From assembly GCA_027021615.1 (NCBI GenBank), contig JALUTY010000045.1:1-64000 (forward strand): 64,000 bases of DNA, written 5' to 3'. Each line of letters opens with the position of its first letter. Within the stretch, counting starts at the first letter, position 1. The position numbers were made by a program, and so were the translations under genes. The stretch comes from a bacterium. GTDB lineage: Bacteria > Desulfobacterota > Deferrisomatia > Deferrisomatales > Deferrisomataceae. A model generated the notes under the pieces. That model was given only the letters and a program-made list of their open reading frames with translations, did no database searches and was not told where the DNA came from. This document shows, piece after piece, positions 1 to 64,000 of the stretch.

Positions 1-13
1 GAAGGGACCAAAG

Positions 14-108
14 TGTTCGGCATGGGACCGGAATCGGCGTTCATCATCCGTCGGAACGGGTGTTCGGCATGGATCGGAATCCGTGTTCAGTTTGGTCCGG
101 ATTACGCA
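14..108. mobile_element. Terminal multi-repeat end of an IS21-type insertion sequence
   Basis: Four imperfect tandem units of 22-25 bp begin at about 14, 39, 61 and 84. Each follows the pattern TGTTCGGCAT, four or five variable bases, then CGGAAT or a close variant. Such serial end repeats are typical of IS21-family termini, and the last unit closes with CA at 107-108, as IS21 ends normally do. The body of the element would lie to the left of the window, so the family assignment rests only on the end architecture. Confidence 0.6.
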
Positions 109-1030
109 GATGGGGTTCGGCGAGCTCGGCCATCGCATGCGATATTGCCCGGCGTGCGCGCACTGGGACCTGGCGGAGCGCGGCTACACGTACTACCGCG
201 TATACCACCAGGCTCCGGGCGTATATGTCTGCCCGACGCACGCGGACCCCCTCGAGCGATATCGCCGGGGCTCCCGGCCGACCCGGGGCGGGCCGAGGTC
301 GGTGCTGCCCCTGGGGGAATCGCCGGACTGGACCGCCCGGCCGTATCCCCTGCCTCGCGACCTGCGGGCGGTGCGCGGCCACTTGGCGTACGCCCGCGTG
401 GTCCGGGAACTCTGGGACACGGCCCGCTGCGGCTACGGCAGGGATGTGCTCGACGCAGCCGTGCTCTTGCGTCTTGCCGAACTGGGGGTCGATCTCTTTC
501 GGGGCTGGCTTTACGTGAGGGCGGCCATCCGCGACATGATTTTCGAGGCCTGGGGCGAGCCGTACCTCGACGACTACTGCCGAACCACGCGGCACGTGTT
601 CCGCCGCCACCCCGTACACGACGTGGCCTTGGTTGCCGGGGCTCTGTACGACCAGCCCCGGCTCGTCTGGCGGTGGTGTGACCGGATCGTCGTAGGCTCC
701 GACGGCACGGATCTGCCTCGCGCGCCGCTACAGCGTCGGAGCCCCCTTCTGGCCCGGGTCGGGGCGCGCGATCAGGCAATGCGCCGTCTCGCAGCGATGT
801 GCGGCCCGGGGCGTCTACATTGCCGCGTGTGCACACATGAGGACCCTCGTATCCGGCACATCTGCCGGGACATCCTCCCCGACGGGGCGATGTGGGACGA
901 GTACACGATGCGGCTCTCCGCCGAGGGGCCTCCAACGTACTGGCCCCAGTACCCCGCCAACAACGGGGCGTACCGGCTGGCCTTAGAGCGGGTGCAGCGG
1001 TTAGGGACGGGGAGAGCAGTGGGTTTTTGA
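83..1030 (+). pseudogene. TniQ-family transposition protein, 5'-truncated by the IS21-type end
   Basis: TniQ/TnsD proteins help select targets for Tn7-like and Tn5053-like transposons. Directly visible is the TniQ zinc-binding signature: a CPAC motif, an aromatic-His stretch ending in HQAPGVYVC, then PTH. A second Cys/His cluster (CRVCTHED) lies near the C-terminus. Family members usually have some 80-100 residues before the CPxC motif, but here only about a dozen native codons remain after the IS end at 108, and the frame runs open through the IS repeats to the left edge. The apparent GTG start at 83 lies inside the IS end. No tniA or tniB is present in the window. Confidence 0.7.
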
Positions 1031-1037
1031 ACCACGG

Positions 1038-1045
1038 GGAGAAAA
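1038..1045. repeat. IS66 target-site duplication, left copy
   Basis: GGAGAAAA stands immediately left of the IS66 inverted repeat and recurs exactly at 3485-3492. An 8-bp duplication is the normal IS66-family length. Confidence 0.95.
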
Positions 1046-1070
1046 GTAAGCGCCCTATGAACCGCTTCTG
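1046..1070 (+). repeat. IS66 left terminal inverted repeat
   Basis: It begins GTAAGCGCCCTATGAACCGC and matches the reverse complement of the right end at 3460-3484 apart from a few mismatches. Confidence 0.9.
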
Positions 1071-1144
1071 TTCGGGGTGACCTGGGCCTGGCATTCTCCG
1101 GACCGACTCGAGGAACTCGTTTCTCTGTCGGAAAGGAGGTTGGC

Positions 1145-1420
1145 ATGGCCATTGTGGGCAGGTACCGGGTGAAGCGGCAGCGCAGGCGGCAGTTGGCGCG
1201 GGGGAGCGGGGCCGGGCGGGACCGGTTGGCAGTTGAGGCGGCGGGCGCGAGGTTTGTTTCGGTGGGCACGGTGGGGTCCCTGGGGTTGGGAGGTGGAGCC
1301 GTTGCCCCGGCCTCCGGGGTTAGCGTGTGGATCCATGGCCGCTACGAGGTGCGGGTGGGGTCGGGGTTCGAGGAGTCGACCCTGGCGCGGGTGGTGCGCA
1401 CGCTGGAGCGGCTGGGATGA
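1145..1420 (+). CDS. tnpA: IS66 TnpA-type accessory protein
   Basis: This is the first ORF of the IS66 element, 91 aa. It starts at an ATG preceded by a strong AAAGGAGG ribosome site. The N-terminus is basic (GRYRVKRQRRRQLARG) and the C-terminus (VRVGSGFEESTLARVVRTLE) matches the usual end of IS66 OrfA, where a short domain reads '..gFdaatLarvlraLe'. OrfA is needed for efficient IS66 transposition but its exact role is unsettled. Its stop overlaps the tnpB start (ATGA), implying coupled translation. Confidence 0.85.
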   Translation: MAIVGRYRVKRQRRRQLARGSGAGRDRLAVEAAGARFVSVGTVGSLGLGGGAVAPASGVSVWIHGRYEVRVGSGFEESTLARVVRTLERLG

Positions 1421-1770
1421 TCGCGGTGCCGTCGGGGACGCGGGTGTACCTGGCGGTGGGGCCCACGGACATGCGCAAGTCGATCAACGGGCTGGCGGCG
1501 CTGGTCGAGACGCAGATGGGGCGCTCGGCGGTGTCGGGGCACCTGTTTGTGTTTTGCAACCGGGCGCGGACGATCGTGAAGGCGCTCTACTGGGACCACA
1601 ACGGGTTTTGCCTGTGGCAGAAGCGGCTGGAGGCGGAACGGTTTCGGTGGCCGAGGATCGAAGAGGAGGTGTTGGAGATTGAGCCGCGGCAGCTCCTGTG
1701 GTTACTGAGCGGGTTGGAGATTGAACATAGAGGTTCCCATCTACGGCTTGCAGTATCTTCTGTCGACTAA
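1417..1770 (+). CDS. tnpB: IS66 TnpB (Orf2)
   Basis: 117 aa, starting with the ATG that overlaps the tnpA stop. It carries the hallmark IS66 Orf2 sequence: PSGTRVYLAVGPTDMRKSI, then HLFVFCNRARTIVKALYWD and GFCLWQKRLE. The length is close to the normal 115-120 aa. A longer reading in the same frame from 1327 runs inside tnpA and is not needed. The last ~15 residues differ from typical members, but the domain is intact. Confidence 0.92.
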   Translation: MIAVPSGTRVYLAVGPTDMRKSINGLAALVETQMGRSAVSGHLFVFCNRARTIVKALYWDHNGFCLWQKRLEAERFRWPRIEEEVLEIEPRQLLWLLSGLEIEHRGSHLRLAVSSVD

Positions 1771-1843
1771 CGTATTGATTCAGGGGCTGCAAAACCAAAA
1801 ACTTCTGGACGCGGGCGAACGTTTTTATGGTATAGGGTGGGGC

Positions 1844-3475
1844 ATGGAAACGATATATTCTGCCCTTCCGAATGATATAACCGCCCTGCAGCGCCTGTTG
1901 ATGGCTGCCCAAGAAGAGAACCGTGCGCTGACCGAAGAGAACCAGAAGCTTCGGACGGATGTTACGTTGTTGCAGGAGGAGGTGCAGTTTCTGAAGCACC
2001 GCCTGTTTGGTCGGAAGTCGGAGCGGCTGAGCGAGGCGGAGAGGAAGCAACTGCTTCTCTTCAACGAAGCGGAAGCCACGGTCGAGGCGGCCGGGGAAAA
2101 GGAAGGCGAGGGGGAAGAAAAGGAGATCCGGGTTTCCTCCCACACGCGGCGCAAACGGGGCCGGAAGCCGTTGCCGGCGAACCTGCCGCGGGTGGACGTG
2201 GTGTGCGACGTACCGGAAGACGAGAAGCGCTGCGGGTGCGGGGCCGAGAAGGTGCGGATCGGGGAGGAGACCTCGGAGCGGCTAGACATCGTGCCGGCGC
2301 GGCTTCAGGTGATCCGGGAGATCCGGCCGAAATATGCGTGCCGGGCGTGCGAGGGGGTGGAAGACGAGGGGCCGACGGTGGTGATCGCGCCGGCTCGGCC
2401 GCACCTGATCCCGAAGGGGAACGCCACAGAAGGGCTTTTGGCCTACGTGATCACGGCCAAGTTTGCGGACGCGATCCCCTTCTACCGGCAGAGCAAGCAG
2501 TTTGAGCGGATCGGGGTGGACCTCAGCCGGACGACCCTGTGCCAGTGGGCGCTGCAGGCAGCCGAGCGGTGTAAACCGGTGCTGGAGCTCTTGCGCGAGG
2601 AGGTACGGGCGGGCCCGTTGATCCGGGCGGACGAGACGACACTGCAGGTACTCAAGGAGCCGGGTCGAGCGGCGCAGACGAAATCGTACATGTGGGTGTT
2701 TCTGGGGGGACCAGCCGGGCGGCCTGCGGTGGAGTACCACTACGACCCGACGCGGGAGGGGCGGGTGGCGCGGGAGTACCTTCGTGGGTACCGGGGCGTG
2801 GTGCAGACGGACGGGTACCAGGGGTACGACTTTCTGGACCACCAACCCGACATCACCCATGCGGGGTGCTGGGCGCACGTGCGGCGGAAGTTTGTCGAGG
2901 CGGCGAAGGTGGTCAAGGCGGCCAAGGGGAAGACGCCGAGCACGGCGGCCCATTGGGCGGTGGGGCGGATTCGAACGCTCTATGCCATCGAACGGCAGGC
3001 CAAGGCCCAGGGGCTTGAGGGGGAGGCGCTGGTGGAGGTGAGGCGGGAGAAGGCGTTGCCGCTCCTGGGGGCGTTCAAGAAGTGGCTGGACAAGAAGGAC
3101 GGGCAGGTGGTGCCAAAGAGCCTGTTGGGGAAGGCGGTGGCCTACGCTCGGCAACAGTGGCCCCGTCTGGAGGTGTACGTGGACCACGCGTTCCTGACAC
3201 CGGACAACAACCTGGCGGAGAACGCGATCCGGCCGTTTGTGGTGGGGCGGAAGAACTGGCTCTTTAGCGCCACGCCGGGGGGAGCGTGGGCGAGCGCGGC
3301 GTTCTACAGCCTGATCGAGACGGCGAAGGCGAATGGGTTGGAGCCGTACCGGTACCTGAAGCACGTGTTCGAGCACGTACCGTACGCGAAGACCAAGGAA
3401 GACTACCGGGTGCTCCTGCCGCAGCACATGCCGGCAGACCTCTTTGCCCGACTTGCGCCGGGGAGCGGTTTATAA
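1844..3475 (+). CDS. tnpC: IS66 transposase (TnpC)
   Basis: 543 aa from the ATG at 1844. The frame is open from 1721, but the family normally begins just before the leucine-zipper segment seen here (ITALQRLLMAAQEENRALTE). Domains in order: N-terminal coiled coil (about 10-60), the RLFGRKSER motif, a zinc-finger region with CGCGAEK and CRACEG, then the DDE catalytic core beginning near IRADETTLQVL and including the HAGCWAHVRRKF motif and the C-terminal NNLAENAIRPFVVGRKNWLF segment. All hallmark motifs are present and in frame, so the enzyme looks functional. The C-terminus ends a few bases inside the right inverted repeat. Confidence 0.95.
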   Translation: METIYSALPNDITALQRLLMAAQEENRALTEENQKLRTDVTLLQEEVQFLKHRLFGRKSERLSEAERKQLLLFNEAEATVEAAGEKEGEGEEKEIRVSSHTRRKRGRKPLPANLPRVDVVCDVPEDEKRCGCGAEKVRIGEETSERLDIVPARLQVIREIRPKYACRACEGVEDEGPTVVIAPARPHLIPKGNATEGLLAYVITAKFADAIPFYRQSKQFERIGVDLSRTTLCQWALQAAERCKPVLELLREEVRAGPLIRADETTLQVLKEPGRAAQTKSYMWVFLGGPAGRPAVEYHYDPTREGRVAREYLRGYRGVVQTDGYQGYDFLDHQPDITHAGCWAHVRRKFVEAAKVVKAAKGKTPSTAAHWAVGRIRTLYAIERQAKAQGLEGEALVEVRREKALPLLGAFKKWLDKKDGQVVPKSLLGKAVAYARQQWPRLEVYVDHAFLTPDNNLAENAIRPFVVGRKNWLFSATPGGAWASAAFYSLIETAKANGLEPYRYLKHVFEHVPYAKTKEDYRVLLPQHMPADLFARLAPGSGL

Positions 3476-3484
3476 GGCGCTTAC
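3460..3484 (-). repeat. IS66 right terminal inverted repeat
   Basis: Read on the minus strand it begins GTAAGCGCCTTATAAACCGC, matching the left end. A closely related solo copy occurs near 8203-8224. Confidence 0.9.
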
Positions 3485-3492
3485 GGAGAAAA
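3485..3492. repeat. IS66 target-site duplication, right copy
   Basis: GGAGAAAA is identical to 1038-1045. It also serves as the ribosome-binding site of the gene starting at 3496, so the insertion duplicated a Shine-Dalgarno sequence and left the downstream gene translatable. Confidence 0.95.
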
Positions 3493-3495
3493 GAA

Positions 3496-4575
3496 ATGCC
3501 GTTGAGGCAGTACCGTGTGCCCCCCTCGATCGAGCACTGGTATCCCCCCGCCGCATGGGCAGCCATGCGTGCGTATTGTGGCGGAACTCAATGGCAGCGG
3601 CCGGCCCTGTACGGGTACCTGGCCGTGTTACCGGTCCCCGTTACCCGCGTGGACTGGATGGCTGACGCGCTCGGGGTCGCACAGAACACGGCCATCATGT
3701 GGCTGTCTCGGCTGGAGAGAGCAAAGGTATTCGGGCAGCGCTGCATGGTGGTGCTCCCCGACGTCGCGGAGAAGCTGCGGATATTCTCGTGGGGACCGAC
3801 CGGCCGGGAAATCGTGGATCTCATGGCATCCTTGCCCACGCCAGCCAAGTGCCCCCACCTCCCCCAGTACCGGCGGTTGCTCGCCGACCCCAATGTGGTG
3901 GCGGCCCTCCGGGTGGCTGCGGACGAGACGGGGGTGTCCGGCTTCCACGCGGCGATAGATGCGTTTGGTGCCTTGATGGGCGGGGCCCCTGTCCCTCGAC
4001 AGCCCCAGGGCCTGGTACCGAAGCGGTATCGGGGCGGCGTCCGGTTCGTGCCGGGGCGTCCGACCCCGAATGTCCAGGATGGCACCGGGGGTTCGGACAT
4101 GGACGATCAGGTGGAGGATATGGAGGAGACAGGATTGCCGGAACGCGAGCAGTCCGACGACGAGATGGCCCCCTCGTGCCACGGGGGGTTCCCCGTAGGT
4201 GACGGCGATGCGCCGGGCCCATCATCGACCGGATGTCCCCCCGGGCCTTCCCCTGGGGATGGCGTGGCCCGCGCCCTCTCCGAGGACCGCGAACTGCGCT
4301 GGTGGGTGCTGCGTTACGGGCTCGGCGAACACGTTGTGAGGGCGTACTGCCGGGAGTTCAGGGCGGAGGCCGCGCTCGTCCTACAGTCCCTGCGGTACGC
4401 GAGGTGGGACATCCTCCGAGGGCGGGTTGCCCCGGAGAAGGCCTTACGGGCCGTGCATGACGCGTTCACGGAGCACGGATGCTACCCGCCGCCGCCCGAC
4501 TACCACGCGGCGGCCGATCTGCGCGGGGTGGTACTGGCAGACGCCCAGCGCCGCCGGGGCCAAAGCGACTCGTAG
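3496..4575 (+). CDS. Hypothetical HTH protein with acidic linker, TniQ-linked
   Basis: 359 aa of unknown function. The ATG at 3496 follows GGAGAAAA at the ideal distance; reading further upstream would run into the IS66 end. Residues around 50-80 (VTRVDWMADALGVAQNTAIMW) look like a helix-turn-helix. The middle (about 190-260) is a low-complexity acidic, Pro/Gly-rich linker, followed by a compact helical C-terminal region containing repeated WWVLRYGLGEHVV and YCREFRAEA type segments. Removing the IS66 element places it directly behind the TniQ stop, so it was probably the second gene of that operon. A DNA-binding accessory of a Tn7/Tn5053-like element is plausible but is inference. Confidence 0.65.
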   Translation: MPLRQYRVPPSIEHWYPPAAWAAMRAYCGGTQWQRPALYGYLAVLPVPVTRVDWMADALGVAQNTAIMWLSRLERAKVFGQRCMVVLPDVAEKLRIFSWGPTGREIVDLMASLPTPAKCPHLPQYRRLLADPNVVAALRVAADETGVSGFHAAIDAFGALMGGAPVPRQPQGLVPKRYRGGVRFVPGRPTPNVQDGTGGSDMDDQVEDMEETGLPEREQSDDEMAPSCHGGFPVGDGDAPGPSSTGCPPGPSPGDGVARALSEDRELRWWVLRYGLGEHVVRAYCREFRAEAALVLQSLRYARWDILRGRVAPEKALRAVHDAFTEHGCYPPPPDYHAAADLRGVVLADAQRRRGQSDS

Positions 4576-4635
4576 GCTCTGAGCTTGCGTCCATCCAAGG
4601 GAAAGGACTTCATCCGAGAGGAGCCGGACATCGCG

Positions 4636-5280
4636 ATGACATCTGAAGACTTCGCCCGACATCTGCACGACATTCTCTCCCGGTACGGGATCGATGCGCC
4701 GACCGAAGAGTTCCTCGCCGCTCTTGCGGAAATGGCCACTGCCTATGCCGAGGCGGCGGGGCGTCCGCTAGATACGCCGATCCTGCCGGCCCGAACGGGT
4801 GGCGTGACCTCGGATCTGGTGCGTTCCTGGGGACTCGTCCCCGTGCGCGGCAGAGATTCGGCGGAACTGCGCCGACGGGCCATTGGGGAGTCCGCCGCCT
4901 GGGCCGTGCTGGTCTGCCACAGCTACACGACCCGCGAGGCCGCGGAGATTCTGGGGGTCACCGCGGGGGCGATTCGTGCGAGGATTGGTCCAACTCGGAG
5001 AAGTCTATACGGGTTTCGCTCGCTGGGGCGCTGGCGGCTTCCAAGGTTCCAGTTCATGGGCGACGATACCCTCCCTTATATTGAGCTCGTCTTACCGCAC
5101 GTGCCCGAAAACGCATCCCCCGTGGCCGTACACCTGTGGTTCGTGGACCCGAACCCCGCCCTGGTGGACCCTGCCACGGGCGACCCCCTCAGTCCTCGGG
5201 AGTGGCTCCTTCGCGGCTACTCGCCCGAGCCGTTGCGGGATCTGCTTCGGCAGATGAAAAGCGGGCCCCGGAGCCCCTGA
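4636..5280 (+). CDS. Hypothetical HTH protein with ParS/MbcA-like C-terminal region
   Basis: 214 aa from the ATG at 4636, preceded by GAGAGGAG at a somewhat long spacing; an in-frame TTG at 4585 is the alternative start. A helix-turn-helix (SYTTREAAEILGVTAGAIRA) lies near the middle. The C-terminus (VDPNPALVDPATGDPLSPRE, then WLLRGYSPEPLRDLLRQM) has the pattern of the MbcA/ParS/Xre antitoxin toxin-binding domain, in which a proline-rich 'P.. L .. G .. P' stretch precedes a short helix. No RES-type toxin is next to it. It follows the 3496 gene by 60 bp and probably shares its operon. The function is uncertain. Confidence 0.6.
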   Translation: MTSEDFARHLHDILSRYGIDAPTEEFLAALAEMATAYAEAAGRPLDTPILPARTGGVTSDLVRSWGLVPVRGRDSAELRRRAIGESAAWAVLVCHSYTTREAAEILGVTAGAIRARIGPTRRSLYGFRSLGRWRLPRFQFMGDDTLPYIELVLPHVPENASPVAVHLWFVDPNPALVDPATGDPLSPREWLLRGYSPEPLRDLLRQMKSGPRSP

Positions 5281-5387
5281 GGGCAGAGCGAGTGCGCTCA
5301 CAACGGTTGGGTACGCTTCCGAGAGGTTCCTTCGGGTTTCCAGTGGGGCGAGAGTCGCGGTAGGGTGGTTCGCCGGAAGGCGGTCTG

Positions 5388-5418
5388 CCCCGGGGGTGTC
5401 ATCGGAACCCCGGGGGCC
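5388..5418. repeat. Paired CCCCGGGG palindromes
   Basis: Two copies of the self-complementary CCCCGGGG separated by about 13 bases (gtgtcatcggaa) form an obvious hairpin in the gap before the Phd-type antitoxin. It could be a terminator-like structure for the upstream genes, although no U-tract follows, or an operator. Confidence 0.4.
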
Positions 5419-5474
5419 GACGGTCGTGCCAGCCGGGCTTCCGAGTTCGGCGAAAACACACGGAGGAAACCACG

Positions 5475-5720
5475 GTGGCGATGCGAGTGGGGGTGTCCGA
5501 GGCCAAGACCCACCTCTCCCGGCTGCTTGCCGCGGTGGAGCGGGGCGAGAGAGTCACGATCACCCGGCGCGGCAAACCGGTCGCGGTGCTGATCCCGGCG
5601 GAAGCTGCGGAGGGGATGGATGGGGAGGAACTCGTTCGGGAGTTCGCCGCGCTTCGTGCGCGCACCCGGCCGACTCCGGAGTCGATCCGGGAACTGCGCG
5701 ATCACGGACGGGATCGATGA
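5475..5720 (+). CDS. Phd/YefM-family antitoxin
   Basis: 81 aa. GTG start with GGAGGA seven bases upstream; an ATG two codons later is the alternative. The sequence MRVGVSEAKTHLSRLLAAVE followed by ERVTITRRGKPVAVLIP is the classical Phd/YefM fold, which binds its own promoter through the N-terminal half and neutralises a toxin through the C-terminal helix. The stop overlaps an ATG (ATGA) that begins the remains of a VapC toxin, the usual VapB-VapC-like arrangement. The toxin is broken, so the antitoxin is now an orphan unless it acts in trans. Confidence 0.88.
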   Translation: MAMRVGVSEAKTHLSRLLAAVERGERVTITRRGKPVAVLIPAEAAEGMDGEELVREFAALRARTRPTPESIRELRDHGRDR

Positions 5721-5905
5721 CCCCCCTCGTTGTGGCTTGCTCCGTGTCGGCGCCTGGTGCCTGGGGAAGAGGGGAAGCCGGCTCTTGAGCGGGTGCGGGA
5801 GAGGACCTGCGGGGCGGAGACTCTGACAAAGCCGTGGCGGCCAACTGGCAACCTTTCTTGCTGGTTTGGGCCGTAGCGGGCAAGGGGCGTTCCCAGATCG
5901 GCCTT
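5717..5905 (+). pseudogene. VapC-type PIN toxin remnant
   Basis: Translation from the ATG overlapping the antitoxin stop gives MTPLVVACSVSA, which resembles the start of VapC toxins (M..LVVDCSV.A.W). The expected Asp is already Ala. A frameshift then leads to WCLG, a second to EGKPALERVRER, and a third frame gives LLVWAVAGKGR near 5860. No single frame extends to a full ~130-aa PIN domain. I read this as a toxin destroyed by several small indels and then truncated into the next relic. Confidence 0.55.
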
Positions 5906-5916
5906 CCCGTTTTTTT

Positions 5917-6539
5917 CATGCGGAGGTTGTGGCGCGCCACGGCATTTCCCACCCCAAGGCCCTGGTGGACCTGGCCCACCGCCTGATCGACGACACGCCT
6001 CGCTCTACAGCGTGAACCGCCTCACCGGGTACCTGAAGGCGTTGGGGCACAAGGTTCCCAAGTACGCCGTGGCCGAGTACCTGGAGTGGCTGGAGGACGC
6101 CTACTTCCTCTTCTCGGTCCACCTGTTCGACCCCTCGGCCGCGCGGCGAAACACGAATCCCAAAACGATCTACTGCATCGACCACGCCCTGGTGGTCTCG
6201 GTGTGGTCGGGAATCCGGGCGAACCGGGGCCGTCTCCTGGAGAACCTCGTCTTCACGGCCCTGCGGCGCGTGACCCCGGAGATCCACTACGTGAAGACAC
6301 GCCGCGGCGCGGAGGTCGACTTTCTCGCCCGGCTGCCGAAGGGCTCCCGGCTCCTGGTGCAGGTGTGCGACGATCTGGCCGATCGAGCCACGCGAACCCG
6401 CGAGATCAGGGCTCTGCGCGAAGCCATGGAGGAGCTCGACATGCCCCGGGGCATCGTGGTGACCCGGGAACACGACGAGCAGGTGGAGACGGGAACGGGG
6501 CAGATCGACGTAACGCCGGCCTGGCGCTTCCTGCTCTAG
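5917..6539 (+). pseudogene. DUF4143 (AAA-ATPase) C-terminal remnant, frameshifted
   Basis: These ATPases (AAA_14 plus DUF4143) are common in bacteria and of unknown role. Only the C-terminal domain survives. The frame at 5917 reads HAEVVARHGISHPKALVDL, the usual entry into DUF4143. A one-base frameshift near 5999 is needed to continue as SLYSVNRLTGYLKALGH through to DVTPAWRFLL at 6539. The AAA part (about 200 residues with Walker motifs) is absent. From 6012 the frame can be read as 175 aa, but this is a fragment. Two smaller relics of the same family lie at about 26.5 and 28.4 kb. Confidence 0.75.
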
Positions 6540-6644
6540 CTCCCGGAACCCGCATAGGAGAGCCAGGGTCGGGCTCCCATCCCTCCGGCAGAGGGAACGG
6601 GAAGCACATCCCGCCAGCGTGCGGGCCGGCTACAGGAGAGTCGA

Positions 6645-6977
6645 ATGATCACACGAATCGACGCGCGGGGACGGACGACCGTCCCCCAGGGCGTCCGGGC
6701 CGCGCCGGGGCTCGCGCCTGGCGACTGGATCCTTTGGTCGGTGGATCCCGACGGCACGGCCCGCGTCCGACGGTGTCACGAGGAAGACGAGGCATACCTC
6801 CGGTCCGTCGAGGCCACCCTGTTGGAGTGGGGGGAAGAAGCGGACGACGACGTGTACGGGGACCTACACGGTCGATGGAGTGAGATGAGGCATCAAAAGG
6901 GGGTGGTTAGGCGACCCAAAAACGCCGAGCGCCCGCATTGGTTCGGGGCAACGCGGGCGAGAAGGGGTGCGGCATGA
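6645..6977 (+). CDS. AbrB/PrlF-like antitoxin-type protein
   Basis: 110 aa, ATG with GGAGAG upstream. The N-terminus (MITRIDARGRTTVPQGVRAA) is a SpoVT/AbrB DNA-binding swapped-hairpin sequence. The next section (EATLLEWGEEADDDVYGDL) matches the tail of PrlF-type antitoxins that pair with YhaV. No YhaV follows. The last ~35 residues are unlike the family and basic. The stop overlaps the start of the FRG-domain gene by four bases (ATGA), the arrangement expected of a toxin-antitoxin or otherwise co-translated pair. The function with this new partner is inference. Confidence 0.65.
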   Translation: MITRIDARGRTTVPQGVRAAPGLAPGDWILWSVDPDGTARVRRCHEEDEAYLRSVEATLLEWGEEADDDVYGDLHGRWSEMRHQKGVVRRPKNAERPHWFGATRARRGAA

Positions 6978-7924
6978 CGATCGTTAAGAAACCATCGAAG
7001 GCGGCCAGAATGTCCAGACACGCGAACCTGGCTGAGCAGTTCTTTAAAAAACTAACGCCCGAGAGGAGGAAGCTATGGGGGGTTGAGCAAGCAGAGCAGG
7101 GAAAGCGGGGAACAACAACACTCAGCATCTCGCACCCAGCCGGTCTTGTCGCATTGTCAGGGTTCCTGAAGAGATTGGCCAATAAACGGGCCAATAAACG
7201 GTCCGAGCCCTCCCCGGTTTTTTGTCGGGGAGAAGTGGCCTGGCATGAGACGCTTGTTCCATCAGCCCTGCGTCACGTCAAATCGCAAAACGAATTAGAT
7301 TCAATAATATCGGTAGAGGACGCACTAGAAAAAGAGATAAAAAACCGGCTTGGGCATAGGATGAAGCGCTTCTCGGAAAGGCACTTCTCTGCCATTCTCC
7401 AACATTATGGCGTTCGAACGTCATGGATCGACTTGGTGGACAATCTCTTCGTAGCCGTTTGGTTTGCCCTGCACGAACGCCACACAGACGAGAATTCACA
7501 ATGCTACTACAAACCGTCTTCACGTCAAACAGGTTGGATACATTTTATCCGTCAGAAGATAGACAGCCATCCGAAGCTCCGTATACGAGATCTTCGTTCG
7601 GAATATCATTCTCTAAGCCTTCGACCTCACGCCCAACACGCTATCACAGCGACCCGGTGGACGCGGCAACACTGGCGCCTAGATAATCTCGATTTGTCCC
7701 CGTATGTTGTGGCCTCTGTAAAAATTCCAAATTTGCCCAAACTTTGGAAACTTCAGGGGCACATGTGGTCTCAAGAGTTTTTCTTCCCCACCCCAAAACA
7801 TGATCATACGTATTCAGTTCTATTAAGAAGAGAAACAGCGGACATACTAGACGCGGTTGCCAAAGAATTCGGGCTACCAAAACAACAATTAGGCAAGATT
7901 GACTTATACAAGCACAAGACATAA
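6974..7924 (+). CDS. FRG-domain protein
   Basis: 316 aa. ATG at 6974 overlapping the preceding stop, with GAAGGGG upstream. The FRG domain is named for a conserved Phe-Arg-Gly; here VFCRGEVAWHETLVPSALR (about 82-100) and ILQHYGVRTSWIDL followed by AVWFAL (about 141-166) are the two diagnostic blocks. FRG proteins are often found in defence islands and beside phage genes; their activity is not established. The gene is clearly AT-richer than its neighbours, a sign of transfer. Residues 70-77 (ANKRANKR) come from an exact 12-bp tandem duplication at 7178-7201. Confidence 0.78.
   Translation: MTIVKKPSKAARMSRHANLAEQFFKKLTPERRKLWGVEQAEQGKRGTTTLSISHPAGLVALSGFLKRLANKRANKRSEPSPVFCRGEVAWHETLVPSALRHVKSQNELDSIISVEDALEKEIKNRLGHRMKRFSERHFSAILQHYGVRTSWIDLVDNLFVAVWFALHERHTDENSQCYYKPSSRQTGWIHFIRQKIDSHPKLRIRDLRSEYHSLSLRPHAQHAITATRWTRQHWRLDNLDLSPYVVASVKIPNLPKLWKLQGHMWSQEFFFPTPKHDHTYSVLLRRETADILDAVAKEFGLPKQQLGKIDLYKHKT
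7178..7201 (+). repeat. 12-bp in-frame tandem duplication inside the FRG gene
   Basis: The unit GCCAATAAACGG occurs twice back to back and duplicates four codons without shifting the frame. Confidence 0.9.
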
Positions 7925-8136
7925 CCATAGACTCGCGAAGAATTGTCGAACTTTTTTCGCCTTTGCGGCCCATTTACTTTAAATTCAATAACAGCAAAAC
8001 CATCATTATCATTTTCTGCGCTGAAACGACGAAACTCGCTTGGCGGGTCTCAAGAAAACCCCACATAGCGATATAAAGCGTCCACAAGCGCCTTTACGGT
8101 TGTACACGTAGGAAAGGCCAGGGCGGGGTTCCTCTT

Positions 8137-8202
8137 CCTCCGGCAGAGTGAACAGGACGTACCATCCGCGAGCGTGTGGGCGGGCCCAGCTCGTGCCCGG
8201 AG
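8137..8202. repeat. Degenerate copy of an intergenic repeat also present near 6580
   Basis: The stretch starting CTCCGGCAGAGTGAACAGG resembles the one after the DUF4143 relic at about 6580-6635, which begins CTCCGGCAGAGGGAACGGG; both continue with an AGCGTG(T/C)GGGC core. By eye the two agree at roughly two thirds to three quarters of positions over about 50 bp. The rest of the 7925-8436 gap contains no ORF I can support. Confidence 0.45.
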
Positions 8203-8224
8203 GCGGTTTATAAGACGCTTACGC
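8203..8224 (+). mobile_element. Solo IS66-type terminal repeat (relic)
   Basis: GGCGGTTTATAAGACGCTTAC differs by only a couple of bases from the right end of the intact IS66 element (GCGGTTTATAAGGCGCTTAC). No transposase gene adjoins it. It marks an earlier IS66 visit or a deletion that left one end behind, just upstream of the CBASS promoter region. Confidence 0.65.
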
Positions 8225-8309
8225 TTCCTTCCTTCGGCAGAACTGTGAGTCGAAAGCTGGTGGCACAGCCCTGCAAAGGCCTTCTGCAGACTCACACCAA
8301 GCGTTCTGA

Positions 8310-8356
8310 CCGCCACATGTAGCGTTGCGCCATATTAATGACACTACATGTTGTGT
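8310..8356. promoter_or_regulatory. Pair of NrdR-box-like palindromes upstream of CBASS
   Basis: ACACTACATGTTGTGT at 8341-8356 fits the NrdR box consensus acaCwAtATaTwGtgt at nearly every position, and a weaker copy CCGCCACATGTAGCGT lies at 8310-8325, exactly 31 bp upstream start to start. Natural NrdR operators come as two boxes about three helical turns apart. NrdR is the ATP/dATP-sensing repressor of ribonucleotide reductase genes. The boxes lie just upstream of the -35 element. Binding has not been shown. Confidence 0.5.
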
Positions 8357-8364
8357 CATCCCCC

Positions 8365-8393
8365 TTGACCTGGCGGCTCTTCGGCTTCAGAAT
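8365..8393 (+). promoter_or_regulatory. Putative sigma-70 promoter of the CBASS operon
   Basis: TTGACC at 8365-8370 and CAGAAT at 8388-8393 with a 17-bp spacer, about 44 bp before the capV start. The NrdR-like box at 8341-8356 abuts the -35 element. Confidence 0.5.
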
Positions 8394-8436
8394 GCTCGCA
8401 AAACGCTCAACATTTGTTCGCAGGAGCTAACGCGCG

Positions 8437-9606
8437 ATGGGTGACGACACGTCTGTTTTACGGGTACTTTCGATCGACGGCGGGGGAACCAGAGGCATTT
8501 ATGCCGCCGAATACCTCCGGATCTTGATCTCCGACGCCGCGAAGAGGGTCGGAGTCGAACCAGCAACGCTGGACCCAGGGAAAGCCTTTCACCTCATCGT
8601 TGGGACCAGCACGGGGGGCATCGTCGCGTGCGCGCTGGCAATGGGCCGCCCGCTCGATCGAGTTGTCCAGTTATACAGAGAGCACGCTGCTAAAATCTTT
8701 CCCGAGAGGATCCCTTCAATCCCCGCTGACCAGCCGTTCGTGACACTTCGCCATCCTTTGCAATCTTCGCGCAAAATAAAACTCCTGTGGCGATTTACGC
8801 GCAAGCGTAACGAACTCAATCGGCGGGGTCGCGTTGCTCTCCAAAGTGCACTGGAGGCCGAGTTCGGAGATGAGACGTTCCTGGGACTCTGGAAGTCTCG
8901 CCGTATCGCTCTTTGCCTTCCGGCTGTGAACGTGGAGAAGGCCAGCGCTTGGATTTTCAAGACCCCGCATTTGGACGGGTCTCGGGGCCGTGACGACAAC
9001 TGCCGTCTCGTCGACGCTTGTATGGCCACGACGGCGGCCCCAATTTACCGATCTCTGGCCGCCGTACCCTCCGGCGACAGTGAACTCGACACCAACATCT
9101 TCGTTGATGGTGGTCTGTGGGCCAACAACCCGGTTCTTGTAGCCCTCGTCGAAGCTTTGCGCATGCGCGATTCGTGCGATCGCCCCATAGAGGTGTATTC
9201 GATGGGCACCTGCGCCCAGAGGGGCGGAGATTGCCTTTCCCTGGAGGAGGTAGATCAAGGTCCAATCTATTGGCAATTCGGGGGCAAGGCCGCCACGCTC
9301 GGTATGGATGCACAGTCCCACGCCTATGACTACGTGGCGAGGTTTTTGGCCAAGAGCCTCCCCGGCAAGTGCTCGGTCTTTCGTTTCCGAGGCGACACGC
9401 CTCCTGCATCGCTGTTGCCGTACCTCTCTCTCGACGAGGCGAGTCCGGCCGGGCTTTCCGAGCTCGTGAAGCAAGCCCGCCACGACGCGGATTTTACACG
9501 GAGCAAGGCGAACGATCCGAACGAACCCGAAAGTAGATTTCTTCCAAAGTTTCTTTCTGCAATCGCAGAAACCCGAATGGTACCGAAGGCAAAGATGTGC
9601 TCTTAA
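8437..9606 (+). CDS. capV: CapV: patatin-like phospholipase, CBASS effector
   Basis: 389 aa. ATG preceded by AGGAG. CapV is the membrane-degrading effector of type II CBASS; it is activated by 3',3'-cGAMP and hydrolyses phospholipids to kill or arrest the infected cell. Patatin hallmarks are all visible: the oxyanion motif DGGGTRGIY (14-22), the nucleophile elbow GTSTGG with Ser58, and the catalytic Asp224 in VDGGLWANNPV. The length is close to Vibrio CapV (about 360 aa). It is the first gene of a four-gene operon in the same order as in Vibrio cholerae (capV, dncV, cap2, cap3). Confidence 0.95.
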   Translation: MGDDTSVLRVLSIDGGGTRGIYAAEYLRILISDAAKRVGVEPATLDPGKAFHLIVGTSTGGIVACALAMGRPLDRVVQLYREHAAKIFPERIPSIPADQPFVTLRHPLQSSRKIKLLWRFTRKRNELNRRGRVALQSALEAEFGDETFLGLWKSRRIALCLPAVNVEKASAWIFKTPHLDGSRGRDDNCRLVDACMATTAAPIYRSLAAVPSGDSELDTNIFVDGGLWANNPVLVALVEALRMRDSCDRPIEVYSMGTCAQRGGDCLSLEEVDQGPIYWQFGGKAATLGMDAQSHAYDYVARFLAKSLPGKCSVFRFRGDTPPASLLPYLSLDEASPAGLSELVKQARHDADFTRSKANDPNEPESRFLPKFLSAIAETRMVPKAKMCS

Positions 9607-9624
9607 ACGCGGAAGGAGAGGCCG

Positions 9625-10683
9625 ATGTACGACTGCGCGGAACACGTTCTTGCGTACCACAACGAAGAAGTGACCTTGCCCCAGTCCGAACGGACGGCGA
9701 TGCGGCGGCGCCGTGACGCCAACCGGAAGCGCGTGAAAACGGGTCTCAGGAAACAGGACAAACCGCTACCCATCGGGTTTTTGCCTCAAGGCTCCTACGC
9801 CATGAAAACGATGGTCCAAGAACCCGATAACGACTACGACATTGACGACGGTGTCTATTTTCGCAAGGAGAAACTCGTCGGCCCCAATGGGGGTGAGATG
9901 ACGCCGTTGCAGGTCCGCCAGATGGTCCGGGACGCCGTTGACGATGGGTCGTTCAAGACGCCGCCAGAGGTAAAAAAGAATTGTGTCCGCGTTTACTACG
10001 AGGGTGGGTACCACGTCGATATCCCCTGCTACCGGGAGGTCAAGACACAAGGTTTCTGGGGCCGAGAAGAAATCCATTTCGAGTTAGCGAGTTCTTTTTG
10101 GAAAAAGTCGGATCCTGTCGCAGTCACCAAGTGGTTCGACAACGAGAATCAGGCCCAAAGTCCAGACGATACCAATGGACGCCAGTTGCGGCGTGTAGTG
10201 CGGTTACTAAAAAAGTTTGCGAGGAGTCGGACAAGCTGGAAGGGGCGGATCGCCACGGGATTCATGATTACGAAGCTCGTAACAGAATGCTATCAGCCGA
10301 ACGCCTCGCGGGAGGATGCCGCCCTCAGGGCCACAATGATCGCTATCCGGGACCGGTTGCGAGACAGTCTGGAGATCCAGCACCCAGTGATCGAGGGAGA
10401 GTACTTGACCAAAGGCCCGAACGACGCTCGGGCCAAGTTTCTCCTCGACAAGTTAGAGGACGCCGTCAACAAGTTGCAGATCCTCGACAAACCGGATTGT
10501 ACAGAAGAGGAAGCGCTTGATGCTTGGGACTCGGTGTTTGCCACTGATTTCTTTTCGCGACGGGCGACAACCAAAGATAAGGGAAGATCGGAGGGAGAGG
10601 CAGTCTCTGCCGCTGTGCTGATCGGTATGGGGAATCGAGCGCCCCGCGAGACACAAAAGCATGGTGGGGGACGGTACGGCTAG
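9625..10683 (+). CDS. cdnA: CD-NTase (DncV-like cyclic dinucleotide synthase)
   Basis: 352 aa. ATG with AAGGAGAGG upstream, 18 bp after capV. The nucleotidyltransferase signature is present: GS at 56-57 (QGSYAMKTMV), the metal-binding D72-x-D74 in DNDYDIDDGVYF and the third Asp132 in HVDIPCY. This resembles clade A enzymes such as DncV, which make 3',3'-cGAMP. The C-terminus ends KHGGGRYG; a C-terminal Gly is what Cap2 adenylates and conjugates in type II CBASS, so the end of this protein fits its neighbour. It overlaps cap2 by 23 bp. The exact product nucleotide cannot be told from sequence. Confidence 0.94.
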   Translation: MYDCAEHVLAYHNEEVTLPQSERTAMRRRRDANRKRVKTGLRKQDKPLPIGFLPQGSYAMKTMVQEPDNDYDIDDGVYFRKEKLVGPNGGEMTPLQVRQMVRDAVDDGSFKTPPEVKKNCVRVYYEGGYHVDIPCYREVKTQGFWGREEIHFELASSFWKKSDPVAVTKWFDNENQAQSPDDTNGRQLRRVVRLLKKFARSRTSWKGRIATGFMITKLVTECYQPNASREDAALRATMIAIRDRLRDSLEIQHPVIEGEYLTKGPNDARAKFLLDKLEDAVNKLQILDKPDCTEEEALDAWDSVFATDFFSRRATTKDKGRSEGEAVSAAVLIGMGNRAPRETQKHGGGRYG

Positions 10684-12529
10684 ACCAATGGCACCGCGGT
10701 CGCCACTGGCCGCCATTCGTGTGGACGCGGCCGTCGAAGCTGAACGGGTTCTTCGCAAGCTCGCCGGATCAACGAGCGTCAGGCCTCTCAATGCCGGGAG
10801 ATTGCACAAGTACCGCAATATCCGCCCGGCTCACGGCTGGCGATTCGAAGTGTCGTTCGAGGACAGGGTCCGGGAGATGGATCTGATCCTCCCCGACGAC
10901 TTTCCGTTCTCCGCCCCCCGAGTCGCGTTGGTGACGCCTCCTCCGAAGGGGGAGGTTTGGCCGCACGTCGAAAGGAATGGGCTCTTATGCCTGCCAGAAA
11001 CCGACGAAGCACGGTCGAGGGATGTAGAGCGCCTCTTGGAGCATGCGCTTTCGGACGCGGCAAGGCTGATTCGGGACTGCGTGACCGGGAATTATGACCC
11101 CGCGGACCTTCTAGAGGAGTGGGTTTCCTATTGGGCTCAACATTCCACATCGGACGTACCATGCTTCAAATCCATCCTCTCCTTGGAGCCGCCGTCCAGG
11201 CTAGTCCGGGTCTGGTGGGGCAGGAAGTTCGCTCTGTTCGGCGAGACTGACGAGACCGTTCGTGCATGGCTGACGAACCGATTCGGGCCATCTTCGAAAA
11301 GCACAGGGAGGCGGACAGAAGCCGCACTGTTCCTGTGGTTGCCTTCGCCTCTTCTCCCCAGCGAGTACCCCACCACGAATGGCGGGGTCCTCCGGCTGGC
11401 CAGACGCGCAGATCCCGCCGCAGCGAACGTCCTCAAGGAGATTGCTTCCGCACTACCGGAGAGGCTTGGGGTCGTGCTAGGCAGCCGAGCGACGGATGGA
11501 CCTTCAGCGGTCGGCCTGACTTTGCCAAAACCTTCCTGCATGGCAAGGGGTACGAAGAGCTCAGCGTTAGTGGCTATCCCCGGATTTCGCCCGGGGAAAG
11601 TCCCGCCGAGTGTCAAAACCAGCATGTACCTCGGAGATGGCACGAAAGTCGAACGAACAAATGTTCAGCGAGTAGACAGCCGATGGGTCCACGGGAGGGA
11701 CCGTGACAGATCTCACGAACGTCTCCGGTCTGCTCGTATCGCACTGGTCGGATGTGGATCCGTAGGGGGAGTTGTGGCCACCTACTTGGCTCAATCAGGC
11801 GTTGGATCTCTATTGCTGGTCGATCCTGAACCTCTCACACACAGCAATACGAGCAGACATGTCCTGGGGGCTGTAGATGTAGGGAAGAACAAGGCGACGG
11901 CATTGGAAAAGCGACTTCGAAGGGCGTTCCCCCATATTAAGGAAATGCAGGCTCTACCGTCCACTTGGCAGGAAGTTGAGTTTAGTAAACCTGGACTTTT
12001 GCGGAACTGTGATTTGATCATCTCCTCGGTAGGCTCCTGGAGAGTCGAACGCGCTCTGAACGAGGTGCACGTCTCTGACCGTGGACACCCTCCAGTGCTT
12101 TACGGGTGGCTGGAGGAGCACGGGATCGCTGGACATGCAGTTCTTGTTACTGGAAGAGGTGGGTGCTTTCACTGCGGATTCGATGAGACCGGAATGCCAT
12201 TGCTGAGGGTAACGTTTTGGCCCGGTGGTGCGCCTGTCTACCGGGAGCCAGGATGCAGCTCCGCCTTTCAGCCCTATGGCGCTGTGGACGTGGCGCCTGC
12301 TCTCGCGCTCATTACCAGAACCGCGATTGACTATCTCCTAGGCGCCCTTGACTCTTCGATTCACAGGACTTGGATTGGTGACGGGATTGCCCTACAAGAA
12401 GCTGGAGGGGAATGGGATAAGAGGTGGTGCAGCAAAGTAGGAGAACCAGGTCCAGGCTGGTGCCGCACAGAGCAAGAATGGACAATCCGAAGCCAGTGCC
12501 CGGCGTGCATGGGGGTGGCGTTCCGGTGA
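10661..12529 (+). CDS. cap2: Cap2: E1-E2 fusion conjugating enzyme of CBASS
   Basis: 622 aa. The ATG at 10661 overlaps the CD-NTase gene; an ATG at codon 10 is an alternative. Cap2 combines an E2-like N-terminal domain and an E1-like adenylation domain; it attaches the CD-NTase C-terminus to target proteins and primes the synthase. Visible: E2-type cysteine C110 in VERNGLLCLPE; the E1 nucleotide loop VGCGSVGG (363-370) with LVDPEPLTHSN; catalytic-type C532 in YREPGCSSAFQPYG; paired cysteines GCFHC (501-505) and CPAC (613-616), probably zinc ligands. Everything expected for activity is present. Confidence 0.95.
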   Translation: MVGDGTARPMAPRSPLAAIRVDAAVEAERVLRKLAGSTSVRPLNAGRLHKYRNIRPAHGWRFEVSFEDRVREMDLILPDDFPFSAPRVALVTPPPKGEVWPHVERNGLLCLPETDEARSRDVERLLEHALSDAARLIRDCVTGNYDPADLLEEWVSYWAQHSTSDVPCFKSILSLEPPSRLVRVWWGRKFALFGETDETVRAWLTNRFGPSSKSTGRRTEAALFLWLPSPLLPSEYPTTNGGVLRLARRADPAAANVLKEIASALPERLGVVLGSRATDGPSAVGLTLPKPSCMARGTKSSALVAIPGFRPGKVPPSVKTSMYLGDGTKVERTNVQRVDSRWVHGRDRDRSHERLRSARIALVGCGSVGGVVATYLAQSGVGSLLLVDPEPLTHSNTSRHVLGAVDVGKNKATALEKRLRRAFPHIKEMQALPSTWQEVEFSKPGLLRNCDLIISSVGSWRVERALNEVHVSDRGHPPVLYGWLEEHGIAGHAVLVTGRGGCFHCGFDETGMPLLRVTFWPGGAPVYREPGCSSAFQPYGAVDVAPALALITRTAIDYLLGALDSSIHRTWIGDGIALQEAGGEWDKRWCSKVGEPGPGWCRTEQEWTIRSQCPACMGVAFR

Positions 12530-12996
12530 TCCAGTACCGTATCGCAGACTCCGGTCAAGTTCTCACATTCACCGACGAAGTTCTAGCCCATTTCTGGCGA
12601 CATCGGCAAATTGGCTCCCAAAGACGTGAATCCGGGGGGCAGCTATTCGCGCGATTTGATCATCTTCATGTCATAGTCCTCAAAGCAACCGGCCCCAGGC
12701 GCCAAGACCAGCGGGGGCGATTCTTCTTCCATCCAAATCGGGGCTTAGAACAGCTGGAAATTCGCTGCATGTACAAAAAAGGTCTCCATTTTATAGGCGA
12801 CTGGCATACTCATGAGGAAAGAATTCCGCATCCTTCCAGCTTAGATCTGCACAGCATTGATGAATGTTTTCGCAAGTCCTTGCACGACCTAGCCGGATTT
12901 GTATTAGTCATTGTAGGCACAGAGCCCTTCCCGGCCGGGCTACATGTATCATTACACAACAATAAAGGCATGACCATGCTAGACCTTGTCCGATGA
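12526..12996 (+). CDS. cap3: Cap3: JAB/JAMM deconjugating peptidase of CBASS
   Basis: 156 aa from the GTG at 12526, which overlaps the cap2 stop as GTGA and follows a G-rich ribosome site; a longer in-frame ATG at 12424 lies deep inside cap2. Cap3 cleaves the CD-NTase conjugates made by Cap2. The JAMM zinc site is complete: Glu35 in ESGGQLF, His94 and His96 in GDWHTHEE, Ser104 and Asp107 in PHPSSLDLHS. It closes the recognisable CBASS operon. Confidence 0.93.
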   Translation: MIQYRIADSGQVLTFTDEVLAHFWRHRQIGSQRRESGGQLFARFDHLHVIVLKATGPRRQDQRGRFFFHPNRGLEQLEIRCMYKKGLHFIGDWHTHEERIPHPSSLDLHSIDECFRKSLHDLAGFVLVIVGTEPFPAGLHVSLHNNKGMTMLDLVR

Positions 12997-13446
12997 GTGG
13001 TCCTCTTCACCGATCTGCTTGTTCCGCTTGTGACTCGCTCTCTGGAGGCGGGGCCGGCTTCGGGGCGGGGCCGGCGACCAACCCCCCAGGGCGCATACGA
13101 CCGGATTCGAGACTACTTGCGGGCAAAGGGGCTCCTGGAGTTCTACGACCTCTCGCTCACAGAAGCCGAGGGGCTTCACGTCACGAAGAACCGCAAAGTC
13201 CTCCTCTGTACCCTGTCCCGGGTTGACGGGTTGACACCTTTAAAACCGCTACGCCCGGGACGTGATGCCATCGTCTCTGAGCCGCCGGGTCGGTTGAACC
13301 TGTGTGAATTTCGTGAGAAGTTGATCCCAACTTTCCAAGGGACATCCGGGTGCGCGGCGACCGGCCGGAATGAGGACAAACTTTATTTTTCAGAATCGAC
13401 GGCAAGGAGGGTCGCTTTCGCCCCCGAGGACAAACTTTACGGGTAG
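12997..13446 (+). CDS. Uncharacterised ORF directly behind cap3
   Basis: 149 aa, beginning with a GTG immediately after the cap3 stop. I recognise no family. Residues 30-75 (GAYDRIRDYLRAKGLLEFYD, then LHVTKNRKVLLCTLSRVDG) look like real protein sequence, whereas the last third is made of the 18-bp repeats described at 13374-13440 and is probably not native. It may be a gene fragment left by an insertion, for instance of a transposase, or a CBASS passenger. Low confidence that it is expressed. Confidence 0.3.
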   Translation: MVLFTDLLVPLVTRSLEAGPASGRGRRPTPQGAYDRIRDYLRAKGLLEFYDLSLTEAEGLHVTKNRKVLLCTLSRVDGLTPLKPLRPGRDAIVSEPPGRLNLCEFREKLIPTFQGTSGCAATGRNEDKLYFSESTARRVAFAPEDKLYG

Positions 13447-13727
13447 AAGGCCGGCTTCGGGGAGAAAGTCAGGATAGGGGGTCGAAAAAGTCAGCGCGGA
13501 TGCTCAATGCACCATATGTTGTGTTTAGAATACGATAGAACACAATATATTGTGGCATGATCGCCGAGAAGGGGAATAACCGACACCAGCGAGGGGGACC
13601 GCCGACCAGGACATACTTTATTTTACGTCCACACCTCTTGTGCAGGGAAAATAAAGTTTGTCCCGGGAAAATAAAGTTTGTCCTGAGAGGCCCTCGGCCG
13701 GATTTCCAGGGAAAATAAAGTTTGTCC
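13374..13727. repeat. Cluster of inverted 18-bp repeats, probable IS-end relic
   Basis: The motif GGACAAACTTTATTTTCC or its complement occurs at 13374-13391, 13428-13440 (partial), 13609-13625 (variant), 13645-13663, 13665-13683 and 13709-13727. The first three are in one orientation and the last three in the other. The copies at 13609 and 13645 form a long hairpin. Serial inverted repeats at two facing ends are typical of IS21-type termini, so this may be an element that lost its transposase genes. No ORF is supported in 13447-13870. Confidence 0.7.
13509..13555. promoter_or_regulatory. Second pair of NrdR-box-like palindromes
   Basis: GCACCATATGTTGTGT at 13509-13524 and ACACAATATATTGTGG at 13540-13555 both fit the NrdR box closely and are again spaced exactly 31 bp. 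The spacer has no resemblance to that of the pair at 8310-8356. No intact gene follows; an ATG at 13557 opens a short frame that runs into the repeat cluster. It could be the stranded operator of a lost gene such as an nrd gene. Confidence 0.55.
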
Positions 13728-13870
13728 TGGTCTCTGCTTCTGATGAGGGAGAGGTTGCGCCGAGGGTCAGTCATAGAGGCCTCAAACTGTACCGACAGCC
13801 TTTCGCTTCTCCTGACTCCAGGGGTCTTTGAGCGCCAAGCCCGGCGACTTCCATGAAGCCCCGGGCGACC

Positions 13871-15748
13871 TCAAGTCTCGCTGCTACCCCCATCCCTAAA
13901 ACTGATTTTTCGAACTGCCCCGAAACCAGGCACTGGGATCTCGTCGCCAAAACGCTGGCACCCGAGGTCCTGCAACTTCGTTAATAGGTCGGCGTCGGCC
14001 CCTCTTTCCTTCTTCCCTCTCTTGGCTTCGAGCAAATACAGGGTCACATCAGCTGAACAAACATGCACCCATATACCATCAAATTCCTTGACGATGTCAT
14101 TGTAGTGCACCTTAAATGCACCCCTACCGATCAAGTAGTATCCACCCTTTTTCCGGTTTGATTTAAAAAACTCCAACACTGCACTCGTCTCATGGCACAA
14201 ATGCCCGCCCCCGAACTTTCCTGCGACCAACGAAGAGAACTCTTGGGATGCCTTCCTGGCCTCCCTCACTCCTTTGCAAAACACCCAAGGCAATATCGCC
14301 TCTCGATAGCGTTCCAACATCTCGGACCTTAGCTCCAGCCCGGGGCATCCCAAACAGGCAGCAGCGAGATAACTTGCCAAGCGGTGCAACATCCTAGAAA
14401 AAGAGACGGGTGCTTTTGTCGCTGTTTGTTCTACCACTTTATACAAAAATTTCTTGTCACCTCCAGAGACCTCTGTCCACGCCTCAGCAACCATAGAGAC
14501 ACCGGCATACAGCTTGCCGATAGATAATGCTTCGTACAGGTTTCCGCGTTCGTTGGGGTGGAGCAGAAATATTTCTATATGCCGTGCGTCCCGTGGCCAT
14601 CTTGAAACATAGATACGATAGCGCTTGCCAATTCTATCACGAAACCTCCCGTACACCGACAGATCGCTTTTCGAACTCATTGGATGTGGAAGGGAGGCTA
14701 TATATGAAAATTCACCGGCCTTTTTGCTATCGGCACCGGCATTCTCGAGCAGTTCCCCGACAATGTGTTCGACAACACTAGACGCTGTATCAGGCGTAGC
14801 CCTCTCAATTCGCTTGCCAAACCGCTTCTTCAGCCTGCTAAGTGTTTCGTAAATATGGACGACATTTGACGGTGTTACATACACTGTTTCGCAAAGGTAT
14901 GCGCTCAGTGCTTCTAGCATCGCGCCACGCGCGTCAAAACGGTCTCTCAGCTTGGCTACAAGCCCAAACTCCTCATGAACTTGTAGCGCAAGAGCTACAG
15001 GGTCTATCAGCAACGACCTGTCAGTAAACTGGATGTCCAAGTAGCCGTATGAAAGTTCCCTCACGAGACCCAAAATATCGAATGCCTCGTTTAATTTTCC
15101 GTGCTTGCGTTCATCTTGTAAAGCCTCTATGTATGACTCCAATGCTGCAATACAGAACGATCTGAGTCCGTCTGGCCACTGCGCTCTCTGTACCCTCCAA
15201 AAGGCCAAACACACGGAGAATTGGTACCAGCGGCCATGCTGAATTACTTCCTGGCAATAGGGTCTACAACTTTCCGGAAAACCATCCAGAAAAGCATCCG
15301 ACAACACTTTGTTCTTCTGCAACTGAAATACAACAAACCTTTCAGCAGCATACGTATCAAATAGGTGTGCGTACTGATACAACAAGAACCATAGCTTAAT
15401 CAACTCACTTTTTGATATTTTTCTCCCCCCGACTTCCACCGAGGAACTTAGCCGAGCGTTTCCGCTACGCATGGACAGGATATCGACCAAATACATAAAG
15501 AGTGATACATACTCGAAACGCGTATGGTGCGCTGACGACAGGCCATGTGCTAACACCCCAAGTTGCCGCATTCGCGACAACCTGTCAAACTCCCCTTCAG
15601 ATTTCAGACAATGGACAAGGTGTTTAAGCATCTCGTCGTAGGCGTGCCATCTCACTCGACCTAAGCCAGGTATCACTGCGTACTCAACATGGGGCTTACT
15701 CTTCGTGACACCAAAGCTGTCGCTCTGACCCACAGCTGGCACTCCCAT
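13871..15748 (-). CDS. Unassigned 625-aa protein with HD-like and PD-(D/E)XK-like features
   Basis: 625 aa, ATG at 15748 with no clear ribosome site. I do not recognise the whole protein. Residues 55-90 (DRLSRMRQLGVLAHGLSSAH, then HTRFEY) resemble the entry of dNTPase/HD-domain proteins, where an 'RLR.IrQLG ... HTRFEH' block precedes the metal site. The expected HD pair is replaced by LLYQYAHLFD (123-131), so metal binding would be impaired. Near the C-terminus FDGIWVH (Asp557), then LLEAKRGK (Glu574, Lys576), fits a PD-(D/E)XK nuclease core. The gene is AT-richer than its surroundings and sits alone between CBASS and a type I restriction operon, so a defence role is likely but inferred. Confidence 0.6.
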   Translation of the reverse strand: MGVPAVGQSDSFGVTKSKPHVEYAVIPGLGRVRWHAYDEMLKHLVHCLKSEGEFDRLSRMRQLGVLAHGLSSAHHTRFEYVSLFMYLVDILSMRSGNARLSSSVEVGGRKISKSELIKLWFLLYQYAHLFDTYAAERFVVFQLQKNKVLSDAFLDGFPESCRPYCQEVIQHGRWYQFSVCLAFWRVQRAQWPDGLRSFCIAALESYIEALQDERKHGKLNEAFDILGLVRELSYGYLDIQFTDRSLLIDPVALALQVHEEFGLVAKLRDRFDARGAMLEALSAYLCETVYVTPSNVVHIYETLSRLKKRFGKRIERATPDTASSVVEHIVGELLENAGADSKKAGEFSYIASLPHPMSSKSDLSVYGRFRDRIGKRYRIYVSRWPRDARHIEIFLLHPNERGNLYEALSIGKLYAGVSMVAEAWTEVSGGDKKFLYKVVEQTATKAPVSFSRMLHRLASYLAAACLGCPGLELRSEMLERYREAILPWVFCKGVREARKASQEFSSLVAGKFGGGHLCHETSAVLEFFKSNRKKGGYYLIGRGAFKVHYNDIVKEFDGIWVHVCSADVTLYLLEAKRGKKERGADADLLTKLQDLGCQRFGDEIPVPGFGAVRKISFRDGGSSET

Positions 15749-15941
15749 ACATGACTAAGTTTTCCAGGACCAACGAAAACCGGTACGCACTTGGCACGCA
15801 GATCGACCTTCATCGTAGAAGTTCTTGATTCCACACCGGCGTCGAGCGCTCGGACTTACTGCATGGGGTAGTTTGTTATATACGCGACGTTCCTTGCACA
15901 TCATCCGCACCGGGAGGCGGCCGTCTAACACTGCGCCTAAG

Positions 15942-16670
15942 TCAATACGCCCACTCCTCGTGGGCCAACGGGGCGCGGTTGAGTTCGTCGCGGAGCGAGC
16001 GCCACAGGGGAAGAAAGCGGTCGAGCAGGGCCCGGAAGCGATCGGTATGGCGGCGCTCGATGAGATGAACCATCTCATGGACGAGAACGTACTCGAGGCA
16101 GTTCGGCGGCTTCTTGGCCAGTTCCACGTTCAACCAGATGCGCTTCGCTTCCGGGGTGCAGGAGCCCCAACGGGTCTTCATGCGGCGGATGCGAACGTCG
16201 GCGACCTCCACGCCGATCCGGGGTTCCCACTTGCTCAAAAGTGACGGCAGGCGTTCGCGGAGTTGGTGCCGGTACCAGCGGTAGAGCACGGCTTCCCGCT
16301 CGTCTCTGCCGAGGCCGGGTGGCACGGTGAGCCTAAGGCGCGAGGGGCCGGCGATCTCGACCTTGGGTCTTGTCGGTCGTTCTTCCACGTCGAGCCGGTA
16401 GCGGCGCCCCAGAAAGTAGTGGGTCTCGCCCGACACCATCTCGCGCTCCGATTGACGCTCCTGTTCCTGGAACGCCGCCTGTTGCCGCCGGATCCATGCG
16501 AGTCGGGTCACGACGGCCAAGCGGATAGCTTCGTCGTTCAGGTGAGCGGGGGCCGCCACGCGGACTCGGCCATTGGGGGGGTACACGCCGAGGTGGAGGT
16601 TCTTGATGCTTTTCCTTACGACCTCCACGTCGAGGCCGCTCACGCGCAGGTGTGTGCGGTCAGTACTCAT
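15942..16670 (-). CDS. YgjP-like zinc metallopeptidase, last gene of the hsd operon
   Basis: 242 aa. The family (DUF45/YgjP, M48-related) has a zincin fold; the zinc site HEMVH (198-202) and a further His208 in ERRHTDRF are visible, as is the family signature RMKTRWGSCTPEAKRIWLN. The ATG overlaps the hsdR 3' end by 11 bp, so the two are co-translated. YgjP-type genes frequently accompany type I hsdR genes; their role there is not known. The length matches the family (about 230-250 aa). Confidence 0.9.
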   Translation of the reverse strand: MSTDRTHLRVSGLDVEVVRKSIKNLHLGVYPPNGRVRVAAPAHLNDEAIRLAVVTRLAWIRRQQAAFQEQERQSEREMVSGETHYFLGRRYRLDVEERPTRPKVEIAGPSRLRLTVPPGLGRDEREAVLYRWYRHQLRERLPSLLSKWEPRIGVEVADVRIRRMKTRWGSCTPEAKRIWLNVELAKKPPNCLEYVLVHEMVHLIERRHTDRFRALLDRFLPLWRSLRDELNRAPLAHEEWAY

Positions 16671-19600
16671 GTTGGTTCTTCACGACCTCGAAGACGCGGT
16701 TCACGAGTTCCGGGTTGTCGCCCAGGATGCGCCGAATCGCCTTACGGACGAGCCGCTCTTTGATGGGGTGGCCCCGCCAACCATCTTGCCTTTGTTTGCG
16801 AATTTCCTGGTCGAGCTCAAGTGCCAGCTTTTCGCGTCGCTCCCAGCCCTGGCCCTGCTCGTCCTCCGCCGCTAGGGAGGCGCCGTCCAGGTTGTCGTAC
16901 AACGCCCGGCGCCCGGGCGTGTTGATCGTGTCGGGGTAGGTGGCGCCGGTTTCGGGGTTTTTGATCTTTTTCGTGAGTTCGACGATCTGCTGAAGGTATT
17001 CCTTGTACTCGATGGCCTGTCTGCGGCGCTCCTCGATCAGTTCGTCGAGGAGTTTCGACATCTTCTCGTAGTACTTGGGGTTCACCGGCATCTCGTCGAT
17101 GATGAGCCGCCGGACGTTGTTCTCGATGGTTTCGGCCACGGCCTCCGGGTTGTTGCGAATCCCCTCCGGGAGGCTTTCGATGGCGTCCTCGCCCCTCTGC
17201 ACCACGAGTTCGATCAGAGACAGGTCATCAAAGGCTGAGATCTTCTCGCTCTCCTCGGCCCGGATGTAGGTGTCGAGCAGGTGGCGCATGGCGGGCTCCA
17301 GCATCTTCATGTCCACGTAATCGCCGCTCGCCAGCCGCACCGCGTCTCGCACGGCCTGGTAGTGCGCCACCTCCTCGCGGATCTCCCTGGCCTCCTCGGG
17401 CGAGTATCCGGCTTCGGCCATCTCGTTGGCCAGGTTCGCGTAGGCCCGCACGTACGAGGCAGTCAGCTTGTAAAGTTCCACCCGCTTCGGCTCGTTCCTC
17501 TTGATCTGCTCTGCGTTTCCGCTCTCCTCGGCGCAGAAATACCGGAGGTACGCCGCTGTGTCCCTCGGCGGCTCTACCGGTTCGCACAAAGCCTTCAGGG
17601 CTTCGCGCACCTCCTCCAGCCGATTGCGGGCCTGTTCCAGGCGGTCCTTGAGCAGGCCTTCCACGTCCTCCCGGTCGTACCCGTCGAACGCCTCGCCGGT
17701 GTAGTCCTTGATGGACTTCTCGAGCGACTTGAAGAGGTCCCGGTAGTCGATGATGTACCCGTACTCCTTGTCCTCCCCGTCGAGGCGGTTCACCCGGCAG
17801 ATGGCCTGAAACAGGCCGTGGTCCCGCATCTTCTTGTCGATGTAGAGGTAGGTGGCCGGAGGCGCGTCGAAACCGGTGAGGAGTTTGTCCACCACGATCA
17901 GAAGCTTCATCTGGCCGGGTTCGTTCACGAAGCGCCGCTTCACCTCCTTCTCGAACTGCTCCACCTTGGTCATCGCCGTGTCTTCGGGTTCACCGAAGTG
18001 CTCGGAGAGCATCCTCCGGTACACCTTGTACCGGAGCAGTTTTTCGGTCAGCCCCTCGCCGCTTTCCTCCCCCTTCAGGTCTGCGGGGGAGGGCACGTAC
18101 GAGGTGACGATGGCGCACTTCCCCTTGAGCGGGGTGTTCTCGAGCATCTCGTACACCCGGCAGGCCGCCGTGATGGAATCGCACACCAGAAGGGCGTTGC
18201 CCCGGCCGTCGGCCAAGCGGGGGCGGGTTTCCATGTCGAGCAGAATGTCTCCCACGATCTTGCTCAGGCGATCCCTCGAACTGAGCACCTTCTGCATGGT
18301 GCCCCAGCGCTTCTTCACCTGGGCCTTGGCGAGGTCCGAGAGCCCTCGGGTCTTGGCCTCGAACCACTGGTCCACCTTTTCCGGGGAGGTAAGTTGCTGG
18401 TCGATGTCTCGGGCCTCGTACCGGAGGTCGAGCACCACGCCGTCCCTCACGGCCTCGTCGTACTTGTAGGTATGGATGTACGGCCCGAACACCTCGATGC
18501 TCGTCTTCTTGTCGCGCGATAGGAGCGGGGTCCCCGTGAACCCGATGAACATGGCCCCGGGCAGGAGGGCCTTCATGGCCTGGTGGAGCTTCCCCGACTG
18601 GGTCCGGTGGCACTCGTCCACGAACACGAAGAACTCCCCCTTGGGTCGGAAGTCCGGAGGAAGGTGTTCGCGAATATCCCGGATATACGCCTCCACGTCC
18701 TCGTCGCTCAGTTCTGCCCCGGCCCCGAACTTGTGGATGAGCGAGCACACGAGCCACCGGGTGCCCTCGTTCAGCACCCGCACCAGGTCGGTGCCGCTCC
18801 GGGTCCGGTAGATGTCCTCCTCCACCCCCTTGAACACCTTCTCGATCTGCTCGTCGAGCTCGGCGCGGTCCGTGATGAGGAGCACCCGGCTGTTCGTCAC
18901 GTTCTCGCGGATCCATTTGGCCAGCCACACCATGGTCAGCGACTTTCCGCTCCCCTGGGTGTGCCAGATGATCCCGCCCTCCCGGCGACGCACGCGGCCC
19001 TGGGCCGCCTTGACCCCGAAGTACTGGTTGTGGCGGCACACCTTCTTGATACCGCTATCGAACACGATGAAATCGTGCACGATCTCGAGGAGCCGATCCT
19101 TCCGGCAAAGCTGCGAAAGTTCCCGCAGAAGCACGTTGTTGCCCGCTTGCGGGAGGGCTTCCGACTCCTTCCAGCGCAACCAGTACTTCTCGGGCGTCTC
19201 GATCACGGCGTAGCGGAGCCCTTCGGTCTCGTTGCCGGCCATCACGAGCTGCACGGTGGTGAAAAACGGACGGATGAACTCGGCCTTCTGGTTGTCGAGG
19301 GTCTGGCGAATGCCCTCCGTGACCGAGACGGTGGAGCGCTTGAGTTCCAGCACGCCCAGCGCGATGCCGTTTACGTACAGAACCAGGTCGGGCCGCTTGG
19401 TATGGTGGCCGCGGACCGTGACCTCTTCGGCGATGGCGAACTCGTTGCTCTCAGGATTTTCCCAGTCGATCAGCCAGACCGTTTCGGTCTGCTCGCCCAC
19501 CTCGGCCCGCACCCTCACCCCGTAACGGAGCAGTCCGTATACCGCCCGGTTCGCGTCGTAGAGCCGGGTGTTGCCGCCTAGGGCTGCGGCCTGGTTGAGC

Positions 19601-19794
19601 TGAAAAAGCGCCCGGTCGATCACCTTCTGGCGGTATCCCCGGCGAGTCAGCCATGCCCGCAGCCGTTCCTCCTCGACATTGCGGTTGTCCGGCCGGTCTC
19701 TCCAGTCGCCTAGGTACTCGTACCCCAAGGCGTCTTGAAAGAACGCCACCACCCGCGCCTGGACCTCGCGCTCAGGGTCCCCCACCGTGCTCAT
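16660..19794 (-). CDS. hsdR: Type I restriction enzyme subunit R
   Basis: 1044 aa from the ATG at 19794, two bases after the preceding stop; an in-frame ATG 63 bases upstream would overlap the GIY-YIG gene. HsdR cleaves unmodified DNA after ATP-driven translocation. Visible: the PD-(D/E)XK nuclease core RPDLVLYV then LELKRS (Asp136, Glu150, Lys152), Walker A TQGSGKS (about 280-285), the DECH box FVDECHRTQSG (393-396), GFTGTPLL, and the helicase C-terminal half (LTGFDAP, QAICRVNR). The length is normal for HsdR. All catalytic motifs are intact. Confidence 0.96.
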   Translation of the reverse strand: MSTVGDPEREVQARVVAFFQDALGYEYLGDWRDRPDNRNVEEERLRAWLTRRGYRQKVIDRALFQLNQAAALGGNTRLYDANRAVYGLLRYGVRVRAEVGEQTETVWLIDWENPESNEFAIAEEVTVRGHHTKRPDLVLYVNGIALGVLELKRSTVSVTEGIRQTLDNQKAEFIRPFFTTVQLVMAGNETEGLRYAVIETPEKYWLRWKESEALPQAGNNVLLRELSQLCRKDRLLEIVHDFIVFDSGIKKVCRHNQYFGVKAAQGRVRRREGGIIWHTQGSGKSLTMVWLAKWIRENVTNSRVLLITDRAELDEQIEKVFKGVEEDIYRTRSGTDLVRVLNEGTRWLVCSLIHKFGAGAELSDEDVEAYIRDIREHLPPDFRPKGEFFVFVDECHRTQSGKLHQAMKALLPGAMFIGFTGTPLLSRDKKTSIEVFGPYIHTYKYDEAVRDGVVLDLRYEARDIDQQLTSPEKVDQWFEAKTRGLSDLAKAQVKKRWGTMQKVLSSRDRLSKIVGDILLDMETRPRLADGRGNALLVCDSITAACRVYEMLENTPLKGKCAIVTSYVPSPADLKGEESGEGLTEKLLRYKVYRRMLSEHFGEPEDTAMTKVEQFEKEVKRRFVNEPGQMKLLIVVDKLLTGFDAPPATYLYIDKKMRDHGLFQAICRVNRLDGEDKEYGYIIDYRDLFKSLEKSIKDYTGEAFDGYDREDVEGLLKDRLEQARNRLEEVREALKALCEPVEPPRDTAAYLRYFCAEESGNAEQIKRNEPKRVELYKLTASYVRAYANLANEMAEAGYSPEEAREIREEVAHYQAVRDAVRLASGDYVDMKMLEPAMRHLLDTYIRAEESEKISAFDDLSLIELVVQRGEDAIESLPEGIRNNPEAVAETIENNVRRLIIDEMPVNPKYYEKMSKLLDELIEERRRQAIEYKEYLQQIVELTKKIKNPETGATYPDTINTPGRRALYDNLDGASLAAEDEQGQGWERREKLALELDQEIRKQRQDGWRGHPIKERLVRKAIRRILGDNPELVNRVFEVVKNQHEY

Positions 19795-19796
19795 GC

Positions 19797-20681
19797 CTAC
19801 GTCTCCACTCGGGCTTCCTGGATGGCCTTCAACGTGTTCCCGTTTTCGTCTTTCCAAGCGGTACGGCCGTTCGCGTTGCGACCGAGCACCACGGCCGCGG
19901 CCGTGGACGGCGACGAAAACCGGTAATCCTGGGTGAATAGCAGGCCGTCGTCTCTAGGCTCTAGAACGCCCCGTTCGAGCAGTTGCTTGCGGATGTTCCT
20001 CATGTACGGGTTGAACGCTTTTGACTCCTGGTGGCGGCCCATCGAGCCCTTCAACACCAAGAACCCGTCCGCGGCCTCGTAGCCCCTCGCGTCGGCCCCT
20101 TTCGCGCGAAGGAACAGCTCAACCGACCCGCCGTCGGCGCTTTCTTTGTTCTTTTGCGTCTCGGCCGATGCCGGCTCGAACGCGTCCACGCCGAGCAGAG
20201 GGAAGATCACCAGCATCTCGGCCAGAAACCACTCCGCATCGGCCCGGTCGGCCTCCGACAGGGGAGGGAGCGTCGGCTGAGTGCTGTTCTCCACCTCCCA
20301 CTGGTTGGCCTCTTTGGCCAAACCGATGAGCCGGGCCTCCAGATACCTCGCCAAGGCTTTGTTCAGGCCCTCGTTGGTGCTGCTGAACGCCACGAAACGC
20401 GACCAGAAGTCCTTGTTCACCACGTGTTGCTTGAGGCGGTCGCGCAAAACGTCGGCTTCCCCCACGTAGATCTGGGGTGACCCTTCGTCGCTCTCCCCGG
20501 TGAGCACGTACACGCCCGGGTGCTGCAACTCTTCTCGCTTCAGCGCCCGGTCAATGTGGGCCCGGCTCGCCACCACGGCCCGGCCGGTCCAGTTGGATTT
20601 CTCGACGATGAGGAGTCCTTCCGGCACGCCGTCGGCGAGAAAGATCCGGATCGATGTGGGTCGAGGGGGGATGGTGGTCAT
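19797..20681 (-). CDS. GIY-YIG nuclease-like protein with DUF4357 domain
   Basis: 294 aa. Residues 54-100 (HPGVYVLTGESDEGSPQIYV, then GEADVLRDRLKQH) are a GIY-YIG endonuclease core with the two tyrosine-containing strands and the following Arg. The C-terminus (DYRFSSPSTAAAVVLGRNAN, then GRTAWKD) is the DUF4357 domain commonly fused to it. The ATG overlaps the hsdS stop (ATGA) and the gene ends two bases before hsdR, so it is an integral part of the operon. Related genes are known to ride in type I loci; whether this one acts as an extra nuclease is not established. Confidence 0.88.
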   Translation of the reverse strand: MTTIPPRPTSIRIFLADGVPEGLLIVEKSNWTGRAVVASRAHIDRALKREELQHPGVYVLTGESDEGSPQIYVGEADVLRDRLKQHVVNKDFWSRFVAFSSTNEGLNKALARYLEARLIGLAKEANQWEVENSTQPTLPPLSEADRADAEWFLAEMLVIFPLLGVDAFEPASAETQKNKESADGGSVELFLRAKGADARGYEAADGFLVLKGSMGRHQESKAFNPYMRNIRKQLLERGVLEPRDDGLLFTQDYRFSSPSTAAAVVLGRNANGRTAWKDENGNTLKAIQEARVET

Positions 20682-22042
20682 GCCGCTTCCTCCGGTTGCA
20701 CCAAGCGGATCCGGCCCGTAAGGAGTTCCTGCATCATGCCCCGCTTGATCCGCCTCACCTTATCGCGCTGGGCCTCCAAAGCCTTGATCTCGGCGTCCAT
20801 GTCGGAGAGGACGGCGGCGATGGCGGTCTGCTCTTCGACCGTCGGGAGCGGCATTTCTACAGTTTCAATGTGAGCTCGTTGAGTTGCATATACCTTGGTG
20901 CCGGCGGCGAGTCTCCGAATGTGTTTTCGGAAAGGTGGACAGAACTGTAAATAAGCCTTGAAGCCGTCAGCCAGTACTGATTTGTCAAACCGTGCCGCTA
21001 TAGTGTGGAGGCCAGCGACAATCTCATGCCCTTGTACGCCTTTAACTTCTAGCGCTTTGCCAACACCTTCTATGTCCTCCGACGCGTCAACCAGCACCAG
21101 ATCGCCGTTTTCCAGCCGATCAAGTGATTTTGTCAGGGACCTTTGCAAGGTCGGGAGCGTCCTGGTACTTGGATTTAAGTAAACGTCAGAGGAAGTGTGT
21201 ATGTCCCCATAATGTAAGTATTTTACGCTACCTGCATCAGACAGATCTGCCCTCGAGAGGGTTCCGTTTCGAAGAAACCTTACATGGTTCCCTAACCGCT
21301 TCGTCTCCCAAGGCCCGCGAAAGCCCGGCAGGCGGGTCTCGCCGGTGAGGAGCTGCTGCATCGCGGCCCGCTTGATGGCGCGTTTCTTGGCGATCAGATT
21401 GTCCAACGCCTCCAGCAACCCATCCACATCCGACAACGCCTCGGCGATGGCGCGTTGTTCGGAGAGAGAAGGGAGAACGAAAGGCAACCGAAGTAAGTCA
21501 CGGCTATAGATTGCCGCGACGCTTGTCGTTCCCGTCGCCAAAGCGTGCAGGCGTCGAACCGATGCCTCTGAATTAAGTGCATAGTTGGCGTATTCGTTTG
21601 AAGCGACTTTTTGAGGGTCGAATTCCAATTTCATTAAGTTGGAATTATAATAAGCAACTGGAAGCCCGGAGCGCCATATGGCAACCTTGCCGACCAGTTC
21701 TGGCGTATTTCTGGTATTTAACAAGATATCACCCTGGCGAAGGCGGTGATTATCGTCAGGAACGACCCCAGAAGCTATGAACTCGACCTTCGATAAATCA
21801 AAACGCCCACGACCTACATTTCCCATTTTTATCAATGGGAAATCCGTATCAGTTTCTTGGGTCGGATAGTTGCCGCCGAGTCTGCCTCGAACTAAGACCT
21901 CCATTAGCGGTTTTATATCCCAGTCTTTGGGGATAACTCCAACCTCTGTCTTCTTGTAACCAGGTGGCGCGTCCCGGGGGCCACGCTCCTCGCAGGATCG
22001 CGTTGCGGCGGGCCCATTTCGCTTGGTCACCTCGCTGCCCAT
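20678..22042 (-). CDS. hsdS: Type I restriction enzyme specificity subunit S
   Basis: 454 aa starting at the ATG (22042) that overlaps the hsdM stop as TAATG. HsdS carries two target-recognition domains separated by conserved helices. The first half opens with GYKKTEVGVIPKDWDIKPL, a very typical HsdS beginning, and the spacer-helix repeats SEQRAIAEALSDVDGLLEAL and EEQTAIAAVLSDMDAEIKAL mark the ends of the two halves. The recognition domains are AT-richer than the rest, as is usual for exchangeable specificity domains. Confidence 0.95.
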   Translation of the reverse strand: MGSEVTKRNGPAATRSCEERGPRDAPPGYKKTEVGVIPKDWDIKPLMEVLVRGRLGGNYPTQETDTDFPLIKMGNVGRGRFDLSKVEFIASGVVPDDNHRLRQGDILLNTRNTPELVGKVAIWRSGLPVAYYNSNLMKLEFDPQKVASNEYANYALNSEASVRRLHALATGTTSVAAIYSRDLLRLPFVLPSLSEQRAIAEALSDVDGLLEALDNLIAKKRAIKRAAMQQLLTGETRLPGFRGPWETKRLGNHVRFLRNGTLSRADLSDAGSVKYLHYGDIHTSSDVYLNPSTRTLPTLQRSLTKSLDRLENGDLVLVDASEDIEGVGKALEVKGVQGHEIVAGLHTIAARFDKSVLADGFKAYLQFCPPFRKHIRRLAAGTKVYATQRAHIETVEMPLPTVEEQTAIAAVLSDMDAEIKALEAQRDKVRRIKRGMMQELLTGRIRLVQPEEAA

Positions 22043-24516
22043 TAGAACACCAGTCCCATCTTCTTCAGGTGCGCCTCGACCTTGGCGCCGAGCGCCTCGA
22101 CCTCGCGCTCCAGCTCCGGGAGCGGCCTGGCGTAGCGGTCGTCCAGCTCTTTGAGCCTCCCGACGAGCCGTTGGATCAGGCGCTCCACCTCGTTTTCGAT
22201 CGCCGCTCTCAGGCTGGCAAACCATTTGTCCTCCACGACCAACGTCTTGATTTCGGCCTCGGTGAGCGTTCCGTAGCGGGCCAGCACCTTCTGGCCCAAT
22301 GCCTCTCGGGCCTTCTTTACCGCCTTGTTTGCTACGGCTTCCGCCTCCAGGAGTTCGAGGGCCCGCTGCAGGGCTTGGCGCTCGTCATCGTTCGCGGACT
22401 GTCCCTTGATGGCCTTGAGGCGGGCTTTTACCGTAGAGGCCGAAACCTTGCCGGAGTCGCTTCGCACCTCCTCCAGCAAGTCTTCCCCATCTTCCCCGGC
22501 GGAGGCTTGTTCCTCCAGATATTGCTCCAACTCCCTGGAGGCCGCATCGGCTTGGGCCTCCAGGCGTTCAAGCCGGGCTTTTTCCTGCGCGAAGTACCGC
22601 TCGATCACGAGGTCCGGAGGGATTAGGTCCATTTTGTACTTCTTGGCCGCCCGTCCCTTGCCGACGACCAAATCGGGCGACTCCTTGATGTTTCTCGCCT
22701 TGTCCTCGACGACGGGCCTCGGCTTTGCCGCGTCGGTCCAGCCGTCCGCCGCGATGAGGTACACGTCGTCTTGCATGACCTCCGCCCAGTAGTCCATGAG
22801 TCGCTGGTATATGTCGTAGGGGTCGAGAAGGGGGAGGTCGGCAAACCGCGCCAGCAGGTCTTCGGAGATGTCGCGGATGATTTCCTTGGGGGCGTCGTCG
22901 ATCTTGATTGCCTTGAGACGCGGCGCGTGGGCCTCGCGCCAGGCGTCGAACATCCCGAGCACGCTCTCCCGGAATGCGCGGACCTCCGCGTAGCCGAGCA
23001 GGGTCTCCTTGATGCGCTCCGGGGCCACCCGAATCTCCAGGTAGCCCGGGCGTCCGGTCGCCTGGAATAGGGTCTTCCGGACGGTCGGAAATACGCCCCA
23101 GTAGTCGGCGAGCGCGTCCACGTCGCGCTCGGGGATTCCCCCCCAAAGGTGCGCCCCCAGATCCTCGATGTCTTCGGGTTCGCTCGAGTCGATGTAGCGC
23201 GGGATGTTCAGGTTGTAGTCGTTCCTCGGGTCGGCGATCTCGGCCACGGGCACCATGCGCGAGTAGCCCGGAATTTCGATCTGTTTGGTGAAAACGTCAA
23301 CGATTTTGTGGATATCGCGCTCCCGCAGACGGTTCTTGTTGCCGTCCTTCCGGTAGTCCTTGCTCGCGTCCACCATGAAGATGCCCGAGCGAGTGTGGGC
23401 GTTCTCCTTGTCGATCACGACGATGCAGGCCGGGATGCCGGTGCCGTAAAAAAGGTTCGGCGGCAGTCCGATGATGCCCTTGATGTAGCCACGCTCGACC
23501 AGCTTTCGGCGGATGTCGGCCTCGCGGTAGCCGCGGAACAGCACCCCGTGGGGCAGAATGATGGCCCCCTTGCCGGTGCTCTTCAGCGACGCGATCAGGT
23601 GGAGCAGGAACGCATAGTCTCCGTTTTTCTCGGGGGGAATCCCCATCTCGAACCGGCGGTGGGGGTCGTTCTCCGGGGCGAGGCCGTTTGTCCATGCCTT
23701 GGCAGAGAAGGGCGGATTGGCTACCGCAAAGTCGAAGCGCTTGAGCCCGCGGCCCGTATCATCCTTGAACTGCGGGTTCGACAGCGTGTTGCCCCGCCGG
23801 ATGTCCGCCGCGGGGTGGCCGTGGAGGATCATGTTCATCTTCGCCAGGGCCCAGGTGGCCACGTCCATTTCCTGGCCGTAGATGGCGATGTTCGGCGCGT
23901 TCGACTCGTCGGCGGCCTTGATGAGGAGCGACCCGGACCCACAGGTTGGGTCGTACACCGTGGGCTTTTCGATCTGCGCCGCCCGCTCGATGCCGATCAC
24001 CTTGGCCATGATCCGCGACACCTCGGCCGGGGTGTAGAACTGCCCCTTGCTCTTCCCCGACTCGGTCGCGAAGTGCCGCATCAGGTACTCGTAGGCGTCC
24101 CCCAGCAGGTCGTCGCCCTCGGCCCGGTTGGCCCGAAAGTCGAGCCCCTCGAAGATCGCGATCAGCTTGGACAGGCGGTCCTGCATCTCCTTTCCGCTGC
24201 CCAGCTTGCTCTCGTCGTTGAAATCCGCCTGGTCCACCACGCCCTTGAGATCGTTGGCCTCGGCGAACCGGGCGATGATCTTGTTGATCTTGTCCCCGAT
24301 CTCCTTGTCGCCCTTGAGGCGCGCCATGTCGTGGAAACTGCCGCCTTCGGGGACCTCGATGACGGCGTCCGGATCGCCGGCGTACTTGTCGGTGACGTAC
24401 TTCATGAACAGCAGCGTCAGGACGTAGTCCTTGTACTGCGAGGCATCCATCCCACCCCGCAGCTCGTCGCAACTCTGCCAAAGAGAGCTGTAGAGTTGGG
24501 ACTTCTTGAGAGCCAT
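22042..24516 (-). CDS. hsdM: Type I DNA adenine methyltransferase subunit M
   Basis: 824 aa from the ATG at 24516, which has GGAGGTG at good spacing; the GTG three codons upstream is too close to that site. HsdM methylates adenine with HsdS guiding specificity. The SAM motif DPTCGSGS (189-196) and catalytic NPPF (267-270) are present, preceded by the HsdM N-terminal helical domain. The protein is about 300 residues longer than a standard HsdM: residues ~560-824 form a charged, coiled-coil-rich extension. It is the first gene of the five-gene operon. Confidence 0.95.
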   Translation of the reverse strand: MALKKSQLYSSLWQSCDELRGGMDASQYKDYVLTLLFMKYVTDKYAGDPDAVIEVPEGGSFHDMARLKGDKEIGDKINKIIARFAEANDLKGVVDQADFNDESKLGSGKEMQDRLSKLIAIFEGLDFRANRAEGDDLLGDAYEYLMRHFATESGKSKGQFYTPAEVSRIMAKVIGIERAAQIEKPTVYDPTCGSGSLLIKAADESNAPNIAIYGQEMDVATWALAKMNMILHGHPAADIRRGNTLSNPQFKDDTGRGLKRFDFAVANPPFSAKAWTNGLAPENDPHRRFEMGIPPEKNGDYAFLLHLIASLKSTGKGAIILPHGVLFRGYREADIRRKLVERGYIKGIIGLPPNLFYGTGIPACIVVIDKENAHTRSGIFMVDASKDYRKDGNKNRLRERDIHKIVDVFTKQIEIPGYSRMVPVAEIADPRNDYNLNIPRYIDSSEPEDIEDLGAHLWGGIPERDVDALADYWGVFPTVRKTLFQATGRPGYLEIRVAPERIKETLLGYAEVRAFRESVLGMFDAWREAHAPRLKAIKIDDAPKEIIRDISEDLLARFADLPLLDPYDIYQRLMDYWAEVMQDDVYLIAADGWTDAAKPRPVVEDKARNIKESPDLVVGKGRAAKKYKMDLIPPDLVIERYFAQEKARLERLEAQADAASRELEQYLEEQASAGEDGEDLLEEVRSDSGKVSASTVKARLKAIKGQSANDDERQALQRALELLEAEAVANKAVKKAREALGQKVLARYGTLTEAEIKTLVVEDKWFASLRAAIENEVERLIQRLVGRLKELDDRYARPLPELEREVEALGAKVEAHLKKMGLVF

Positions 24517-24572
24517 CCGTGACACCTCCTCCTAAGCCAGATCGTTGACCAAGCGAAACAACAACGGCCCCG

Positions 24573-24593
24573 CCGGCGGAATGGTTCCGCCGG
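24573..24593. promoter_or_regulatory. Inverted repeat upstream of the hsd operon
   Basis: CCGGCGGAA, loop TGG, TTCCGCCGG: a perfect 9-bp inverted repeat about 57 bp upstream of the hsdM start. Its position between the operon and the convergently read PIN gene suggests an operator or a terminator arm. The remainder of 24600-24858 shows nothing I can identify. Confidence 0.4.
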
Positions 24594-24858
24594 GCGAGGC
24601 CGTCGAGTTGGCTACATGGTCGAAATCGCGGTCACCCCAACCCCCTCCGCAAAAGTCGCGGCGAAATCGTACCCCGCGTGGGCTTCCCTTGGCAACGCCA
24701 TGCCCCGGGGCACCCCCGTGTGCCTCAGCCCATCACAAGCCCCGCACCCGGATAGGGAAGGGATGCCTCCTTCATACCGCCCCCTCCGGCTCGGTGGAGC
24801 GCGCCCGTCGCCTCCGTGGACTACGCCGGGGCTTCCATGTCAGGGCCTTGCTCTCAGA

Positions 24859-25353
24859 TCATTTGGCCCACTCCCGGAGGCGGCGTGCGCATTCGTTCTT
24901 GGGCAATCGGCGTCCGTAAGCGAGCATCTGGGTTAGGGCTTCAGCCGCTCTGCGCTTCGGGATCACTCCTTCCCGCACCATCTCGTCCAAGAGCCACAAG
25001 GTGCCGTGGACCGTGACACCCTGCTCCTCAGCGGCCCGTCGGAGGTGCTTGTCCCCCGTAAGAAGCGGCGCGCCCAACGTCCTTGCCAGCACGAGAGCGA
25101 AAATGTCATTCGTGGACGCGCCAGGGTAGCGGGGAATCAGATCGACCACTTCCTGTACCTGCTGCGACGAGAGTCCGAAGTTCTTGAGACCCAGACTTTC
25201 GAGAGCGGCGCCGTCGGGCTCCAGCAGTTCATCGATGATGACATCAGGGACCACCAGGCGAACCCCCAGCCGGAAAACGTGTTCAATCACGTCTCCCCGG
25301 TGCAGATCGATCACGATGTTGGCGTCAACCACCCACACCGGCGGGGAACCCAT
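24859..25353 (-). CDS. PIN-domain toxin-like protein
   Basis: 164 aa. PIN domains are Mg-dependent RNases. The acidic residues expected at the active site are visible: Asp10 in WVVDANIVID, Glu42 in DVIIDELLEP, Asp83 in STNDIFALVLA and Asp101 in LLTGDKHL. The C-terminal tail (VIPKRRAAEALTQML) matches PIN proteins that accompany Xre-ImmA regulators. The ATG lies inside the upstream gene (29-bp overlap), so the two are coupled and probably a toxin-antitoxin pair with this gene as toxin. Confidence 0.85.
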   Translation of the reverse strand: MGSPPVWVVDANIVIDLHRGDVIEHVFRLGVRLVVPDVIIDELLEPDGAALESLGLKNFGLSSQQVQEVVDLIPRYPGASTNDIFALVLARTLGAPLLTGDKHLRRAAEEQGVTVHGTLWLLDEMVREGVIPKRRAAEALTQMLAYGRRLPKNECARRLREWAK

Positions 25354-26392
25354 TGTGTTGCTCGGCTTCGTGGCGCCAGAACTCGGGCAATGGCATTCCC
25401 AACAACTCCTCGGCCCGCGTTTCGGAGATGAGGTCTTCCGTCAAGGCCCGAACCACCATCCGTTTCATACGCTGGGGTTCCTCCGGCGGAAGGGCATCTC
25501 CAGGCTCGGTTTGGTGCCACCCGTTCCTGCGGAACTCCGCAAACAGACGCCAGGCCACGGAATCCGAAATGATCCCGAGATCTTTGGCCCGGTAGATCCA
25601 CGCCTGCATGCTCAGGCCGTATTTATGTTTGAGCAAGTGGAGCTCGTGAAAGCCCAACCGGTGTCGCTGCCGACCCAGCTCACGATAGGCTGCGGCCTTT
25701 GGTACCAGGAAGGCGCCAGCGAACCGGTTTGCCATGCGTTCCTCGCCCTTCTCTTCGGCCGTATCGGGAAGCAGATGCCCCAACTCGTGGGCCAGACTGA
25801 AACGCTGCCGGTCTCCGGGGAGCCCACGCTTGACCACGATCACCGGGGCCTGGCCATCCACCCACAGCGTGAGGGCGTCGAAACCGGGTGGGGCGTCCAC
25901 CAAGCCGATCTTGATGCCACTGTCCTCCAGGAGTTCGGGCAGGTTCTCTAAAGGGCCTCGCCCCAGCCCCCAAAGCTCTCGTACCCGCTCGGCGAGAGCC
26001 TCCGCGTCCTCGGGGCTGGCCGCCCGCCGATTCAGGTCGTCAGGGAGGGTCCACCGGGGCATTTCGTCCGGGGGAAACAGCCCTTCCACCGCGGTGTAGC
26101 GTTCCAGCCATTCGCGGACCTGTTCCAGAATCGCCTGTTGAGCCTTTTGCCCGAGGGACGCGCGCCGCCGGTACACCGGTTCGCTGATCCGGACCGTCTG
26201 CGGCCGCAGAAAAAACTCCACCCGTACGCCCAGCGCCCGGGCAAGGCGGATCAACACGCTGGAACGCGGCACGGTCAGGTCGCGTTCGTACTTGGAGATC
26301 GCCATAGCGCTGACGCCGGCCTTCTCCGCCAGTGCTCGTTGGCTGAGCCCCGCCATGCTCCGCGCCGCCTTCAGCCGTTCTCCGATACCCAT
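25325..26392 (-). CDS. Xre HTH regulator with ImmA/IrrE metallopeptidase domain (antitoxin)
   Basis: 355 aa, ATG with GGAGGGA upstream. Residues 5-60 form an Xre helix-turn-helix (ERLKAARSMAGLSQRALAEK, then GVSAMAISKYE). The central domain is an ImmA/IrrE zincin with His202, Glu203 and His206 in SLAHELGHLL. The C-terminal region (HELHLLKHKYGLSMQAWIYR) is characteristic of COG2856 proteins. Such proteins act as repressors and antitoxins for the adjacent PIN toxin; some are cleaved or cleave partners. The operator-like repeat at 26408-26445 suggests autoregulation. Confidence 0.9.
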   Translation of the reverse strand: MGIGERLKAARSMAGLSQRALAEKAGVSAMAISKYERDLTVPRSSVLIRLARALGVRVEFFLRPQTVRISEPVYRRRASLGQKAQQAILEQVREWLERYTAVEGLFPPDEMPRWTLPDDLNRRAASPEDAEALAERVRELWGLGRGPLENLPELLEDSGIKIGLVDAPPGFDALTLWVDGQAPVIVVKRGLPGDRQRFSLAHELGHLLPDTAEEKGEERMANRFAGAFLVPKAAAYRELGRQRHRLGFHELHLLKHKYGLSMQAWIYRAKDLGIISDSVAWRLFAEFRRNGWHQTEPGDALPPEEPQRMKRMVVRALTEDLISETRAEELLGMPLPEFWRHEAEQHNGFPAGVGG

Positions 26393-26407
26393 GGCATCCC
26401 TCCTGAT

Positions 26408-26445
26408 GGTTTACACTATGCCTTTATGTCTTGCATTTGTAAACC
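26408..26445 (-). promoter_or_regulatory. Promoter with flanking GGTTTACA inverted repeats
   Basis: On the minus strand TTTACA (26438-26443) and CATAGT (26415-26420) with a 17-bp spacer form a credible sigma-70 promoter. The same bases belong to perfect 8-bp inverted arms GGTTTACA at 26408-26415 and TGTAAACC at 26438-26445, so a repressor binding both arms would cover the -35 and the downstream edge of the -10. The Xre regulator it drives is the obvious candidate. Confidence 0.6.
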
Positions 26446-26511
26446 CATCGAGGGGACATACAGTTGCGGTTTGAGAGGGCCCGTGGGACCGGCGCTTCCT
26501 TCGTAGGTCGC

Positions 26512-26762
26512 CGCCCTCCGGTCCGGCTACTAGCGCTTCCCGGCCCTCCAGCGCGAGTTCGCGCGGCACCTGGGGCTCCCGTGATGGGCTGGGAGCTCTT
26601 TCCCTTCTCGTTCCGGGAGCTCCTCGATTTCAGATGAAGGAGCATGGGATCTCCCGGGGTCTGGTGGTGACCCGCACCCAGGAGGAGCGCGTGGACCCCG
26701 ACGCCGGTCGGGTGGATGTGATCCCCGCGTGGCGGTTCCTGCTGGAACTCCCGGAGCCCTGA
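26512..26762 (+). pseudogene. DUF4143-type AAA-ATPase relic (internal deletion)
   Basis: Two pieces of the ATPase are joined. LQREFARHLG and, after a frameshift, WELFPFSFRELLDF correspond to the end of the AAA domain (SSRLL.RE.A..LRGR...ELFPFSFREFL in intact relatives). Straight after it the C-terminal tail follows: HGISRGLVVTRTQEERVD and DVIPAWRFLLELPEP, ending at 26762. About 200 residues between the pieces are missing. The tail is nearly identical to that of the relic at 28425. Confidence 0.6.
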
Positions 26763-26766
26763 GCTC

Positions 26767-27306
26767 CTACGTGCCGTCAGGGCGGTGGTGCCCCAGCAGC
26801 GACGACAACGCACGGTGAAGAGGGATGCTCCGCTCCAGGAGCCAGGCGTAGCTTCCCGTGCGGACGTCGGAAGCCCGCGGAGAAACCAGGGCGAAGCTGC
26901 TGCCGCTCCACTCCGCCTCCTGCCCCACGGCGGACGCCAGTTCCCCGGCCCTGGCGCGCACCGCTTCGTATTGCTGCGCCGAATCCGCCGCCGACCGGAA
27001 GATCACGAAGATCTTGGCCACCCCGGTGCGGAGCGAACACGAGGCTGTCACCCGGATGCCCGGTATCTTCCACGGCAGCTCCACCCAGTTCCGGGCCGCC
27101 GGTGTGGGCAGGGGGAGCGGGTAGCCCTGCTCCTTGGCGAAACGGTTGAACCCCTCCCAGTACTCCAACCAGTCTTCGTAACGGCTCTCCCCGGCGCCCC
27201 CCGCCGAGGCCCGTCGCACGGCCCGGGCCCACACGTTGGGCCGGCAGATCACCTCGAACCGGGGGGCCACGGGCGACTCACCGATCTGCCACAGCGTCAA
27301 CTCCAC
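26767..27306 (-). pseudogene. C-terminal DUF4268 fragment
   Basis: 179 aa can be read from a TTG, and the frame stays open a further ~95 bp upstream (FAFFGVELTLWQIGESPVAP) without an ATG. DUF4268 sits at the C-terminus of predicted nucleases of about 330 aa; the matching parts here are PRFEVICRPNVWAR, YEDWLEYWEGFNRFAKEQ and SYAWLLERSIPLHRAL. The N-terminal nuclease-like half is missing. I therefore treat it as a 5'-truncated remnant, although a short expressed protein cannot be excluded. Confidence 0.6.
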
Positions 27307-27471
27307 CCCGAAAAACGCGAACCGATCCTCGGTGATCGGGAAGCGGGAAAGGGTTCTTTCCGGCTTCCGGACAAACCGGAAAGAAAAGTTGTCAGTTGTG
27401 CTTCAGGCGAGCGGCCCCCCAAGGGATGGGGGCGTGAGGGGAGTGGCCCGATTCGGTATAGCCCCTATCGG

Positions 27472-27500
27472 TTGACGGATGGGGTGCCCTGTTTTACGTT
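27472..27500 (+). promoter_or_regulatory. Putative promoter of the vapBC pair
   Basis: TTGACG (27472-27477), a 17-bp spacer and TACGTT (27495-27500) lie about 50 bp upstream of the AbrB-type antitoxin start. The -10 element is a weak match. Confidence 0.35.
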
Positions 27501-27548
27501 CTTGCCAACGATCGACTTCTCGATGTACGTCTCCTCGGAGGGCGGCCC

Positions 27549-27758
27549 ATGGAGACCACGATCTCTTCGAAATTTCAGGTGGTGATACCGGCTCCGATCC
27601 GGAAGGCGGCCGGCCTCAAGCCCCGCCAGAAACTCCAGGTCTTCGAGAAGGGGGGCATCGTGTACATGGTGCCCTTGCAGACCCTCGAGGAACTTCGGGG
27701 AGTTGCGAAGGGCTGCGACGTTTCCGGCTATCGGGACAAAACGGACAGACTCGGATGA
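27549..27758 (+). CDS. AbrB/SpoVT-type antitoxin (VapB)
   Basis: 69 aa, ATG with GGAGGGCGG upstream. The sequence METTISSKFQVVIPAPIRKA followed by AGLKPRQKLQV is a clear AbrB-fold antitoxin N-terminus; the C-terminal tail (ELRGVAKGCDVSGYRDKTDR) would wrap the toxin. Its stop overlaps the toxin start (ATGA), the standard VapBC arrangement. Confidence 0.9.
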   Translation: METTISSKFQVVIPAPIRKAAGLKPRQKLQVFEKGGIVYMVPLQTLEELRGVAKGCDVSGYRDKTDRLG

Positions 27759-28126
27759 GGGTGGTTGACTCCTGCGGGTGGCTCGAGGTGTTCACCGACG
27801 GGCCCGCCGCCGACGCCTATGCAGAGCTCCTCACACCCTCCGAGGCCCTCTTGGTTCCGGCCGTGGTGTTGTACGAGGTGTACAAGGTGCTCGCCGCAAA
27901 GGCGGGGGAAGAGGTGGCCCTGCGGTGTAGCGGCTTCATGCAACAAAGCACCGTGGTATCCCTCGATGCAGCCCTGACCCTGGAAGCCGCAGACCACGCC
28001 CTCCGGCACGGATTGGCGATGGCCGGCGCGATGGTGTACGCGACAGCCCGGCGGCACGGGGCGGAACTGGTGACGTCGGATGCCGACCTCCGGGGTCTTC
28101 CAAGTGTGCGCTTCGTCGCCAAGTGA
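27755..28126 (+). CDS. VapC-type PIN toxin with an altered active site
   Basis: 123 aa. VapC toxins are RNases that cut tRNA or rRNA. Asp5 (RVVDSCGWLE), Glu41 (LYEVYKVLA) and the late Asp109 in LVTSDADLRGL are present. The usual third acidic residue in the 'aDa.vyAtA' motif is missing: here MAGAMVYATA has Gly91 (GGC at 28025-28027) where Asp (GAC) is expected. A single A-to-G change would explain it. The toxin may thus be inactive or weak while the reading frame stays intact. Confidence 0.85.
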   Translation: MRVVDSCGWLEVFTDGPAADAYAELLTPSEALLVPAVVLYEVYKVLAAKAGEEVALRCSGFMQQSTVVSLDAALTLEAADHALRHGLAMAGAMVYATARRHGAELVTSDADLRGLPSVRFVAK

Positions 28127-28273
28127 CGCCCCGTTGTCTCGAGCGCACTCCGTACCGCCGCACCGCAGCCGCGGCAACAGGGGCCCCCGGGGGAGAGGGT
28201 CCCCCTGACTCCGCGCCGGGCTTCGGCACCGTGGCGCGGACCTACGCCAGACAAACGGTGCGATCCGGGGCCG

Positions 28274-28375
28274 TACGGCCTGCGCACCCCGGACGCGATC
28301 CACTGCGCCACGACCTTCGCCGCCGGATGCGGCGGCGTCCTTCCGTGACGGGACGCACGAACTCCAGGTTTGCTT
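28274..28375 (+). pseudogene. PIN-toxin C-terminal relic
   Basis: The frame at 28274 reads YGLRTPDAIHCATTFAAGC, the diagnostic second half of many VapC toxins (.LRTPDAIHLATAL..GC). A stop and frameshift follow within 20 codons. No start or N-terminal half is present upstream. Confidence 0.55.
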
Positions 28376-28424
28376 CGCCGCCTGGAAGCACCAGGACCAC
28401 TCCGGTGTCGTCGCTCCGGTCGAA

Positions 28425-28548
28425 GGAACAAGGAATCTCCCGGGGTCCGGTGGTGACCCGCACCCAGGAGGAACGCGTGGACCCCGACGCCGGTCGGGTG
28501 GATGTGATCCCCGCGTGGCGGTTCCTGCTGGAACCGCCGGAGTCCTGA
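28425..28548 (+). pseudogene. DUF4143 ATPase C-terminal relic, third copy
   Basis: Reads GISRGPVVTRTQEERVDPD and then VDVIPAWRFLLEPPES before a stop at 28548. It is nearly identical to the tail at 26642-26762 and shares the PAWRFLL ending with the larger relic at 5917-6539. The rest of the gene is absent. Confidence 0.6.
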
Positions 28549-28580
28549 ACCGGCGCTCGCAGGCCCACCCAGGCGAGCAT

Positions 28581-28850
28581 TCACGCCTCGGGGCTGATGA
28601 GCCGCAGCTTGGGGAAGTAGGTGCGGTACCGGCGGGGGTCGCGGGTGACGAGGGTGAACCCCGCCACGGCCGCGTGGGCGCCGATGTAGAACTCGGGGAG
28701 CGGCGCCGTTCGGGAGCCGCCCCGCCTCCGGTACGCGAGGAAGGCCTTCCCGGCCAGGAACGCCGCGGGCCAGGGAAGGGGATCGCGGCGAAACGCATCC
28801 CGCGGCAGGCAGGCATCCAGATCCTCGATCCGGTCGAACCCGATCCCCAC
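28581..28850 (-). pseudogene. VapC PIN toxin, N-terminally truncated
   Basis: 89 codons from a GTG. The sequence FDRIEDLDACLPRDAFRRDP to PLPEFYIGAHAAVAGFTLVT and RDPRRYRTYFP is the C-terminal two thirds of a common ~135-aa VapC family. The N-terminal block with the first catalytic Asp (ILVDTNVLLD in relatives) is absent: upstream sequence in the same frame does not resemble it. It is probably a truncated, inactive toxin. Bases 28851-29008 hold nothing I can identify. Confidence 0.6.
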
Positions 28851-29008
28851 GATCTGGGGGACCGGGATGCCGGTCTCGGCCTCGAACTGCCAAGGCCAAG
28901 GCAGCGACCGCGAGAGCCGCGGTCATGCCGGCCTTGAGCGCCGGGTCGCTGCGGGCGATGAACCCGCGCTGCACGACGGTGTCCCGGCCGGTCATCCCCC
29001 GCCGGCTC

Positions 29009-29638
29009 TCAACGAGCTCGCGCCACACCGGCCTTGGGGTCCAGGAGGCCCTCCACCGTCTCGACCAGTGGGATGCCCTGCACGAAGAACTCCCCGTCCC
29101 ACGGCACGGCCGAGCCGTTCCCGTACACCCGGTACTGGTCGCGGAGCAGGCACCACCGCTCCACCAACAAGTGGAGCTCGATGGCGGCCAGGGGGCGGCC
29201 ATGGGATGCGTCTGGAATGATGAACTCGGTGAACGCCGGTCCTCCGAGGCCCAGCCGTCGGGTGACCAGCACCGAGTGGGGGAAGATGCCGAGCCCTTGC
29301 CAGAAGTAGGGGGCGTCGCGGTCCGCGTCAGGATTGGGAAGCCGGGGGGCACCCGGAAGTCCCGGCCGATCACCTTCTCCTCGGGGCAGTAAAGGCACCG
29401 GTGGAGCCAGTCCCACAGCGGGGTGGCCTCCCCGTGCTTTCGCTCGTAGTCGATAATGATCTCGGGCAGGCCTAGGACGGAGATGTCGTAGAGCACCTCC
29501 TCGCCCTCCAGCTCCCACCCGACCCGGGGCGAGGTACCGAACGGCACGGCCGACACGTTGTCGGGGTGCTGAGTGCCCGTGACCGTGGGGATCCGGACCA
29601 GCGGGGCGTGGGGGGGGACGGCCCTGGACTTCCGGCAT
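29009..29638 (-). pseudogene. Conserved-looking hypothetical gene broken by two C-tract frameshifts
   Basis: From the ATG at 29638 (AGGAG upstream) the frame starts MPEVQGRPP. After a run of eight C the sensible reading shifts to a frame with VPFGTSPRVGWELEGEEVLY and IIIDYERKHGEATPLWDWLH. At a second run of six C near 29350 it shifts again to LPNPDADRDAPYFWQGLGIF and continues to VETVEGLLDPKAG, ending at 29009. The joined product would be about 210 aa. I do not recognise it. Both breaks sit in homopolymers, so sequencing error is a real alternative to gene decay. Confidence 0.5.
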
Positions 29639-29982
29639 GGGGCTCCTTTGGGCTGCGGGGTGCTTCCCTACCGGGCTCACGGTCTCGCCAGCCAGCCGAC
29701 CACGGGGGAGAGGAGCCAGAAGAGCCGCTCCTCCGCTCGTCTGGCGTGACCGCCCAGCCCCCACCGCTACCGGGCCGCGACCGGAGCCTGTCCGGGCGAG
29801 GTCCGGGCCCCTCGCTCCTTCCCGGTGGTGAAAGGGGACTTGGAGTGGGGAGGGTGTTGTGGTAGGTATCGCGGTTTCGGTGGAGGGGAGCGGCCATCCG
29901 AAACGGGAACCGGGACCGGCGGGGTGCCTCGGACGAAGAGGGGCTCCCGGGCGAGGTCCAAGCGAACGGAGGGATTCGGGTC
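29639..29982. other. Intergenic region at the island/core boundary
   Basis: 344 bp without a supported ORF. It separates the last broken accessory gene from the outer-membrane protein gene. A G-rich GGAGGGATTCGGG just before 29983 is the ribosome site of that gene. I see no clear promoter or terminator. Confidence 0.4.
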
Positions 29983-30648
29983 ATGCGCAGGCGGATGGGT
30001 TTTCTCGTGGCGGCGGCGCTCATCGTGGCGGCACCGGCCGGCGCGGCCAACGTGGCGGGGCTGGCCGCGCCCCTGGGGCCCGGCAAGTTCACGGTTTCGG
30101 GGGTCGTGGCCTATGGCGAGCAGGACGTGGAGGACGGGTCGGCCGACGAGATCTCCACCCGCCGCATGCTGGGCCGGGTCCAGGTGGGCGTAGTGGACGG
30201 GCTCGATCTGTACGGGTTCCTCGGGTTCTCCGACATCCAGTTCCAGGAGGCGGACTTCGAGGGCACCCTGGGCGGGCTCGGGGGGGTGGGGGCCAAGATC
30301 GGGGTGCTGCGCTCCGGTGACGTGCGGGTGGTGGTGGACCTGCAGGCCGAGTTCGACCGGTCCGAGGACGGGTCCCGGAGGGTCCGGCACCAGGCCTACC
30401 ACCTGGCCGGCTATGTGGTCCGGGAGATCGGGGCCGCGGGCACGGTGGGGTACATGTACCCCTACGCAGGCCTGCGGTTCACGGCCAGCCGGTACGACGG
30501 CAGCGGCGTAGACGACTACCGGCAGGACGGGTTCCTGGGGGTGTTCGGCGGGGCCGACTATTTCGTGAACCCCAACGTGTACTTCACGGGCGAGGTGCAC
30601 CTGTTCGACGAGACCAGCATCTACATCGGGGTCGGGCACCGGTTCTGA
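29983..30648 (+). CDS. Outer-membrane beta-barrel protein
   Basis: 221 aa. A signal peptide is obvious (MRRRMGFLVAAALIVAAPAG, cleavage near AGA-AN). The mature part consists of alternating hydrophobic strands (GKFTVSGVVAYGEQDV, LDLYGFLGFSDIQF, VYFTGEVHLFDETSIYIGVG) and ends in Phe, as outer-membrane barrel proteins do. An eight-stranded OmpA/OmpW-like barrel is a reasonable guess from the length. Substrate unknown. It ends directly against the inverted-repeat element at 30648. Confidence 0.8.
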   Translation: MRRRMGFLVAAALIVAAPAGAANVAGLAAPLGPGKFTVSGVVAYGEQDVEDGSADEISTRRMLGRVQVGVVDGLDLYGFLGFSDIQFQEADFEGTLGGLGGVGAKIGVLRSGDVRVVVDLQAEFDRSEDGSRRVRHQAYHLAGYVVREIGAAGTVGYMYPYAGLRFTASRYDGSGVDDYRQDGFLGVFGGADYFVNPNVYFTGEVHLFDETSIYIGVGHRF

Positions 30649-30870
30649 CACCAATTTGCGATCAAGGTGAGCTCATAGAGGGGCGATTTGGGGGCCGTTG
30701 GTCCTCCGCCGGAAAAGACGGCCTCGCCGAAACCGCTATGGCTCGGTCTGCTGCGGCGCGTGAGAGCACGCGCCGCGGGCGCTCCCCTGCGCCGAGCGGC
30801 TGGAACGGCTCGGCCGTAGCGCTCCGGGCCAACGGCCCCCAAATCGCTGGCTTCGAATGCGACTTGGTAT
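30648..30870. repeat. Inverted-repeat (MITE-like or structured RNA) element
   Basis: The ends ACACCAATTTGCG and, on the other strand, ATACCAAGTCGCA are inverted copies. Inside are a perfect 19-bp inverted repeat GCGATTTGGGGGCCGTTGG (30683-30701 with 30829-30847) and a perfect 10-bp hairpin GCGGCGCGTG-agag-CACGCGCCGC (30753-30776). The ends match those of the element at 44368-44713. It fills the gap before the aldolase gene and could also act in that gene's 5' leader. Confidence 0.7.
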
Positions 30871-30891
30871 GACCCCCCAACGGAGGCGAAG

Positions 30892-31542
30892 ATGAAACTG
30901 TTCCTGGACACCGCGAACATCGAGGACATCCGCAGCGCCGTGGCGCTGGGGGTGGTGGACGGGGTCACCACGAACCCCACCCTGATCGCCAAGGAGGGGC
31001 AGCCCTACCGGGAGGTGCTTGCCGAGATCTGCCGGATCGTGGACGGCCCGGTCAGCGCCGAGGTGGTGGCCCTGGAGGCCGACAAGATGGTGGCCGAGGC
31101 CCGGGACCTGGCGGCGATCCACGATCAGATCGTGGTGAAGGTGCCGATCACGGCCGACGGGCTCCGGGCCGTCAAGCGGCTGGCGGCCGAGGGCATCCGC
31201 ACCAACGTGACCCTGGTGTTCAGCCCCACCCAGGCCCTGCTGGCGGCCAAGGCCGGCGCGAGCTTCGTCAGCCCGTTCGTGGGTCGGCTGGACGACCGGG
31301 GCCACGAGGGCATGGCCCTGATCGAGCAGATCGTGACCATGTTTCGAAGCTACGACGTAGACACCGAGGTGATCGTGGCGAGCGTGCGCCACCCCATGCA
31401 CGTAGTCGAGGCGGCCCTTCTGGGCGCGGACGTCGCAACGGTTCCCCACAAGGTGTTGACCCAGATGTTGGGCCACCCCCTGACCGACCTGGGGATCCAG
31501 CAGTTCCTGGCGGACTGGGATCGGTACACCGGCAAAAAATAG
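30892..31542 (+). CDS. fsa: Fructose-6-phosphate aldolase / transaldolase-like protein
   Basis: 216 aa, ATG with CGGAGG upstream. This is the short transaldolase subfamily (FSA/TalC), a class I aldolase barrel. [16 protein letters not shown] opens the barrel, [13 protein letters not shown] is the family signature, and Lys83 in VVKVPIT is the Schiff-base lysine. Members cleave fructose 6-phosphate or transfer dihydroxyacetone units; sequence alone does not separate the two activities. It stands alone, upstream of the acetyl-CoA operon leader. Confidence 0.93.
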
Positions 31543-31650
31543 AAAATTTGTTCACCAAGACCAAACACTTCCGGGGTTGCGGCCCGGTTTCGAGCGGTGT
31601 CTCCGACGAGAATGTGCCGATTTTCTCAATATCTTTGAGGCAAAAACCGC

Positions 31651-31679
31651 TTGACACCCCGAAAAGGGGGCCGTTATCC
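31651..31679 (+). promoter_or_regulatory. Putative promoter of the acetyl-CoA pathway operon
   Basis: TTGACA at 31651-31656, a 17-bp spacer and TTATCC at 31674-31679. The spacer holds the small inverted repeat CCCCgaaaaGGGG. The start of fhs is about 360 bases downstream. Confidence 0.6.
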
Positions 31680-31686
31680 TTGCGCC

Positions 31687-32046
31687 GGTTTTGGGACCGA
31701 GAAACGGTGGTTCGTCCGCGCGCCGGGCGGCCGGGAGGATGCTCCGCCCCCGGCTCCGCCGTTTCCGGGCCGGTTTCTGTTCGCTCGGGCCGCTGTTTCG
31801 GCCCGGCAGTTCCCAAGTGTTTGGGGTTCGGCGAGGGGTTACCGCCAGGCCGTGTCATCGCGCCCCGCGGATGCTGCGTCACAGCATCCCGCTCGTTTCC
31901 TCTCCCCGAACGGACCGGTTGGTTCAGGTCTCTTCCACGCGGGATCGTTCCGCGCCGGAGCCCCGGGCTCCGGCGGCGGTTTGCCGAGACGGCAGCCCAC
32001 TAACCCCATCCAGGCCCGTTCGGGCCGCCACAGAGGGAGGAGAACC
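31687..32046 (+). promoter_or_regulatory. Long structured leader of the acetyl-CoA operon
   Basis: No supported ORF occurs between the promoter and fhs. Two strong hairpins are visible: GGATGCTG-cgtca-CAGCATCC at 31869-31889 and GCCGGAGCC-ccg-GGCTCCGGC at 31954-31974. The ribosome site GGGAGGAG precedes fhs. I could not match it to a known riboswitch class. Confidence 0.45.
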
Positions 32047-33777
32047 ATGGCAAAACTCGAGCCCCGGCACGTCCCCTCCGACCTGGAAATCGCGCAGAAC
32101 CACAAGATGAAGCACATCCGGGAGATCGCCGAGAAGGCGGGGCTCCTGGAGGACGAGCTGGAGTACTACGGCAACTACAAGGCCAAGGTGGACTACGCCA
32201 AGGTCCTGGAGCGCCTCAAGGACAAGCCCGACGCCAAGCTGATCGACGTCACCGCCTGCACCCCCACCCCCCTGGGCGAGGGCAAGACCGTGACCTCCAT
32301 CGGGCTCAACGAGGGCCTGAACTACGTCGGTAAGCGCTCCATGCTGTGCCTTCGGGAGCCCAGCCTCGGCCCCGTGTTCGGCATCAAGGGCGGTGCGGCC
32401 GGCGGCGGGTACTCCCAGGTGGTGCCCATGGAGGACCTGAACCTCCACTTCACCGGCGACATCCACGCCGTGTCCATCGCCCACAACCTGTGCGCGGCGG
32501 CCCTGGACTCCTCGTTGATGCATGGGAACCCCCTGAATGTGGATCCCCTGACGGTCCAGTGGCGCCGGGTGGTGGACGTGAACGACCGGGCCCTGCGGCA
32601 GATCGTGATCGGCCTGGGCGGCAAGCTCAACGGCATCCCGCGCGAGAGCGGCTACGACATCGCCGTGGCCTCGGAGGTGATGGCGATTCTGGCCCTGGCC
32701 ACCGATCTGAAGGACCTGCGTGAGCGGCTGGGCCGCATCGTGCTCGGCTACACCTACGACGGCAAGCCCGTGACCACCGAGGACCTCCGGGTGGCCGGCG
32801 CCATGGCCGCCCTCATGAAGGATGCCCTGAAGCCCAACCTGATCCAGAGCCTCGAAGGGAACCCTGCGTTCATCCACGCCGGCCCGTTCGCCAACATCGC
32901 CCACGGCAACAACTCGATCATCGCCGACAAGGTGGCCCTGAAGCTGGGCGACTATGTGGTGACCGAGTCCGGGTTCGCCTCGGACATGGGCGCCGAGAAG
33001 TTCATGGATATCACCTGCCGGTACGGTGGGTTCCGGCCCAACTGCGTGGTGATCACCTGCACCGTGCGGGCCCTGAAGATGCACGGCATGCCCTACGAGA
33101 AGATCGCCAGCATGACCCCGAAGCAGCTGGCCGAGTTCCTGAAGGGCGAGCACTACGACTACCTGGAGAAGGGCATCGAGAACCTCGAGGCCCACATCGA
33201 GAACATGCGCAAGTTCGGCGTGCCGGTGGTGAACACGATCAACAAGTTCGCCTTCGACCGGGACGACGAGGTGAAGATGATCCAGAAGCGGGCCGAGGCG
33301 GCCGGCGCCCGGGCCTCGGTGCCGATCGAGGTGTGGATGCACGGTGGTCCCGGTGCCGAGGACGCGGCCCACGAGGTCGTGAAGGCCTGCGACGAACCCA
33401 GCGAGTTCAAGTTCCTATACCCGGACGACTGGTCCATCAAGCAGAAGATCGAGGTCATCGCCAAGGAGATGTACGGCGCCGAAGGCGTGGACTACATGCC
33501 GGCCGCCGAGGCGAAGATCAAGCAGTACACGGAGCTGGGCTACGACAATCTGCCCATCTGCATGGCCAAGACCCACCTGAGCCTGAGCCACGACCCGACC
33601 CTGAAGGGCCGGCCGAAGGGTTTCCGGGTGCCCATCCGGGACATCCGGGCCAGCCTGGGTGCCGGGTTCCTGTACCCCCTGCTCGGCGAGATGCGCACCA
33701 TGCCGGGCCTGTCCGCGGATCCGGCCTATCGGTACGTGGACGTGGACGAGAACGGCAAGATCAAGGGTCTGTTCTAA
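32047..33777 (+). CDS. fhs: Formate-tetrahydrofolate ligase
   Basis: 576 aa. It activates formate with ATP to 10-formyltetrahydrofolate, the first folate step of the methyl branch of the Wood-Ljungdahl pathway. The ATG follows GGGAGGAG; a longer in-frame reading through the leader has no family similarity. The nucleotide-binding TPLGEGKT (74-81), the folate-site signature EPSLGPVFGIKGGAAGGG and the C-terminal PGLSADPAY segment are intact. The length is slightly above the usual ~557 aa. It is the first gene of the operon; the later methyl-branch genes (folD, fchA, metF) are not in the window. Confidence 0.97.
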   Translation: MAKLEPRHVPSDLEIAQNHKMKHIREIAEKAGLLEDELEYYGNYKAKVDYAKVLERLKDKPDAKLIDVTACTPTPLGEGKTVTSIGLNEGLNYVGKRSMLCLREPSLGPVFGIKGGAAGGGYSQVVPMEDLNLHFTGDIHAVSIAHNLCAAALDSSLMHGNPLNVDPLTVQWRRVVDVNDRALRQIVIGLGGKLNGIPRESGYDIAVASEVMAILALATDLKDLRERLGRIVLGYTYDGKPVTTEDLRVAGAMAALMKDALKPNLIQSLEGNPAFIHAGPFANIAHGNNSIIADKVALKLGDYVVTESGFASDMGAEKFMDITCRYGGFRPNCVVITCTVRALKMHGMPYEKIASMTPKQLAEFLKGEHYDYLEKGIENLEAHIENMRKFGVPVVNTINKFAFDRDDEVKMIQKRAEAAGARASVPIEVWMHGGPGAEDAAHEVVKACDEPSEFKFLYPDDWSIKQKIEVIAKEMYGAEGVDYMPAAEAKIKQYTELGYDNLPICMAKTHLSLSHDPTLKGRPKGFRVPIRDIRASLGAGFLYPLLGEMRTMPGLSADPAYRYVDVDENGKIKGLF

Positions 33778-33800
33778 ACCCCTTCGTTTTTCACGGGACG

Positions 33801-33829
33801 CGGGGGAGGGGGCCTCCCCCCCTCCCCCG
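33801..33829 (+). promoter_or_regulatory. Strong hairpin between fhs and acsV
   Basis: CGGGGGAGGGGG, loop cctcc, CCCCCTCCCCCG: a perfect 12-bp stem. It lacks a proper U-tract, so partial termination or mRNA stabilisation is more likely than a full stop. Confidence 0.55.
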
Positions 33830-33852
33830 TTCGTCCGTTTCGAGGGACGGCT

Positions 33853-35799
33853 TTGCCCGAGCGCCGCTACACGGTCCGGTTCGAACCCGATGGGGTGTCC
33901 ATCGACGTCTATCGCGAGGCGGAGAACCTTCTGCGGGTCGCGATGGTCGCCGGTGTGCACATCAACGCCTCGTGCGGGGGGGCCGGCACCTGCGGCAAGT
34001 GCAAGGTCCGGATCCTCGAGGGCGAGTACCGCTCCCAACACTCCTCGAAGCTGACCCAGGACGAGTGGGACAGGGGCTACCGGCTGGCCTGCCAGACCGA
34101 GATCGTGGGCGATCTGGTCGTGGATGTGCCGGTGGAGTCCCGGTACGAGAAGGGCGTCTTGAGTCGCCGCCCCGACCACGTGCTCCGAGCCTCCCGGTTC
34201 CAGAAGGAGTACGAGGGCATCACCCCCGAGCCGGCGGTGGCCAAGTTTTACGTGGAGATGCCCGAGCCCACGGCCGACAACAACATGTCGGACATGGGCC
34301 GGCTGGGTCAGGCCCTCAAGCGGGAGCACGAGCTCGACAAGGTTTCCACCGACTACTCCGTGCTGCGCGACCTGCCCGCGGTGCTGCGCGAGGGCGAATG
34401 GAAGGCCACGGCCACGGTGATGCGGACCCACCGCAGCCACCGGATCGTCCGGGTGGAGCCCGGCGACACCCGGAGCCGCACCCTGGCCCTGGCCATCGAC
34501 GTGGGCACCACCACGATCCACGGCGCCCTGCTCGACGTGAACACCGGGGCCGAGGTGGCCCGGGCCGCCGACTACAATGCCCAGGTCTCCCTGGGCGAGG
34601 ACGTGATCACCCGGATCATCGCCGCGTTGAAGCCCGGCGGGCTCGAGGCCCTCCAGAAGCGGGCGGTCAAGACGATCAACGGGGTGCTCAAGGAGCTGCT
34701 GGCCAAGGCCGAGGCCGAGGCGGCCGACATCTCCCACGCGGTGTTTGCCGGCAACACCACCATGACCCAGCTCCTCCTGGGCGTGAACCCCAAGTACATC
34801 CGCGAGGCCCCCTACGTGCCGGCGGCCAACTTCTTCCCCCCGTTCCGGCTGGCCGACCTGGGCGTTCGGGTGCCGCCCCACGTCATGGGCTATGTGATGC
34901 CCTGCGTGGCCTCCTATGTGGGGGGCGACATCACGGCCGGGGTGCTGGCCACCGGCATGCACACCGATCCGCGGCTCACCCTGTTCATGGACGTGGGCAC
35001 CAACGGCGAGATCGTGATCGGCAACCAGGACTGGATGGTCTCGGCTTCGGCGTCGGCCGGTCCGGCGTTCGAGGGCGGCGGGGTGAAGTTCGGAATGCGG
35101 GCCACTTACGGGGCCATCGAGCAGGTTCGGATCAACCCGGAGAACCTGGAGCCCATGATTCTCACGATCGGTCAGGTACCGCCCAAGGGGATCTGCGGCT
35201 CGGCCATGATCGACTGCCTGGCCGAGTTCGTGGAGACCGGGGTCATCACCCAGAACGGTAAATTCAACCGGGACCTGGCGGGCCGCACCGACCGGATCCG
35301 GGAGGGGGAGAACGGTTGGGAGTACGTGCTGTGCTGGAAGGATCAGACCCAGCTCGACCAGGACATCACGATCATCGAGCCCGATATCGACAACCTGATC
35401 CGCACCAAGGGCTCGATCTACTCGGCGTGCTCGGTGTTGCTGAAGAGCGTGGGGCTGCACTTCTCGGACGTCGAGCGGATCATCATCGCCGGCGGGTTCG
35501 GCCAGTTCATCGACGTGGAGAAGGCCATGGCCATCGGGCTGCTGCCCGAGACCGACCCAGAGAGGGTGGCCTACGGCGGCAACACCAGCCTGGCCGGGTG
35601 TGAGATGGCGGCGCTGCACCGGGACCGGATCGACGAGGCCGAGCAGATCGCCACCATGATCACCAACATCGAGTTGTCCGCCTCCAACATGTACATGGAG
35701 GAGTACGTGGCGGCGCTGTTCCTGCCCCACACCCGCATGGAGGAGTTCCCGCGCGAGGCGGAACGCATCCGGCTGGCCCAGCAGATCCAGGCCCAGTGA
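33853..35799 (+). CDS. acsV: Reductive activator of the corrinoid iron-sulfur protein (RACo)
   Basis: 648 aa, TTG start with GAGGGA upstream. RACo uses ATP and a low-potential electron to return inactive Co(II) of the corrinoid protein to Co(I). The N-terminal [2Fe-2S] ferredoxin domain shows Cys41, Cys47, Cys50 and Cys80 (NASCGGAGTCGKC ... LACQTEI). After a linker the ASKHA ATPase domain follows (LALAIDVGTTTIHGALLDV; LTLFMDVGTNGEIVIG; IIIAGGFGQFIDVEKA). The length and domain order match the known activators. Transcribed with the acs genes. Confidence 0.95.
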   Translation: MPERRYTVRFEPDGVSIDVYREAENLLRVAMVAGVHINASCGGAGTCGKCKVRILEGEYRSQHSSKLTQDEWDRGYRLACQTEIVGDLVVDVPVESRYEKGVLSRRPDHVLRASRFQKEYEGITPEPAVAKFYVEMPEPTADNNMSDMGRLGQALKREHELDKVSTDYSVLRDLPAVLREGEWKATATVMRTHRSHRIVRVEPGDTRSRTLALAIDVGTTTIHGALLDVNTGAEVARAADYNAQVSLGEDVITRIIAALKPGGLEALQKRAVKTINGVLKELLAKAEAEAADISHAVFAGNTTMTQLLLGVNPKYIREAPYVPAANFFPPFRLADLGVRVPPHVMGYVMPCVASYVGGDITAGVLATGMHTDPRLTLFMDVGTNGEIVIGNQDWMVSASASAGPAFEGGGVKFGMRATYGAIEQVRINPENLEPMILTIGQVPPKGICGSAMIDCLAEFVETGVITQNGKFNRDLAGRTDRIREGENGWEYVLCWKDQTQLDQDITIIEPDIDNLIRTKGSIYSACSVLLKSVGLHFSDVERIIIAGGFGQFIDVEKAMAIGLLPETDPERVAYGGNTSLAGCEMAALHRDRIDEAEQIATMITNIELSASNMYMEEYVAALFLPHTRMEEFPREAERIRLAQQIQAQ

Positions 35800-35821
35800 G
35801 CCGGGAGGAGAAGAGAGCGAC

Positions 35822-36577
35822 ATGGGTTTCAACATCGCAGTGGCCGGGAAGGGCGGCACCGGCAAGACCACGGTGGCCGGCCTGATCCTGCGCCACCTGG
35901 TGAAGCGGCAGACCGGCCGGGTGCTGGCCATCGACGCCGACGCCAACATGAACCTGAACGAGGTGCTGGGCCTCGAGGTGCACCAGACCATCGGCCAGAT
36001 CCGCGAGGGGCTGTCCAACGTGCCGGCCGGCATGACCAAGGACGCCTACATCAACTACAAGACCCAGGAGTGCCTGATCGAGGCCGACGGGTTCGACCTG
36101 ATCGTGATGGGCCGCCCCGAGGGGCCGGGGTGCTACTGCTACGCCAACACCCTGTGCAAGAAGTACATGGACGAGATCGCGGACAACTACGCGTTCGTGG
36201 TGCTCGACAACGAGGCGGGCATGGAGCACCTGTCGCGGCGCACCACCCACAACATGGACCTGATGTTCGCCGTGACCGACTCGTCGGTGCGCGGGGTGCA
36301 GGCGGCCGGCCGGATCCGCGATCTGGTGGACGAGCTCAAGCTCAACATCGGCAAGATCGCGGTGATCGTGAACCGGGTCGACGATGGCCTGCCCGAGGCC
36401 ACGGCCCGGGAGCTGGACCGGCTGGGCCTCGAGCTGGCCGGGGTGGTGCCCAACGACCCCAACGTGTACGCCTACGACCTGGAGGGCAGACCCACCTTCC
36501 AGCTCCCGGCGGACTCGGCCGCGGTGCGCGCCGTGGGCGAGATCGTGGAGAAGTACCTGCCCAAGGGGGCGGGATGA
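35822..36577 (+). CDS. cooC: CooC/AcsF-type nickel-insertion ATPase
   Basis: 251 aa. A MinD-family ATPase that matures the nickel centres of carbon monoxide dehydrogenase or acetyl-CoA synthase. The deviant Walker A GKGGTGKTT (9-17) and the metal-site motif GPGCYCYAN (about 102-110) are present. Twenty-two bases after acsV, with GGGAGGAG upstream. CooC (CODH) and AcsF (ACS) cannot be told apart by eye, so the symbol is provisional. Confidence 0.92.
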   Translation: MGFNIAVAGKGGTGKTTVAGLILRHLVKRQTGRVLAIDADANMNLNEVLGLEVHQTIGQIREGLSNVPAGMTKDAYINYKTQECLIEADGFDLIVMGRPEGPGCYCYANTLCKKYMDEIADNYAFVVLDNEAGMEHLSRRTTHNMDLMFAVTDSSVRGVQAAGRIRDLVDELKLNIGKIAVIVNRVDDGLPEATARELDRLGLELAGVVPNDPNVYAYDLEGRPTFQLPADSAAVRAVGEIVEKYLPKGAG

Positions 36578-36638
36578 ACCTGGGGACCTTCGTTTTGGAC
36601 CACGGCCTTCGGGCCACTGGGCGAAAGGAGCGGTAGTC

Positions 36639-37589
36639 ATGGCATTCGAGTTCCCCAAAGACAAGTACAACGGCAAGATCGTCGAGGTCACGATCGGCGC
36701 GGGCGACAAGGCCCGGACCGTGGGTGGCGAGACCGCGATGCCCCTGTGCAACTTCGAGGGTGAGTTCCCGAACCGCCCCCTGGTTGCCATGGAGGTGTAC
36801 GACAGGGCCGAGGTATGCGAGACCTGGGCGCCGGCCTGCAAGGCGCCGTTCGCCGACGTGATGGGCGACGCGGTGGCCTGGGCCAAGAAGTGCGTGGAGG
36901 AGTTCGGCGCCGAGGCCATCTGCCTGCAGCTGGCGAGCACAGACCCCAACGGCATGAACACCAGCGCCGACGAGGCGGCCGAGCTGACCAAGAAGGTGGC
37001 CGAGGCGATCCCGGTGCCCCTGATCGTGTGGGGCTGCGAGAACGACGAGAAGGACGCTGAGACCCTGTCCAAGGTGGCCGAGGTGTGCGCCGGCATGAAC
37101 CTGGTGATCGGGCCGGCCAAGGAGGGCAACTACAAGAAGATCGGCGGTGCGGCCATCGGGTACGACCACGTGGTGGTGCAGCAGACCCCCATCGACGTGA
37201 ACATGGCCAAGCAGCTCAACATTCTGCTGAACAACCTGGGCGTGCCCATGACCAAGATCCTGATGGACCCCCAGATGGGCGCCCTGGGTTATGGCATTGA
37301 GTACTGCTACACCGTGATGGAGCGCGACCGGCTCACCGGCCTGAAGCAGGGCGACGAGAAGATGCAGTCCCCCTTGATCCTGGACGTGGGCAAGTACACC
37401 TGGAAGACCAAGGAGGCCTCGGTGTCGGTGGACGAAGAGCCGGCCTGGGGCGAGGCCGAGGTCCGCGGGGTGCTGTGGGAGACCGTCTCGGCCGTGGACG
37501 TGTTGGCCGCCGGCGCCGACATCCTGATCCTGCGCCACCCCGACTCCGTGCGGATCCTGAAGAAGATCATCGACGAACTCATGGCCTAA
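36639..37589 (+). CDS. acsD: Corrinoid iron-sulfur protein small subunit
   Basis: 316 aa from the ATG at 36639 (GAAAGGAG upstream); the frame is open further upstream inside cooC but without similarity. The small subunit is a TIM barrel that partners AcsC to carry methylcobalamin between the methyltransferase and acetyl-CoA synthase. Segments PNRPLVAMEVYD, ICLQLASTDPNG and DPQMGALGYGIEYCYTVMER are family signatures (CdhD/AcsD). It precedes acsA, acsB and acsC, as in other bacterial gene clusters. Confidence 0.94.
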   Translation: MAFEFPKDKYNGKIVEVTIGAGDKARTVGGETAMPLCNFEGEFPNRPLVAMEVYDRAEVCETWAPACKAPFADVMGDAVAWAKKCVEEFGAEAICLQLASTDPNGMNTSADEAAELTKKVAEAIPVPLIVWGCENDEKDAETLSKVAEVCAGMNLVIGPAKEGNYKKIGGAAIGYDHVVVQQTPIDVNMAKQLNILLNNLGVPMTKILMDPQMGALGYGIEYCYTVMERDRLTGLKQGDEKMQSPLILDVGKYTWKTKEASVSVDEEPAWGEAEVRGVLWETVSAVDVLAAGADILILRHPDSVRILKKIIDELMA

Positions 37590-37625
37590 GGGTCCTGAGG
37601 AAACCACCGAGGGAGGAAACCGGTT

Positions 37626-39581
37626 ATGGCGAAACTTCGAGAGATCCAGGACGTGACGATCTGTGAGACCACGGCCGAGATGCTGAAGAAGGCCCGCGAC
37701 ACCGGGCTTTCGACGGCGTTCGACCGGGCCGACGAGATGGCCGCCTGCCCCATCGGCGCCAAGAGCGCCTGCTGCAAGCACTGCGTGATGGGACCGTGCC
37801 GGCTGAGCTCCAAGGCTCCTTACGACAAGGTGGGTGTGTGCGGCGCCACCATCGACACCCTCCAGGCCCGGAACTTCGCCCGGATGGTGGCCGCGGGCAC
37901 GGCAGCCCACTCGGACCACGGCCGGGAGATGAGCGAGCTCTTCCTGAGCATCGCCAAGGGCGAGAACCCCGACTACCAGATCCGGGACGAGGCCAAGCTG
38001 CTGGCCGTGGCCAAGGACCTGGGTGTGGAGACCGAGGGCCGCGAGGTCAAGGACGTGGCCGTGGAGGTGGCGGAGATCTGCCTGAGCCAGTTTGGTCAGC
38101 AGCACGGCCCGCTGAAGTTCCTGGAGCGGGCCCCCGAGATCCGGTACAAGAGGTGGCAGGACCTGGGCCTGCTGCCCCGGGGCGTGGACCGGGAAGTGGT
38201 GGAGATGATGCACCGCACCGCCATGGGTGTGGACCAGGACTACAAAAACCTGACCCTGGGCGCGGCCCGGTGCGCCCTGGCGGACGGCTGGGGCGGCTCC
38301 ATGGTCTCCACCGAGCTGTCCGACATCATGTTCGGCACCCCCAAGCCGATCCGGGGCGAGGTGGACCTGGGCGTGCTCGACGCCAACAAGGTCAACGTGG
38401 TGGTGCACGGCCACGAGCCGCACATGCTCGACAAGCTCTGTGAGCTAGCCGAGGACCCGGAGATGCTGGCCAAGGCCAAGGAGGCCGGTGCCGAGGGCAT
38501 CAACCTAGTGGGCATGTGCTGCTCGGGCAACGAGCAGCTGATCCGCCGGGGCTTGAAGCACGCCGGCAACTTCATGCAGTGTGACGCGGTGATCATCACC
38601 GGCGCCGTGGACGGCATGATGGTGGACGTGCAGTGCATCCAGCAGGGCCTGGCGAGCCTGTCGAAGTGCTTCCACACCAAGTTCTTCACCACCAACTACC
38701 GGTGCAAGATCGAGGGCGCGGAGCACATCGAGTTCCACGGCACCGAGAACGCTCGCCAAGCCGGCGTGGAGCTGCTGACCAAGGCGATCGAGAACTTCAA
38801 GAACCGCGACGCCTCCAAGGTGACCATCCCCGACACCCGCGAGCAGATGATCGGCGGGTTCAGCCACGAGACCATCAATTACATGCTGGGCGGCACGTTC
38901 CGCGGCAGCTACACTCCCCTCAACGACAACATCATCAACGGCCGCATCCGCGGCGTGGCCGGGGTGGTGGGCTGCACCAACCCCCGGGTGAAGCACGACT
39001 GGGTCCACTACGAGCTGGTGAAGGAGCTGCTGGCCAACGACGTGCTGGTGGTCCAGACCGGGTGCTCGGCCATCACCATGGCCAAGATGGGCTTCATGCA
39101 GCCCGAGGCGGCGGCCAAGTACTGCGGGCCGGGCCTCAGGGAGGTGTGTGAGGCCGTGGGCATGCCGCCGGTGCTCCACTCCGGCGCCTGCGTGGACAAC
39201 AGCCGGATCCTGGTGGCCGTGTCCGAGATGGTGAAGACGGGCGGGCTCGGCGACGACATCTCCGACCTGCCGGTGGCCGGCGCCGCGCCCGAGTACATGA
39301 GCGAGAAGGCCATCGCCATCGGCCACTACTTCGTGGCCAGCGGCGTGTTCACGGTGTTCGGCGTGACCTTCCCGGCCATCGAGGGCACCAAGTGGGCCGA
39401 GTACCTCTTCGGCGGGATCGAGGAGGACCTGGGCGGGAAGTGGGCGTTCGAGAGCGACCCCAACAAGATGGCGGCGCTCATGATCGACCACATCAACAAG
39501 AAGCGCGAGGCCCTGGGGATCCACAAGAAGAAGGAGCGGGTGCTCTTCGATATGGAAGCCCGCCGCCAGCTCGAAGTCTAA
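37626..39581 (+). CDS. acsA: Carbon monoxide dehydrogenase catalytic subunit
   Basis: 651 aa. It reduces CO2 to CO (or oxidises CO) at the Ni-4Fe-5S C-cluster. The N-terminal cysteines of the B and D clusters lie in ACPIGAKSACCKHCVMGPC (41-58) followed by VGVCGA. Further C-cluster ligand regions are visible: GMCCSGNEQLIRRG with the cysteine pair, GVVGCTNPR, VVQTGCSAITMAKMG and HSGACVDNSR. The length is typical of the monofunctional or ACS-associated enzymes. GAGGGAGG precedes the ATG. Confidence 0.97.
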   Translation: MAKLREIQDVTICETTAEMLKKARDTGLSTAFDRADEMAACPIGAKSACCKHCVMGPCRLSSKAPYDKVGVCGATIDTLQARNFARMVAAGTAAHSDHGREMSELFLSIAKGENPDYQIRDEAKLLAVAKDLGVETEGREVKDVAVEVAEICLSQFGQQHGPLKFLERAPEIRYKRWQDLGLLPRGVDREVVEMMHRTAMGVDQDYKNLTLGAARCALADGWGGSMVSTELSDIMFGTPKPIRGEVDLGVLDANKVNVVVHGHEPHMLDKLCELAEDPEMLAKAKEAGAEGINLVGMCCSGNEQLIRRGLKHAGNFMQCDAVIITGAVDGMMVDVQCIQQGLASLSKCFHTKFFTTNYRCKIEGAEHIEFHGTENARQAGVELLTKAIENFKNRDASKVTIPDTREQMIGGFSHETINYMLGGTFRGSYTPLNDNIINGRIRGVAGVVGCTNPRVKHDWVHYELVKELLANDVLVVQTGCSAITMAKMGFMQPEAAAKYCGPGLREVCEAVGMPPVLHSGACVDNSRILVAVSEMVKTGGLGDDISDLPVAGAAPEYMSEKAIAIGHYFVASGVFTVFGVTFPAIEGTKWAEYLFGGIEEDLGGKWAFESDPNKMAALMIDHINKKREALGIHKKKERVLFDMEARRQLEV

Positions 39582-39599
39582 CCGAGGGAGGTCAACGAT

Positions 39600-41804
39600 A
39601 TGTCGAAGATTATCTGCGCTGCCGCGATCCGCGGGGCCCACGCCATCGTGGACCGCGTGGAGAAGAAGGTCAACGACGCCGTCGCCAAGTTCGGGGAGGA
39701 CAAGGAGGTCAAGCTCCCCAACACCGGGTACTACCTGCCGGTGATCTACGGAATCCTGGGCCACAAGGTCGAGACGCTCGGTGACATGAAGCCGGTGCTC
39801 GAGCGGTGCCGGGAGCTGCTGCCCCCCCAGGTGGAGGAGCAGCTCTGGGTGCCCTACCTGGGCCACGCCCTGGACGCGGGCATGGCCACCCTGTTCGCCT
39901 ACGACATGGAAGAGGCGCTGAAGTACCTGGAGGACCCGATCCCCTACGTGACGGGCGAGGACCCCACCGAGGACAACATCTGGCTCGGCGCAGCCGACGA
40001 CGTGATCATGCGTAAGCGCGGCGTCGAGTTCGTGGACGGCTCGGCCCCCGGGTTCGCCGCGGTCGTGGGCTCGGCCCCCGACAACGAGACCGCGGTCAAG
40101 ATCGCCAAGGAGCTCCAGGAGAAGGGTATCTACGTGTTTATGGCCTCGGAGCACAACGGCAAGACCTTTGCCGAGCAGCTCGTGGAGGCCGGGGTGCAGG
40201 TGGGCTGGCCCACCCGGCTGGTGCCGTTCGGCCGGGACACCTCGGCCGCCATCCACGCCGTGGGGTTCGCCACCCGGGCCGCCATGGCCTTCGGCGGCGT
40301 GAAGCCGGGCGACTACGCCGGCATCCTTCGGTACAACAAGAACCGGATCTTCGCCTTCGTGCTGGCCCTGGGCGAGGTCACCGACGAGTGGTACGCTGCG
40401 GCCGCGGGCGCCATCAACTACGGGTTCCCCACCATCGCCGACTCGGACATCCCCCAGATCCTGGTCACCGGGATCTGCACCTACGAGCACGTGGTGTCCA
40501 ACGTGCCCCACGAGCAGATCGTGTCCAAGGCCATCGAGGTTCGGGGTCTCAAGATCCAGATCTCCAAGATCGACATCCCGGTCTCGTACTCACCGGCGTT
40601 CGAGGGCGAGCGGATCGGCCGCGACGCCATGCACGTGGAGCTGGGTGGGCCCAAGGCCGACGGATTCGAGTTCTGCCGCATGCTGGAGCTCGACCAGGTG
40701 GAGGACGGCAAGTTCGAGGTGATCGGACCGGACCTGGACGAGATGGAGGTGGGCAAGACTTACCCGATCGGAATCTGGGTGGAGGTAGCCGGCCGGAACA
40801 TGCAGCCGGACTTCGAGCCGATCCTGGAGCGACAGATTCACCACCTTCTGAACGGCGCCGAGGGCATCCTTCACATCGGTCAGCGTGACATCCTGTGGAT
40901 GCGGGTGTCCAAGAAGGCCTACGAGGCGGGGCTGCGCCTGAGCCACTTCGGCACCATCCTCCACGCCAAGTTCCACAACGAGTTCGGCAAGATCCTCGAC
41001 AAGGTCCAGGTGCGGATCTACACCGAGCCCGAGAAGGTGAAGGAGCTGATCGAGGAGGCCCGCAAGACCTACCGGGAGCGCGAGTCGCGCCTCGGGGCCA
41101 TGACCGACGAGACCGTGGAGACCTTCTACTCCTGCCTGCTGTGTCAGTCGTTCGCGCCGGACCACGTGTGCGTGATCAGCCCCGAGCGGCCCGGTCTGTG
41201 CGGTGCCTACAACTGGCTGGACGGCAAGGCCGCCTACGAGATCAACCCCACCGGCCCGAACCAGCCGGTGAAAAAGGGCGACGTGATCGACGAGAAACTG
41301 GGCCAGTGGAGCGGCGTGAACGAGTACGTGTACCAGAACTCCCACGAGTCGGTGACCTCGTTCAGCGCCTACTCCCTCATGGTCGACCCCATGACCTCCT
41401 GCGGATGCTTCGAGGCGATCGTGGTCCTGCTGCCCATGGCCAACGCGGTCATGGTGGTGGACCGGGACTTCCCGGGCATGACCCCCTGCGGCATGCCGTT
41501 CTCGACCCTGGCCGGATCGGTGGGCGGCGGCGCCCAGACCCCGGGCTTCGTGGGGATCTCGAAGTTCTACATCGGCTCGAAGAAGTTCATCTCGGCCGAG
41601 GGTGGGATCCTGCGGGTGGCTTGGATGCCCAAGCACCTCAAGGAGTCCCTGAAGGAGGTGATCCAGAAGCGGGGCGAGGAGGAGGGCGTGCCCGACCTCT
41701 ACGACAAGATCGCCACCGAGGAGGACGCCACCACCGAGGAAGAGGTGATGGAGTTCATGCAGAAGGTGGGCCATCCCGCCCTCGAGATGGATCCCATGAT
41801 GTAA
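39600..41804 (+). CDS. acsB: Acetyl-CoA synthase
   Basis: 734 aa. It condenses a methyl group, CO and CoA at the Ni-Ni-[4Fe-4S] A-cluster. The A-cluster ligands are all present: Cys512, Cys515, Cys524 and Cys534 in YSCLLCQSFAPDHVC and PGLC, and Cys601/Cys603 in MTSCGCFEA. The N-terminal channel domain that docks CODH is also present, so this is the full-length bacterial form and not the shorter archaeal one. Eighteen bases after acsA, with GAGGGAGG upstream. Confidence 0.97.
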   Translation: MSKIICAAAIRGAHAIVDRVEKKVNDAVAKFGEDKEVKLPNTGYYLPVIYGILGHKVETLGDMKPVLERCRELLPPQVEEQLWVPYLGHALDAGMATLFAYDMEEALKYLEDPIPYVTGEDPTEDNIWLGAADDVIMRKRGVEFVDGSAPGFAAVVGSAPDNETAVKIAKELQEKGIYVFMASEHNGKTFAEQLVEAGVQVGWPTRLVPFGRDTSAAIHAVGFATRAAMAFGGVKPGDYAGILRYNKNRIFAFVLALGEVTDEWYAAAAGAINYGFPTIADSDIPQILVTGICTYEHVVSNVPHEQIVSKAIEVRGLKIQISKIDIPVSYSPAFEGERIGRDAMHVELGGPKADGFEFCRMLELDQVEDGKFEVIGPDLDEMEVGKTYPIGIWVEVAGRNMQPDFEPILERQIHHLLNGAEGILHIGQRDILWMRVSKKAYEAGLRLSHFGTILHAKFHNEFGKILDKVQVRIYTEPEKVKELIEEARKTYRERESRLGAMTDETVETFYSCLLCQSFAPDHVCVISPERPGLCGAYNWLDGKAAYEINPTGPNQPVKKGDVIDEKLGQWSGVNEYVYQNSHESVTSFSAYSLMVDPMTSCGCFEAIVVLLPMANAVMVVDRDFPGMTPCGMPFSTLAGSVGGGAQTPGFVGISKFYIGSKKFISAEGGILRVAWMPKHLKESLKEVIQKRGEEEGVPDLYDKIATEEDATTEEEVMEFMQKVGHPALEMDPMM

Positions 41805-41810
41805 TGCCCA

Positions 41811-41844
41811 CGGCGGCGGGGGAGTCCCGGCTCCCCTGCCGCCG
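41811..41844 (+). promoter_or_regulatory. Hairpin between acsB and acsC
   Basis: CGGCGGCGGGGGAG pairs with CTCCCCTGCCGCCG across a 6-base loop (one G-T pair in 14). No U-tract follows. Probably a stability or partial-termination element inside the operon. Confidence 0.5.
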
Positions 41845-41897
41845 GGTGGATGTTTCGAGATTCGCGCTACGCGCTTTGACGAAAGGAGTTAGGGATC

Positions 41898-43250
41898 ATG
41901 GGACTCACGGGAATTCAGATCTACAAGCTGCTCCCCCAGACCAACTGTAAGGAGTGCGGGGACCCCACCTGCCTGGCGTTCGCCATGAAGCTGGCGGCGG
42001 GCAAGGCCGAGCTGGACAAGTGCCCCTATGTGAGCGAGGAGTCCAAGGCCAAGCTGTCCGAGGCCAGTGCGCCCCCGATCCGGGACGTGACCCTGGGCCA
42101 GGGCGACGGGGCCTGGAAGGTGGGCGGCGAGACCGTCAAGTACCGCCACGAGAAGACCTTCGTGAACCCCACGGCCATCGTGGTGGCCCTGTCGAACGAG
42201 CAGTCGGCCGACGATGTGGACACCCAGCTCAAGTACCTCAACGAGCAGAGCTTCGAGCGGGTGGGCAAGATCCTGGCCCCCAACTGGGCGTTCCTCTGGG
42301 ATCAGAAGAAGGACCAGGCCTCGTTCCTGGACCTGGTCAAAAAGGTGGGCGGCGCCACCGAGAAGGGTATCGTCGTGTCGTCCGAGGACGTGGCCACGCT
42401 CAAGGCGGCGGCCGAGGTCCTGAAGGGCAAGAAGTTCGCGATCCACCCGGTCACCAAGGACAACGCCGACGACCTGATCGCCTTCGCCAAGGAGGTGGGC
42501 GCGGTGCCGGTGGCCCAGGGCGACACCCTTGAGGACCTGGCGGCCGTGGGCGAGAAGATCGTGGCCGCCGGCCTGAAGGAGGCCCTCCTGGACACCGGAT
42601 GGAAGGGCATCCGGGAGACCGTGACCGCCAACATCGCGATCCGGCGGGCAGCCCTGGACAAGAAGTTCCGGCCCCTCGGCTTCCCCACGATCGCGTTCCC
42701 CTGCGCCATGACCCAGGAGGTCGAGCTGCAGGCCACCTACGCGGCCCTGCTGATCGATAAGTACGCTGGCGCGGTCGTGCTGAGCACCCTGGATCCGGCC
42801 GTGACCTACCCTCTGCTGGTGAACCGGCTGAACATCTACACCGATCCCCAGCGACCCATGACCATGGACCAGGGCATCTACGAGATCAACAACCCCGGTC
42901 CGGACAGCCCGGTGATCGTGACCACCAACTTTGCCTTGACCTACTTCGTAGTGAGCGCCGAGGTGGAGGGAAGCCGGGTGCCCACCTGGCTGCTGATCAT
43001 GGACACCGAGGGCATGAGCGTGCTGACCGCCTGGTCGGCCGGCAAGTTTGTGGCCGACGCCATCGCCCCGTTCGTCAAGAAGAGCGGCATCACCGAGAAG
43101 GTGAACCACCGCAAGCTGATCATCCCCGGGTACGTGGCTCAGATCTCCGGTGAGCTCCAGGAGGAGCTCGGCGAGGGCTGGGAGGTGGTGATCGGCACCC
43201 GCGAGGCGGCCGACATCCCGAAGTTCCTGAAGGACTACGTCGGCCAGTAG
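41898..43250 (+). CDS. acsC: Corrinoid iron-sulfur protein large subunit
   Basis: 450 aa, ATG with AAAGGAG upstream. It carries a low-potential [4Fe-4S] cluster (Cys17, Cys20, Cys25 and Cys42 in NCKECGDPTC and DKCPYV), a TIM-barrel middle and a C-terminal cobalamin-binding domain. The cluster relays the activating electron from RACo to the cobalt. The length matches known CFeSP large subunits (about 445 aa). Confidence 0.96.
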   Translation: MGLTGIQIYKLLPQTNCKECGDPTCLAFAMKLAAGKAELDKCPYVSEESKAKLSEASAPPIRDVTLGQGDGAWKVGGETVKYRHEKTFVNPTAIVVALSNEQSADDVDTQLKYLNEQSFERVGKILAPNWAFLWDQKKDQASFLDLVKKVGGATEKGIVVSSEDVATLKAAAEVLKGKKFAIHPVTKDNADDLIAFAKEVGAVPVAQGDTLEDLAAVGEKIVAAGLKEALLDTGWKGIRETVTANIAIRRAALDKKFRPLGFPTIAFPCAMTQEVELQATYAALLIDKYAGAVVLSTLDPAVTYPLLVNRLNIYTDPQRPMTMDQGIYEINNPGPDSPVIVTTNFALTYFVVSAEVEGSRVPTWLLIMDTEGMSVLTAWSAGKFVADAIAPFVKKSGITEKVNHRKLIIPGYVAQISGELQEELGEGWEVVIGTREAADIPKFLKDYVGQ

Positions 43251-43264
43251 CGCCCGTCCGTTTC

Positions 43265-43287
43265 GGGGGGCGCCGCGGGCGCCCCCC
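43265..43287 (+). promoter_or_regulatory. Hairpin between acsC and acsE
   Basis: GGGGGGCGCC-gcg-GGCGCCCCCC is a perfect 10-bp stem in the 63-base gap. A CCTTTT run appears only about 15 bases later, so terminator function is unclear. Confidence 0.55.
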
Positions 43288-43313
43288 TGGATTTCGCCTT
43301 TTGGAGGAACGAG

Positions 43314-44195
43314 ATGAAGATCTTCACGATTGCCGAGAGCATCAACATCATGAGCAAGACGATCGGGCCCGCGATCCGCGAGAAGAACAAGGGTCCAATC
43401 CAGAAGATGGCCGAGGAGGAGCTGGCGGCCGGCGCCGACATGCTCGATCTGAACCTGGGCCCGGCCCGGAAGGCCGGCGACGAGATGATGCGGTGGCTCG
43501 TCGAGACCGTTCAGGAGGTCAAGAAGGACGTGCGCCTGGCGCTCGACACCACGAACACCGCGGCGGTGGAGGCGGGCCTGCAGGTGTGCAACGAGCGGGC
43601 CCTGATCAACTCGATCTCGGCCCAGCCCCAGAGCATGCAGGAGCGGCTGCCCCTGGTGAAGAAGTACGATGCCGACTTCGTGGCCCTGACCATGAGCGAG
43701 GAGGGCATCCCGCGGGACTCGAGCGAGCGGGCCGTAGCCCTGACCACCATCATGGCCATGGGCGATGAGCTCGGGATCGACCATGCCCGGTACTGGGTGG
43801 ACCCGATCGTACTGCCGGTGTCGGTGGACATCAACCAGGTCAAGGCCTACATGGAGTTCCTGCCCATGGTGAAGGACATCCTTCCGGGCGCCACGAACAC
43901 CTGCGGCCTGTCCAATGTGTCCAACGGTGCGCCCAACGAGCTGCGGCCCATCCTGAACCGGGTGTACCTGATGATGCTGTACCACCTGGGCCAGGAGTCC
44001 GCGATCGTGGACTCCTACGACGTGGAGATGATGGCCATCTGCCGCGGCGAGCGGATGGACCAGGTGGAGTACGTTGGGAAGCTTCTGAACGGCGAGGACG
44101 TGCAGCCCACCAACGACACCGAGAAGATGCTCTACAAGACCTTCAAGGTGCTCAACGGCGACGTGCTGTACTCCCACTCCTGGCTGGAGGACTAG
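43314..44195 (+). CDS. acsE: Methyltetrahydrofolate:corrinoid protein methyltransferase
   Basis: 293 aa, ATG with TGGAGG upstream. It moves the methyl group from methyl-THF to Co(I) of AcsCD and so links the two branches. It is a pterin-binding TIM barrel: FTIAESINIMSKTIGPAI, GADMLDLNLGPARKAGDEM, LALDTTN, LINSIS and the NTCGLSNVSNGAPNE segment are all typical. Last gene of the operon; the terminator follows 30 bases later. Confidence 0.96.
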   Translation: MKIFTIAESINIMSKTIGPAIREKNKGPIQKMAEEELAAGADMLDLNLGPARKAGDEMMRWLVETVQEVKKDVRLALDTTNTAAVEAGLQVCNERALINSISAQPQSMQERLPLVKKYDADFVALTMSEEGIPRDSSERAVALTTIMAMGDELGIDHARYWVDPIVLPVSVDINQVKAYMEFLPMVKDILPGATNTCGLSNVSNGAPNELRPILNRVYLMMLYHLGQESAIVDSYDVEMMAICRGERMDQVEYVGKLLNGEDVQPTNDTEKMLYKTFKVLNGDVLYSHSWLED

Positions 44196-44223
44196 GTCCG
44201 CGCCGGAGCTGCACCCCACACGA

Positions 44224-44262
44224 AACGCCCCGGGCCGCCCGCGCAGCCCGGGGCGTTTTGTT
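44224..44262 (+). terminator. Rho-independent terminator of the acetyl-CoA operon
   Basis: AACGCCCCGGGC and GCCCGGGGCGTT form a perfect 12-bp stem around a 10-base loop, followed by TTGTTT. Confidence 0.92.
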
Positions 44263-44266
44263 TCGG

Positions 44267-44340
44267 CTGGAAGGCCGAAAAGCGGGAAAGCTAGAAGGCT
44301 AGAAAGCTGGGAGGCCGGGAAGCTCGAAAGCCTGGAATTC
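44267..44340 (+). repeat. Purine-rich degenerate tandem repeat
   Basis: A run of units like AGCTAGAAGG / AGCTGGGAGG repeats about every 9-10 bases. A shorter run of the same type (AAGCTGGGAGGTTGGGAGG) lies at 62795-62820. Confidence 0.6.
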
Positions 44341-44367
44341 CCTCGCCCCAGGCCGAAGGCTCGAATC

Positions 44368-44713
44368 ATACCAAGTTGTGTTCAGAGCTATTGGACCCCT
44401 GAAGCGGGGGGCAAGGGGCCTGGTGGAGCGCCGGGCGTGGCTCCGACAGTCGCTGCATCCGGCACCCAGCCGACGCCTGCCTCGCAATGGTCCCGAAAAT
44501 GTCTCGTCAACGCTTTGCTGTTCCAGCGTCCAAGGAGCACCCGGGCCGAGTGCCGGATGCGGCGTGAGTCGGATGCTGCACTCACGCACGGCCGGAATTA
44601 GGCCCCTTGTATAAGGGCCCCAATGGTTAACTTTGTTATCTCGGTAGGGCGTGGCAGACCGACGTCCCTTGCCCCGGCCCCCGATGGATCTCTGTTTGAA
44701 CGCAACTTGGTAT
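44368..44713. repeat. Inverted-repeat (MITE-like) element between acsE and gltA
   Basis: ATACCAAGTTGTGTTCA at the left and ATACCAAGTTGCGTTCA on the opposite strand at the right bound 346 bp. The similarity extends inwards to a GGGGGCAAGGG-type block on both sides. No ORF is supported inside. The right end abuts the gltA stop codon. Related to 30648-30870 and probably to sequence at 61779-61815. Confidence 0.7.
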
Positions 44714-46116
44714 CAGAACCCCCGCTCGGCCGGGGTCGGGAACTCCTTGTGGAACTCGCCCACGTAGATGGCCCGGGGCCGGAAGATCCGGTTGTTGTGG
44801 AGGTACTCCAGCACGCGGGCGGTCCAGCCGGCCACCCGGCTCACTGCGAACAAGGGGGTGAACATCTCCGGCTCGACCCCTAAACTTTGGTACACCAGGC
44901 CCGAGTAGAAGTCCACGTTGGGGAAGATCTTCTTCTCGTTGCCGAACCGGTTGAGGACCTCAATCTCCAGCCGTCGGGCCACCCGGAACAGCGGCTCCAC
45001 GTCCGGCTTGCCGCGGGCCAAGGCCTCGGCTAAGGGGCCCAGCACCCGGGCTCGGGGATCGTAGGCCTTGTACACCCGGTGGCCGAACCCCATGATCCGC
45101 TCCTTTGCCGCGAGCTTCTCCTCCACCCAGTCCGCCACGTCCCCGGTGCCGGCCACCTCCTCGAGCATGTAGATCACCTGCTCGTTGGCGCCTCCGTGCA
45201 GGGGCCCCTGGAGCGCGGCCACGCCGGAGCCCACGGCCAGGTAGATGTCGGCCAATGTCGAGGCCACCACCAGCGAGGCAAAGGTGCTCGCGTTCATGCC
45301 GTGGTCGGCGTGGAGGATCAGGCACACGTCCATGACCCGCTCCTCGAGCGGGGTGGGCCTCCGGCCGGTCATCATGTACAGCAGGTTGGCGGCGTGGCTC
45401 AGCTCTGGATCCGGGTCGAGCGGCATGAGCCCCTGATGCACCCGGGAGATCGCAGCGGCCAAGGTGGCCATGCCCGCGATCAGGTGATAGGCGGACTGCA
45501 CGCTGCCTGCGTCGTCCATCTGCCGGGCCGCCTGAAGCCGACGGGCCCGGCTGCGGCGCTTGAACTCGTAGATGGCGTGGGTTTCGCCCCGGGGCTTGGT
45601 CTCCATGGGGATCGAGTCCTCGTCGGACCCGATGATGTTGCCCTTGACCGGGTGGCGCTCCCGGGAGTCGGCGTAGGTGAACTCCTGGCGCATCAGGTTG
45701 ACGCCGAGCCGCAGGGCCGCCATGGGGTGCATGTCCTCGATGGGAAACCCCAAGAGCATCCGAAGGGTCTTGTTCACCCACCGGTACTCGGCGAGCCGGT
45801 CCCGGAAGGCCCGGAACTCGTCGGCCGAGGGCAAGCTGCCGTGCAGCAGCAGGTAGCACACCTCCTCGAAGTTGGAGTGGGCCGCCAGGTCGAAGATGTC
45901 GTACCCCCGGTAGATCAGCCACCCTTTCGCCCCGTTCACGTACCCTACCCGGCTCTCGCAGGCGATGGCGCCCTCCAGACCCGGCCCCACGGTGCAGGTG
46001 ACGGGCCACTTGACCCGTTTGGTGAGGCCCGGCTCCGGCTCGTTGGAGGTCTCGGCCCGGGCCCGATCGGCAGCCTTCAGGATGATATCGGTGACGGTTT
46101 GGGTGTGGTGGTCCAT
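44713..46116 (-). CDS. gltA: Citrate synthase
   Basis: 467 aa, ATG with AAGGAGG upstream. It condenses oxaloacetate with acetyl-CoA. The catalytic triad of the family is visible: His in LHADHGMNAS, His in MGFGHRVYKAYD and Asp in FPNVDFYSG. An insertion of about 25 residues (SRARRLQAARQMDDAGSVQS region) follows the N-terminal third and makes it a little longer than typical bacterial enzymes. Its location next to the acetyl-CoA operon is suggestive of shared carbon flow, but it is a separate, oppositely oriented unit. Confidence 0.95.
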   Translation of the reverse strand: MDHHTQTVTDIILKAADRARAETSNEPEPGLTKRVKWPVTCTVGPGLEGAIACESRVGYVNGAKGWLIYRGYDIFDLAAHSNFEEVCYLLLHGSLPSADEFRAFRDRLAEYRWVNKTLRMLLGFPIEDMHPMAALRLGVNLMRQEFTYADSRERHPVKGNIIGSDEDSIPMETKPRGETHAIYEFKRRSRARRLQAARQMDDAGSVQSAYHLIAGMATLAAAISRVHQGLMPLDPDPELSHAANLLYMMTGRRPTPLEERVMDVCLILHADHGMNASTFASLVVASTLADIYLAVGSGVAALQGPLHGGANEQVIYMLEEVAGTGDVADWVEEKLAAKERIMGFGHRVYKAYDPRARVLGPLAEALARGKPDVEPLFRVARRLEIEVLNRFGNEKKIFPNVDFYSGLVYQSLGVEPEMFTPLFAVSRVAGWTARVLEYLHNNRIFRPRAIYVGEFHKEFPTPAERGF

Positions 46117-46270
46117 ACAGGGCCTCCTTTCACGCGGACGCGGGCGCAGGCGCCCCCGTGCTGCCCGGGGTGCTGCTCTCGACCGCTCGATGGAGCAAAA
46201 AAAGGATACGGTGCAGGAAAGCGAAGGAGCGTGGCGCGCAAAAGCGGCAGGCTAACCCACTTTACCTGGC

Positions 46271-46286
46271 TGGCACCAAAAAGGCA
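46271..46286 (+). promoter_or_regulatory. Candidate sigma-54 promoter for glnA
   Basis: TGGCACCAAAAAGGCA keeps the GG and GC dinucleotides at the canonical 10-base separation and has a perfect -24 half (TGGCAC); the -12 half is weak (AGGC instead of TTGC). NtrC/sigma-54 control is common for glnA. Confidence 0.4.
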
Positions 46287-46336
46287 AGGATCTCGACGGT
46301 TTGACCAGACCAAACGATGCGCACCCCTATGGACGG

Positions 46337-46365
46337 TTGAGATTCCTGGGCCGGGGGGGTATGCT
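46337..46365 (+). promoter_or_regulatory. Candidate sigma-70 promoter for glnA
   Basis: TTGAGA (46337-46342), 17-bp spacer, TATGCT (46360-46365), about 45 bases before the glnA start. A better match than the sigma-54 site. Confidence 0.6.
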
Positions 46366-46411
46366 CTGCCGCCGTTGTGCCGTCCGTTTCCCTTCCCAAG
46401 GAGAGGTTGCC

Positions 46412-47740
46412 GTGACCAAGAAAGAGATTTTGGAGATCGTGGAACGCGAGAACATCCACTTCTTCCGGCTGCAGTTCGTGGACATCTTTGGGTTCATGAA
46501 GAACGTGGCCATCCCTCGGAGCCAGATCGAGAAAGCTTTGGACGGCAAGATGATGTTCGACGGCTCGTCCATCGACGGGTTCGTGCGGATCAACGAGTCC
46601 GATATGTACCTCAAGCCCGACTTCTCCACCTTCCGGGTGCTGCCCTGGCGGGAGAAGGACGGCCGAGGCGCGGCCCGGATCATCTGCGACGTGTACAAGG
46701 CCGACGGTGAGACCCCGTTCGAGGGCTGCCCCCGGGGTAACCTGCGGCGGGTGCTCGACGAGGCCAAGAGGGACGGGTTCACCATGAACGTGGGCCCGGA
46801 GTGCGAGTTCTTCCTGTTCAGTCTGGAGGATGACGAGCCCACCACCGTCACCCACGACAAGGCCGGCTACTTCAGCGTGGACCCCGAGGACTATGGCATC
46901 GCGTGCCGCCGAGACATCATCGAGACCCTTGAGCAGATGGGGTTCGAGATCGAGGCGAGCCACCACGAGGTGGCCGAGGGGCAGCACGAGATCAACTTCA
47001 AGTACGCCGACGCCCTGTCGTGCGCCGACAACGTGGTCACCTTCAAGTGGGTGGTGAAGACCATCGCCCGTAAGTACGGGCTCCACGCCACCTTCATGCC
47101 CAAGCCGGTGTTCGGGATCAACGGCTCGGGCATGCACACCAACCAGTCCCTGTTCCGGCTCGACGGGTCCAACGCGTTCTTCGACCCCGAAGCGCCCCTG
47201 CAGCTGTCGGACACGGCCCGGCAGTTCATCGCCGGCATCCTCAAGAACGCCCGGAGCTTCGTGGCGGTCACGAACCCCCTGGTGAACTCTTACAAGAGGT
47301 TGGTGCCTGGGTATGAGGCGCCGGTGTACGTGGCGTGGTCCGCCTCGAACCGCAGCGCCCTGGTGCGGATCCCGGCCGCCCGGGGCATGTCCACCCGGGT
47401 GGAGGTCCGCTGCCCGGACCCGACCTGCAACCCTTACCTGGCCTTCGCCATGATGCTCAACGCCGGGCTCGACGGCGTGCGCAGCCAACTGGGGTGCCCG
47501 GCCTCCACCGACGCCAACATCTTCGCCATGACCGGCGAGGAGAAGGTGGAGGCCGGCATCGCGAGCTTGCCGGGCTCGTTGGCCGAGGCCCTGGATGAGT
47601 TCGAAAGGAGCCCCTTGAGCCGGGTCACCCTGGGTGACCACATCTTCGAGAAGTACCTGGAGGCCAAGCGCAGGGAGTGGGACGAGTTCCGCATGGCCGT
47701 GACGAACTGGGAGCTCGACACCTACCTGGGCATCTACTGA
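46412..47740 (+). CDS. glnA: Glutamine synthetase, type I
   Basis: 442 aa from the GTG at 46412 with AAGGAGAGG upstream; in-frame codons further upstream lie in the promoter. It joins ammonia to glutamate using ATP. Signatures: [57 protein letters not shown] and [17 protein letters not shown]. Length and N-terminus match the GSI-alpha type, which is not adenylylated and is often controlled by feedback and by GlnR-type or NtrC-type regulators. Confidence 0.95.
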
Positions 47741-47844
47741 TCGGGCCGGCGGCTGCGCCCCGGTTCGTGTCGGGGCCGGACAACGGGAGGTTCGGCGATG
47801 GCTGGGGAGCCGCCCATCCGCCTGGCGGGCCGAAGGCCAATCGG

Positions 47845-48501
47845 ATGACGCGAGCGGTTGTGTTCGATCTGGACGGCACCCTGGTGGACAGCCTGGCCGA
47901 CATCGCCCGGGCCGGCAACGCGGTGCTGCGGCGGCACGGGTTCCCGGAACACTCGGAGCCAGCGTACCGCCGGTTCGTGGGCGACGGCATGGAGGCGCTG
48001 GTGCGCCGGATCGTGCCCGCAGGATCGTCGGAGGACGAGGTGGGCCGGGTGCTGGCAGACCTGCGGGCCGAGTACGCCCGGCGGTCTCTGGAGACGACCC
48101 GGCCGTACCAAGGGGTCCCAGAGCTCCTGGACGGTCTCGTGGCAAGGGGTGCGCCGTTCTCGATCGTCACGAACAAGCCCCACGAGCCGGCGGTGGAGAT
48201 GGTTCGGGCCCTGCTGGGGCGTTGGCGGTTTTCCGCGGTGATCGGGGCGGCTCCCGACCTGCCCCGGAAGCCCCACCCCGCCGGAGCCCTGCGCGCCGCG
48301 GCCCAGATGGGCGTGGAGCCGGGGGCCTGCCTGTACGTGGGCGACACCGCCACCGACGTGGCCACGGCCCGGGCCGCTGGCATGGTTCCGGTGGGCGTGC
48401 TGTGGGGGTTCCGGGACGATGCAGAGCTCCGGGAGGCCGGAGCTCTGCATCTGCTCCGGCGGCCCGGGGAGCTCCTGGAACTCCTGGACGTACCCGACTG
48501 A
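47845..48501 (+). CDS. gph: HAD phosphatase, phosphoglycolate phosphatase-like
   Basis: 218 aa from the ATG at 47845; a weak ribosome site precedes it. HAD motif I VFDLDGTLVDS (6-16), motif II Thr in SIVTNKP, motif III Lys in RKPHP and motif IV YVGDTATDV are all present, with a helical cap between motifs I and II. This pattern is that of Gph, which removes phosphate from 2-phosphoglycolate, but closely related HADs act on other substrates, so the assignment is by family only. Confidence 0.82.
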   Translation: MTRAVVFDLDGTLVDSLADIARAGNAVLRRHGFPEHSEPAYRRFVGDGMEALVRRIVPAGSSEDEVGRVLADLRAEYARRSLETTRPYQGVPELLDGLVARGAPFSIVTNKPHEPAVEMVRALLGRWRFSAVIGAAPDLPRKPHPAGALRAAAQMGVEPGACLYVGDTATDVATARAAGMVPVGVLWGFRDDAELREAGALHLLRRPGELLELLDVPD

Positions 48502-48748
48502 GCGGAGGGGCCTTGTCGGCCTGCACCACCGCACCGTCCTGCCTTGGCCGGCCTGGATGCCGCCACCGTGACGCAGGGATCAAGAAAGGCGCGGCCGGTG
48601 CCGTTCTTTAATTTGCGCCTTCGAACCGTGTGCCCGAGGCGAGGGGCATGGCCCTTTGGCGGACCCGGAGGCCCGCGGGGGCGAAGAAGGGGGGAGAGTA
48701 CAGGCGTTGGGAGGTGGACAGGCGGTGCGGCACCCCGATCGGACACGA

Positions 48749-49237
48749 ATGCCCTGGTGGGTTCTGTTGGGACTCGTGTTGACCCTGGCCGCCTGCGGCC
48801 TGTGGCGGGGGGAGTTCGAGGGCAGGGTGGTGCGGGTGCTCCGGGGCGATACGATCAAGGTCCAGAAAGAGAACGGTCGGATCGTGCGGGTGGTACTGGC
48901 CGGGGTGGATAGTCCCGAGAAGGGCCAGCCGTACGAGAAGCAGGCCCGTAAGTTCACGATGTCCAAGGCCGAGGGCCAGCGGGTGCTCGTGAGGATGCAG
49001 GGCCGGAACCGGTACGGCCACATCCTGGGGGTGGTGATCCTGCCTGGGGGCCGGAACCTGAACCGGATGCTGGTGGAGGAGGGCCTGGCCTGGGCCGTCC
49101 CCGGCTACGACGAGGACCCCCAGCTCCGGGATCTGGAGGCCCGGGCCCGGCGGTTTCGAAAGGGGCTGTGGCGTGGTGAGCGCCCCATCCCCCCCTGGGA
49201 GTACCTGAGCGGGAAGACCTGGCGGGATCATCGGTGA
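48749..49237 (+). CDS. Thermonuclease-like lipoprotein (SNase domain)
   Basis: 162 aa from the ATG at 48749; a GTG at 48725 and an ATG at 48656 are alternatives with poorer context. A lipoprotein signal is clear (VLLGLVLTLAAC, lipid Cys at residue 17). The rest is one staphylococcal-nuclease fold: VVRVLRGDTIKVQ, VVLAGVDSPEKGQPYEKQA, GRNRYGHILGVVIL, NRMLVEEGLAW. The acidic and arginine residues expected at the active site are partly present. Likely a membrane-anchored periplasmic or surface nuclease. Confidence 0.85.
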   Translation: MPWWVLLGLVLTLAACGLWRGEFEGRVVRVLRGDTIKVQKENGRIVRVVLAGVDSPEKGQPYEKQARKFTMSKAEGQRVLVRMQGRNRYGHILGVVILPGGRNLNRMLVEEGLAWAVPGYDEDPQLRDLEARARRFRKGLWRGERPIPPWEYLSGKTWRDHR

Positions 49238-49337
49238 GCGTCCTCCGGCTTCGTTGCTGGGGTGTCATGGGCTTGCGCCACCAGGTCCCCTTCACCTAGG
49301 CTTTTCGCCGGACTTTCTCCCCCTCCCCGGCGGTGCC

Positions 49338-50216
49338 ATGAGCCGACCCGAACCCCAGATCCAAGGAGGCTATCGGCTCCTCGACACGGGTGGCGAGCGC
49401 CGCCTCGAGCAAGTGGGGCCCTTGCGAGTGGTCCGGCAGGGGTTGGCAGCCGTGTGGTCGCCCCGGCTCCCCAGGGCCGAGTGGGAGCGGGCTGACGCCG
49501 TTCACCACCGCAGCGACAGGGGCGGCGGGCGGTGGGAGTGGCGCCGGAACGCGCCCCGGGAGTTCCCCATCGCCTACGGGGGGCTGCGGTTCCACGTGCG
49601 GCTCACCGACTTCGGCCACCTGGGGCTGTTCCCGGAACAGGCGGAGAACTGGGCCTGGCTGAGGCAGTCCCTGAGGCGGCTCCCCCGCGGCGGGCGGCCC
49701 CGGGTGCTGAACCTGTTCGCTTACACCGGCGGCTCCACCCTGGCCTCGGCCCGTGCGGGGGCCGCCCTCGTCCATGTGGACGCGGCCCGGGGGGTGGTGG
49801 AGTGGGCCCGGGAGAACGCACGGCTGAACGGCCTGGGCGACCATCCTATCCGCTGGATCGTGGACGACGCCCTGAAGTTCGTGCGGCGGGAGGCCCGGCG
49901 GGGCAACCGGTACCAGGGGATCGTGCTCGACCCTCCCACCTTCGGTCGGGGACCCAAGGGCCAGATGTTCAAGATCGAAAACGACCTGGCCCCGCTCCTC
50001 GAGGCCTGCGCCGAGGTCCTGGACGGCGGCCCGGCCTTCGTGCTCCTGAGCTGCCACACCCCGGGGTTCACGCCGACGACTCTGGCAAACCTTCTCGAGG
50101 CCGTGGGGCCCCGCCGGCCGGCCCGGATCGAGACGGGCGAGATGCTCGTGCGCGACGAGACGGGCCGGCCGCTGCCCAGCGGCACCTACGCCCGCTGGAT
50201 GTCAGGGATCCGATGA
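49338..50216 (+). CDS. Class I SAM-dependent rRNA methyltransferase-like protein
   Basis: 292 aa from the ATG at 49338 in a G/C-rich context. The SAM-binding core is VLNLFAYTGGSTLASARAGA followed by VHVDAARGVVEWARENA; the catalytic-type motif LDPPTFGRGPKG follows. This combination is that of the RlmI/RlmK-related enzymes, which methylate 23S rRNA cytosine or guanine. No PUA domain is visible at the N-terminus. It overlaps the next gene (ATGA), a second RNA methyltransferase. Confidence 0.85.
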   Translation: MSRPEPQIQGGYRLLDTGGERRLEQVGPLRVVRQGLAAVWSPRLPRAEWERADAVHHRSDRGGGRWEWRRNAPREFPIAYGGLRFHVRLTDFGHLGLFPEQAENWAWLRQSLRRLPRGGRPRVLNLFAYTGGSTLASARAGAALVHVDAARGVVEWARENARLNGLGDHPIRWIVDDALKFVRREARRGNRYQGIVLDPPTFGRGPKGQMFKIENDLAPLLEACAEVLDGGPAFVLLSCHTPGFTPTTLANLLEAVGPRRPARIETGEMLVRDETGRPLPSGTYARWMSGIR

Positions 50217-51016
50217 CGCCCCCCTTGATCCAAAGCCCCCAGAACCCCCGGATCAAGACCGTGGCCCGGCTCTTGGCGAACCGGCGCCACCGGGATCGGG
50301 ATCGGCTCGCCGTGGTGGAAGGGCTCCGGGAGATTCGCCGGTGCCTTGACGCGGGGTGGACGCCCCGGGAAGTCTACGTGTGCGAGGAGCGGCTCAACGC
50401 CGAGGGGCGGGAACTTGTCGGCCGCCTGGCCGAAGCAGAGGTTCCCCTGCTTCGCGTGGCGCCGGCCGCCTACGCCCGGATCGCCTACCGGGAGGAGAGC
50501 GGGGGGCTCGTGCTGGTAGTGCCCTACACCGACACCTCCCTGGCCGGGCTGTCGCCCCCGGACCCGGCGTTCCTCGTGGTCGTGGAGGGTGCGGAAAAGC
50601 CCGGGAACGTGGGGGCCATCCTCCGAGCCGCCGACGCGGCCGGGGTCCACGGTCTGATCCTCTGTGGGGAGGGCACCGATCTGCACAACCCCAACGTGAT
50701 CCGGGCAAGCCTCGGCACCCGGTTCACCGTGCCCTGCGCCGAGGCCCCCACTCCGGGGGTGATCGCATGGCTTCGGGCCCGGGGCATCCGCACGGTGGCT
50801 GCTACCCCGGATGCGGACCGGGTGTACACCGAGGTGGACCTCACCGGCTCCGTGGCCGTGGTCACGGGGAGCGAGGCCCGTGGGCTCTCAGGAGCCTGGC
50901 GGCAGGCCGCCGATCTGCGGGTGCGCATCCCGATGTTCGGCGCGGCCGACAGCCTCAACCTGGCCACGGCCACGGCCCTGCTCCTCTACGAGGTGGTGCG
51001 GCAGCGGCGAGAATAG
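50213..51016 (+). CDS. TrmH/SpoU-family RNA methyltransferase
   Basis: 267 aa. SPOUT-type 2'-O-ribose methyltransferase. The N-terminal substrate-binding domain (NPRIKTVARLLANRRHRDRD) is followed by the SPOUT motifs VVEGAEKPGNVGAILRAADA (1), VVTGSEARGLS (2) and IPMFGAADSLNLATATALLL (3), where the knot binds SAM. It probably modifies rRNA or tRNA; the target cannot be told from sequence. Translationally coupled to the preceding methyltransferase. Confidence 0.92.
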   Translation: MTPPLIQSPQNPRIKTVARLLANRRHRDRDRLAVVEGLREIRRCLDAGWTPREVYVCEERLNAEGRELVGRLAEAEVPLLRVAPAAYARIAYREESGGLVLVVPYTDTSLAGLSPPDPAFLVVVEGAEKPGNVGAILRAADAAGVHGLILCGEGTDLHNPNVIRASLGTRFTVPCAEAPTPGVIAWLRARGIRTVAATPDADRVYTEVDLTGSVAVVTGSEARGLSGAWRQAADLRVRIPMFGAADSLNLATATALLLYEVVRQRRE

Positions 51017-51143
51017 GAGCCACGCCCGGCGCTCCTCCGAGCAGAGGGCGATAGGTTCGATCTGATGCCTGGTTTCCAATAAAAGAGATCTTCAGGCTTG
51101 CTTGCCTCCCCGTGCGGCGTGGCACACATCGAGAGGCATGGAC

Positions 51144-52436
51144 ATGACCGAGCCTTTGTTCGACTGGATCTCCTTCGACCGGGAGCATCTGTGGCACCCC
51201 TATGCTGCGGTGGAGAGCCCGGTGCCCGTGTTTCCAGTGGTGGGAGCCCGAGGGGTCCGCCTGGAGCTGGCGGACGGCCGGACCTTGATCGACGGCATGG
51301 CCTCATGGTGGTCGGCGATCCACGGGTACAACGTGCCGGAGCTCAACCGGGCAGCTGCCGAGCAGCTCGAGCGAATGAGCCACGTGATGTTTGGCGGGCT
51401 CACCCACCCACCGGCCTCCGAGCTGGGCCGGCTGCTGGTGGAGCTCACCCCCGAGCCCCTGGACCGGGTGTTCTTCTGCGACTCGGGCTCCGTGGCGGTG
51501 GAGGTGGCCATCAAGATGGCGCTCCAGTACTGGCAGGCCGTCGGGAGGCCCGAGCGGCGGCGGCTGCTCACGATCCGCCAGGGTTACCACGGCGACACCT
51601 TCGGCGCCATGGCCCTTTGCGATCCCGACACCGGTATGCACCGGATCTGGCGGGGCATGCTGCCCCAGCACCTCTTTGCCCCGGCCCCTCGGTGCCGGTT
51701 CCACGATCCCTGGGACGAGGCCGACATCGCGGAGTTCACGCGGCTCCTCAAGGAACACCAGGACGAGGTGGCGGCCGTCATCCTGGAGCCCGTTGTGCAG
51801 GGAGCCGGGGGCATGTGGTTCTACTCGCCCGAGTACCTGCGCCGGGTTCGTGAGCTGTGCGACGAACACGGGGTGCTCCTGATCGCCGATGAAATTGCAA
51901 CCGGGTTCGGCCGCACCGGCCGGCTGTTCGCCTGCGAGCACGCGGGCATCGCGCCCGACATTCTGTGCCTGGGGAAGGCCCTGACCGGCGGCTACCTGAC
52001 CCTGGCGGCCACCCTGACCACCGCGAGGGTGGCCCGGGGGATCTGCTCAGGTGAGCCGGGGGTGTTCTTGCACGGCCCCACGTTCATGGCCAACCCGCTC
52101 GCCTGCGCCGTGGCCGCGGCCAGCGTACGGCTGCTGCTCAAGGGGCCCTGGCGGGACCGGGTGTCCCGGATCGAAGCCGGGTTACGCCGGGGCCTGGCCC
52201 CCTGCGCCGCCCTGCCCCATGTGCGCGACGTGCGGGTGCTGGGGGCGATCGGTGTAGTGGAGCTCGAAGCCCCGGTAGACATGGTGAGGGTGCAGCCTCG
52301 GTTCGTGGAGGAGGGGGTGTGGGTCCGGCCGTTCGGCCGGCTGGTGTACGCGATGCCCCCCTTCGTGATCGCCTCGGAGGATCTCGATCTCCTGTCGGCA
52401 GCCATCTGCCGGGTGGTGGCCGAGATCGGAGGGTGA
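51144..52436 (+). CDS. bioA: Adenosylmethionine-8-amino-7-oxononanoate aminotransferase
   Basis: 430 aa. The ATG at 51144 lies seven bases after GAGAGG; the ATG two codons earlier is too close to it. BioA makes 7,8-diaminopelargonate in biotin synthesis, using SAM as amino donor and PLP. Signatures: [57 protein letters not shown] and [12 protein letters not shown] with PLP-lysine Lys278. The length is standard. No other bio gene is adjacent and I see no BirA operator, so its regulation is unknown. Confidence 0.95.
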
Positions 52437-52764
52437 GCCCCGCCCCGGTTTCTCGGCGGTCGAGGGGATTGGGGGCCAAAGCTCGGGGGAGCCCTTGATG
52501 CGGCCGGGGGCATGGTCGAGAATGGCGGGCGATCCTTCCCGGTTCCGCAGGCCTGGGAGGCGGCCTGTTCGCGAAAAGGTAAACTGCAACGAGGTTTCGG
52601 CGGAGGGGGCCGGCGCTCCACCAGGAAGCCCCATGCCCCCCGGCTTCGGCATCTGCCCAAGGTTCACGGTTTTTCGACCAACGACCGAGGTTACCGGAAG
52701 GGCTGGGGCAGGATCGTTCGTCGCAGGGCCGCGGCCCGGAGGCGGGAGGGAAAGAGGAACAGCG
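52437..52764. other. 328-bp intergenic region
   Basis: Between bioA and the binding-protein gene. It is G/C-rich with several short self-complementary stretches but no ORF, promoter or riboswitch that I can support. GAGGAACAGCG directly before 52765 provides a modest ribosome site. Confidence 0.4.
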
Positions 52765-53604
52765 ATGCCCCTGGGGTGGAGCCGTGTGGCACGTGGGAGC
52801 CGGTCGTTGTGGGCCGCGGCGGTGGTCCTCTTTCCTCTGCTCTGCCCTCCCCGGGCCTTTCCGGGGCCGCCCGCCGAACCGCTGCAGGTCCTCTATATCC
52901 ACCGCCCTCCCTACTATGAGCGCCTTCCGGACGGCCGGGCCGGCGGCGCCCTCGTGGAGATCGCCCGCATGGTCTTTGAACGGGCGGGCGTAGCCCACGA
53001 GTTTATCGAGGTGCCCCCGCGACGCATCCTTCGGAGGGTCCGCAACGGGCGCCCCGTCTGCTCCGTGGGATGGTTCCGCACCCCGGAGAGGGAGGCGTTC
53101 GCTCGGTTCAGCGAGCCGATCTACCGGAATCTTCCCATGGGCGCCTTGATTCGGCGGGAGAAGGCATCCGCCTGGCCGGAGCGTCCCACCATGCGGGAGG
53201 CCCTGGAGAGCGGGTTGGTGCTGGGGTTGGTGAAGGGGTTCCGGTACGGTCCGTGGGAGAGGCTCCTTCGGACCCGCGGAGGCCCGCCCCTGGTCGTGGA
53301 GCGGGTGGGGGCGGCCCAAGAGAGCCTGTTCCGGATGCTCTGCCGGGGCCGGGTGGACTGGATGTTGATCTGCCCCGAGGAGGCCGGGTACCAGTTCCGG
53401 GTGAACCCCCACCTTCGGAGCTGCTCGGTATTTAAGCGGTTTACCGATGCTCCCGAGGGGAGCCTCCGGTACCTGATGTTCAGCCGAGCCGTGCCGGAGG
53501 AGGTCGTGGAAGCGGTGAACGGGGCGATCCGGGCTGTGGTTCGGCTGCAGGAGTATCAGGAGATCGTGCAAAAACTTCGGGACGTGGACGGAGACCGGCC
53601 ATGA
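52765..53604 (+). CDS. Periplasmic solute-binding protein (SBP_bac_3 type)
   Basis: 279 aa from the ATG at 52765. A signal peptide is clear (SRSLWAAAVVLFPLLCPPRA, cleavage near AFPG-PP). The mature protein has the two-lobe pattern of family-3 binding proteins (VLYIHRPPYYERLPDGRAGG, LVEIARMVFERAGV, EREAFARFSEPIYRN). Such proteins bind amino acids or similar small molecules. No ABC transporter genes follow; instead the stop overlaps the start of a sensor kinase, which suggests a sensing role. Confidence 0.8.
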   Translation: MPLGWSRVARGSRSLWAAAVVLFPLLCPPRAFPGPPAEPLQVLYIHRPPYYERLPDGRAGGALVEIARMVFERAGVAHEFIEVPPRRILRRVRNGRPVCSVGWFRTPEREAFARFSEPIYRNLPMGALIRREKASAWPERPTMREALESGLVLGLVKGFRYGPWERLLRTRGGPPLVVERVGAAQESLFRMLCRGRVDWMLICPEEAGYQFRVNPHLRSCSVFKRFTDAPEGSLRYLMFSRAVPEEVVEAVNGAIRAVVRLQEYQEIVQKLRDVDGDRP

Positions 53605-55886
53605 GGCAAGGTGAGAGGGGAGGGCGTTTTCGGTTCGCCGGCCGGCGCTCGGTGTCGTCACTGGTGGCCCTGAAGCTGGTTCTCGTCGTGGTGCTTTCCT
53701 GCCTCGTCCCCATCCCCGTCGTTTATCTGACCACCCGAGCCGAGTGGAGCAACCGGCTCCAGGGGCACGCCGACGAGATGGTGGAGTCTTTGGCCCGGAG
53801 CCTCGAGCTCCCGCTGTGGGAGATCGACGAGGAGGGTCGCCGCTCCGTGGTGCGGGCCTACGTGGAGAGCGGGGCGGCGGCGCGGATCCGGGTGTGGGAT
53901 ACGGACGGAACCCTGCTGGAGGAGTGGGGCAGCTCGCAAGGGCCGGACCTGGTGGTGCGGCGCAGAACGGTCCGCCACCAAGGGACCGAGGTGGGCACCG
54001 TGGAGGTGGGGGTGAGCCCCCGGTTCATGACGTCGGCCGGCCGGAGGATCTTGTGGTCCAATGTGCTCGTGATGCTGGTGGTGGCGCTGTCCATCGCCGG
54101 CGGAGCATTCCTGCTGGTGAGGCGCCACATCCGGCGTCCCCTGGAGGCGTTGGGCCAGGCACTGGATCGCCTGGCCGAGGGGGACTACGACTTTGACCCT
54201 GCCGATCGGATGCCGTGGGAGTTTCGGAGCGTGATCGAACGGTTTCGCCGCATGGCACGCCGAATCCGGGAGCGGGAGGCGGCCCTCGCAGAGGTGAACC
54301 GGCGGCTCGAGCACGAGGTGGAGGAACGGGTCTGGGCCGAGGAGCGCTACCGGGCCCTGTTCGAGAACGCGGTGGAGGGGATGTTCGTCAGCACGGCCGA
54401 GGGCCGGTACGTGGCCGCGAACCCGGCGCTGGCCGACCTGTACGGGTACGACTCCCCGGAGGCCCTGGTCCAGTCGGTCCGGGACATCCGCACCGAGGTG
54501 TGCATGTTTCCGGAGCAGCGGGACGAGTTCCTATCGTTGTTGGAACGCTACGACGTGGTGCGCAACTTCGAGATGAAGGCCCGCAGGCGCGACGGCAAGG
54601 GGCTGGATCTTCTGGTGAGCGCCCGGGCCGGCCGTGGGCCCAACGGCCGGATCGAGACGATCCAGGGGTTCGTGCTGGACGTGACCCACCAACGGGCCAT
54701 GGAGGCCCAGATGCTCCACGCCCAGAAGATGGAGGCGGTGGGAACCCTCGCCGGGGGTGTGGCCCACGACTTCAACAACCTGCTCCAGGCGGTGCTAGGC
54801 CACGCGGAGATTCTGCTCGAAGCCCGGCCGGACGATCCCGCCTTGGTGCGAGGCCTCGAAGGGATCCGACGGGCCGCGTTGCGGGGGCGCTCCCTCACGG
54901 AGCAGCTCCTGGCGTTCAGCCGACGGGCCCCGGAAGGGGCCGAGGCCGGCGACCGGAAGCCCCTCGATCTGAACCGTTCGATTCGCTCCGTGTTCGAGCT
55001 GTTGGGTCGGACTCTGCCCCGCATGATCCGGATGGAGCTGGATCTGGAGGAGCCCCTATGGAAGGTGCGCGCGGACCCCGTCCAGGTGGAGCAGGTGATC
55101 ATGAACCTGGCCCTCAACGCCAAGGACGCCATGCCCGAAGGCGGGGTCCTGACCGTGCGGACCCGAAACCTTTGGCTGGGGGCCCAGTCCGGCCCCAGCA
55201 TTCCCGCGGATCTGCCCCCCGGCCGGTACGTGCGCGCATCCCTGTCCGATACCGGCCACGGCATGCCGGCCCACGTACTCGAGCACGTCTTCGAGCCGTT
55301 CTTCACCACCAAGGAGGTGGGGCAGGGGACGGGGCTTGGGCTCTCCTCGGTGTATGGAATCGTCAAGGGCCACGGGGGAGCGGTCGTGTGCGATAGTGCC
55401 CCTGGCCAGGGCACGGTTTTTCACGTGTTCTTGCCGGCCGCCGCCGAGGAGGAGCCCCCGGCAGAAGCCGCTACCGGCCCCGGGGATACCGAGCCGAGGG
55501 GTGGGGGCACCGTGCTGGTGGTGGACGACGACGAGTCGGTGAGGGAGGTGTGCCAGGAGGTGCTCGGGCGGGCGGGTTACGTGGTGATCACCGCGCCGGA
55601 TGGCGAGACGGCCCTGGAGGTGTACCGGGAGCAGGGAGACGGGATCGACGTGGTGGTTCTGGACGTCAACATGCCGGGGATGGGGGGCGCGCGGTGCCTG
55701 GAGGAGCTGCTCCGGCAGGACCCCGACGCCCGCGTGGTGGTGGCCACGGGGTACCTGGATACCGGCTCCCCGGAGGACCCGTGCGGCAAGGGCGCGTGCG
55801 AGGTGCTTCGGAAGCCCTATCGGGTCATAGATCTCGTTCGGGCCGTTCATCGGGCGCTGGGGGAGAAAGCCCCTGCCGGATCCTGA
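53601..55886 (+). CDS. Hybrid sensor histidine kinase (HAMP-PAS-HisKA-HATPase-REC)
   Basis: 761 aa, ATG overlapping the preceding stop. Domains: membrane helix 21-43, a periplasmic sensor of about 100 residues, membrane helix about 149-172, HAMP (to ~225), PAS (about 240-350), HisKA with His389 in GGVAHDFNNLLQ, HATPase (NLALNAKDAMPEGG; DTGHGMP; GTGLGLSSVYGIVKGHGG) and a C-terminal receiver with Asp688 in VVVLDVNMPGM. The GGVAHDFNN box marks the NtrB-like subfamily of hybrid kinases. With its own periplasmic domain and a linked binding protein, it probably senses the ligand of that protein. No partner regulator is adjacent. Confidence 0.93.
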   Translation: MRQGERGGRFRFAGRRSVSSLVALKLVLVVVLSCLVPIPVVYLTTRAEWSNRLQGHADEMVESLARSLELPLWEIDEEGRRSVVRAYVESGAAARIRVWDTDGTLLEEWGSSQGPDLVVRRRTVRHQGTEVGTVEVGVSPRFMTSAGRRILWSNVLVMLVVALSIAGGAFLLVRRHIRRPLEALGQALDRLAEGDYDFDPADRMPWEFRSVIERFRRMARRIREREAALAEVNRRLEHEVEERVWAEERYRALFENAVEGMFVSTAEGRYVAANPALADLYGYDSPEALVQSVRDIRTEVCMFPEQRDEFLSLLERYDVVRNFEMKARRRDGKGLDLLVSARAGRGPNGRIETIQGFVLDVTHQRAMEAQMLHAQKMEAVGTLAGGVAHDFNNLLQAVLGHAEILLEARPDDPALVRGLEGIRRAALRGRSLTEQLLAFSRRAPEGAEAGDRKPLDLNRSIRSVFELLGRTLPRMIRMELDLEEPLWKVRADPVQVEQVIMNLALNAKDAMPEGGVLTVRTRNLWLGAQSGPSIPADLPPGRYVRASLSDTGHGMPAHVLEHVFEPFFTTKEVGQGTGLGLSSVYGIVKGHGGAVVCDSAPGQGTVFHVFLPAAAEEEPPAEAATGPGDTEPRGGGTVLVVDDDESVREVCQEVLGRAGYVVITAPDGETALEVYREQGDGIDVVVLDVNMPGMGGARCLEELLRQDPDARVVVATGYLDTGSPEDPCGKGACEVLRKPYRVIDLVRAVHRALGEKAPAGS

Positions 55887-55928
55887 CCGGCACCGCTCCC
55901 CCGGCTCTCCCCTCGGTTCACCCCGCCG

Positions 55929-56888
55929 TCATGCAGCCCCTGGCTCCTCCCGCTCCAGGGGGTGGGGTGCCAGGTACGGGTTGTTCGCTAGATCAGCCCT
56001 TCCTGCGATCAGGGCGAGGGACCGGGTGAAGGCCAGGACCTCGGTGAGTGTTTTCTCACCGTTCCGGTATGCATCGATGGAGCCCCCCAGGTCTTCTCGA
56101 TCCGAGCGCCCGAGGTGCTCCGCCAGGGTCGAAGCCGCGTGTTGCAGTGCGGTGGCGTGGGTGCCCCGGGTGGGAGCGTGTCCCAGGGCCTCCCGAAGGA
56201 GCGCTTCGTACCGGGTCCAGGCCTCGGTCGCGGCACCGGTGCAGGCCGAGGCCGCGATCTCTTCCAAGCGCCGGCATAGGCTGGGATGGCGGCCCAGGAG
56301 TCCGAGCCGCTCCCGCTCGTGAAACGCCCGGAGGGCCTCCGGGTCCGGGGCGACCGTCCGGGCCGCCCTCCAGCGACGGAGGGTGAACACCCGGCGGAAC
56401 AGGTGTGCCCGGGGCTCCGGGCGGTGGAGATCGGTCTCCTCGGCCAGGGGTAGGAGGGGTGCCCGTCGGGCCAGCTCGGCCGCAAACATCCCCCGGCCCG
56501 GAGCCGGGTCGCCCTGCCGGGGACGCTGCGGGTACACCCGGGCCGACTCCACCGCGCAGGACGGGGACCGGGCCTTCAGGATCGCGGCGTCCGGTTCCAA
56601 GGCGGCCAGATCGGCCGCCTGGCCACGGAACACCGCAGCCAGCTCCTTCGTTCGGTCCCGGCCGGTGCCCGCGGTCATGGCCCGGGGCCCGGCGGGGTCG
56701 CCCACCAGGTCCATGGCTTCCCGGGGCACCCCGAGCCCTGCCTCCGCTTCGGGGCACACCGCCACGAGCTCGGCCCAGGGCGCCAGGGCGGCCACGGCCG
56801 GGTCGAGCTTGTGCCCCCCGTCGTAGCGCACCGGATCCCCCAGGAGGCACGCGCTCACCAGGATGCACGGCTTGTCGTGGGCTCCCAT
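55929..56888 (-). CDS. DUF523-DUF1722 fusion protein
   Basis: 319 aa from the ATG at 56888 with AGGAGGG upstream. The first half is DUF523 (CILVSACLLGDPVRYDGGHK, VAVCPEAEAGLGVPREAM, CAVESARVYPQ, with conserved cysteines suited to binding a metal or thiol). The second half is DUF1722/YbgA (AFHERERLGLLGRHPSLCRR). The fusion occurs in many bacteria; DUF523 is linked to 2-thiouracil desulfidase activity in some family members, but the role of the fusion is not settled. Confidence 0.88.
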   Translation of the reverse strand: MGAHDKPCILVSACLLGDPVRYDGGHKLDPAVAALAPWAELVAVCPEAEAGLGVPREAMDLVGDPAGPRAMTAGTGRDRTKELAAVFRGQAADLAALEPDAAILKARSPSCAVESARVYPQRPRQGDPAPGRGMFAAELARRAPLLPLAEETDLHRPEPRAHLFRRVFTLRRWRAARTVAPDPEALRAFHERERLGLLGRHPSLCRRLEEIAASACTGAATEAWTRYEALLREALGHAPTRGTHATALQHAASTLAEHLGRSDREDLGGSIDAYRNGEKTLTEVLAFTRSLALIAGRADLANNPYLAPHPLEREEPGAA

Positions 56889-56999
56889 CGAGACCCTCCT
56901 TCCGTCCCACCCAACATACGTCTCCGGCGGTCCGCCCATCACTCCCCTCCCGTGGACGGGGTACCGCCGGTCGTTCCCCGCCGGTCATGTTCATCGAAA

Positions 57000-57043
57000 C
57001 GTAACGTTGCGGTAACCCCTTGATCACTAACCGTTCGTATGAT
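57000..57043 (+). promoter_or_regulatory. Pho-box-like direct repeats and -10 upstream of the porin gene
   Basis: CGTAACG (57000-57006) and GGTAACC (57011-57017) are 7-base direct repeats with a 4-base spacer, the 7-4-7 layout of Pho boxes, though the sequence differs from the E. coli consensus. TATGAT at 57038-57043 could serve as -10. Confidence 0.35.
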
Positions 57044-57196
57044 GGCCCGGAGTTCGAACGCCGCCTTAGGCGGTGTCCTCGCACAAGGCTCTGCGCGCAA
57101 AGCCGGGGGAAGAGGAGGTGGATGAGCAAAAGAGGTCCGATTGTGTGAGTCGTTCTTGCCAGCCCGATCTCGATGTAAGAAAAAGAGGAGATTATC

Positions 57197-58360
57197 ATGA
57201 GAACTCGAGCCGTTGCGATTGCCGCGGTGGGCAGCGCGGTCTGCCTGGCCGCTCCAGCCTTGGGGGCCGGAGTCACCGTGCACAAGGATGACGATGGGAA
57301 GTACGTGAAGATGGGAGGAAGGATCCAGATCCAGTACCATCGGATGGATCCGGACGAAGGGGACACCACCGACGAGATGTTCTTCCGGCGGTTCCGGCCC
57401 TATATCGAGGGAAGCGTTCACGAGGACTGGAAGGGGAAGTTCCAGTGGGACATGGGGAAGGCCGAGGACGGAAACGAGCTGGCCATCAAGGACGCCTACC
57501 TCCGGTACACCGGCTTCAAAGCCGTGAAGGTCACCCTAGGGAACCAGAACTTTCCGTTCTCCCGGGAGTTCCTCACCAGCTCCAAGTACCAACAGCTCGT
57601 GGAGCGTACCTTCGTAGGGGACCACAACTACGGCACCCCTGACCGCAACGTGGGTCTCAACGTCTCCGGCGTGGCTCTGTCCAAGAAGCTCGAGTGGGCC
57701 GTGGCAGCGGCAGCGGCCGACATCGACCCGACCGCGAAGAAGCTCGACTTCGACACGCCGGTCAACCGGAACGATGACTTCAACCAGGGCTGGATGTTCG
57801 GCGGTCGGGTGGACCTCCATCCGTTGGGGTATCTCAAGAAGTCCCAAGGGGATTTCAGGCGCGAGCTCCTCGCCACGATCAGCGCGGCAGCCTTCGTCTG
57901 GGCCAACGATGGCGATAACAACACTTACACCGACGACGGTCTGGATGCGAGCGGAGGGAAGAAACCCGACGTGGACCGGGTGACCGGGCTTGAGGCGAGT
58001 GCGGCCCTGCGGGGTTGGGGGGTGTCGGTGGACGCGCAGTACAATCGGTTTCAGGCCGAGACCGTGGACGACACCGTGACCGCGGGAATCTATGAAGACG
58101 GCGAGACGGACCTGTGGAGCTTCGCGGTCGAGGGCGGCGTGATGGTGGTGCCCGGCCTGCTCGAGGTCGTGGCCGGCTACCAACTCCAAGACGCCGACGG
58201 ATACGAGGAGCCCTGGACCCGCACCTCCTTTGGGGCCAACTGGTTCCTGAAGAAGCACGATATCGAGCTACAGACCACGTACCGGATGGGACGGAACCTG
58301 GACGGGAGGGAGGGCGGGGACGAGAACGAGCTGTTCGTTCAGGCCCAGTACGTGTTCTGA
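57197..58360 (+). CDS. Phosphate-selective-type porin (OprP/OprO family)
   Basis: 387 aa, ATG with AAGAGGAG upstream. Signal peptide MRTRAVAIAAVGSAVCLAAP with cleavage near LGA-GV. The mature barrel starts with KMGGRIQIQYHRMD and continues as strand-turn units with the FRRFRPYIEGSVHEDWKGKF block that is characteristic of OprP/OprO-type porins; it ends in Phe. These trimeric porins admit phosphate or other anions. A Pho-like promoter and a convergent REC-kinase gene are neighbours. Confidence 0.87.
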   Translation: MRTRAVAIAAVGSAVCLAAPALGAGVTVHKDDDGKYVKMGGRIQIQYHRMDPDEGDTTDEMFFRRFRPYIEGSVHEDWKGKFQWDMGKAEDGNELAIKDAYLRYTGFKAVKVTLGNQNFPFSREFLTSSKYQQLVERTFVGDHNYGTPDRNVGLNVSGVALSKKLEWAVAAAAADIDPTAKKLDFDTPVNRNDDFNQGWMFGGRVDLHPLGYLKKSQGDFRRELLATISAAAFVWANDGDNNTYTDDGLDASGGKKPDVDRVTGLEASAALRGWGVSVDAQYNRFQAETVDDTVTAGIYEDGETDLWSFAVEGGVMVVPGLLEVVAGYQLQDADGYEEPWTRTSFGANWFLKKHDIELQTTYRMGRNLDGREGGDENELFVQAQYVF

Positions 58361-58575
58361 CCCGTCTCCCTTCCCTCAGCATCTTCTCATCACGAGGCCC
58401 GGCCCTCGACCGAGCTCCCGTTGGGGTGCCGGGCTTGTCCTGTCCGGGCGAGCCGTCCGTCTGGCCCCTAATGGCGATCAGGGAGGGGGGTAGAGGTGGT
58501 GGTTTCGACAAGGATGAAGGTTTCGCGTAACGGTGGTGCCGAGGGGGCCGGCGGCTCACCGCGCCGGCAGGAGGG

Positions 58576-59706
58576 TCAGGGAGAACGGGACTCCGGCTCG
58601 TCGGTCCACCCCCGAAGCTCCAGCCGGGCCCGCAGGCCGCCTTCTGACCGGTTCGCCAGCACCAGCCGACCGTCCATGGCCCGGACCAGGGTCTTCACGG
58701 CATAGAGCCCGAGACCAGTTCCGGTGCGGTCCCCTACCCCGCCGCCGTGCTCGAAAGGCCGCACCACCCGCGCCATCTCGGTTTCCGGGATCCCCGGGCC
58801 TTCGTCGGTCACCTCGAGGTACACTCCTCCCGCTCGGGTGCCCCACGCGACCGTGATCCGATTGCCCAAAGGTCCGTACCGGAGGGAGTTCTCCACCAGG
58901 TTGGAGACGCACAGCCTCAACGCCTGGCGGTGCGCGCGCGCGGGCGGAGCCCGGCGGGAGCCTGAGCTCCTCAAGACGGCGCCCTTCTTCGTGGCATCGT
59001 GCCCGTGGAGGTCCAACGCTTCGGCTGCCACCTCGCCCAGATTCACAGCCGACAAAGGCAGCCCATCGGACCCCGTCTCCATCCGGCGAAGGAGCAGCAT
59101 CTCTTCGGCCAGATCGGCCAGATACCGGGACGCCGATCCCACGGCCTCCAGGTAAGCCCTACGGCGCTCCGCCTCGGGCTCCGGCGCCTGCTGGAGCCTT
59201 CGCGCGAAGCCCTCGATGACCATCAGCTTGTTCCTCAGTTCGTGGAACAGAAAGGACTGGAGGTCGTCCTGGCGCCGTCGCATCGCCTCCAGCCGGGCCA
59301 CGGCGTCCCGCAGCCCCCATTCGGAGCGGCTGCGTTCGATCCGAGTCCGCACCCGAACAGCAACCTCGTCTAGGCTGAAGGGCTTCGGCACGTAGTCATC
59401 GGCGCCGAGACGGATGCCCCGAGCCCGGTGCTCGGCCTCGGAAAGGGCGGACAGGAAGATCACCGGCAGCCGGGCGATCTTTTCATCGGGATGGCTCCGG
59501 ATCATCCGGCAGATCTCCCAGCCGTTGAGGTCTGGCAGCAGGATGTCCAGGAGCACCAGGTCGGGGGTGTCTTCGCCAATGAGGCGACACGCCGTCAGAC
59601 CATCGAAGGCCCTTGTCACCCGGTAGCCGGCACGGTCGAGGTTGAACGCCAGCACCTCGGCGACCTCGGGCTCATCCTCCACCACGAGAACAGCCGCTTT
59701 CTCCAT
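58576..59706 (-). CDS. Receiver-histidine kinase fusion protein
   Basis: 376 aa, ATG with GGAGGG upstream. Domain order is unusual for a kinase: an N-terminal receiver (VLVVEDEPEVAEVLAFNLD; phospho-acceptor Asp54 in VLLDILLPDLNG; Lys108), then a HisKA-type helix with His155 in SFLFHELRNKLMVIEGFAR and a HATPase domain (NLVENSLRYG; DEGPGIPETEM; GTGLGLYAVKTLV). No membrane helix and no DNA-binding domain, so it is cytosolic and must pass phosphate to, or receive it from, an unlinked partner. Convergent with the porin gene. Confidence 0.92.
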   Translation of the reverse strand: MEKAAVLVVEDEPEVAEVLAFNLDRAGYRVTRAFDGLTACRLIGEDTPDLVLLDILLPDLNGWEICRMIRSHPDEKIARLPVIFLSALSEAEHRARGIRLGADDYVPKPFSLDEVAVRVRTRIERSRSEWGLRDAVARLEAMRRRQDDLQSFLFHELRNKLMVIEGFARRLQQAPEPEAERRRAYLEAVGSASRYLADLAEEMLLLRRMETGSDGLPLSAVNLGEVAAEALDLHGHDATKKGAVLRSSGSRRAPPARAHRQALRLCVSNLVENSLRYGPLGNRITVAWGTRAGGVYLEVTDEGPGIPETEMARVVRPFEHGGGVGDRTGTGLGLYAVKTLVRAMDGRLVLANRSEGGLRARLELRGWTDEPESRSP

Positions 59707-59840
59707 CCGCTACCCTCCGTTCCGCCGTCCGGCCGGGGTGCCGGACCTCGCGCCCACCGTATCATGCAGCGGTTACGGAACGGTTAAGGGAAGATGACGG
59801 TTTGGAGAAAGCGCACCCCTTTGTCGGGGGATCCGGCTGC

Positions 59841-60401
59841 CTACCGCCACCCCTTGAGCCGGGCCTCGCGCCAGCGGCGTTCGCGCTCCACGATCTCCTC
59901 CGGGGTGGCCAGGGTGTTCTCGATGCGCAGGCCCCGGCGCTCGGCCTCGTCCAGGAGGGCTGCGGCGGCCGGCACGTCCTCGGGCCGGCGGCGGCCCAGG
60001 GGAAGGTAGAGGACCTCGCGGCCGTCTCGAAGGAGCAGGGTCACGGTGAAGGGATCGCGCTGACCGCCCGAGCCCAGGGAGCCGATCACCACCCGCCGCA
60101 CGGCCGGCCACGGCACCCGCAGCCGCCCCAGGGCCCAGCCGATCCAGATCCCCCGATCGTCGAACCGGGAGGTGAGGCGCCACGGCAGGGTGGTGACCAC
60201 GAGGGACGCCCCGGCGAGAACGAGCGTGGAGAGGGCCCAGAACACCCAGCCGGGCTCGAGCCGTGCCGTCTGGAGCCCGGTCCGGCCGGCCAGGGCCCCC
60301 AGCCCCAGGCCGCACCCCACGGTGGCCCAGGCCCGCCACCCGGTCAGATGGCGGTACTTAGGGGGGGCGTTCGGCGGGGTTGGGGGGGCGGCATGGGGCA
60401 T
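59841..60401 (-). CDS. PH-domain-like membrane protein
   Basis: 186 aa. A Pro-rich N-terminus precedes two hydrophobic helices (AWATVGCGLGLGALAGRTG and VFWALSTLVLAGASLVVTTL), then a bacterial PH-like region (LTSRFDDRGIWIGWALGRLR, then VPWPAVRRVVIG). Related small membrane proteins are of unknown function. The ribosome site is weak (GGAAG). It overlaps nothing and is 30 bases from the next gene. Confidence 0.6.
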   Translation of the reverse strand: MPHAAPPTPPNAPPKYRHLTGWRAWATVGCGLGLGALAGRTGLQTARLEPGWVFWALSTLVLAGASLVVTTLPWRLTSRFDDRGIWIGWALGRLRVPWPAVRRVVIGSLGSGGQRDPFTVTLLLRDGREVLYLPLGRRRPEDVPAAAALLDEAERRGLRIENTLATPEEIVERERRWREARLKGWR

Positions 60402-60431
60402 GGATCTTCCGGTAGCTTTGGGCCTTCGGCC

Positions 60432-61667
60432 CTAGCGCTCCCCCCCGTGCTTCACCACGTCGTACTCCACCTGGAGTTCCCGGCGCTCCCCGTTCCGGAC
60501 CACGACCACCGGCCCTCGGTCGCCGGGCTTGTGCTGGCCGACCTGGAAGGTGAGGTCGAACAGCTCCTCCACCGGCTCGCCGTCCACCGACACGATCACG
60601 TCGCCCTCCTGGATGCCGGCCTTCGCCGCCGGGCTGTCGGGCATGACCCCCAGCACCCGGGCGCCGCCGCCCTCGGCCTTCTCGATCCGGACCCCCAGCA
60701 TCACGCGCTCGTCCTCCAGGTCGTCGTACCCCACGGCCCAGTACACGTCGGCCGGGCGCAGGGGGAGGTCGGGGGGGGGCACGTCCATGAGGACCTTTTC
60801 CTGCTTCTCCTCCGGAATCTCGATGGTCAGGGGGTCCACGATCGCGTAGGCCTCGGGCACCCTCCGGAACAGCCGACGGGGTATGCCGAACCCGTAGCGC
60901 ACGTGGTTGCCGCCCGCGAACACCACCAGGCGTTTGCCCCGGCCCTCGGGGCTTCGGAGGAACCGGGCCGCGGTTTCGGCCATGGTCTCGTCCCAGATCA
61001 CCTGCACCCGGTAGAAGGCCTCGCTCTGGTTGGTGCCCTCGGAGTGCCCGCCGAAGATGGCCCGGATGAAGGCCCGGTGGTACGGGTCGGCCAGGTCCAT
61101 GTCCTTCGGAAGGCGGTTGCGCAGATCCTCGTTCAGCTGATCCAGGTTCGGGGCCCGGGAGGCCGCCCGGGTGAGGTCACGCCCGGCGTTGAGGGCCAGC
61201 ACGGGGATCCCCTCGTCCCGGACGAACCGCAGGATGTCCCGGTAGTAGCGCCAGGAGTTGGGGCCCCACGAGGGGGACCAGGCCGTGCGCACGAACTCCC
61301 GCTCGGTGAGCTCGCCGGCGAGGTACGCGTCCACCTTCTCCTGGTACGGCCGCCGCAGCATCTCGAGCCCCAGCACCACCTGGCCGGGGAACCGTTCGGC
61401 CAGGCCCTTGAGGATGGTGAGCTCCACCTGGTGGTCGTAGACGTTGTCGTGGGTCTCGCCCACGTACACCACCCGGTACGAGCTCAGGTACTCCAGCAGC
61501 TCCTCCTGGGAGAGCTTGCGGCCCGTGGCCAGGTGCACGATGTCGCCCTTTTCCAGGTTCGACAGGTCCCGGTAGGGGGACTCCACGCGGTCCACGGTGA
61601 GCAGGGTCTGCGCGCACCCTCCCAGGAGGAGGGATGCCGCGACGAGGAAGAGAGCGGTTGCTCGCAT
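60432..61667 (-). CDS. ChaN-family lipoprotein with C-terminal PDZ domain
   Basis: 411 aa from the ATG at 61667 with GGGAGGC upstream. A lipoprotein signal (LFLVAASLLLGGCAQ) precedes a ChaN-like domain (VVYVGETHDNVYDHQVELTI, LGLEMLRRPYQEKVD, FAGGNHVRYGFGIP); ChaN proteins are iron- or haem-associated lipoproteins. Residues ~330-411 form a PDZ domain (LGVMPDSPAAKAGIQEGDVI, VSVDGEPVEEL). The fusion is seen in other Proteobacteria. Location: periplasmic face of a membrane. Confidence 0.9.
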   Translation of the reverse strand: MRATALFLVAASLLLGGCAQTLLTVDRVESPYRDLSNLEKGDIVHLATGRKLSQEELLEYLSSYRVVYVGETHDNVYDHQVELTILKGLAERFPGQVVLGLEMLRRPYQEKVDAYLAGELTEREFVRTAWSPSWGPNSWRYYRDILRFVRDEGIPVLALNAGRDLTRAASRAPNLDQLNEDLRNRLPKDMDLADPYHRAFIRAIFGGHSEGTNQSEAFYRVQVIWDETMAETAARFLRSPEGRGKRLVVFAGGNHVRYGFGIPRRLFRRVPEAYAIVDPLTIEIPEEKQEKVLMDVPPPDLPLRPADVYWAVGYDDLEDERVMLGVRIEKAEGGGARVLGVMPDSPAAKAGIQEGDVIVSVDGEPVEELFDLTFQVGQHKPGDRGPVVVVRNGERRELQVEYDVVKHGGER

Positions 61668-62021
61668 CGATGCCTCCCGCACGTGTTTTCGTGCCGACGA
61701 GGGCCTTATCGGCTGGGGGGACCTGAGAGAGTATTATCAACCCGGCGGATAAGCAGGCGCTATCGTTCTCTGTTCGGAGGGGCAAGGGGCCTGTCGGAGA
61801 GCCGGGCGCGGCCCCTTAGCTCGCCGCGCAGCGCCTCCGACGCTCGGACTGCGAAAGGGTTAGGATTCCAGCAAGTTGTCATGAAACCAGCTCTTCGGTC
61901 CTGTGCCTGCGCGGCGAATCGCATGCCCGGCTTCGCGCCCGGCCGGAGGCAGGACCCTTGCCCCGCGCTCCGAGGTGAGGTGCCAATTTTGTCGCCGGGT
62001 CGATAACCCCGCGCAATGATG
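61668..62021. repeat. Intergenic region with a probable third copy of the inverted-repeat family
   Basis: 354 bp without a supported ORF. At 61779-61815 the block starting GGGGCAAGGGGCC agrees at most positions with the block at 44408-44444 in the element next to gltA. Sequences like CCAGCAAGTTGTCATG (61873-61888) and TGCCAATTTTGTCGCC near 61982 resemble its end motif. The copy is too degraded to bound. Confidence 0.45.
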
Positions 62022-62780
62022 CTATTGCCCCTCCCCCCGCCGGACCCACAGGAGCCACAGGCCGAACAGGAACAGGGGGATGCCCAGGGCCTGGCTGGTG
62101 CTCAGGGGGCCCAGGGAGCCCCGGGGGTCGTTCCGGAAGAACTCGACCACGAACCGGAACGCCGGGTACAGCACCAAGTACAGCCCGAACACCCGTCCGG
62201 TGCCACCCCAGCGCTTCCGAAACCCGAGGTACAGCACCAGGAAGATCACGAAGTTCCCCACGGCGCTGTAGATCTGGGTGGGGTGCAGCGGCAGGTTCAG
62301 GGGGGCCAGGCCCCGGGGGTCGGTGAACGTCACCGCCCACGGCAGCCGGCACTCGGCGCCGTAGCAGCACCCCGCGAAGAAACACCCGATCCGGCCCAGG
62401 GCCTGGCCCAGGGCCAGCCCCGGCGCCACCGCGTCGGCCGTGGGCCACACGGGCAGGTCGGCGTGGCGCACGTAGGCCAGGCTGGCCAGGGCCGCCGCCA
62501 CGAACCCCCCGTAGAACACCAGGCCCCCCTTCCAGATCTCGAACACCTGGAGGGGGTGGTCCACGAAGTACGCCCACTCGACCAGCACGTAGAACAGCCG
62601 TGCGCCCACCAGGGCCGAGATCAGCACCACCAGGCCCAGGTCCTGGACTTTGCGGGGCTCCATGCCCAGACGGCCGGCCTCACGGCCCGCGACCCAGATG
62701 GCCACGAAGAACCCCAGGGCCACGAACAGGCCGTAGGTGTAGATGGTGAGTCTGCCGAACTGAAACAGGATCGGATGCAT
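62022..62780 (-). CDS. lgt: Prolipoprotein diacylglyceryl transferase
   Basis: 252 aa. It adds diacylglycerol from phosphatidylglycerol to the lipobox cysteine of prolipoproteins in the inner membrane. Seven hydrophobic helices are visible. Diagnostic segments: YTYGLFVALGFFVAIWVAGR, EIWKGGLVFYGGF, GRIGCFFAGCCYG and LHPTQIYSAVGN. The ATG has no strong ribosome site. It lies directly downstream of lspA, so consecutive lipoprotein-processing genes share the strand. Confidence 0.95.
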   Translation of the reverse strand: MHPILFQFGRLTIYTYGLFVALGFFVAIWVAGREAGRLGMEPRKVQDLGLVVLISALVGARLFYVLVEWAYFVDHPLQVFEIWKGGLVFYGGFVAAALASLAYVRHADLPVWPTADAVAPGLALGQALGRIGCFFAGCCYGAECRLPWAVTFTDPRGLAPLNLPLHPTQIYSAVGNFVIFLVLYLGFRKRWGGTGRVFGLYLVLYPAFRFVVEFFRNDPRGSLGPLSTSQALGIPLFLFGLWLLWVRRGEGQ

Positions 62781-62794
62781 GGACTAGCGCGCTA

Positions 62795-62820
62795 AGAAGC
62801 TGGGAGGTTGGGAGGCTGGG
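62795..62820. repeat. Short purine-rich repeat between lspA and lgt
   Basis: AAGCTGGGAGGTTGGGAGG followed by another GCTGGGA: same style as the longer run at 44267-44340. Confidence 0.5.
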
Positions 62821-62845
62821 ACGCCTCTTGGATTCGCCGTCTGGG

Positions 62846-63343
62846 TCACTGGGGTCTTTCCTCCCGGGGCTTCCGGTCCAGGAACTCCTCCAGGAGCAGC
62901 ATGGCCACGCCCACGGTGATGGCCGAGTCGGCCATGTTGAAGGCGGGCCAGTGGTAGCTGCGCCAGAACACGTCCAGGAAGTCCACCACCTCGCCCAGGC
63001 GCAGCCGGTCCATGAGGTTCCCCAGGGCGCCGCCGGTCACCAGGCCCAGGGCTCCCAAGGTCCACCGGCGGTCCGGGGTCAGGCGGGCCACGGCCACGCC
63101 AATGGCGGCCAGGGCCACCAGCGTCACGATCACGAAGAACGGTGTGCGGAACCCTGCGCCGTGGTCCGCGAACAGGCCGAAGGCGGCCCCCGGGTTGCGC
63201 ACGTAGGTCAGGTGGAACCACCCCTCGATCACGGGGCGGCTCTCGTACAGCCGGAACGAGGCCTGCACCCACGCCTTGGTGAGCTGGTCCAGGGCGAGGG
63301 CCGCGGCGGCCGGTGCGGCGAAGAAAAGGAGCTTGGCCCTCAC
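62846..63343 (-). CDS. lspA: Lipoprotein signal peptidase
   Basis: 165 aa from the GTG at 63343, which overlaps the ileS stop as GTGA; longer readings lie in ileS. It cleaves lipoprotein signal peptides in the inner membrane. The two catalytic aspartates are visible: Asp112 in GGALGNLMDRL and Asp139 in FNMADSAITVG; NPGAAFGLFAD is another family block. Four membrane helices, normal length. Confidence 0.95.
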   Translation of the reverse strand: MRAKLLFFAAPAAAALALDQLTKAWVQASFRLYESRPVIEGWFHLTYVRNPGAAFGLFADHGAGFRTPFFVIVTLVALAAIGVAVARLTPDRRWTLGALGLVTGGALGNLMDRLRLGEVVDFLDVFWRSYHWPAFNMADSAITVGVAMLLLEEFLDRKPREERPQ

Positions 63344-64000
63344 CCGGCTGCCTCGGCCAGGTGTTCCACGCACCGGGCGCAGGCCCGGGGATGCTCGGAG
63401 TGCCGACCCACGGTGGGGGAGTAGTTCCAGCACCGCTGGCACTTCTCGCCCTCGGCCCGCTCCACAGTCGCGCCCACGCCGGGCAGGTCCGGATCGGTGA
63501 ACGCGCCGCCCTCGCCGGGCACCAGGTCCACCTGGCTCACGATGAACAGGAACGGCAGCTCCGACGCGTAGGGGCCAAGGAACGCCTCCCACCGGTTGTC
63601 CACGTGGAGCACCACCCTGGCGTCCAGGGAGTGGCCGATGAGCTTGCTCACCCTGGCATCCTCCGCCGCCCGGGTCACCAGGGCCCGGAGCCTGCGCAGC
63701 CGGTCCCACCGGTCGGCCAGCTCGTCGTCCACGGCGTCGGCGTCTACCTGGGGGAACAGCTCCAGGTGCACGCTGTCGCCCGCGGCCGGCAGGTGGTGCC
63801 ACACCTCGTCGGACGTGAACGCAAGAACCGGCGCCATGAGCCGGCACAGCTTGTGGAGCACCTCGTACAGCACGGTCTGGGCCGCCCGACGGCCCCGGCT
63901 CCGGGCGGGGTAGGTGTAGAGCCGGTCCTTGAGGATGTCCAGGTAGAACGCCGACAGGTCCACCGCGCAGAAGTTGTGGATCCGGTGGAAGATGACGTGG
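63340..64000 (-). CDS. ileS: Isoleucyl-tRNA synthetase, 3' end (partial)
   Basis: The last ~220 codons of ileS; the frame continues past the right edge. Visible are the anticodon-binding domain (FYLDILKDRLYTYPARSRGR, LAFTSDEVWHHLP, DRWDRLRRLRALV) and the C-terminal zinc finger CQRCWNYSPTVGRHSEHPRA followed by CARC. The ileS-lspA order with overlapping stop and start is widespread among bacteria and suggests one operon with lgt. Confidence 0.95.
   Translation of the reverse strand, partial: HVIFHRIHNFCAVDLSAFYLDILKDRLYTYPARSRGRRAAQTVLYEVLHKLCRLMAPVLAFTSDEVWHHLPAAGDSVHLELFPQVDADAVDDELADRWDRLRRLRALVTRAAEDARVSKLIGHSLDARVVLHVDNRWEAFLGPYASELPFLFIVSQVDLVPGEGGAFTDPDLPGVGATVERAEGEKCQRCWNYSPTVGRHSEHPRACARCVEHLAEAAG

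Follow-up and report, generated by a model that had tools for sequence, protein, structure and literature searches.

The window (the whole stretch of 64,000 nucleotides that was analysed) contains on its minus strand a gene of 625 codons (13871..15748) that belongs to a rare, previously unnamed protein family. As delimited by the open reading frame and the full-length family alignment (A7), the protein consists of an N-terminal domain related in sequence to dNTPase-type HD phosphohydrolases (pseudo-HD), a helical middle region and a PD-(D/E)XK-like C-terminal domain. The consistent loss of the dNTPase catalytic centre, together with the attachment of a nuclease-like domain, suggests that the fold has been re-used as a sensor. 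We propose, with about an even chance of being right, that the protein is a single-gene antiphage nuclease of defence islands, controlled by a dNTPase-like sensor that has lost its catalytic residues.

The gene, its surroundings and its family

The open reading frame described in the original prediction was found where it had been placed; given the base composition of the gene, a stop-free run of 625 codons has a probability of about 1e-15. Since the relatives begin nearer residue 18, the true start may be as much as about 17 codons further downstream. The gene had also been described as AT-rich, which holds relative to the host: its GC content is 49.5% (64.9% in the window), and its GC3 is 53% versus 81-87% in hsdR, hsdM and the YgjP gene. 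We found no family member in the two same-genus genomes and the one same-family genome searched. From its low GC and its absence from these three genomes, the gene is accessory.

On one side of the gene, profile matches identify a CBASS system (patatin effector, DncV-like CD-NTase, E1/E2 and JAB; 8437..12996, plus strand), and on the other a type I restriction-modification (RM) operon (HsdM, HsdS, DUF4357/PDC-S14 and HsdR) with a YgjP-like metallopeptidase (15942..24525, minus strand). These neighbours are as had been claimed. Their orientation calls for a correction: CBASS and the gene run towards each other, so the gene is not part of the CBASS operon. It lies downstream of the type I RM and YgjP genes and is co-directional with them, 193 bp after YgjP. 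A FRG-domain protein (PADLOC PDC-S15) is encoded at 6938..7924 on the plus strand.

Two further elements lie between the gene and CBASS. A 149-aa open reading frame (12997-13446), which had no match in Pfam or PADLOC, follows the CBASS JAB gene, and its 3' end enters an AT-rich repeat array (13373-13732). The array has five copies of the 16-nt sequence GGACAAACTTTATTTT, in both orientations, and a partial copy at 13427; of the five, four are exact and the fifth has a single mismatch. The chance expectation for such a cluster is none. A 19-nt version of the repeat had no exact match in viral contigs and only weak matches in plasmids. The array is possibly the remnant of a recombination site or of a mobile element. 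Within the RM operon, hsdS (20678-22225) has a GC3 of 56%, versus 81-87% in the other RM genes, which would fit an exchange of the specificity subunit. Beyond the operon (24859-26392), an HTH and metallopeptidase gene matches the PADLOC RmrA and capP/capH profiles and is adjoined by a gene matching PDC-S70; judging by these matches, both are further candidate defence genes.

Searches of Pfam, NCBIfam, PADLOC and PDB sequences with the window protein gave no significant match, the best library match being HamA (DUF1837; E 0.02, residues 540-590). Searched directly against phages and against viral and genome contigs, the protein found nothing, and tblastn against 72,556 plasmids yielded one weak match (E 6e-3), a 622-aa protein of a Peribacillus plasmid that is colinear with the window protein. 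From the block IKxWFLLxxxxHxxxxxxxE, common to these two proteins, we built a DNA signature and scanned 85,000 genomes with it. Five of the 43 matches were full-length relatives, all from Bacteroidota (Nonlabens, Pontibacter, Flavobacterium and two nearly identical Rufibacter copies), which match the Peribacillus protein in tblastn at E 3e-83 to 2e-69. The other 38, and all eight matches in viral contigs, were discarded as chance. Profile searches then added one member in genome G576 (E 2e-168), a divergent one in genome G522 (E 2e-28) and, in genome G1036, a C-terminal fragment only; a Priestia plasmid carries a decayed C-terminal copy.

Counting both Rufibacter copies, there are thus eight full-length relatives, one on a Bacillota plasmid and the rest in Bacteroidota. 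They are 17-20% identical to the window protein, and all but one were aligned with it in A7. The distribution of the family is very sparse and patchy. The only copy among 395 genomes of the window's phylum is the window's own, and full-length members were found in none of 379 Bacilli and none of 299 Pseudomonadota genomes; about 1% or less of the Bacteroidota sampled carry the family, and 50,697 phage records gave no match.

The N-terminal pseudo-HD domain

The original prediction had likened the N-terminus to dNTPase-type HD proteins, and profile comparisons bear out the resemblance. The family profile matched 87 of the 379 Bacilli genomes, in the N-terminal part of open reading frames of 430-500 aa. 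We read 22 of the profile matches (20 fetched from Bacilli and two from Bacteroidota), and all had an intact HD domain with HxRF and HD[ILV]GH; the Bacilli matches were therefore rejected as relatives, all 20 fetched being ordinary HD dNTPases. An alignment of these intact HD proteins retrieves 2o6i and SAMHD1 from the PDB, and the top PDB match of the family profile is likewise the Enterococcus faecalis HD protein 2o6i (E 0.037). Aligned by hhalign with the HD proteins, the family gave a probability of 89% and an E-value of 2.3e-6 over window residues 42-156 (15281..15625, minus strand), with LLYQYAH falling on LLHDIGH. Three lines of sequence evidence (the matches of the family profile to intact HD dNTPases, the 2o6i match and the hhalign result) thus show that dNTPase-type HD phosphohydrolases are the ancestors of the N-terminal domain.

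The joint alignment traces the fate of the catalytic motifs. Residues 75-80 of the window protein (HTRFEY; 15509..15526, minus strand) are the counterpart of the dNTPase HxRFxH motif, and residues 122-128 (LLYQYAH; 15365..15385, minus strand) that of LLHDIGH. The former motif has become HxR[F/Y/W]xY in 8/8 aligned members (the window protein and seven relatives); H75, R77 and Y80 are invariant in the family, and Tyr80 occupies the position of a metal-ligand His. In place of LLHD[ILV]GH, the window protein has LLYQYAH and the seven aligned relatives have L[L/F]SN[F/L/M]G[H/Y]. The HD pair, correctly reported as missing in the original prediction, is thus replaced by YQ in the window protein and by SN in the seven relatives, while the final His of the motif is Tyr only in the G522 member. 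By this alignment, all eight members have lost both the HD pair and one more metal-ligand His. The lost residues correspond to three of the four SAMHD1 metal ligands (H167, H206 and D207); the counterparts of SAMHD1 R164 and H210 are kept in most members. For the fourth HD metal ligand, the equivalent of SAMHD1 D311, no reliable placement was obtained in the family. With these metal ligands lost, dNTP hydrolysis by the usual mechanism is unlikely; ligand binding by the pseudo-HD domain is possible.

The C-terminal nuclease-like domain

The C-terminal domain spans residues about 500-618 (13895..14251, minus strand), as delimited by alignment A9 and by an AlphaFold2 model of its Pontibacter counterpart. 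Here, a PD-(D/E)XK nuclease end had been predicted from Asp557, Glu574 and Lys576. These residues form a real and family-invariant set: Asp557 (14078..14080, minus strand), a candidate metal ligand, and the E-x-K motif Glu574-Ala-Lys576 (14021..14029, minus strand) recur as D-x16-E-x-K in 10/10 diverse C-terminal sequences, at a constant distance of 17 residues from Asp to Glu. Across these ten sequences, the only other invariant residues are one Leu and one Gly, so that no charged residue apart from D, E and K is invariant.

A full-length AlphaFold2 model was discarded (pLDDT 38). The 193-aa Pontibacter domain, modelled together with five relatives, reached a pLDDT of 80.4 and a pTM of 0.78. 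The model has a helix (82-96), strands at 102-106, 110-114, 123-134 (which holds the Asp) and 138-146 (which ends in ExK), a second helix (152-167) and final strands (175-192). This predicted order of helix, strand, strand, strand with D, strand with ExK, helix and strand is that expected of PD-(D/E)XK. The fold comparison did not reinforce it, however: Foldseek of the model against the PDB and BFVD gave no match at E<=0.001, only insignificant and unrelated ones. In hhalign comparisons of the C-terminal profile with single sequences of HsdR, YhcG, PDDEXK_4, DUF6602 and Mrr, none scored better than decoys, and no Pfam family was above the cut-off for any member. Weak library matches, each by one member, were to PDC-S21 (0.0017), HamA (0.0043) and a type II restriction endonuclease (0.017). 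The nuclease end of the original prediction therefore stands in its residues and predicted strand order, and lacks a significant structural match; since Foldseek returned none, we call the domain only a probable metal-dependent nuclease of the PD-(D/E)XK type.

Genomic neighbourhoods, proposed function and comparison with known systems

Like the window gene, flanked by CBASS and type I RM, most relatives lie near recognised defence genes. The Peribacillus gene, on a plasmid and a few genes from an integrase, is beside a PtuA-like ATPase and an HNH protein (PDC-M01A/B). The G522 member is near a type ISP RM system, YhcG and an MNT/HepT-like pair, 3' of the type ISP RM and YhcG genes on the same strand. 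A PDDEXK_4/PDC-S26 gene is beside the Rufibacter gene, a Fic gene beside the G576 member, and a type IIG RM gene about 5.7 kb from the Pontibacter gene. We found no recognised defence gene near the Flavobacterium copy, which is beside tig-clpP-clpX, or near the Nonlabens copy, which is among hypotheticals. The claim of a defence protein thus fits the surroundings of most members and not those of two, and proximity to defence genes at most loci is an association only. No partner gene recurs across the neighbourhoods of the relatives, which favours a single-gene system.

Two of the loci have further features. In G522 (L077:1323-7661), the YhcG/DUF1016 gene directly follows the type ISP restriction gene, and between it and the family member is an 84-aa open reading frame that may be a restriction-gene remnant. 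On the Priestia megaterium plasmid pBMG4 (L003:590-7516), the decayed copy adjoins PbeA-like and PbeC-like genes and a gene for a DUF6602 protein that matches NucC nuclease profiles.

dNTPases are antiviral effectors in both animals and bacteria. We infer for this family a mechanism of sensing, gating and phage defence in which the dead dNTPase domain would still bind nucleotide or nucleic acid; residual binding is proposed because the family keeps HxR and, in most members, the GH histidine. Together with the helical middle region, the domain would act as a sensor and oligomerisation platform that keeps the nuclease silent. A phage-induced change (in the dNTP pool, in modified nucleotides or in DNA ends) would free the nuclease to cut DNA, and the cutting would clear phage DNA or kill the infected cell. 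More tentatively, the family may stand for a new class of immune nucleases in which a dead dNTPase senses the nucleotide pool or phage-modified nucleotides and gates a fused PD-(D/E)XK nuclease within one polypeptide. If true, one protein would link nucleotide or DNA sensing to DNA destruction, and the family would be an unlisted addition to catalogues of defence genes.

Other readings of the same evidence have to be weighed. If the dead HD domain recognised unusual (modified) DNA or nucleotides of phages, and the nuclease cut that DNA directly, with no signalling step, the protein would be a type IV-like restriction enzyme. Its single-gene layout and nuclease-like end would suit such an enzyme, and so would the restriction systems that often adjoin the family (type I in the window, type ISP in G522 and type IIG near the Pontibacter gene). 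However, neither an NTPase/translocase nor a known modified-base reader domain was detected, and the N-terminus derives from a dNTP-binding enzyme rather than from a base reader; we regard this reading as unlikely. The position of the gene directly downstream of co-directional RM genes, both in the window (the 193-bp gap to YgjP) and in G522, could instead mean that it serves the adjoining restriction operon as an accessory and does not act alone. Yet there is no directly adjacent RM gene in Peribacillus, Pontibacter, Flavobacterium, Rufibacter, Nonlabens or G576, and the GC3 of the gene is far from that of the window RM genes except hsdS, which makes an accessory role in the operon very unlikely.

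We consider it just as improbable that the gene serves general DNA maintenance or a mobile element and is present in islands only incidentally. The Flavobacterium and Nonlabens loci would fit such a gene, as would the integrase close to the Peribacillus copy, but the sparse and patchy distribution described above, the defence genes adjoining most copies and the lack of any match among the phage records argue against it. Finally, the C-terminal domain may not be a nuclease at all, with D, E and K serving another role such as binding. The Foldseek and Pfam results would agree with this; against it are the exact D-x16-E-x-K spacing on neighbouring predicted strands, as the only invariant charged set in ten sequences, and the weak matches to HamA and a type II restriction endonuclease, and we judge it quite unlikely. 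Our preferred reading remains the nuclease gated by a dead dNTPase-like sensor.

Among known proteins, those of the dNTPase-type HD group (2o6i, SAMHD1 and bacterial dGTPases) are homologous to the family along residues 42-156, where most members keep HxR, LL...GH and E. Unlike them, the family has a fused nuclease-like domain, and its HD pair and the ligand His of RFxH are replaced (8/8 aligned); it thus has the homology of a catalytic HD dNTPase but not the intact His-Asp pair and ligand His. Clover also employs a HD dNTPase-related protein in defence, regulated in its case by the nucleotide pool; it pairs the dNTPase CloA, which strictly conserves the HD motif and a HE dyad, with the NTase CloB (PMC12265719). 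The family differs from Clover in that it has lost HD and has no conserved adjacent NTase. The HamA protein of Hachiman carries a conserved nuclease motif, D-E(X)K, loses defence when mutated at it (E138A/K140A), and works with the HamB helicase (PMC12278908). The C-terminus of the window protein resembles HamA (DUF1837) in a weak, non-significant match over the D-E-K stretch. Hachiman was rejected: the match is below threshold (E 0.004-0.02, one member only), Pfam DUF1837 is unmatched, and no HamB Ski2-like helicase lies beside the window gene or recurs in the relatives. A CBASS effector was rejected as well, the gene being convergent to CBASS and no CD-NTase being found in the neighbourhoods of relatives examined.

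The original prediction recognised no described system with this layout, and we too found no description of the pseudo-HD/nuclease combination in the family libraries or in the mostly open-access literature searched. Sensor-nuclease effectors of antiviral signalling are known, such as Can1/Card1 and NucC. By analogy, the proposed protein would resemble them in having a PD-(D/E)XK effector gated by a part that binds a ligand; unlike them, it would have a dead dNTPase as its putative ligand domain in place of CARF or the NucC trimer, and it has no synthetase partner. The family is new, as is its combination of domains, whereas immune nucleases gated by a sensor are already known as a general principle.
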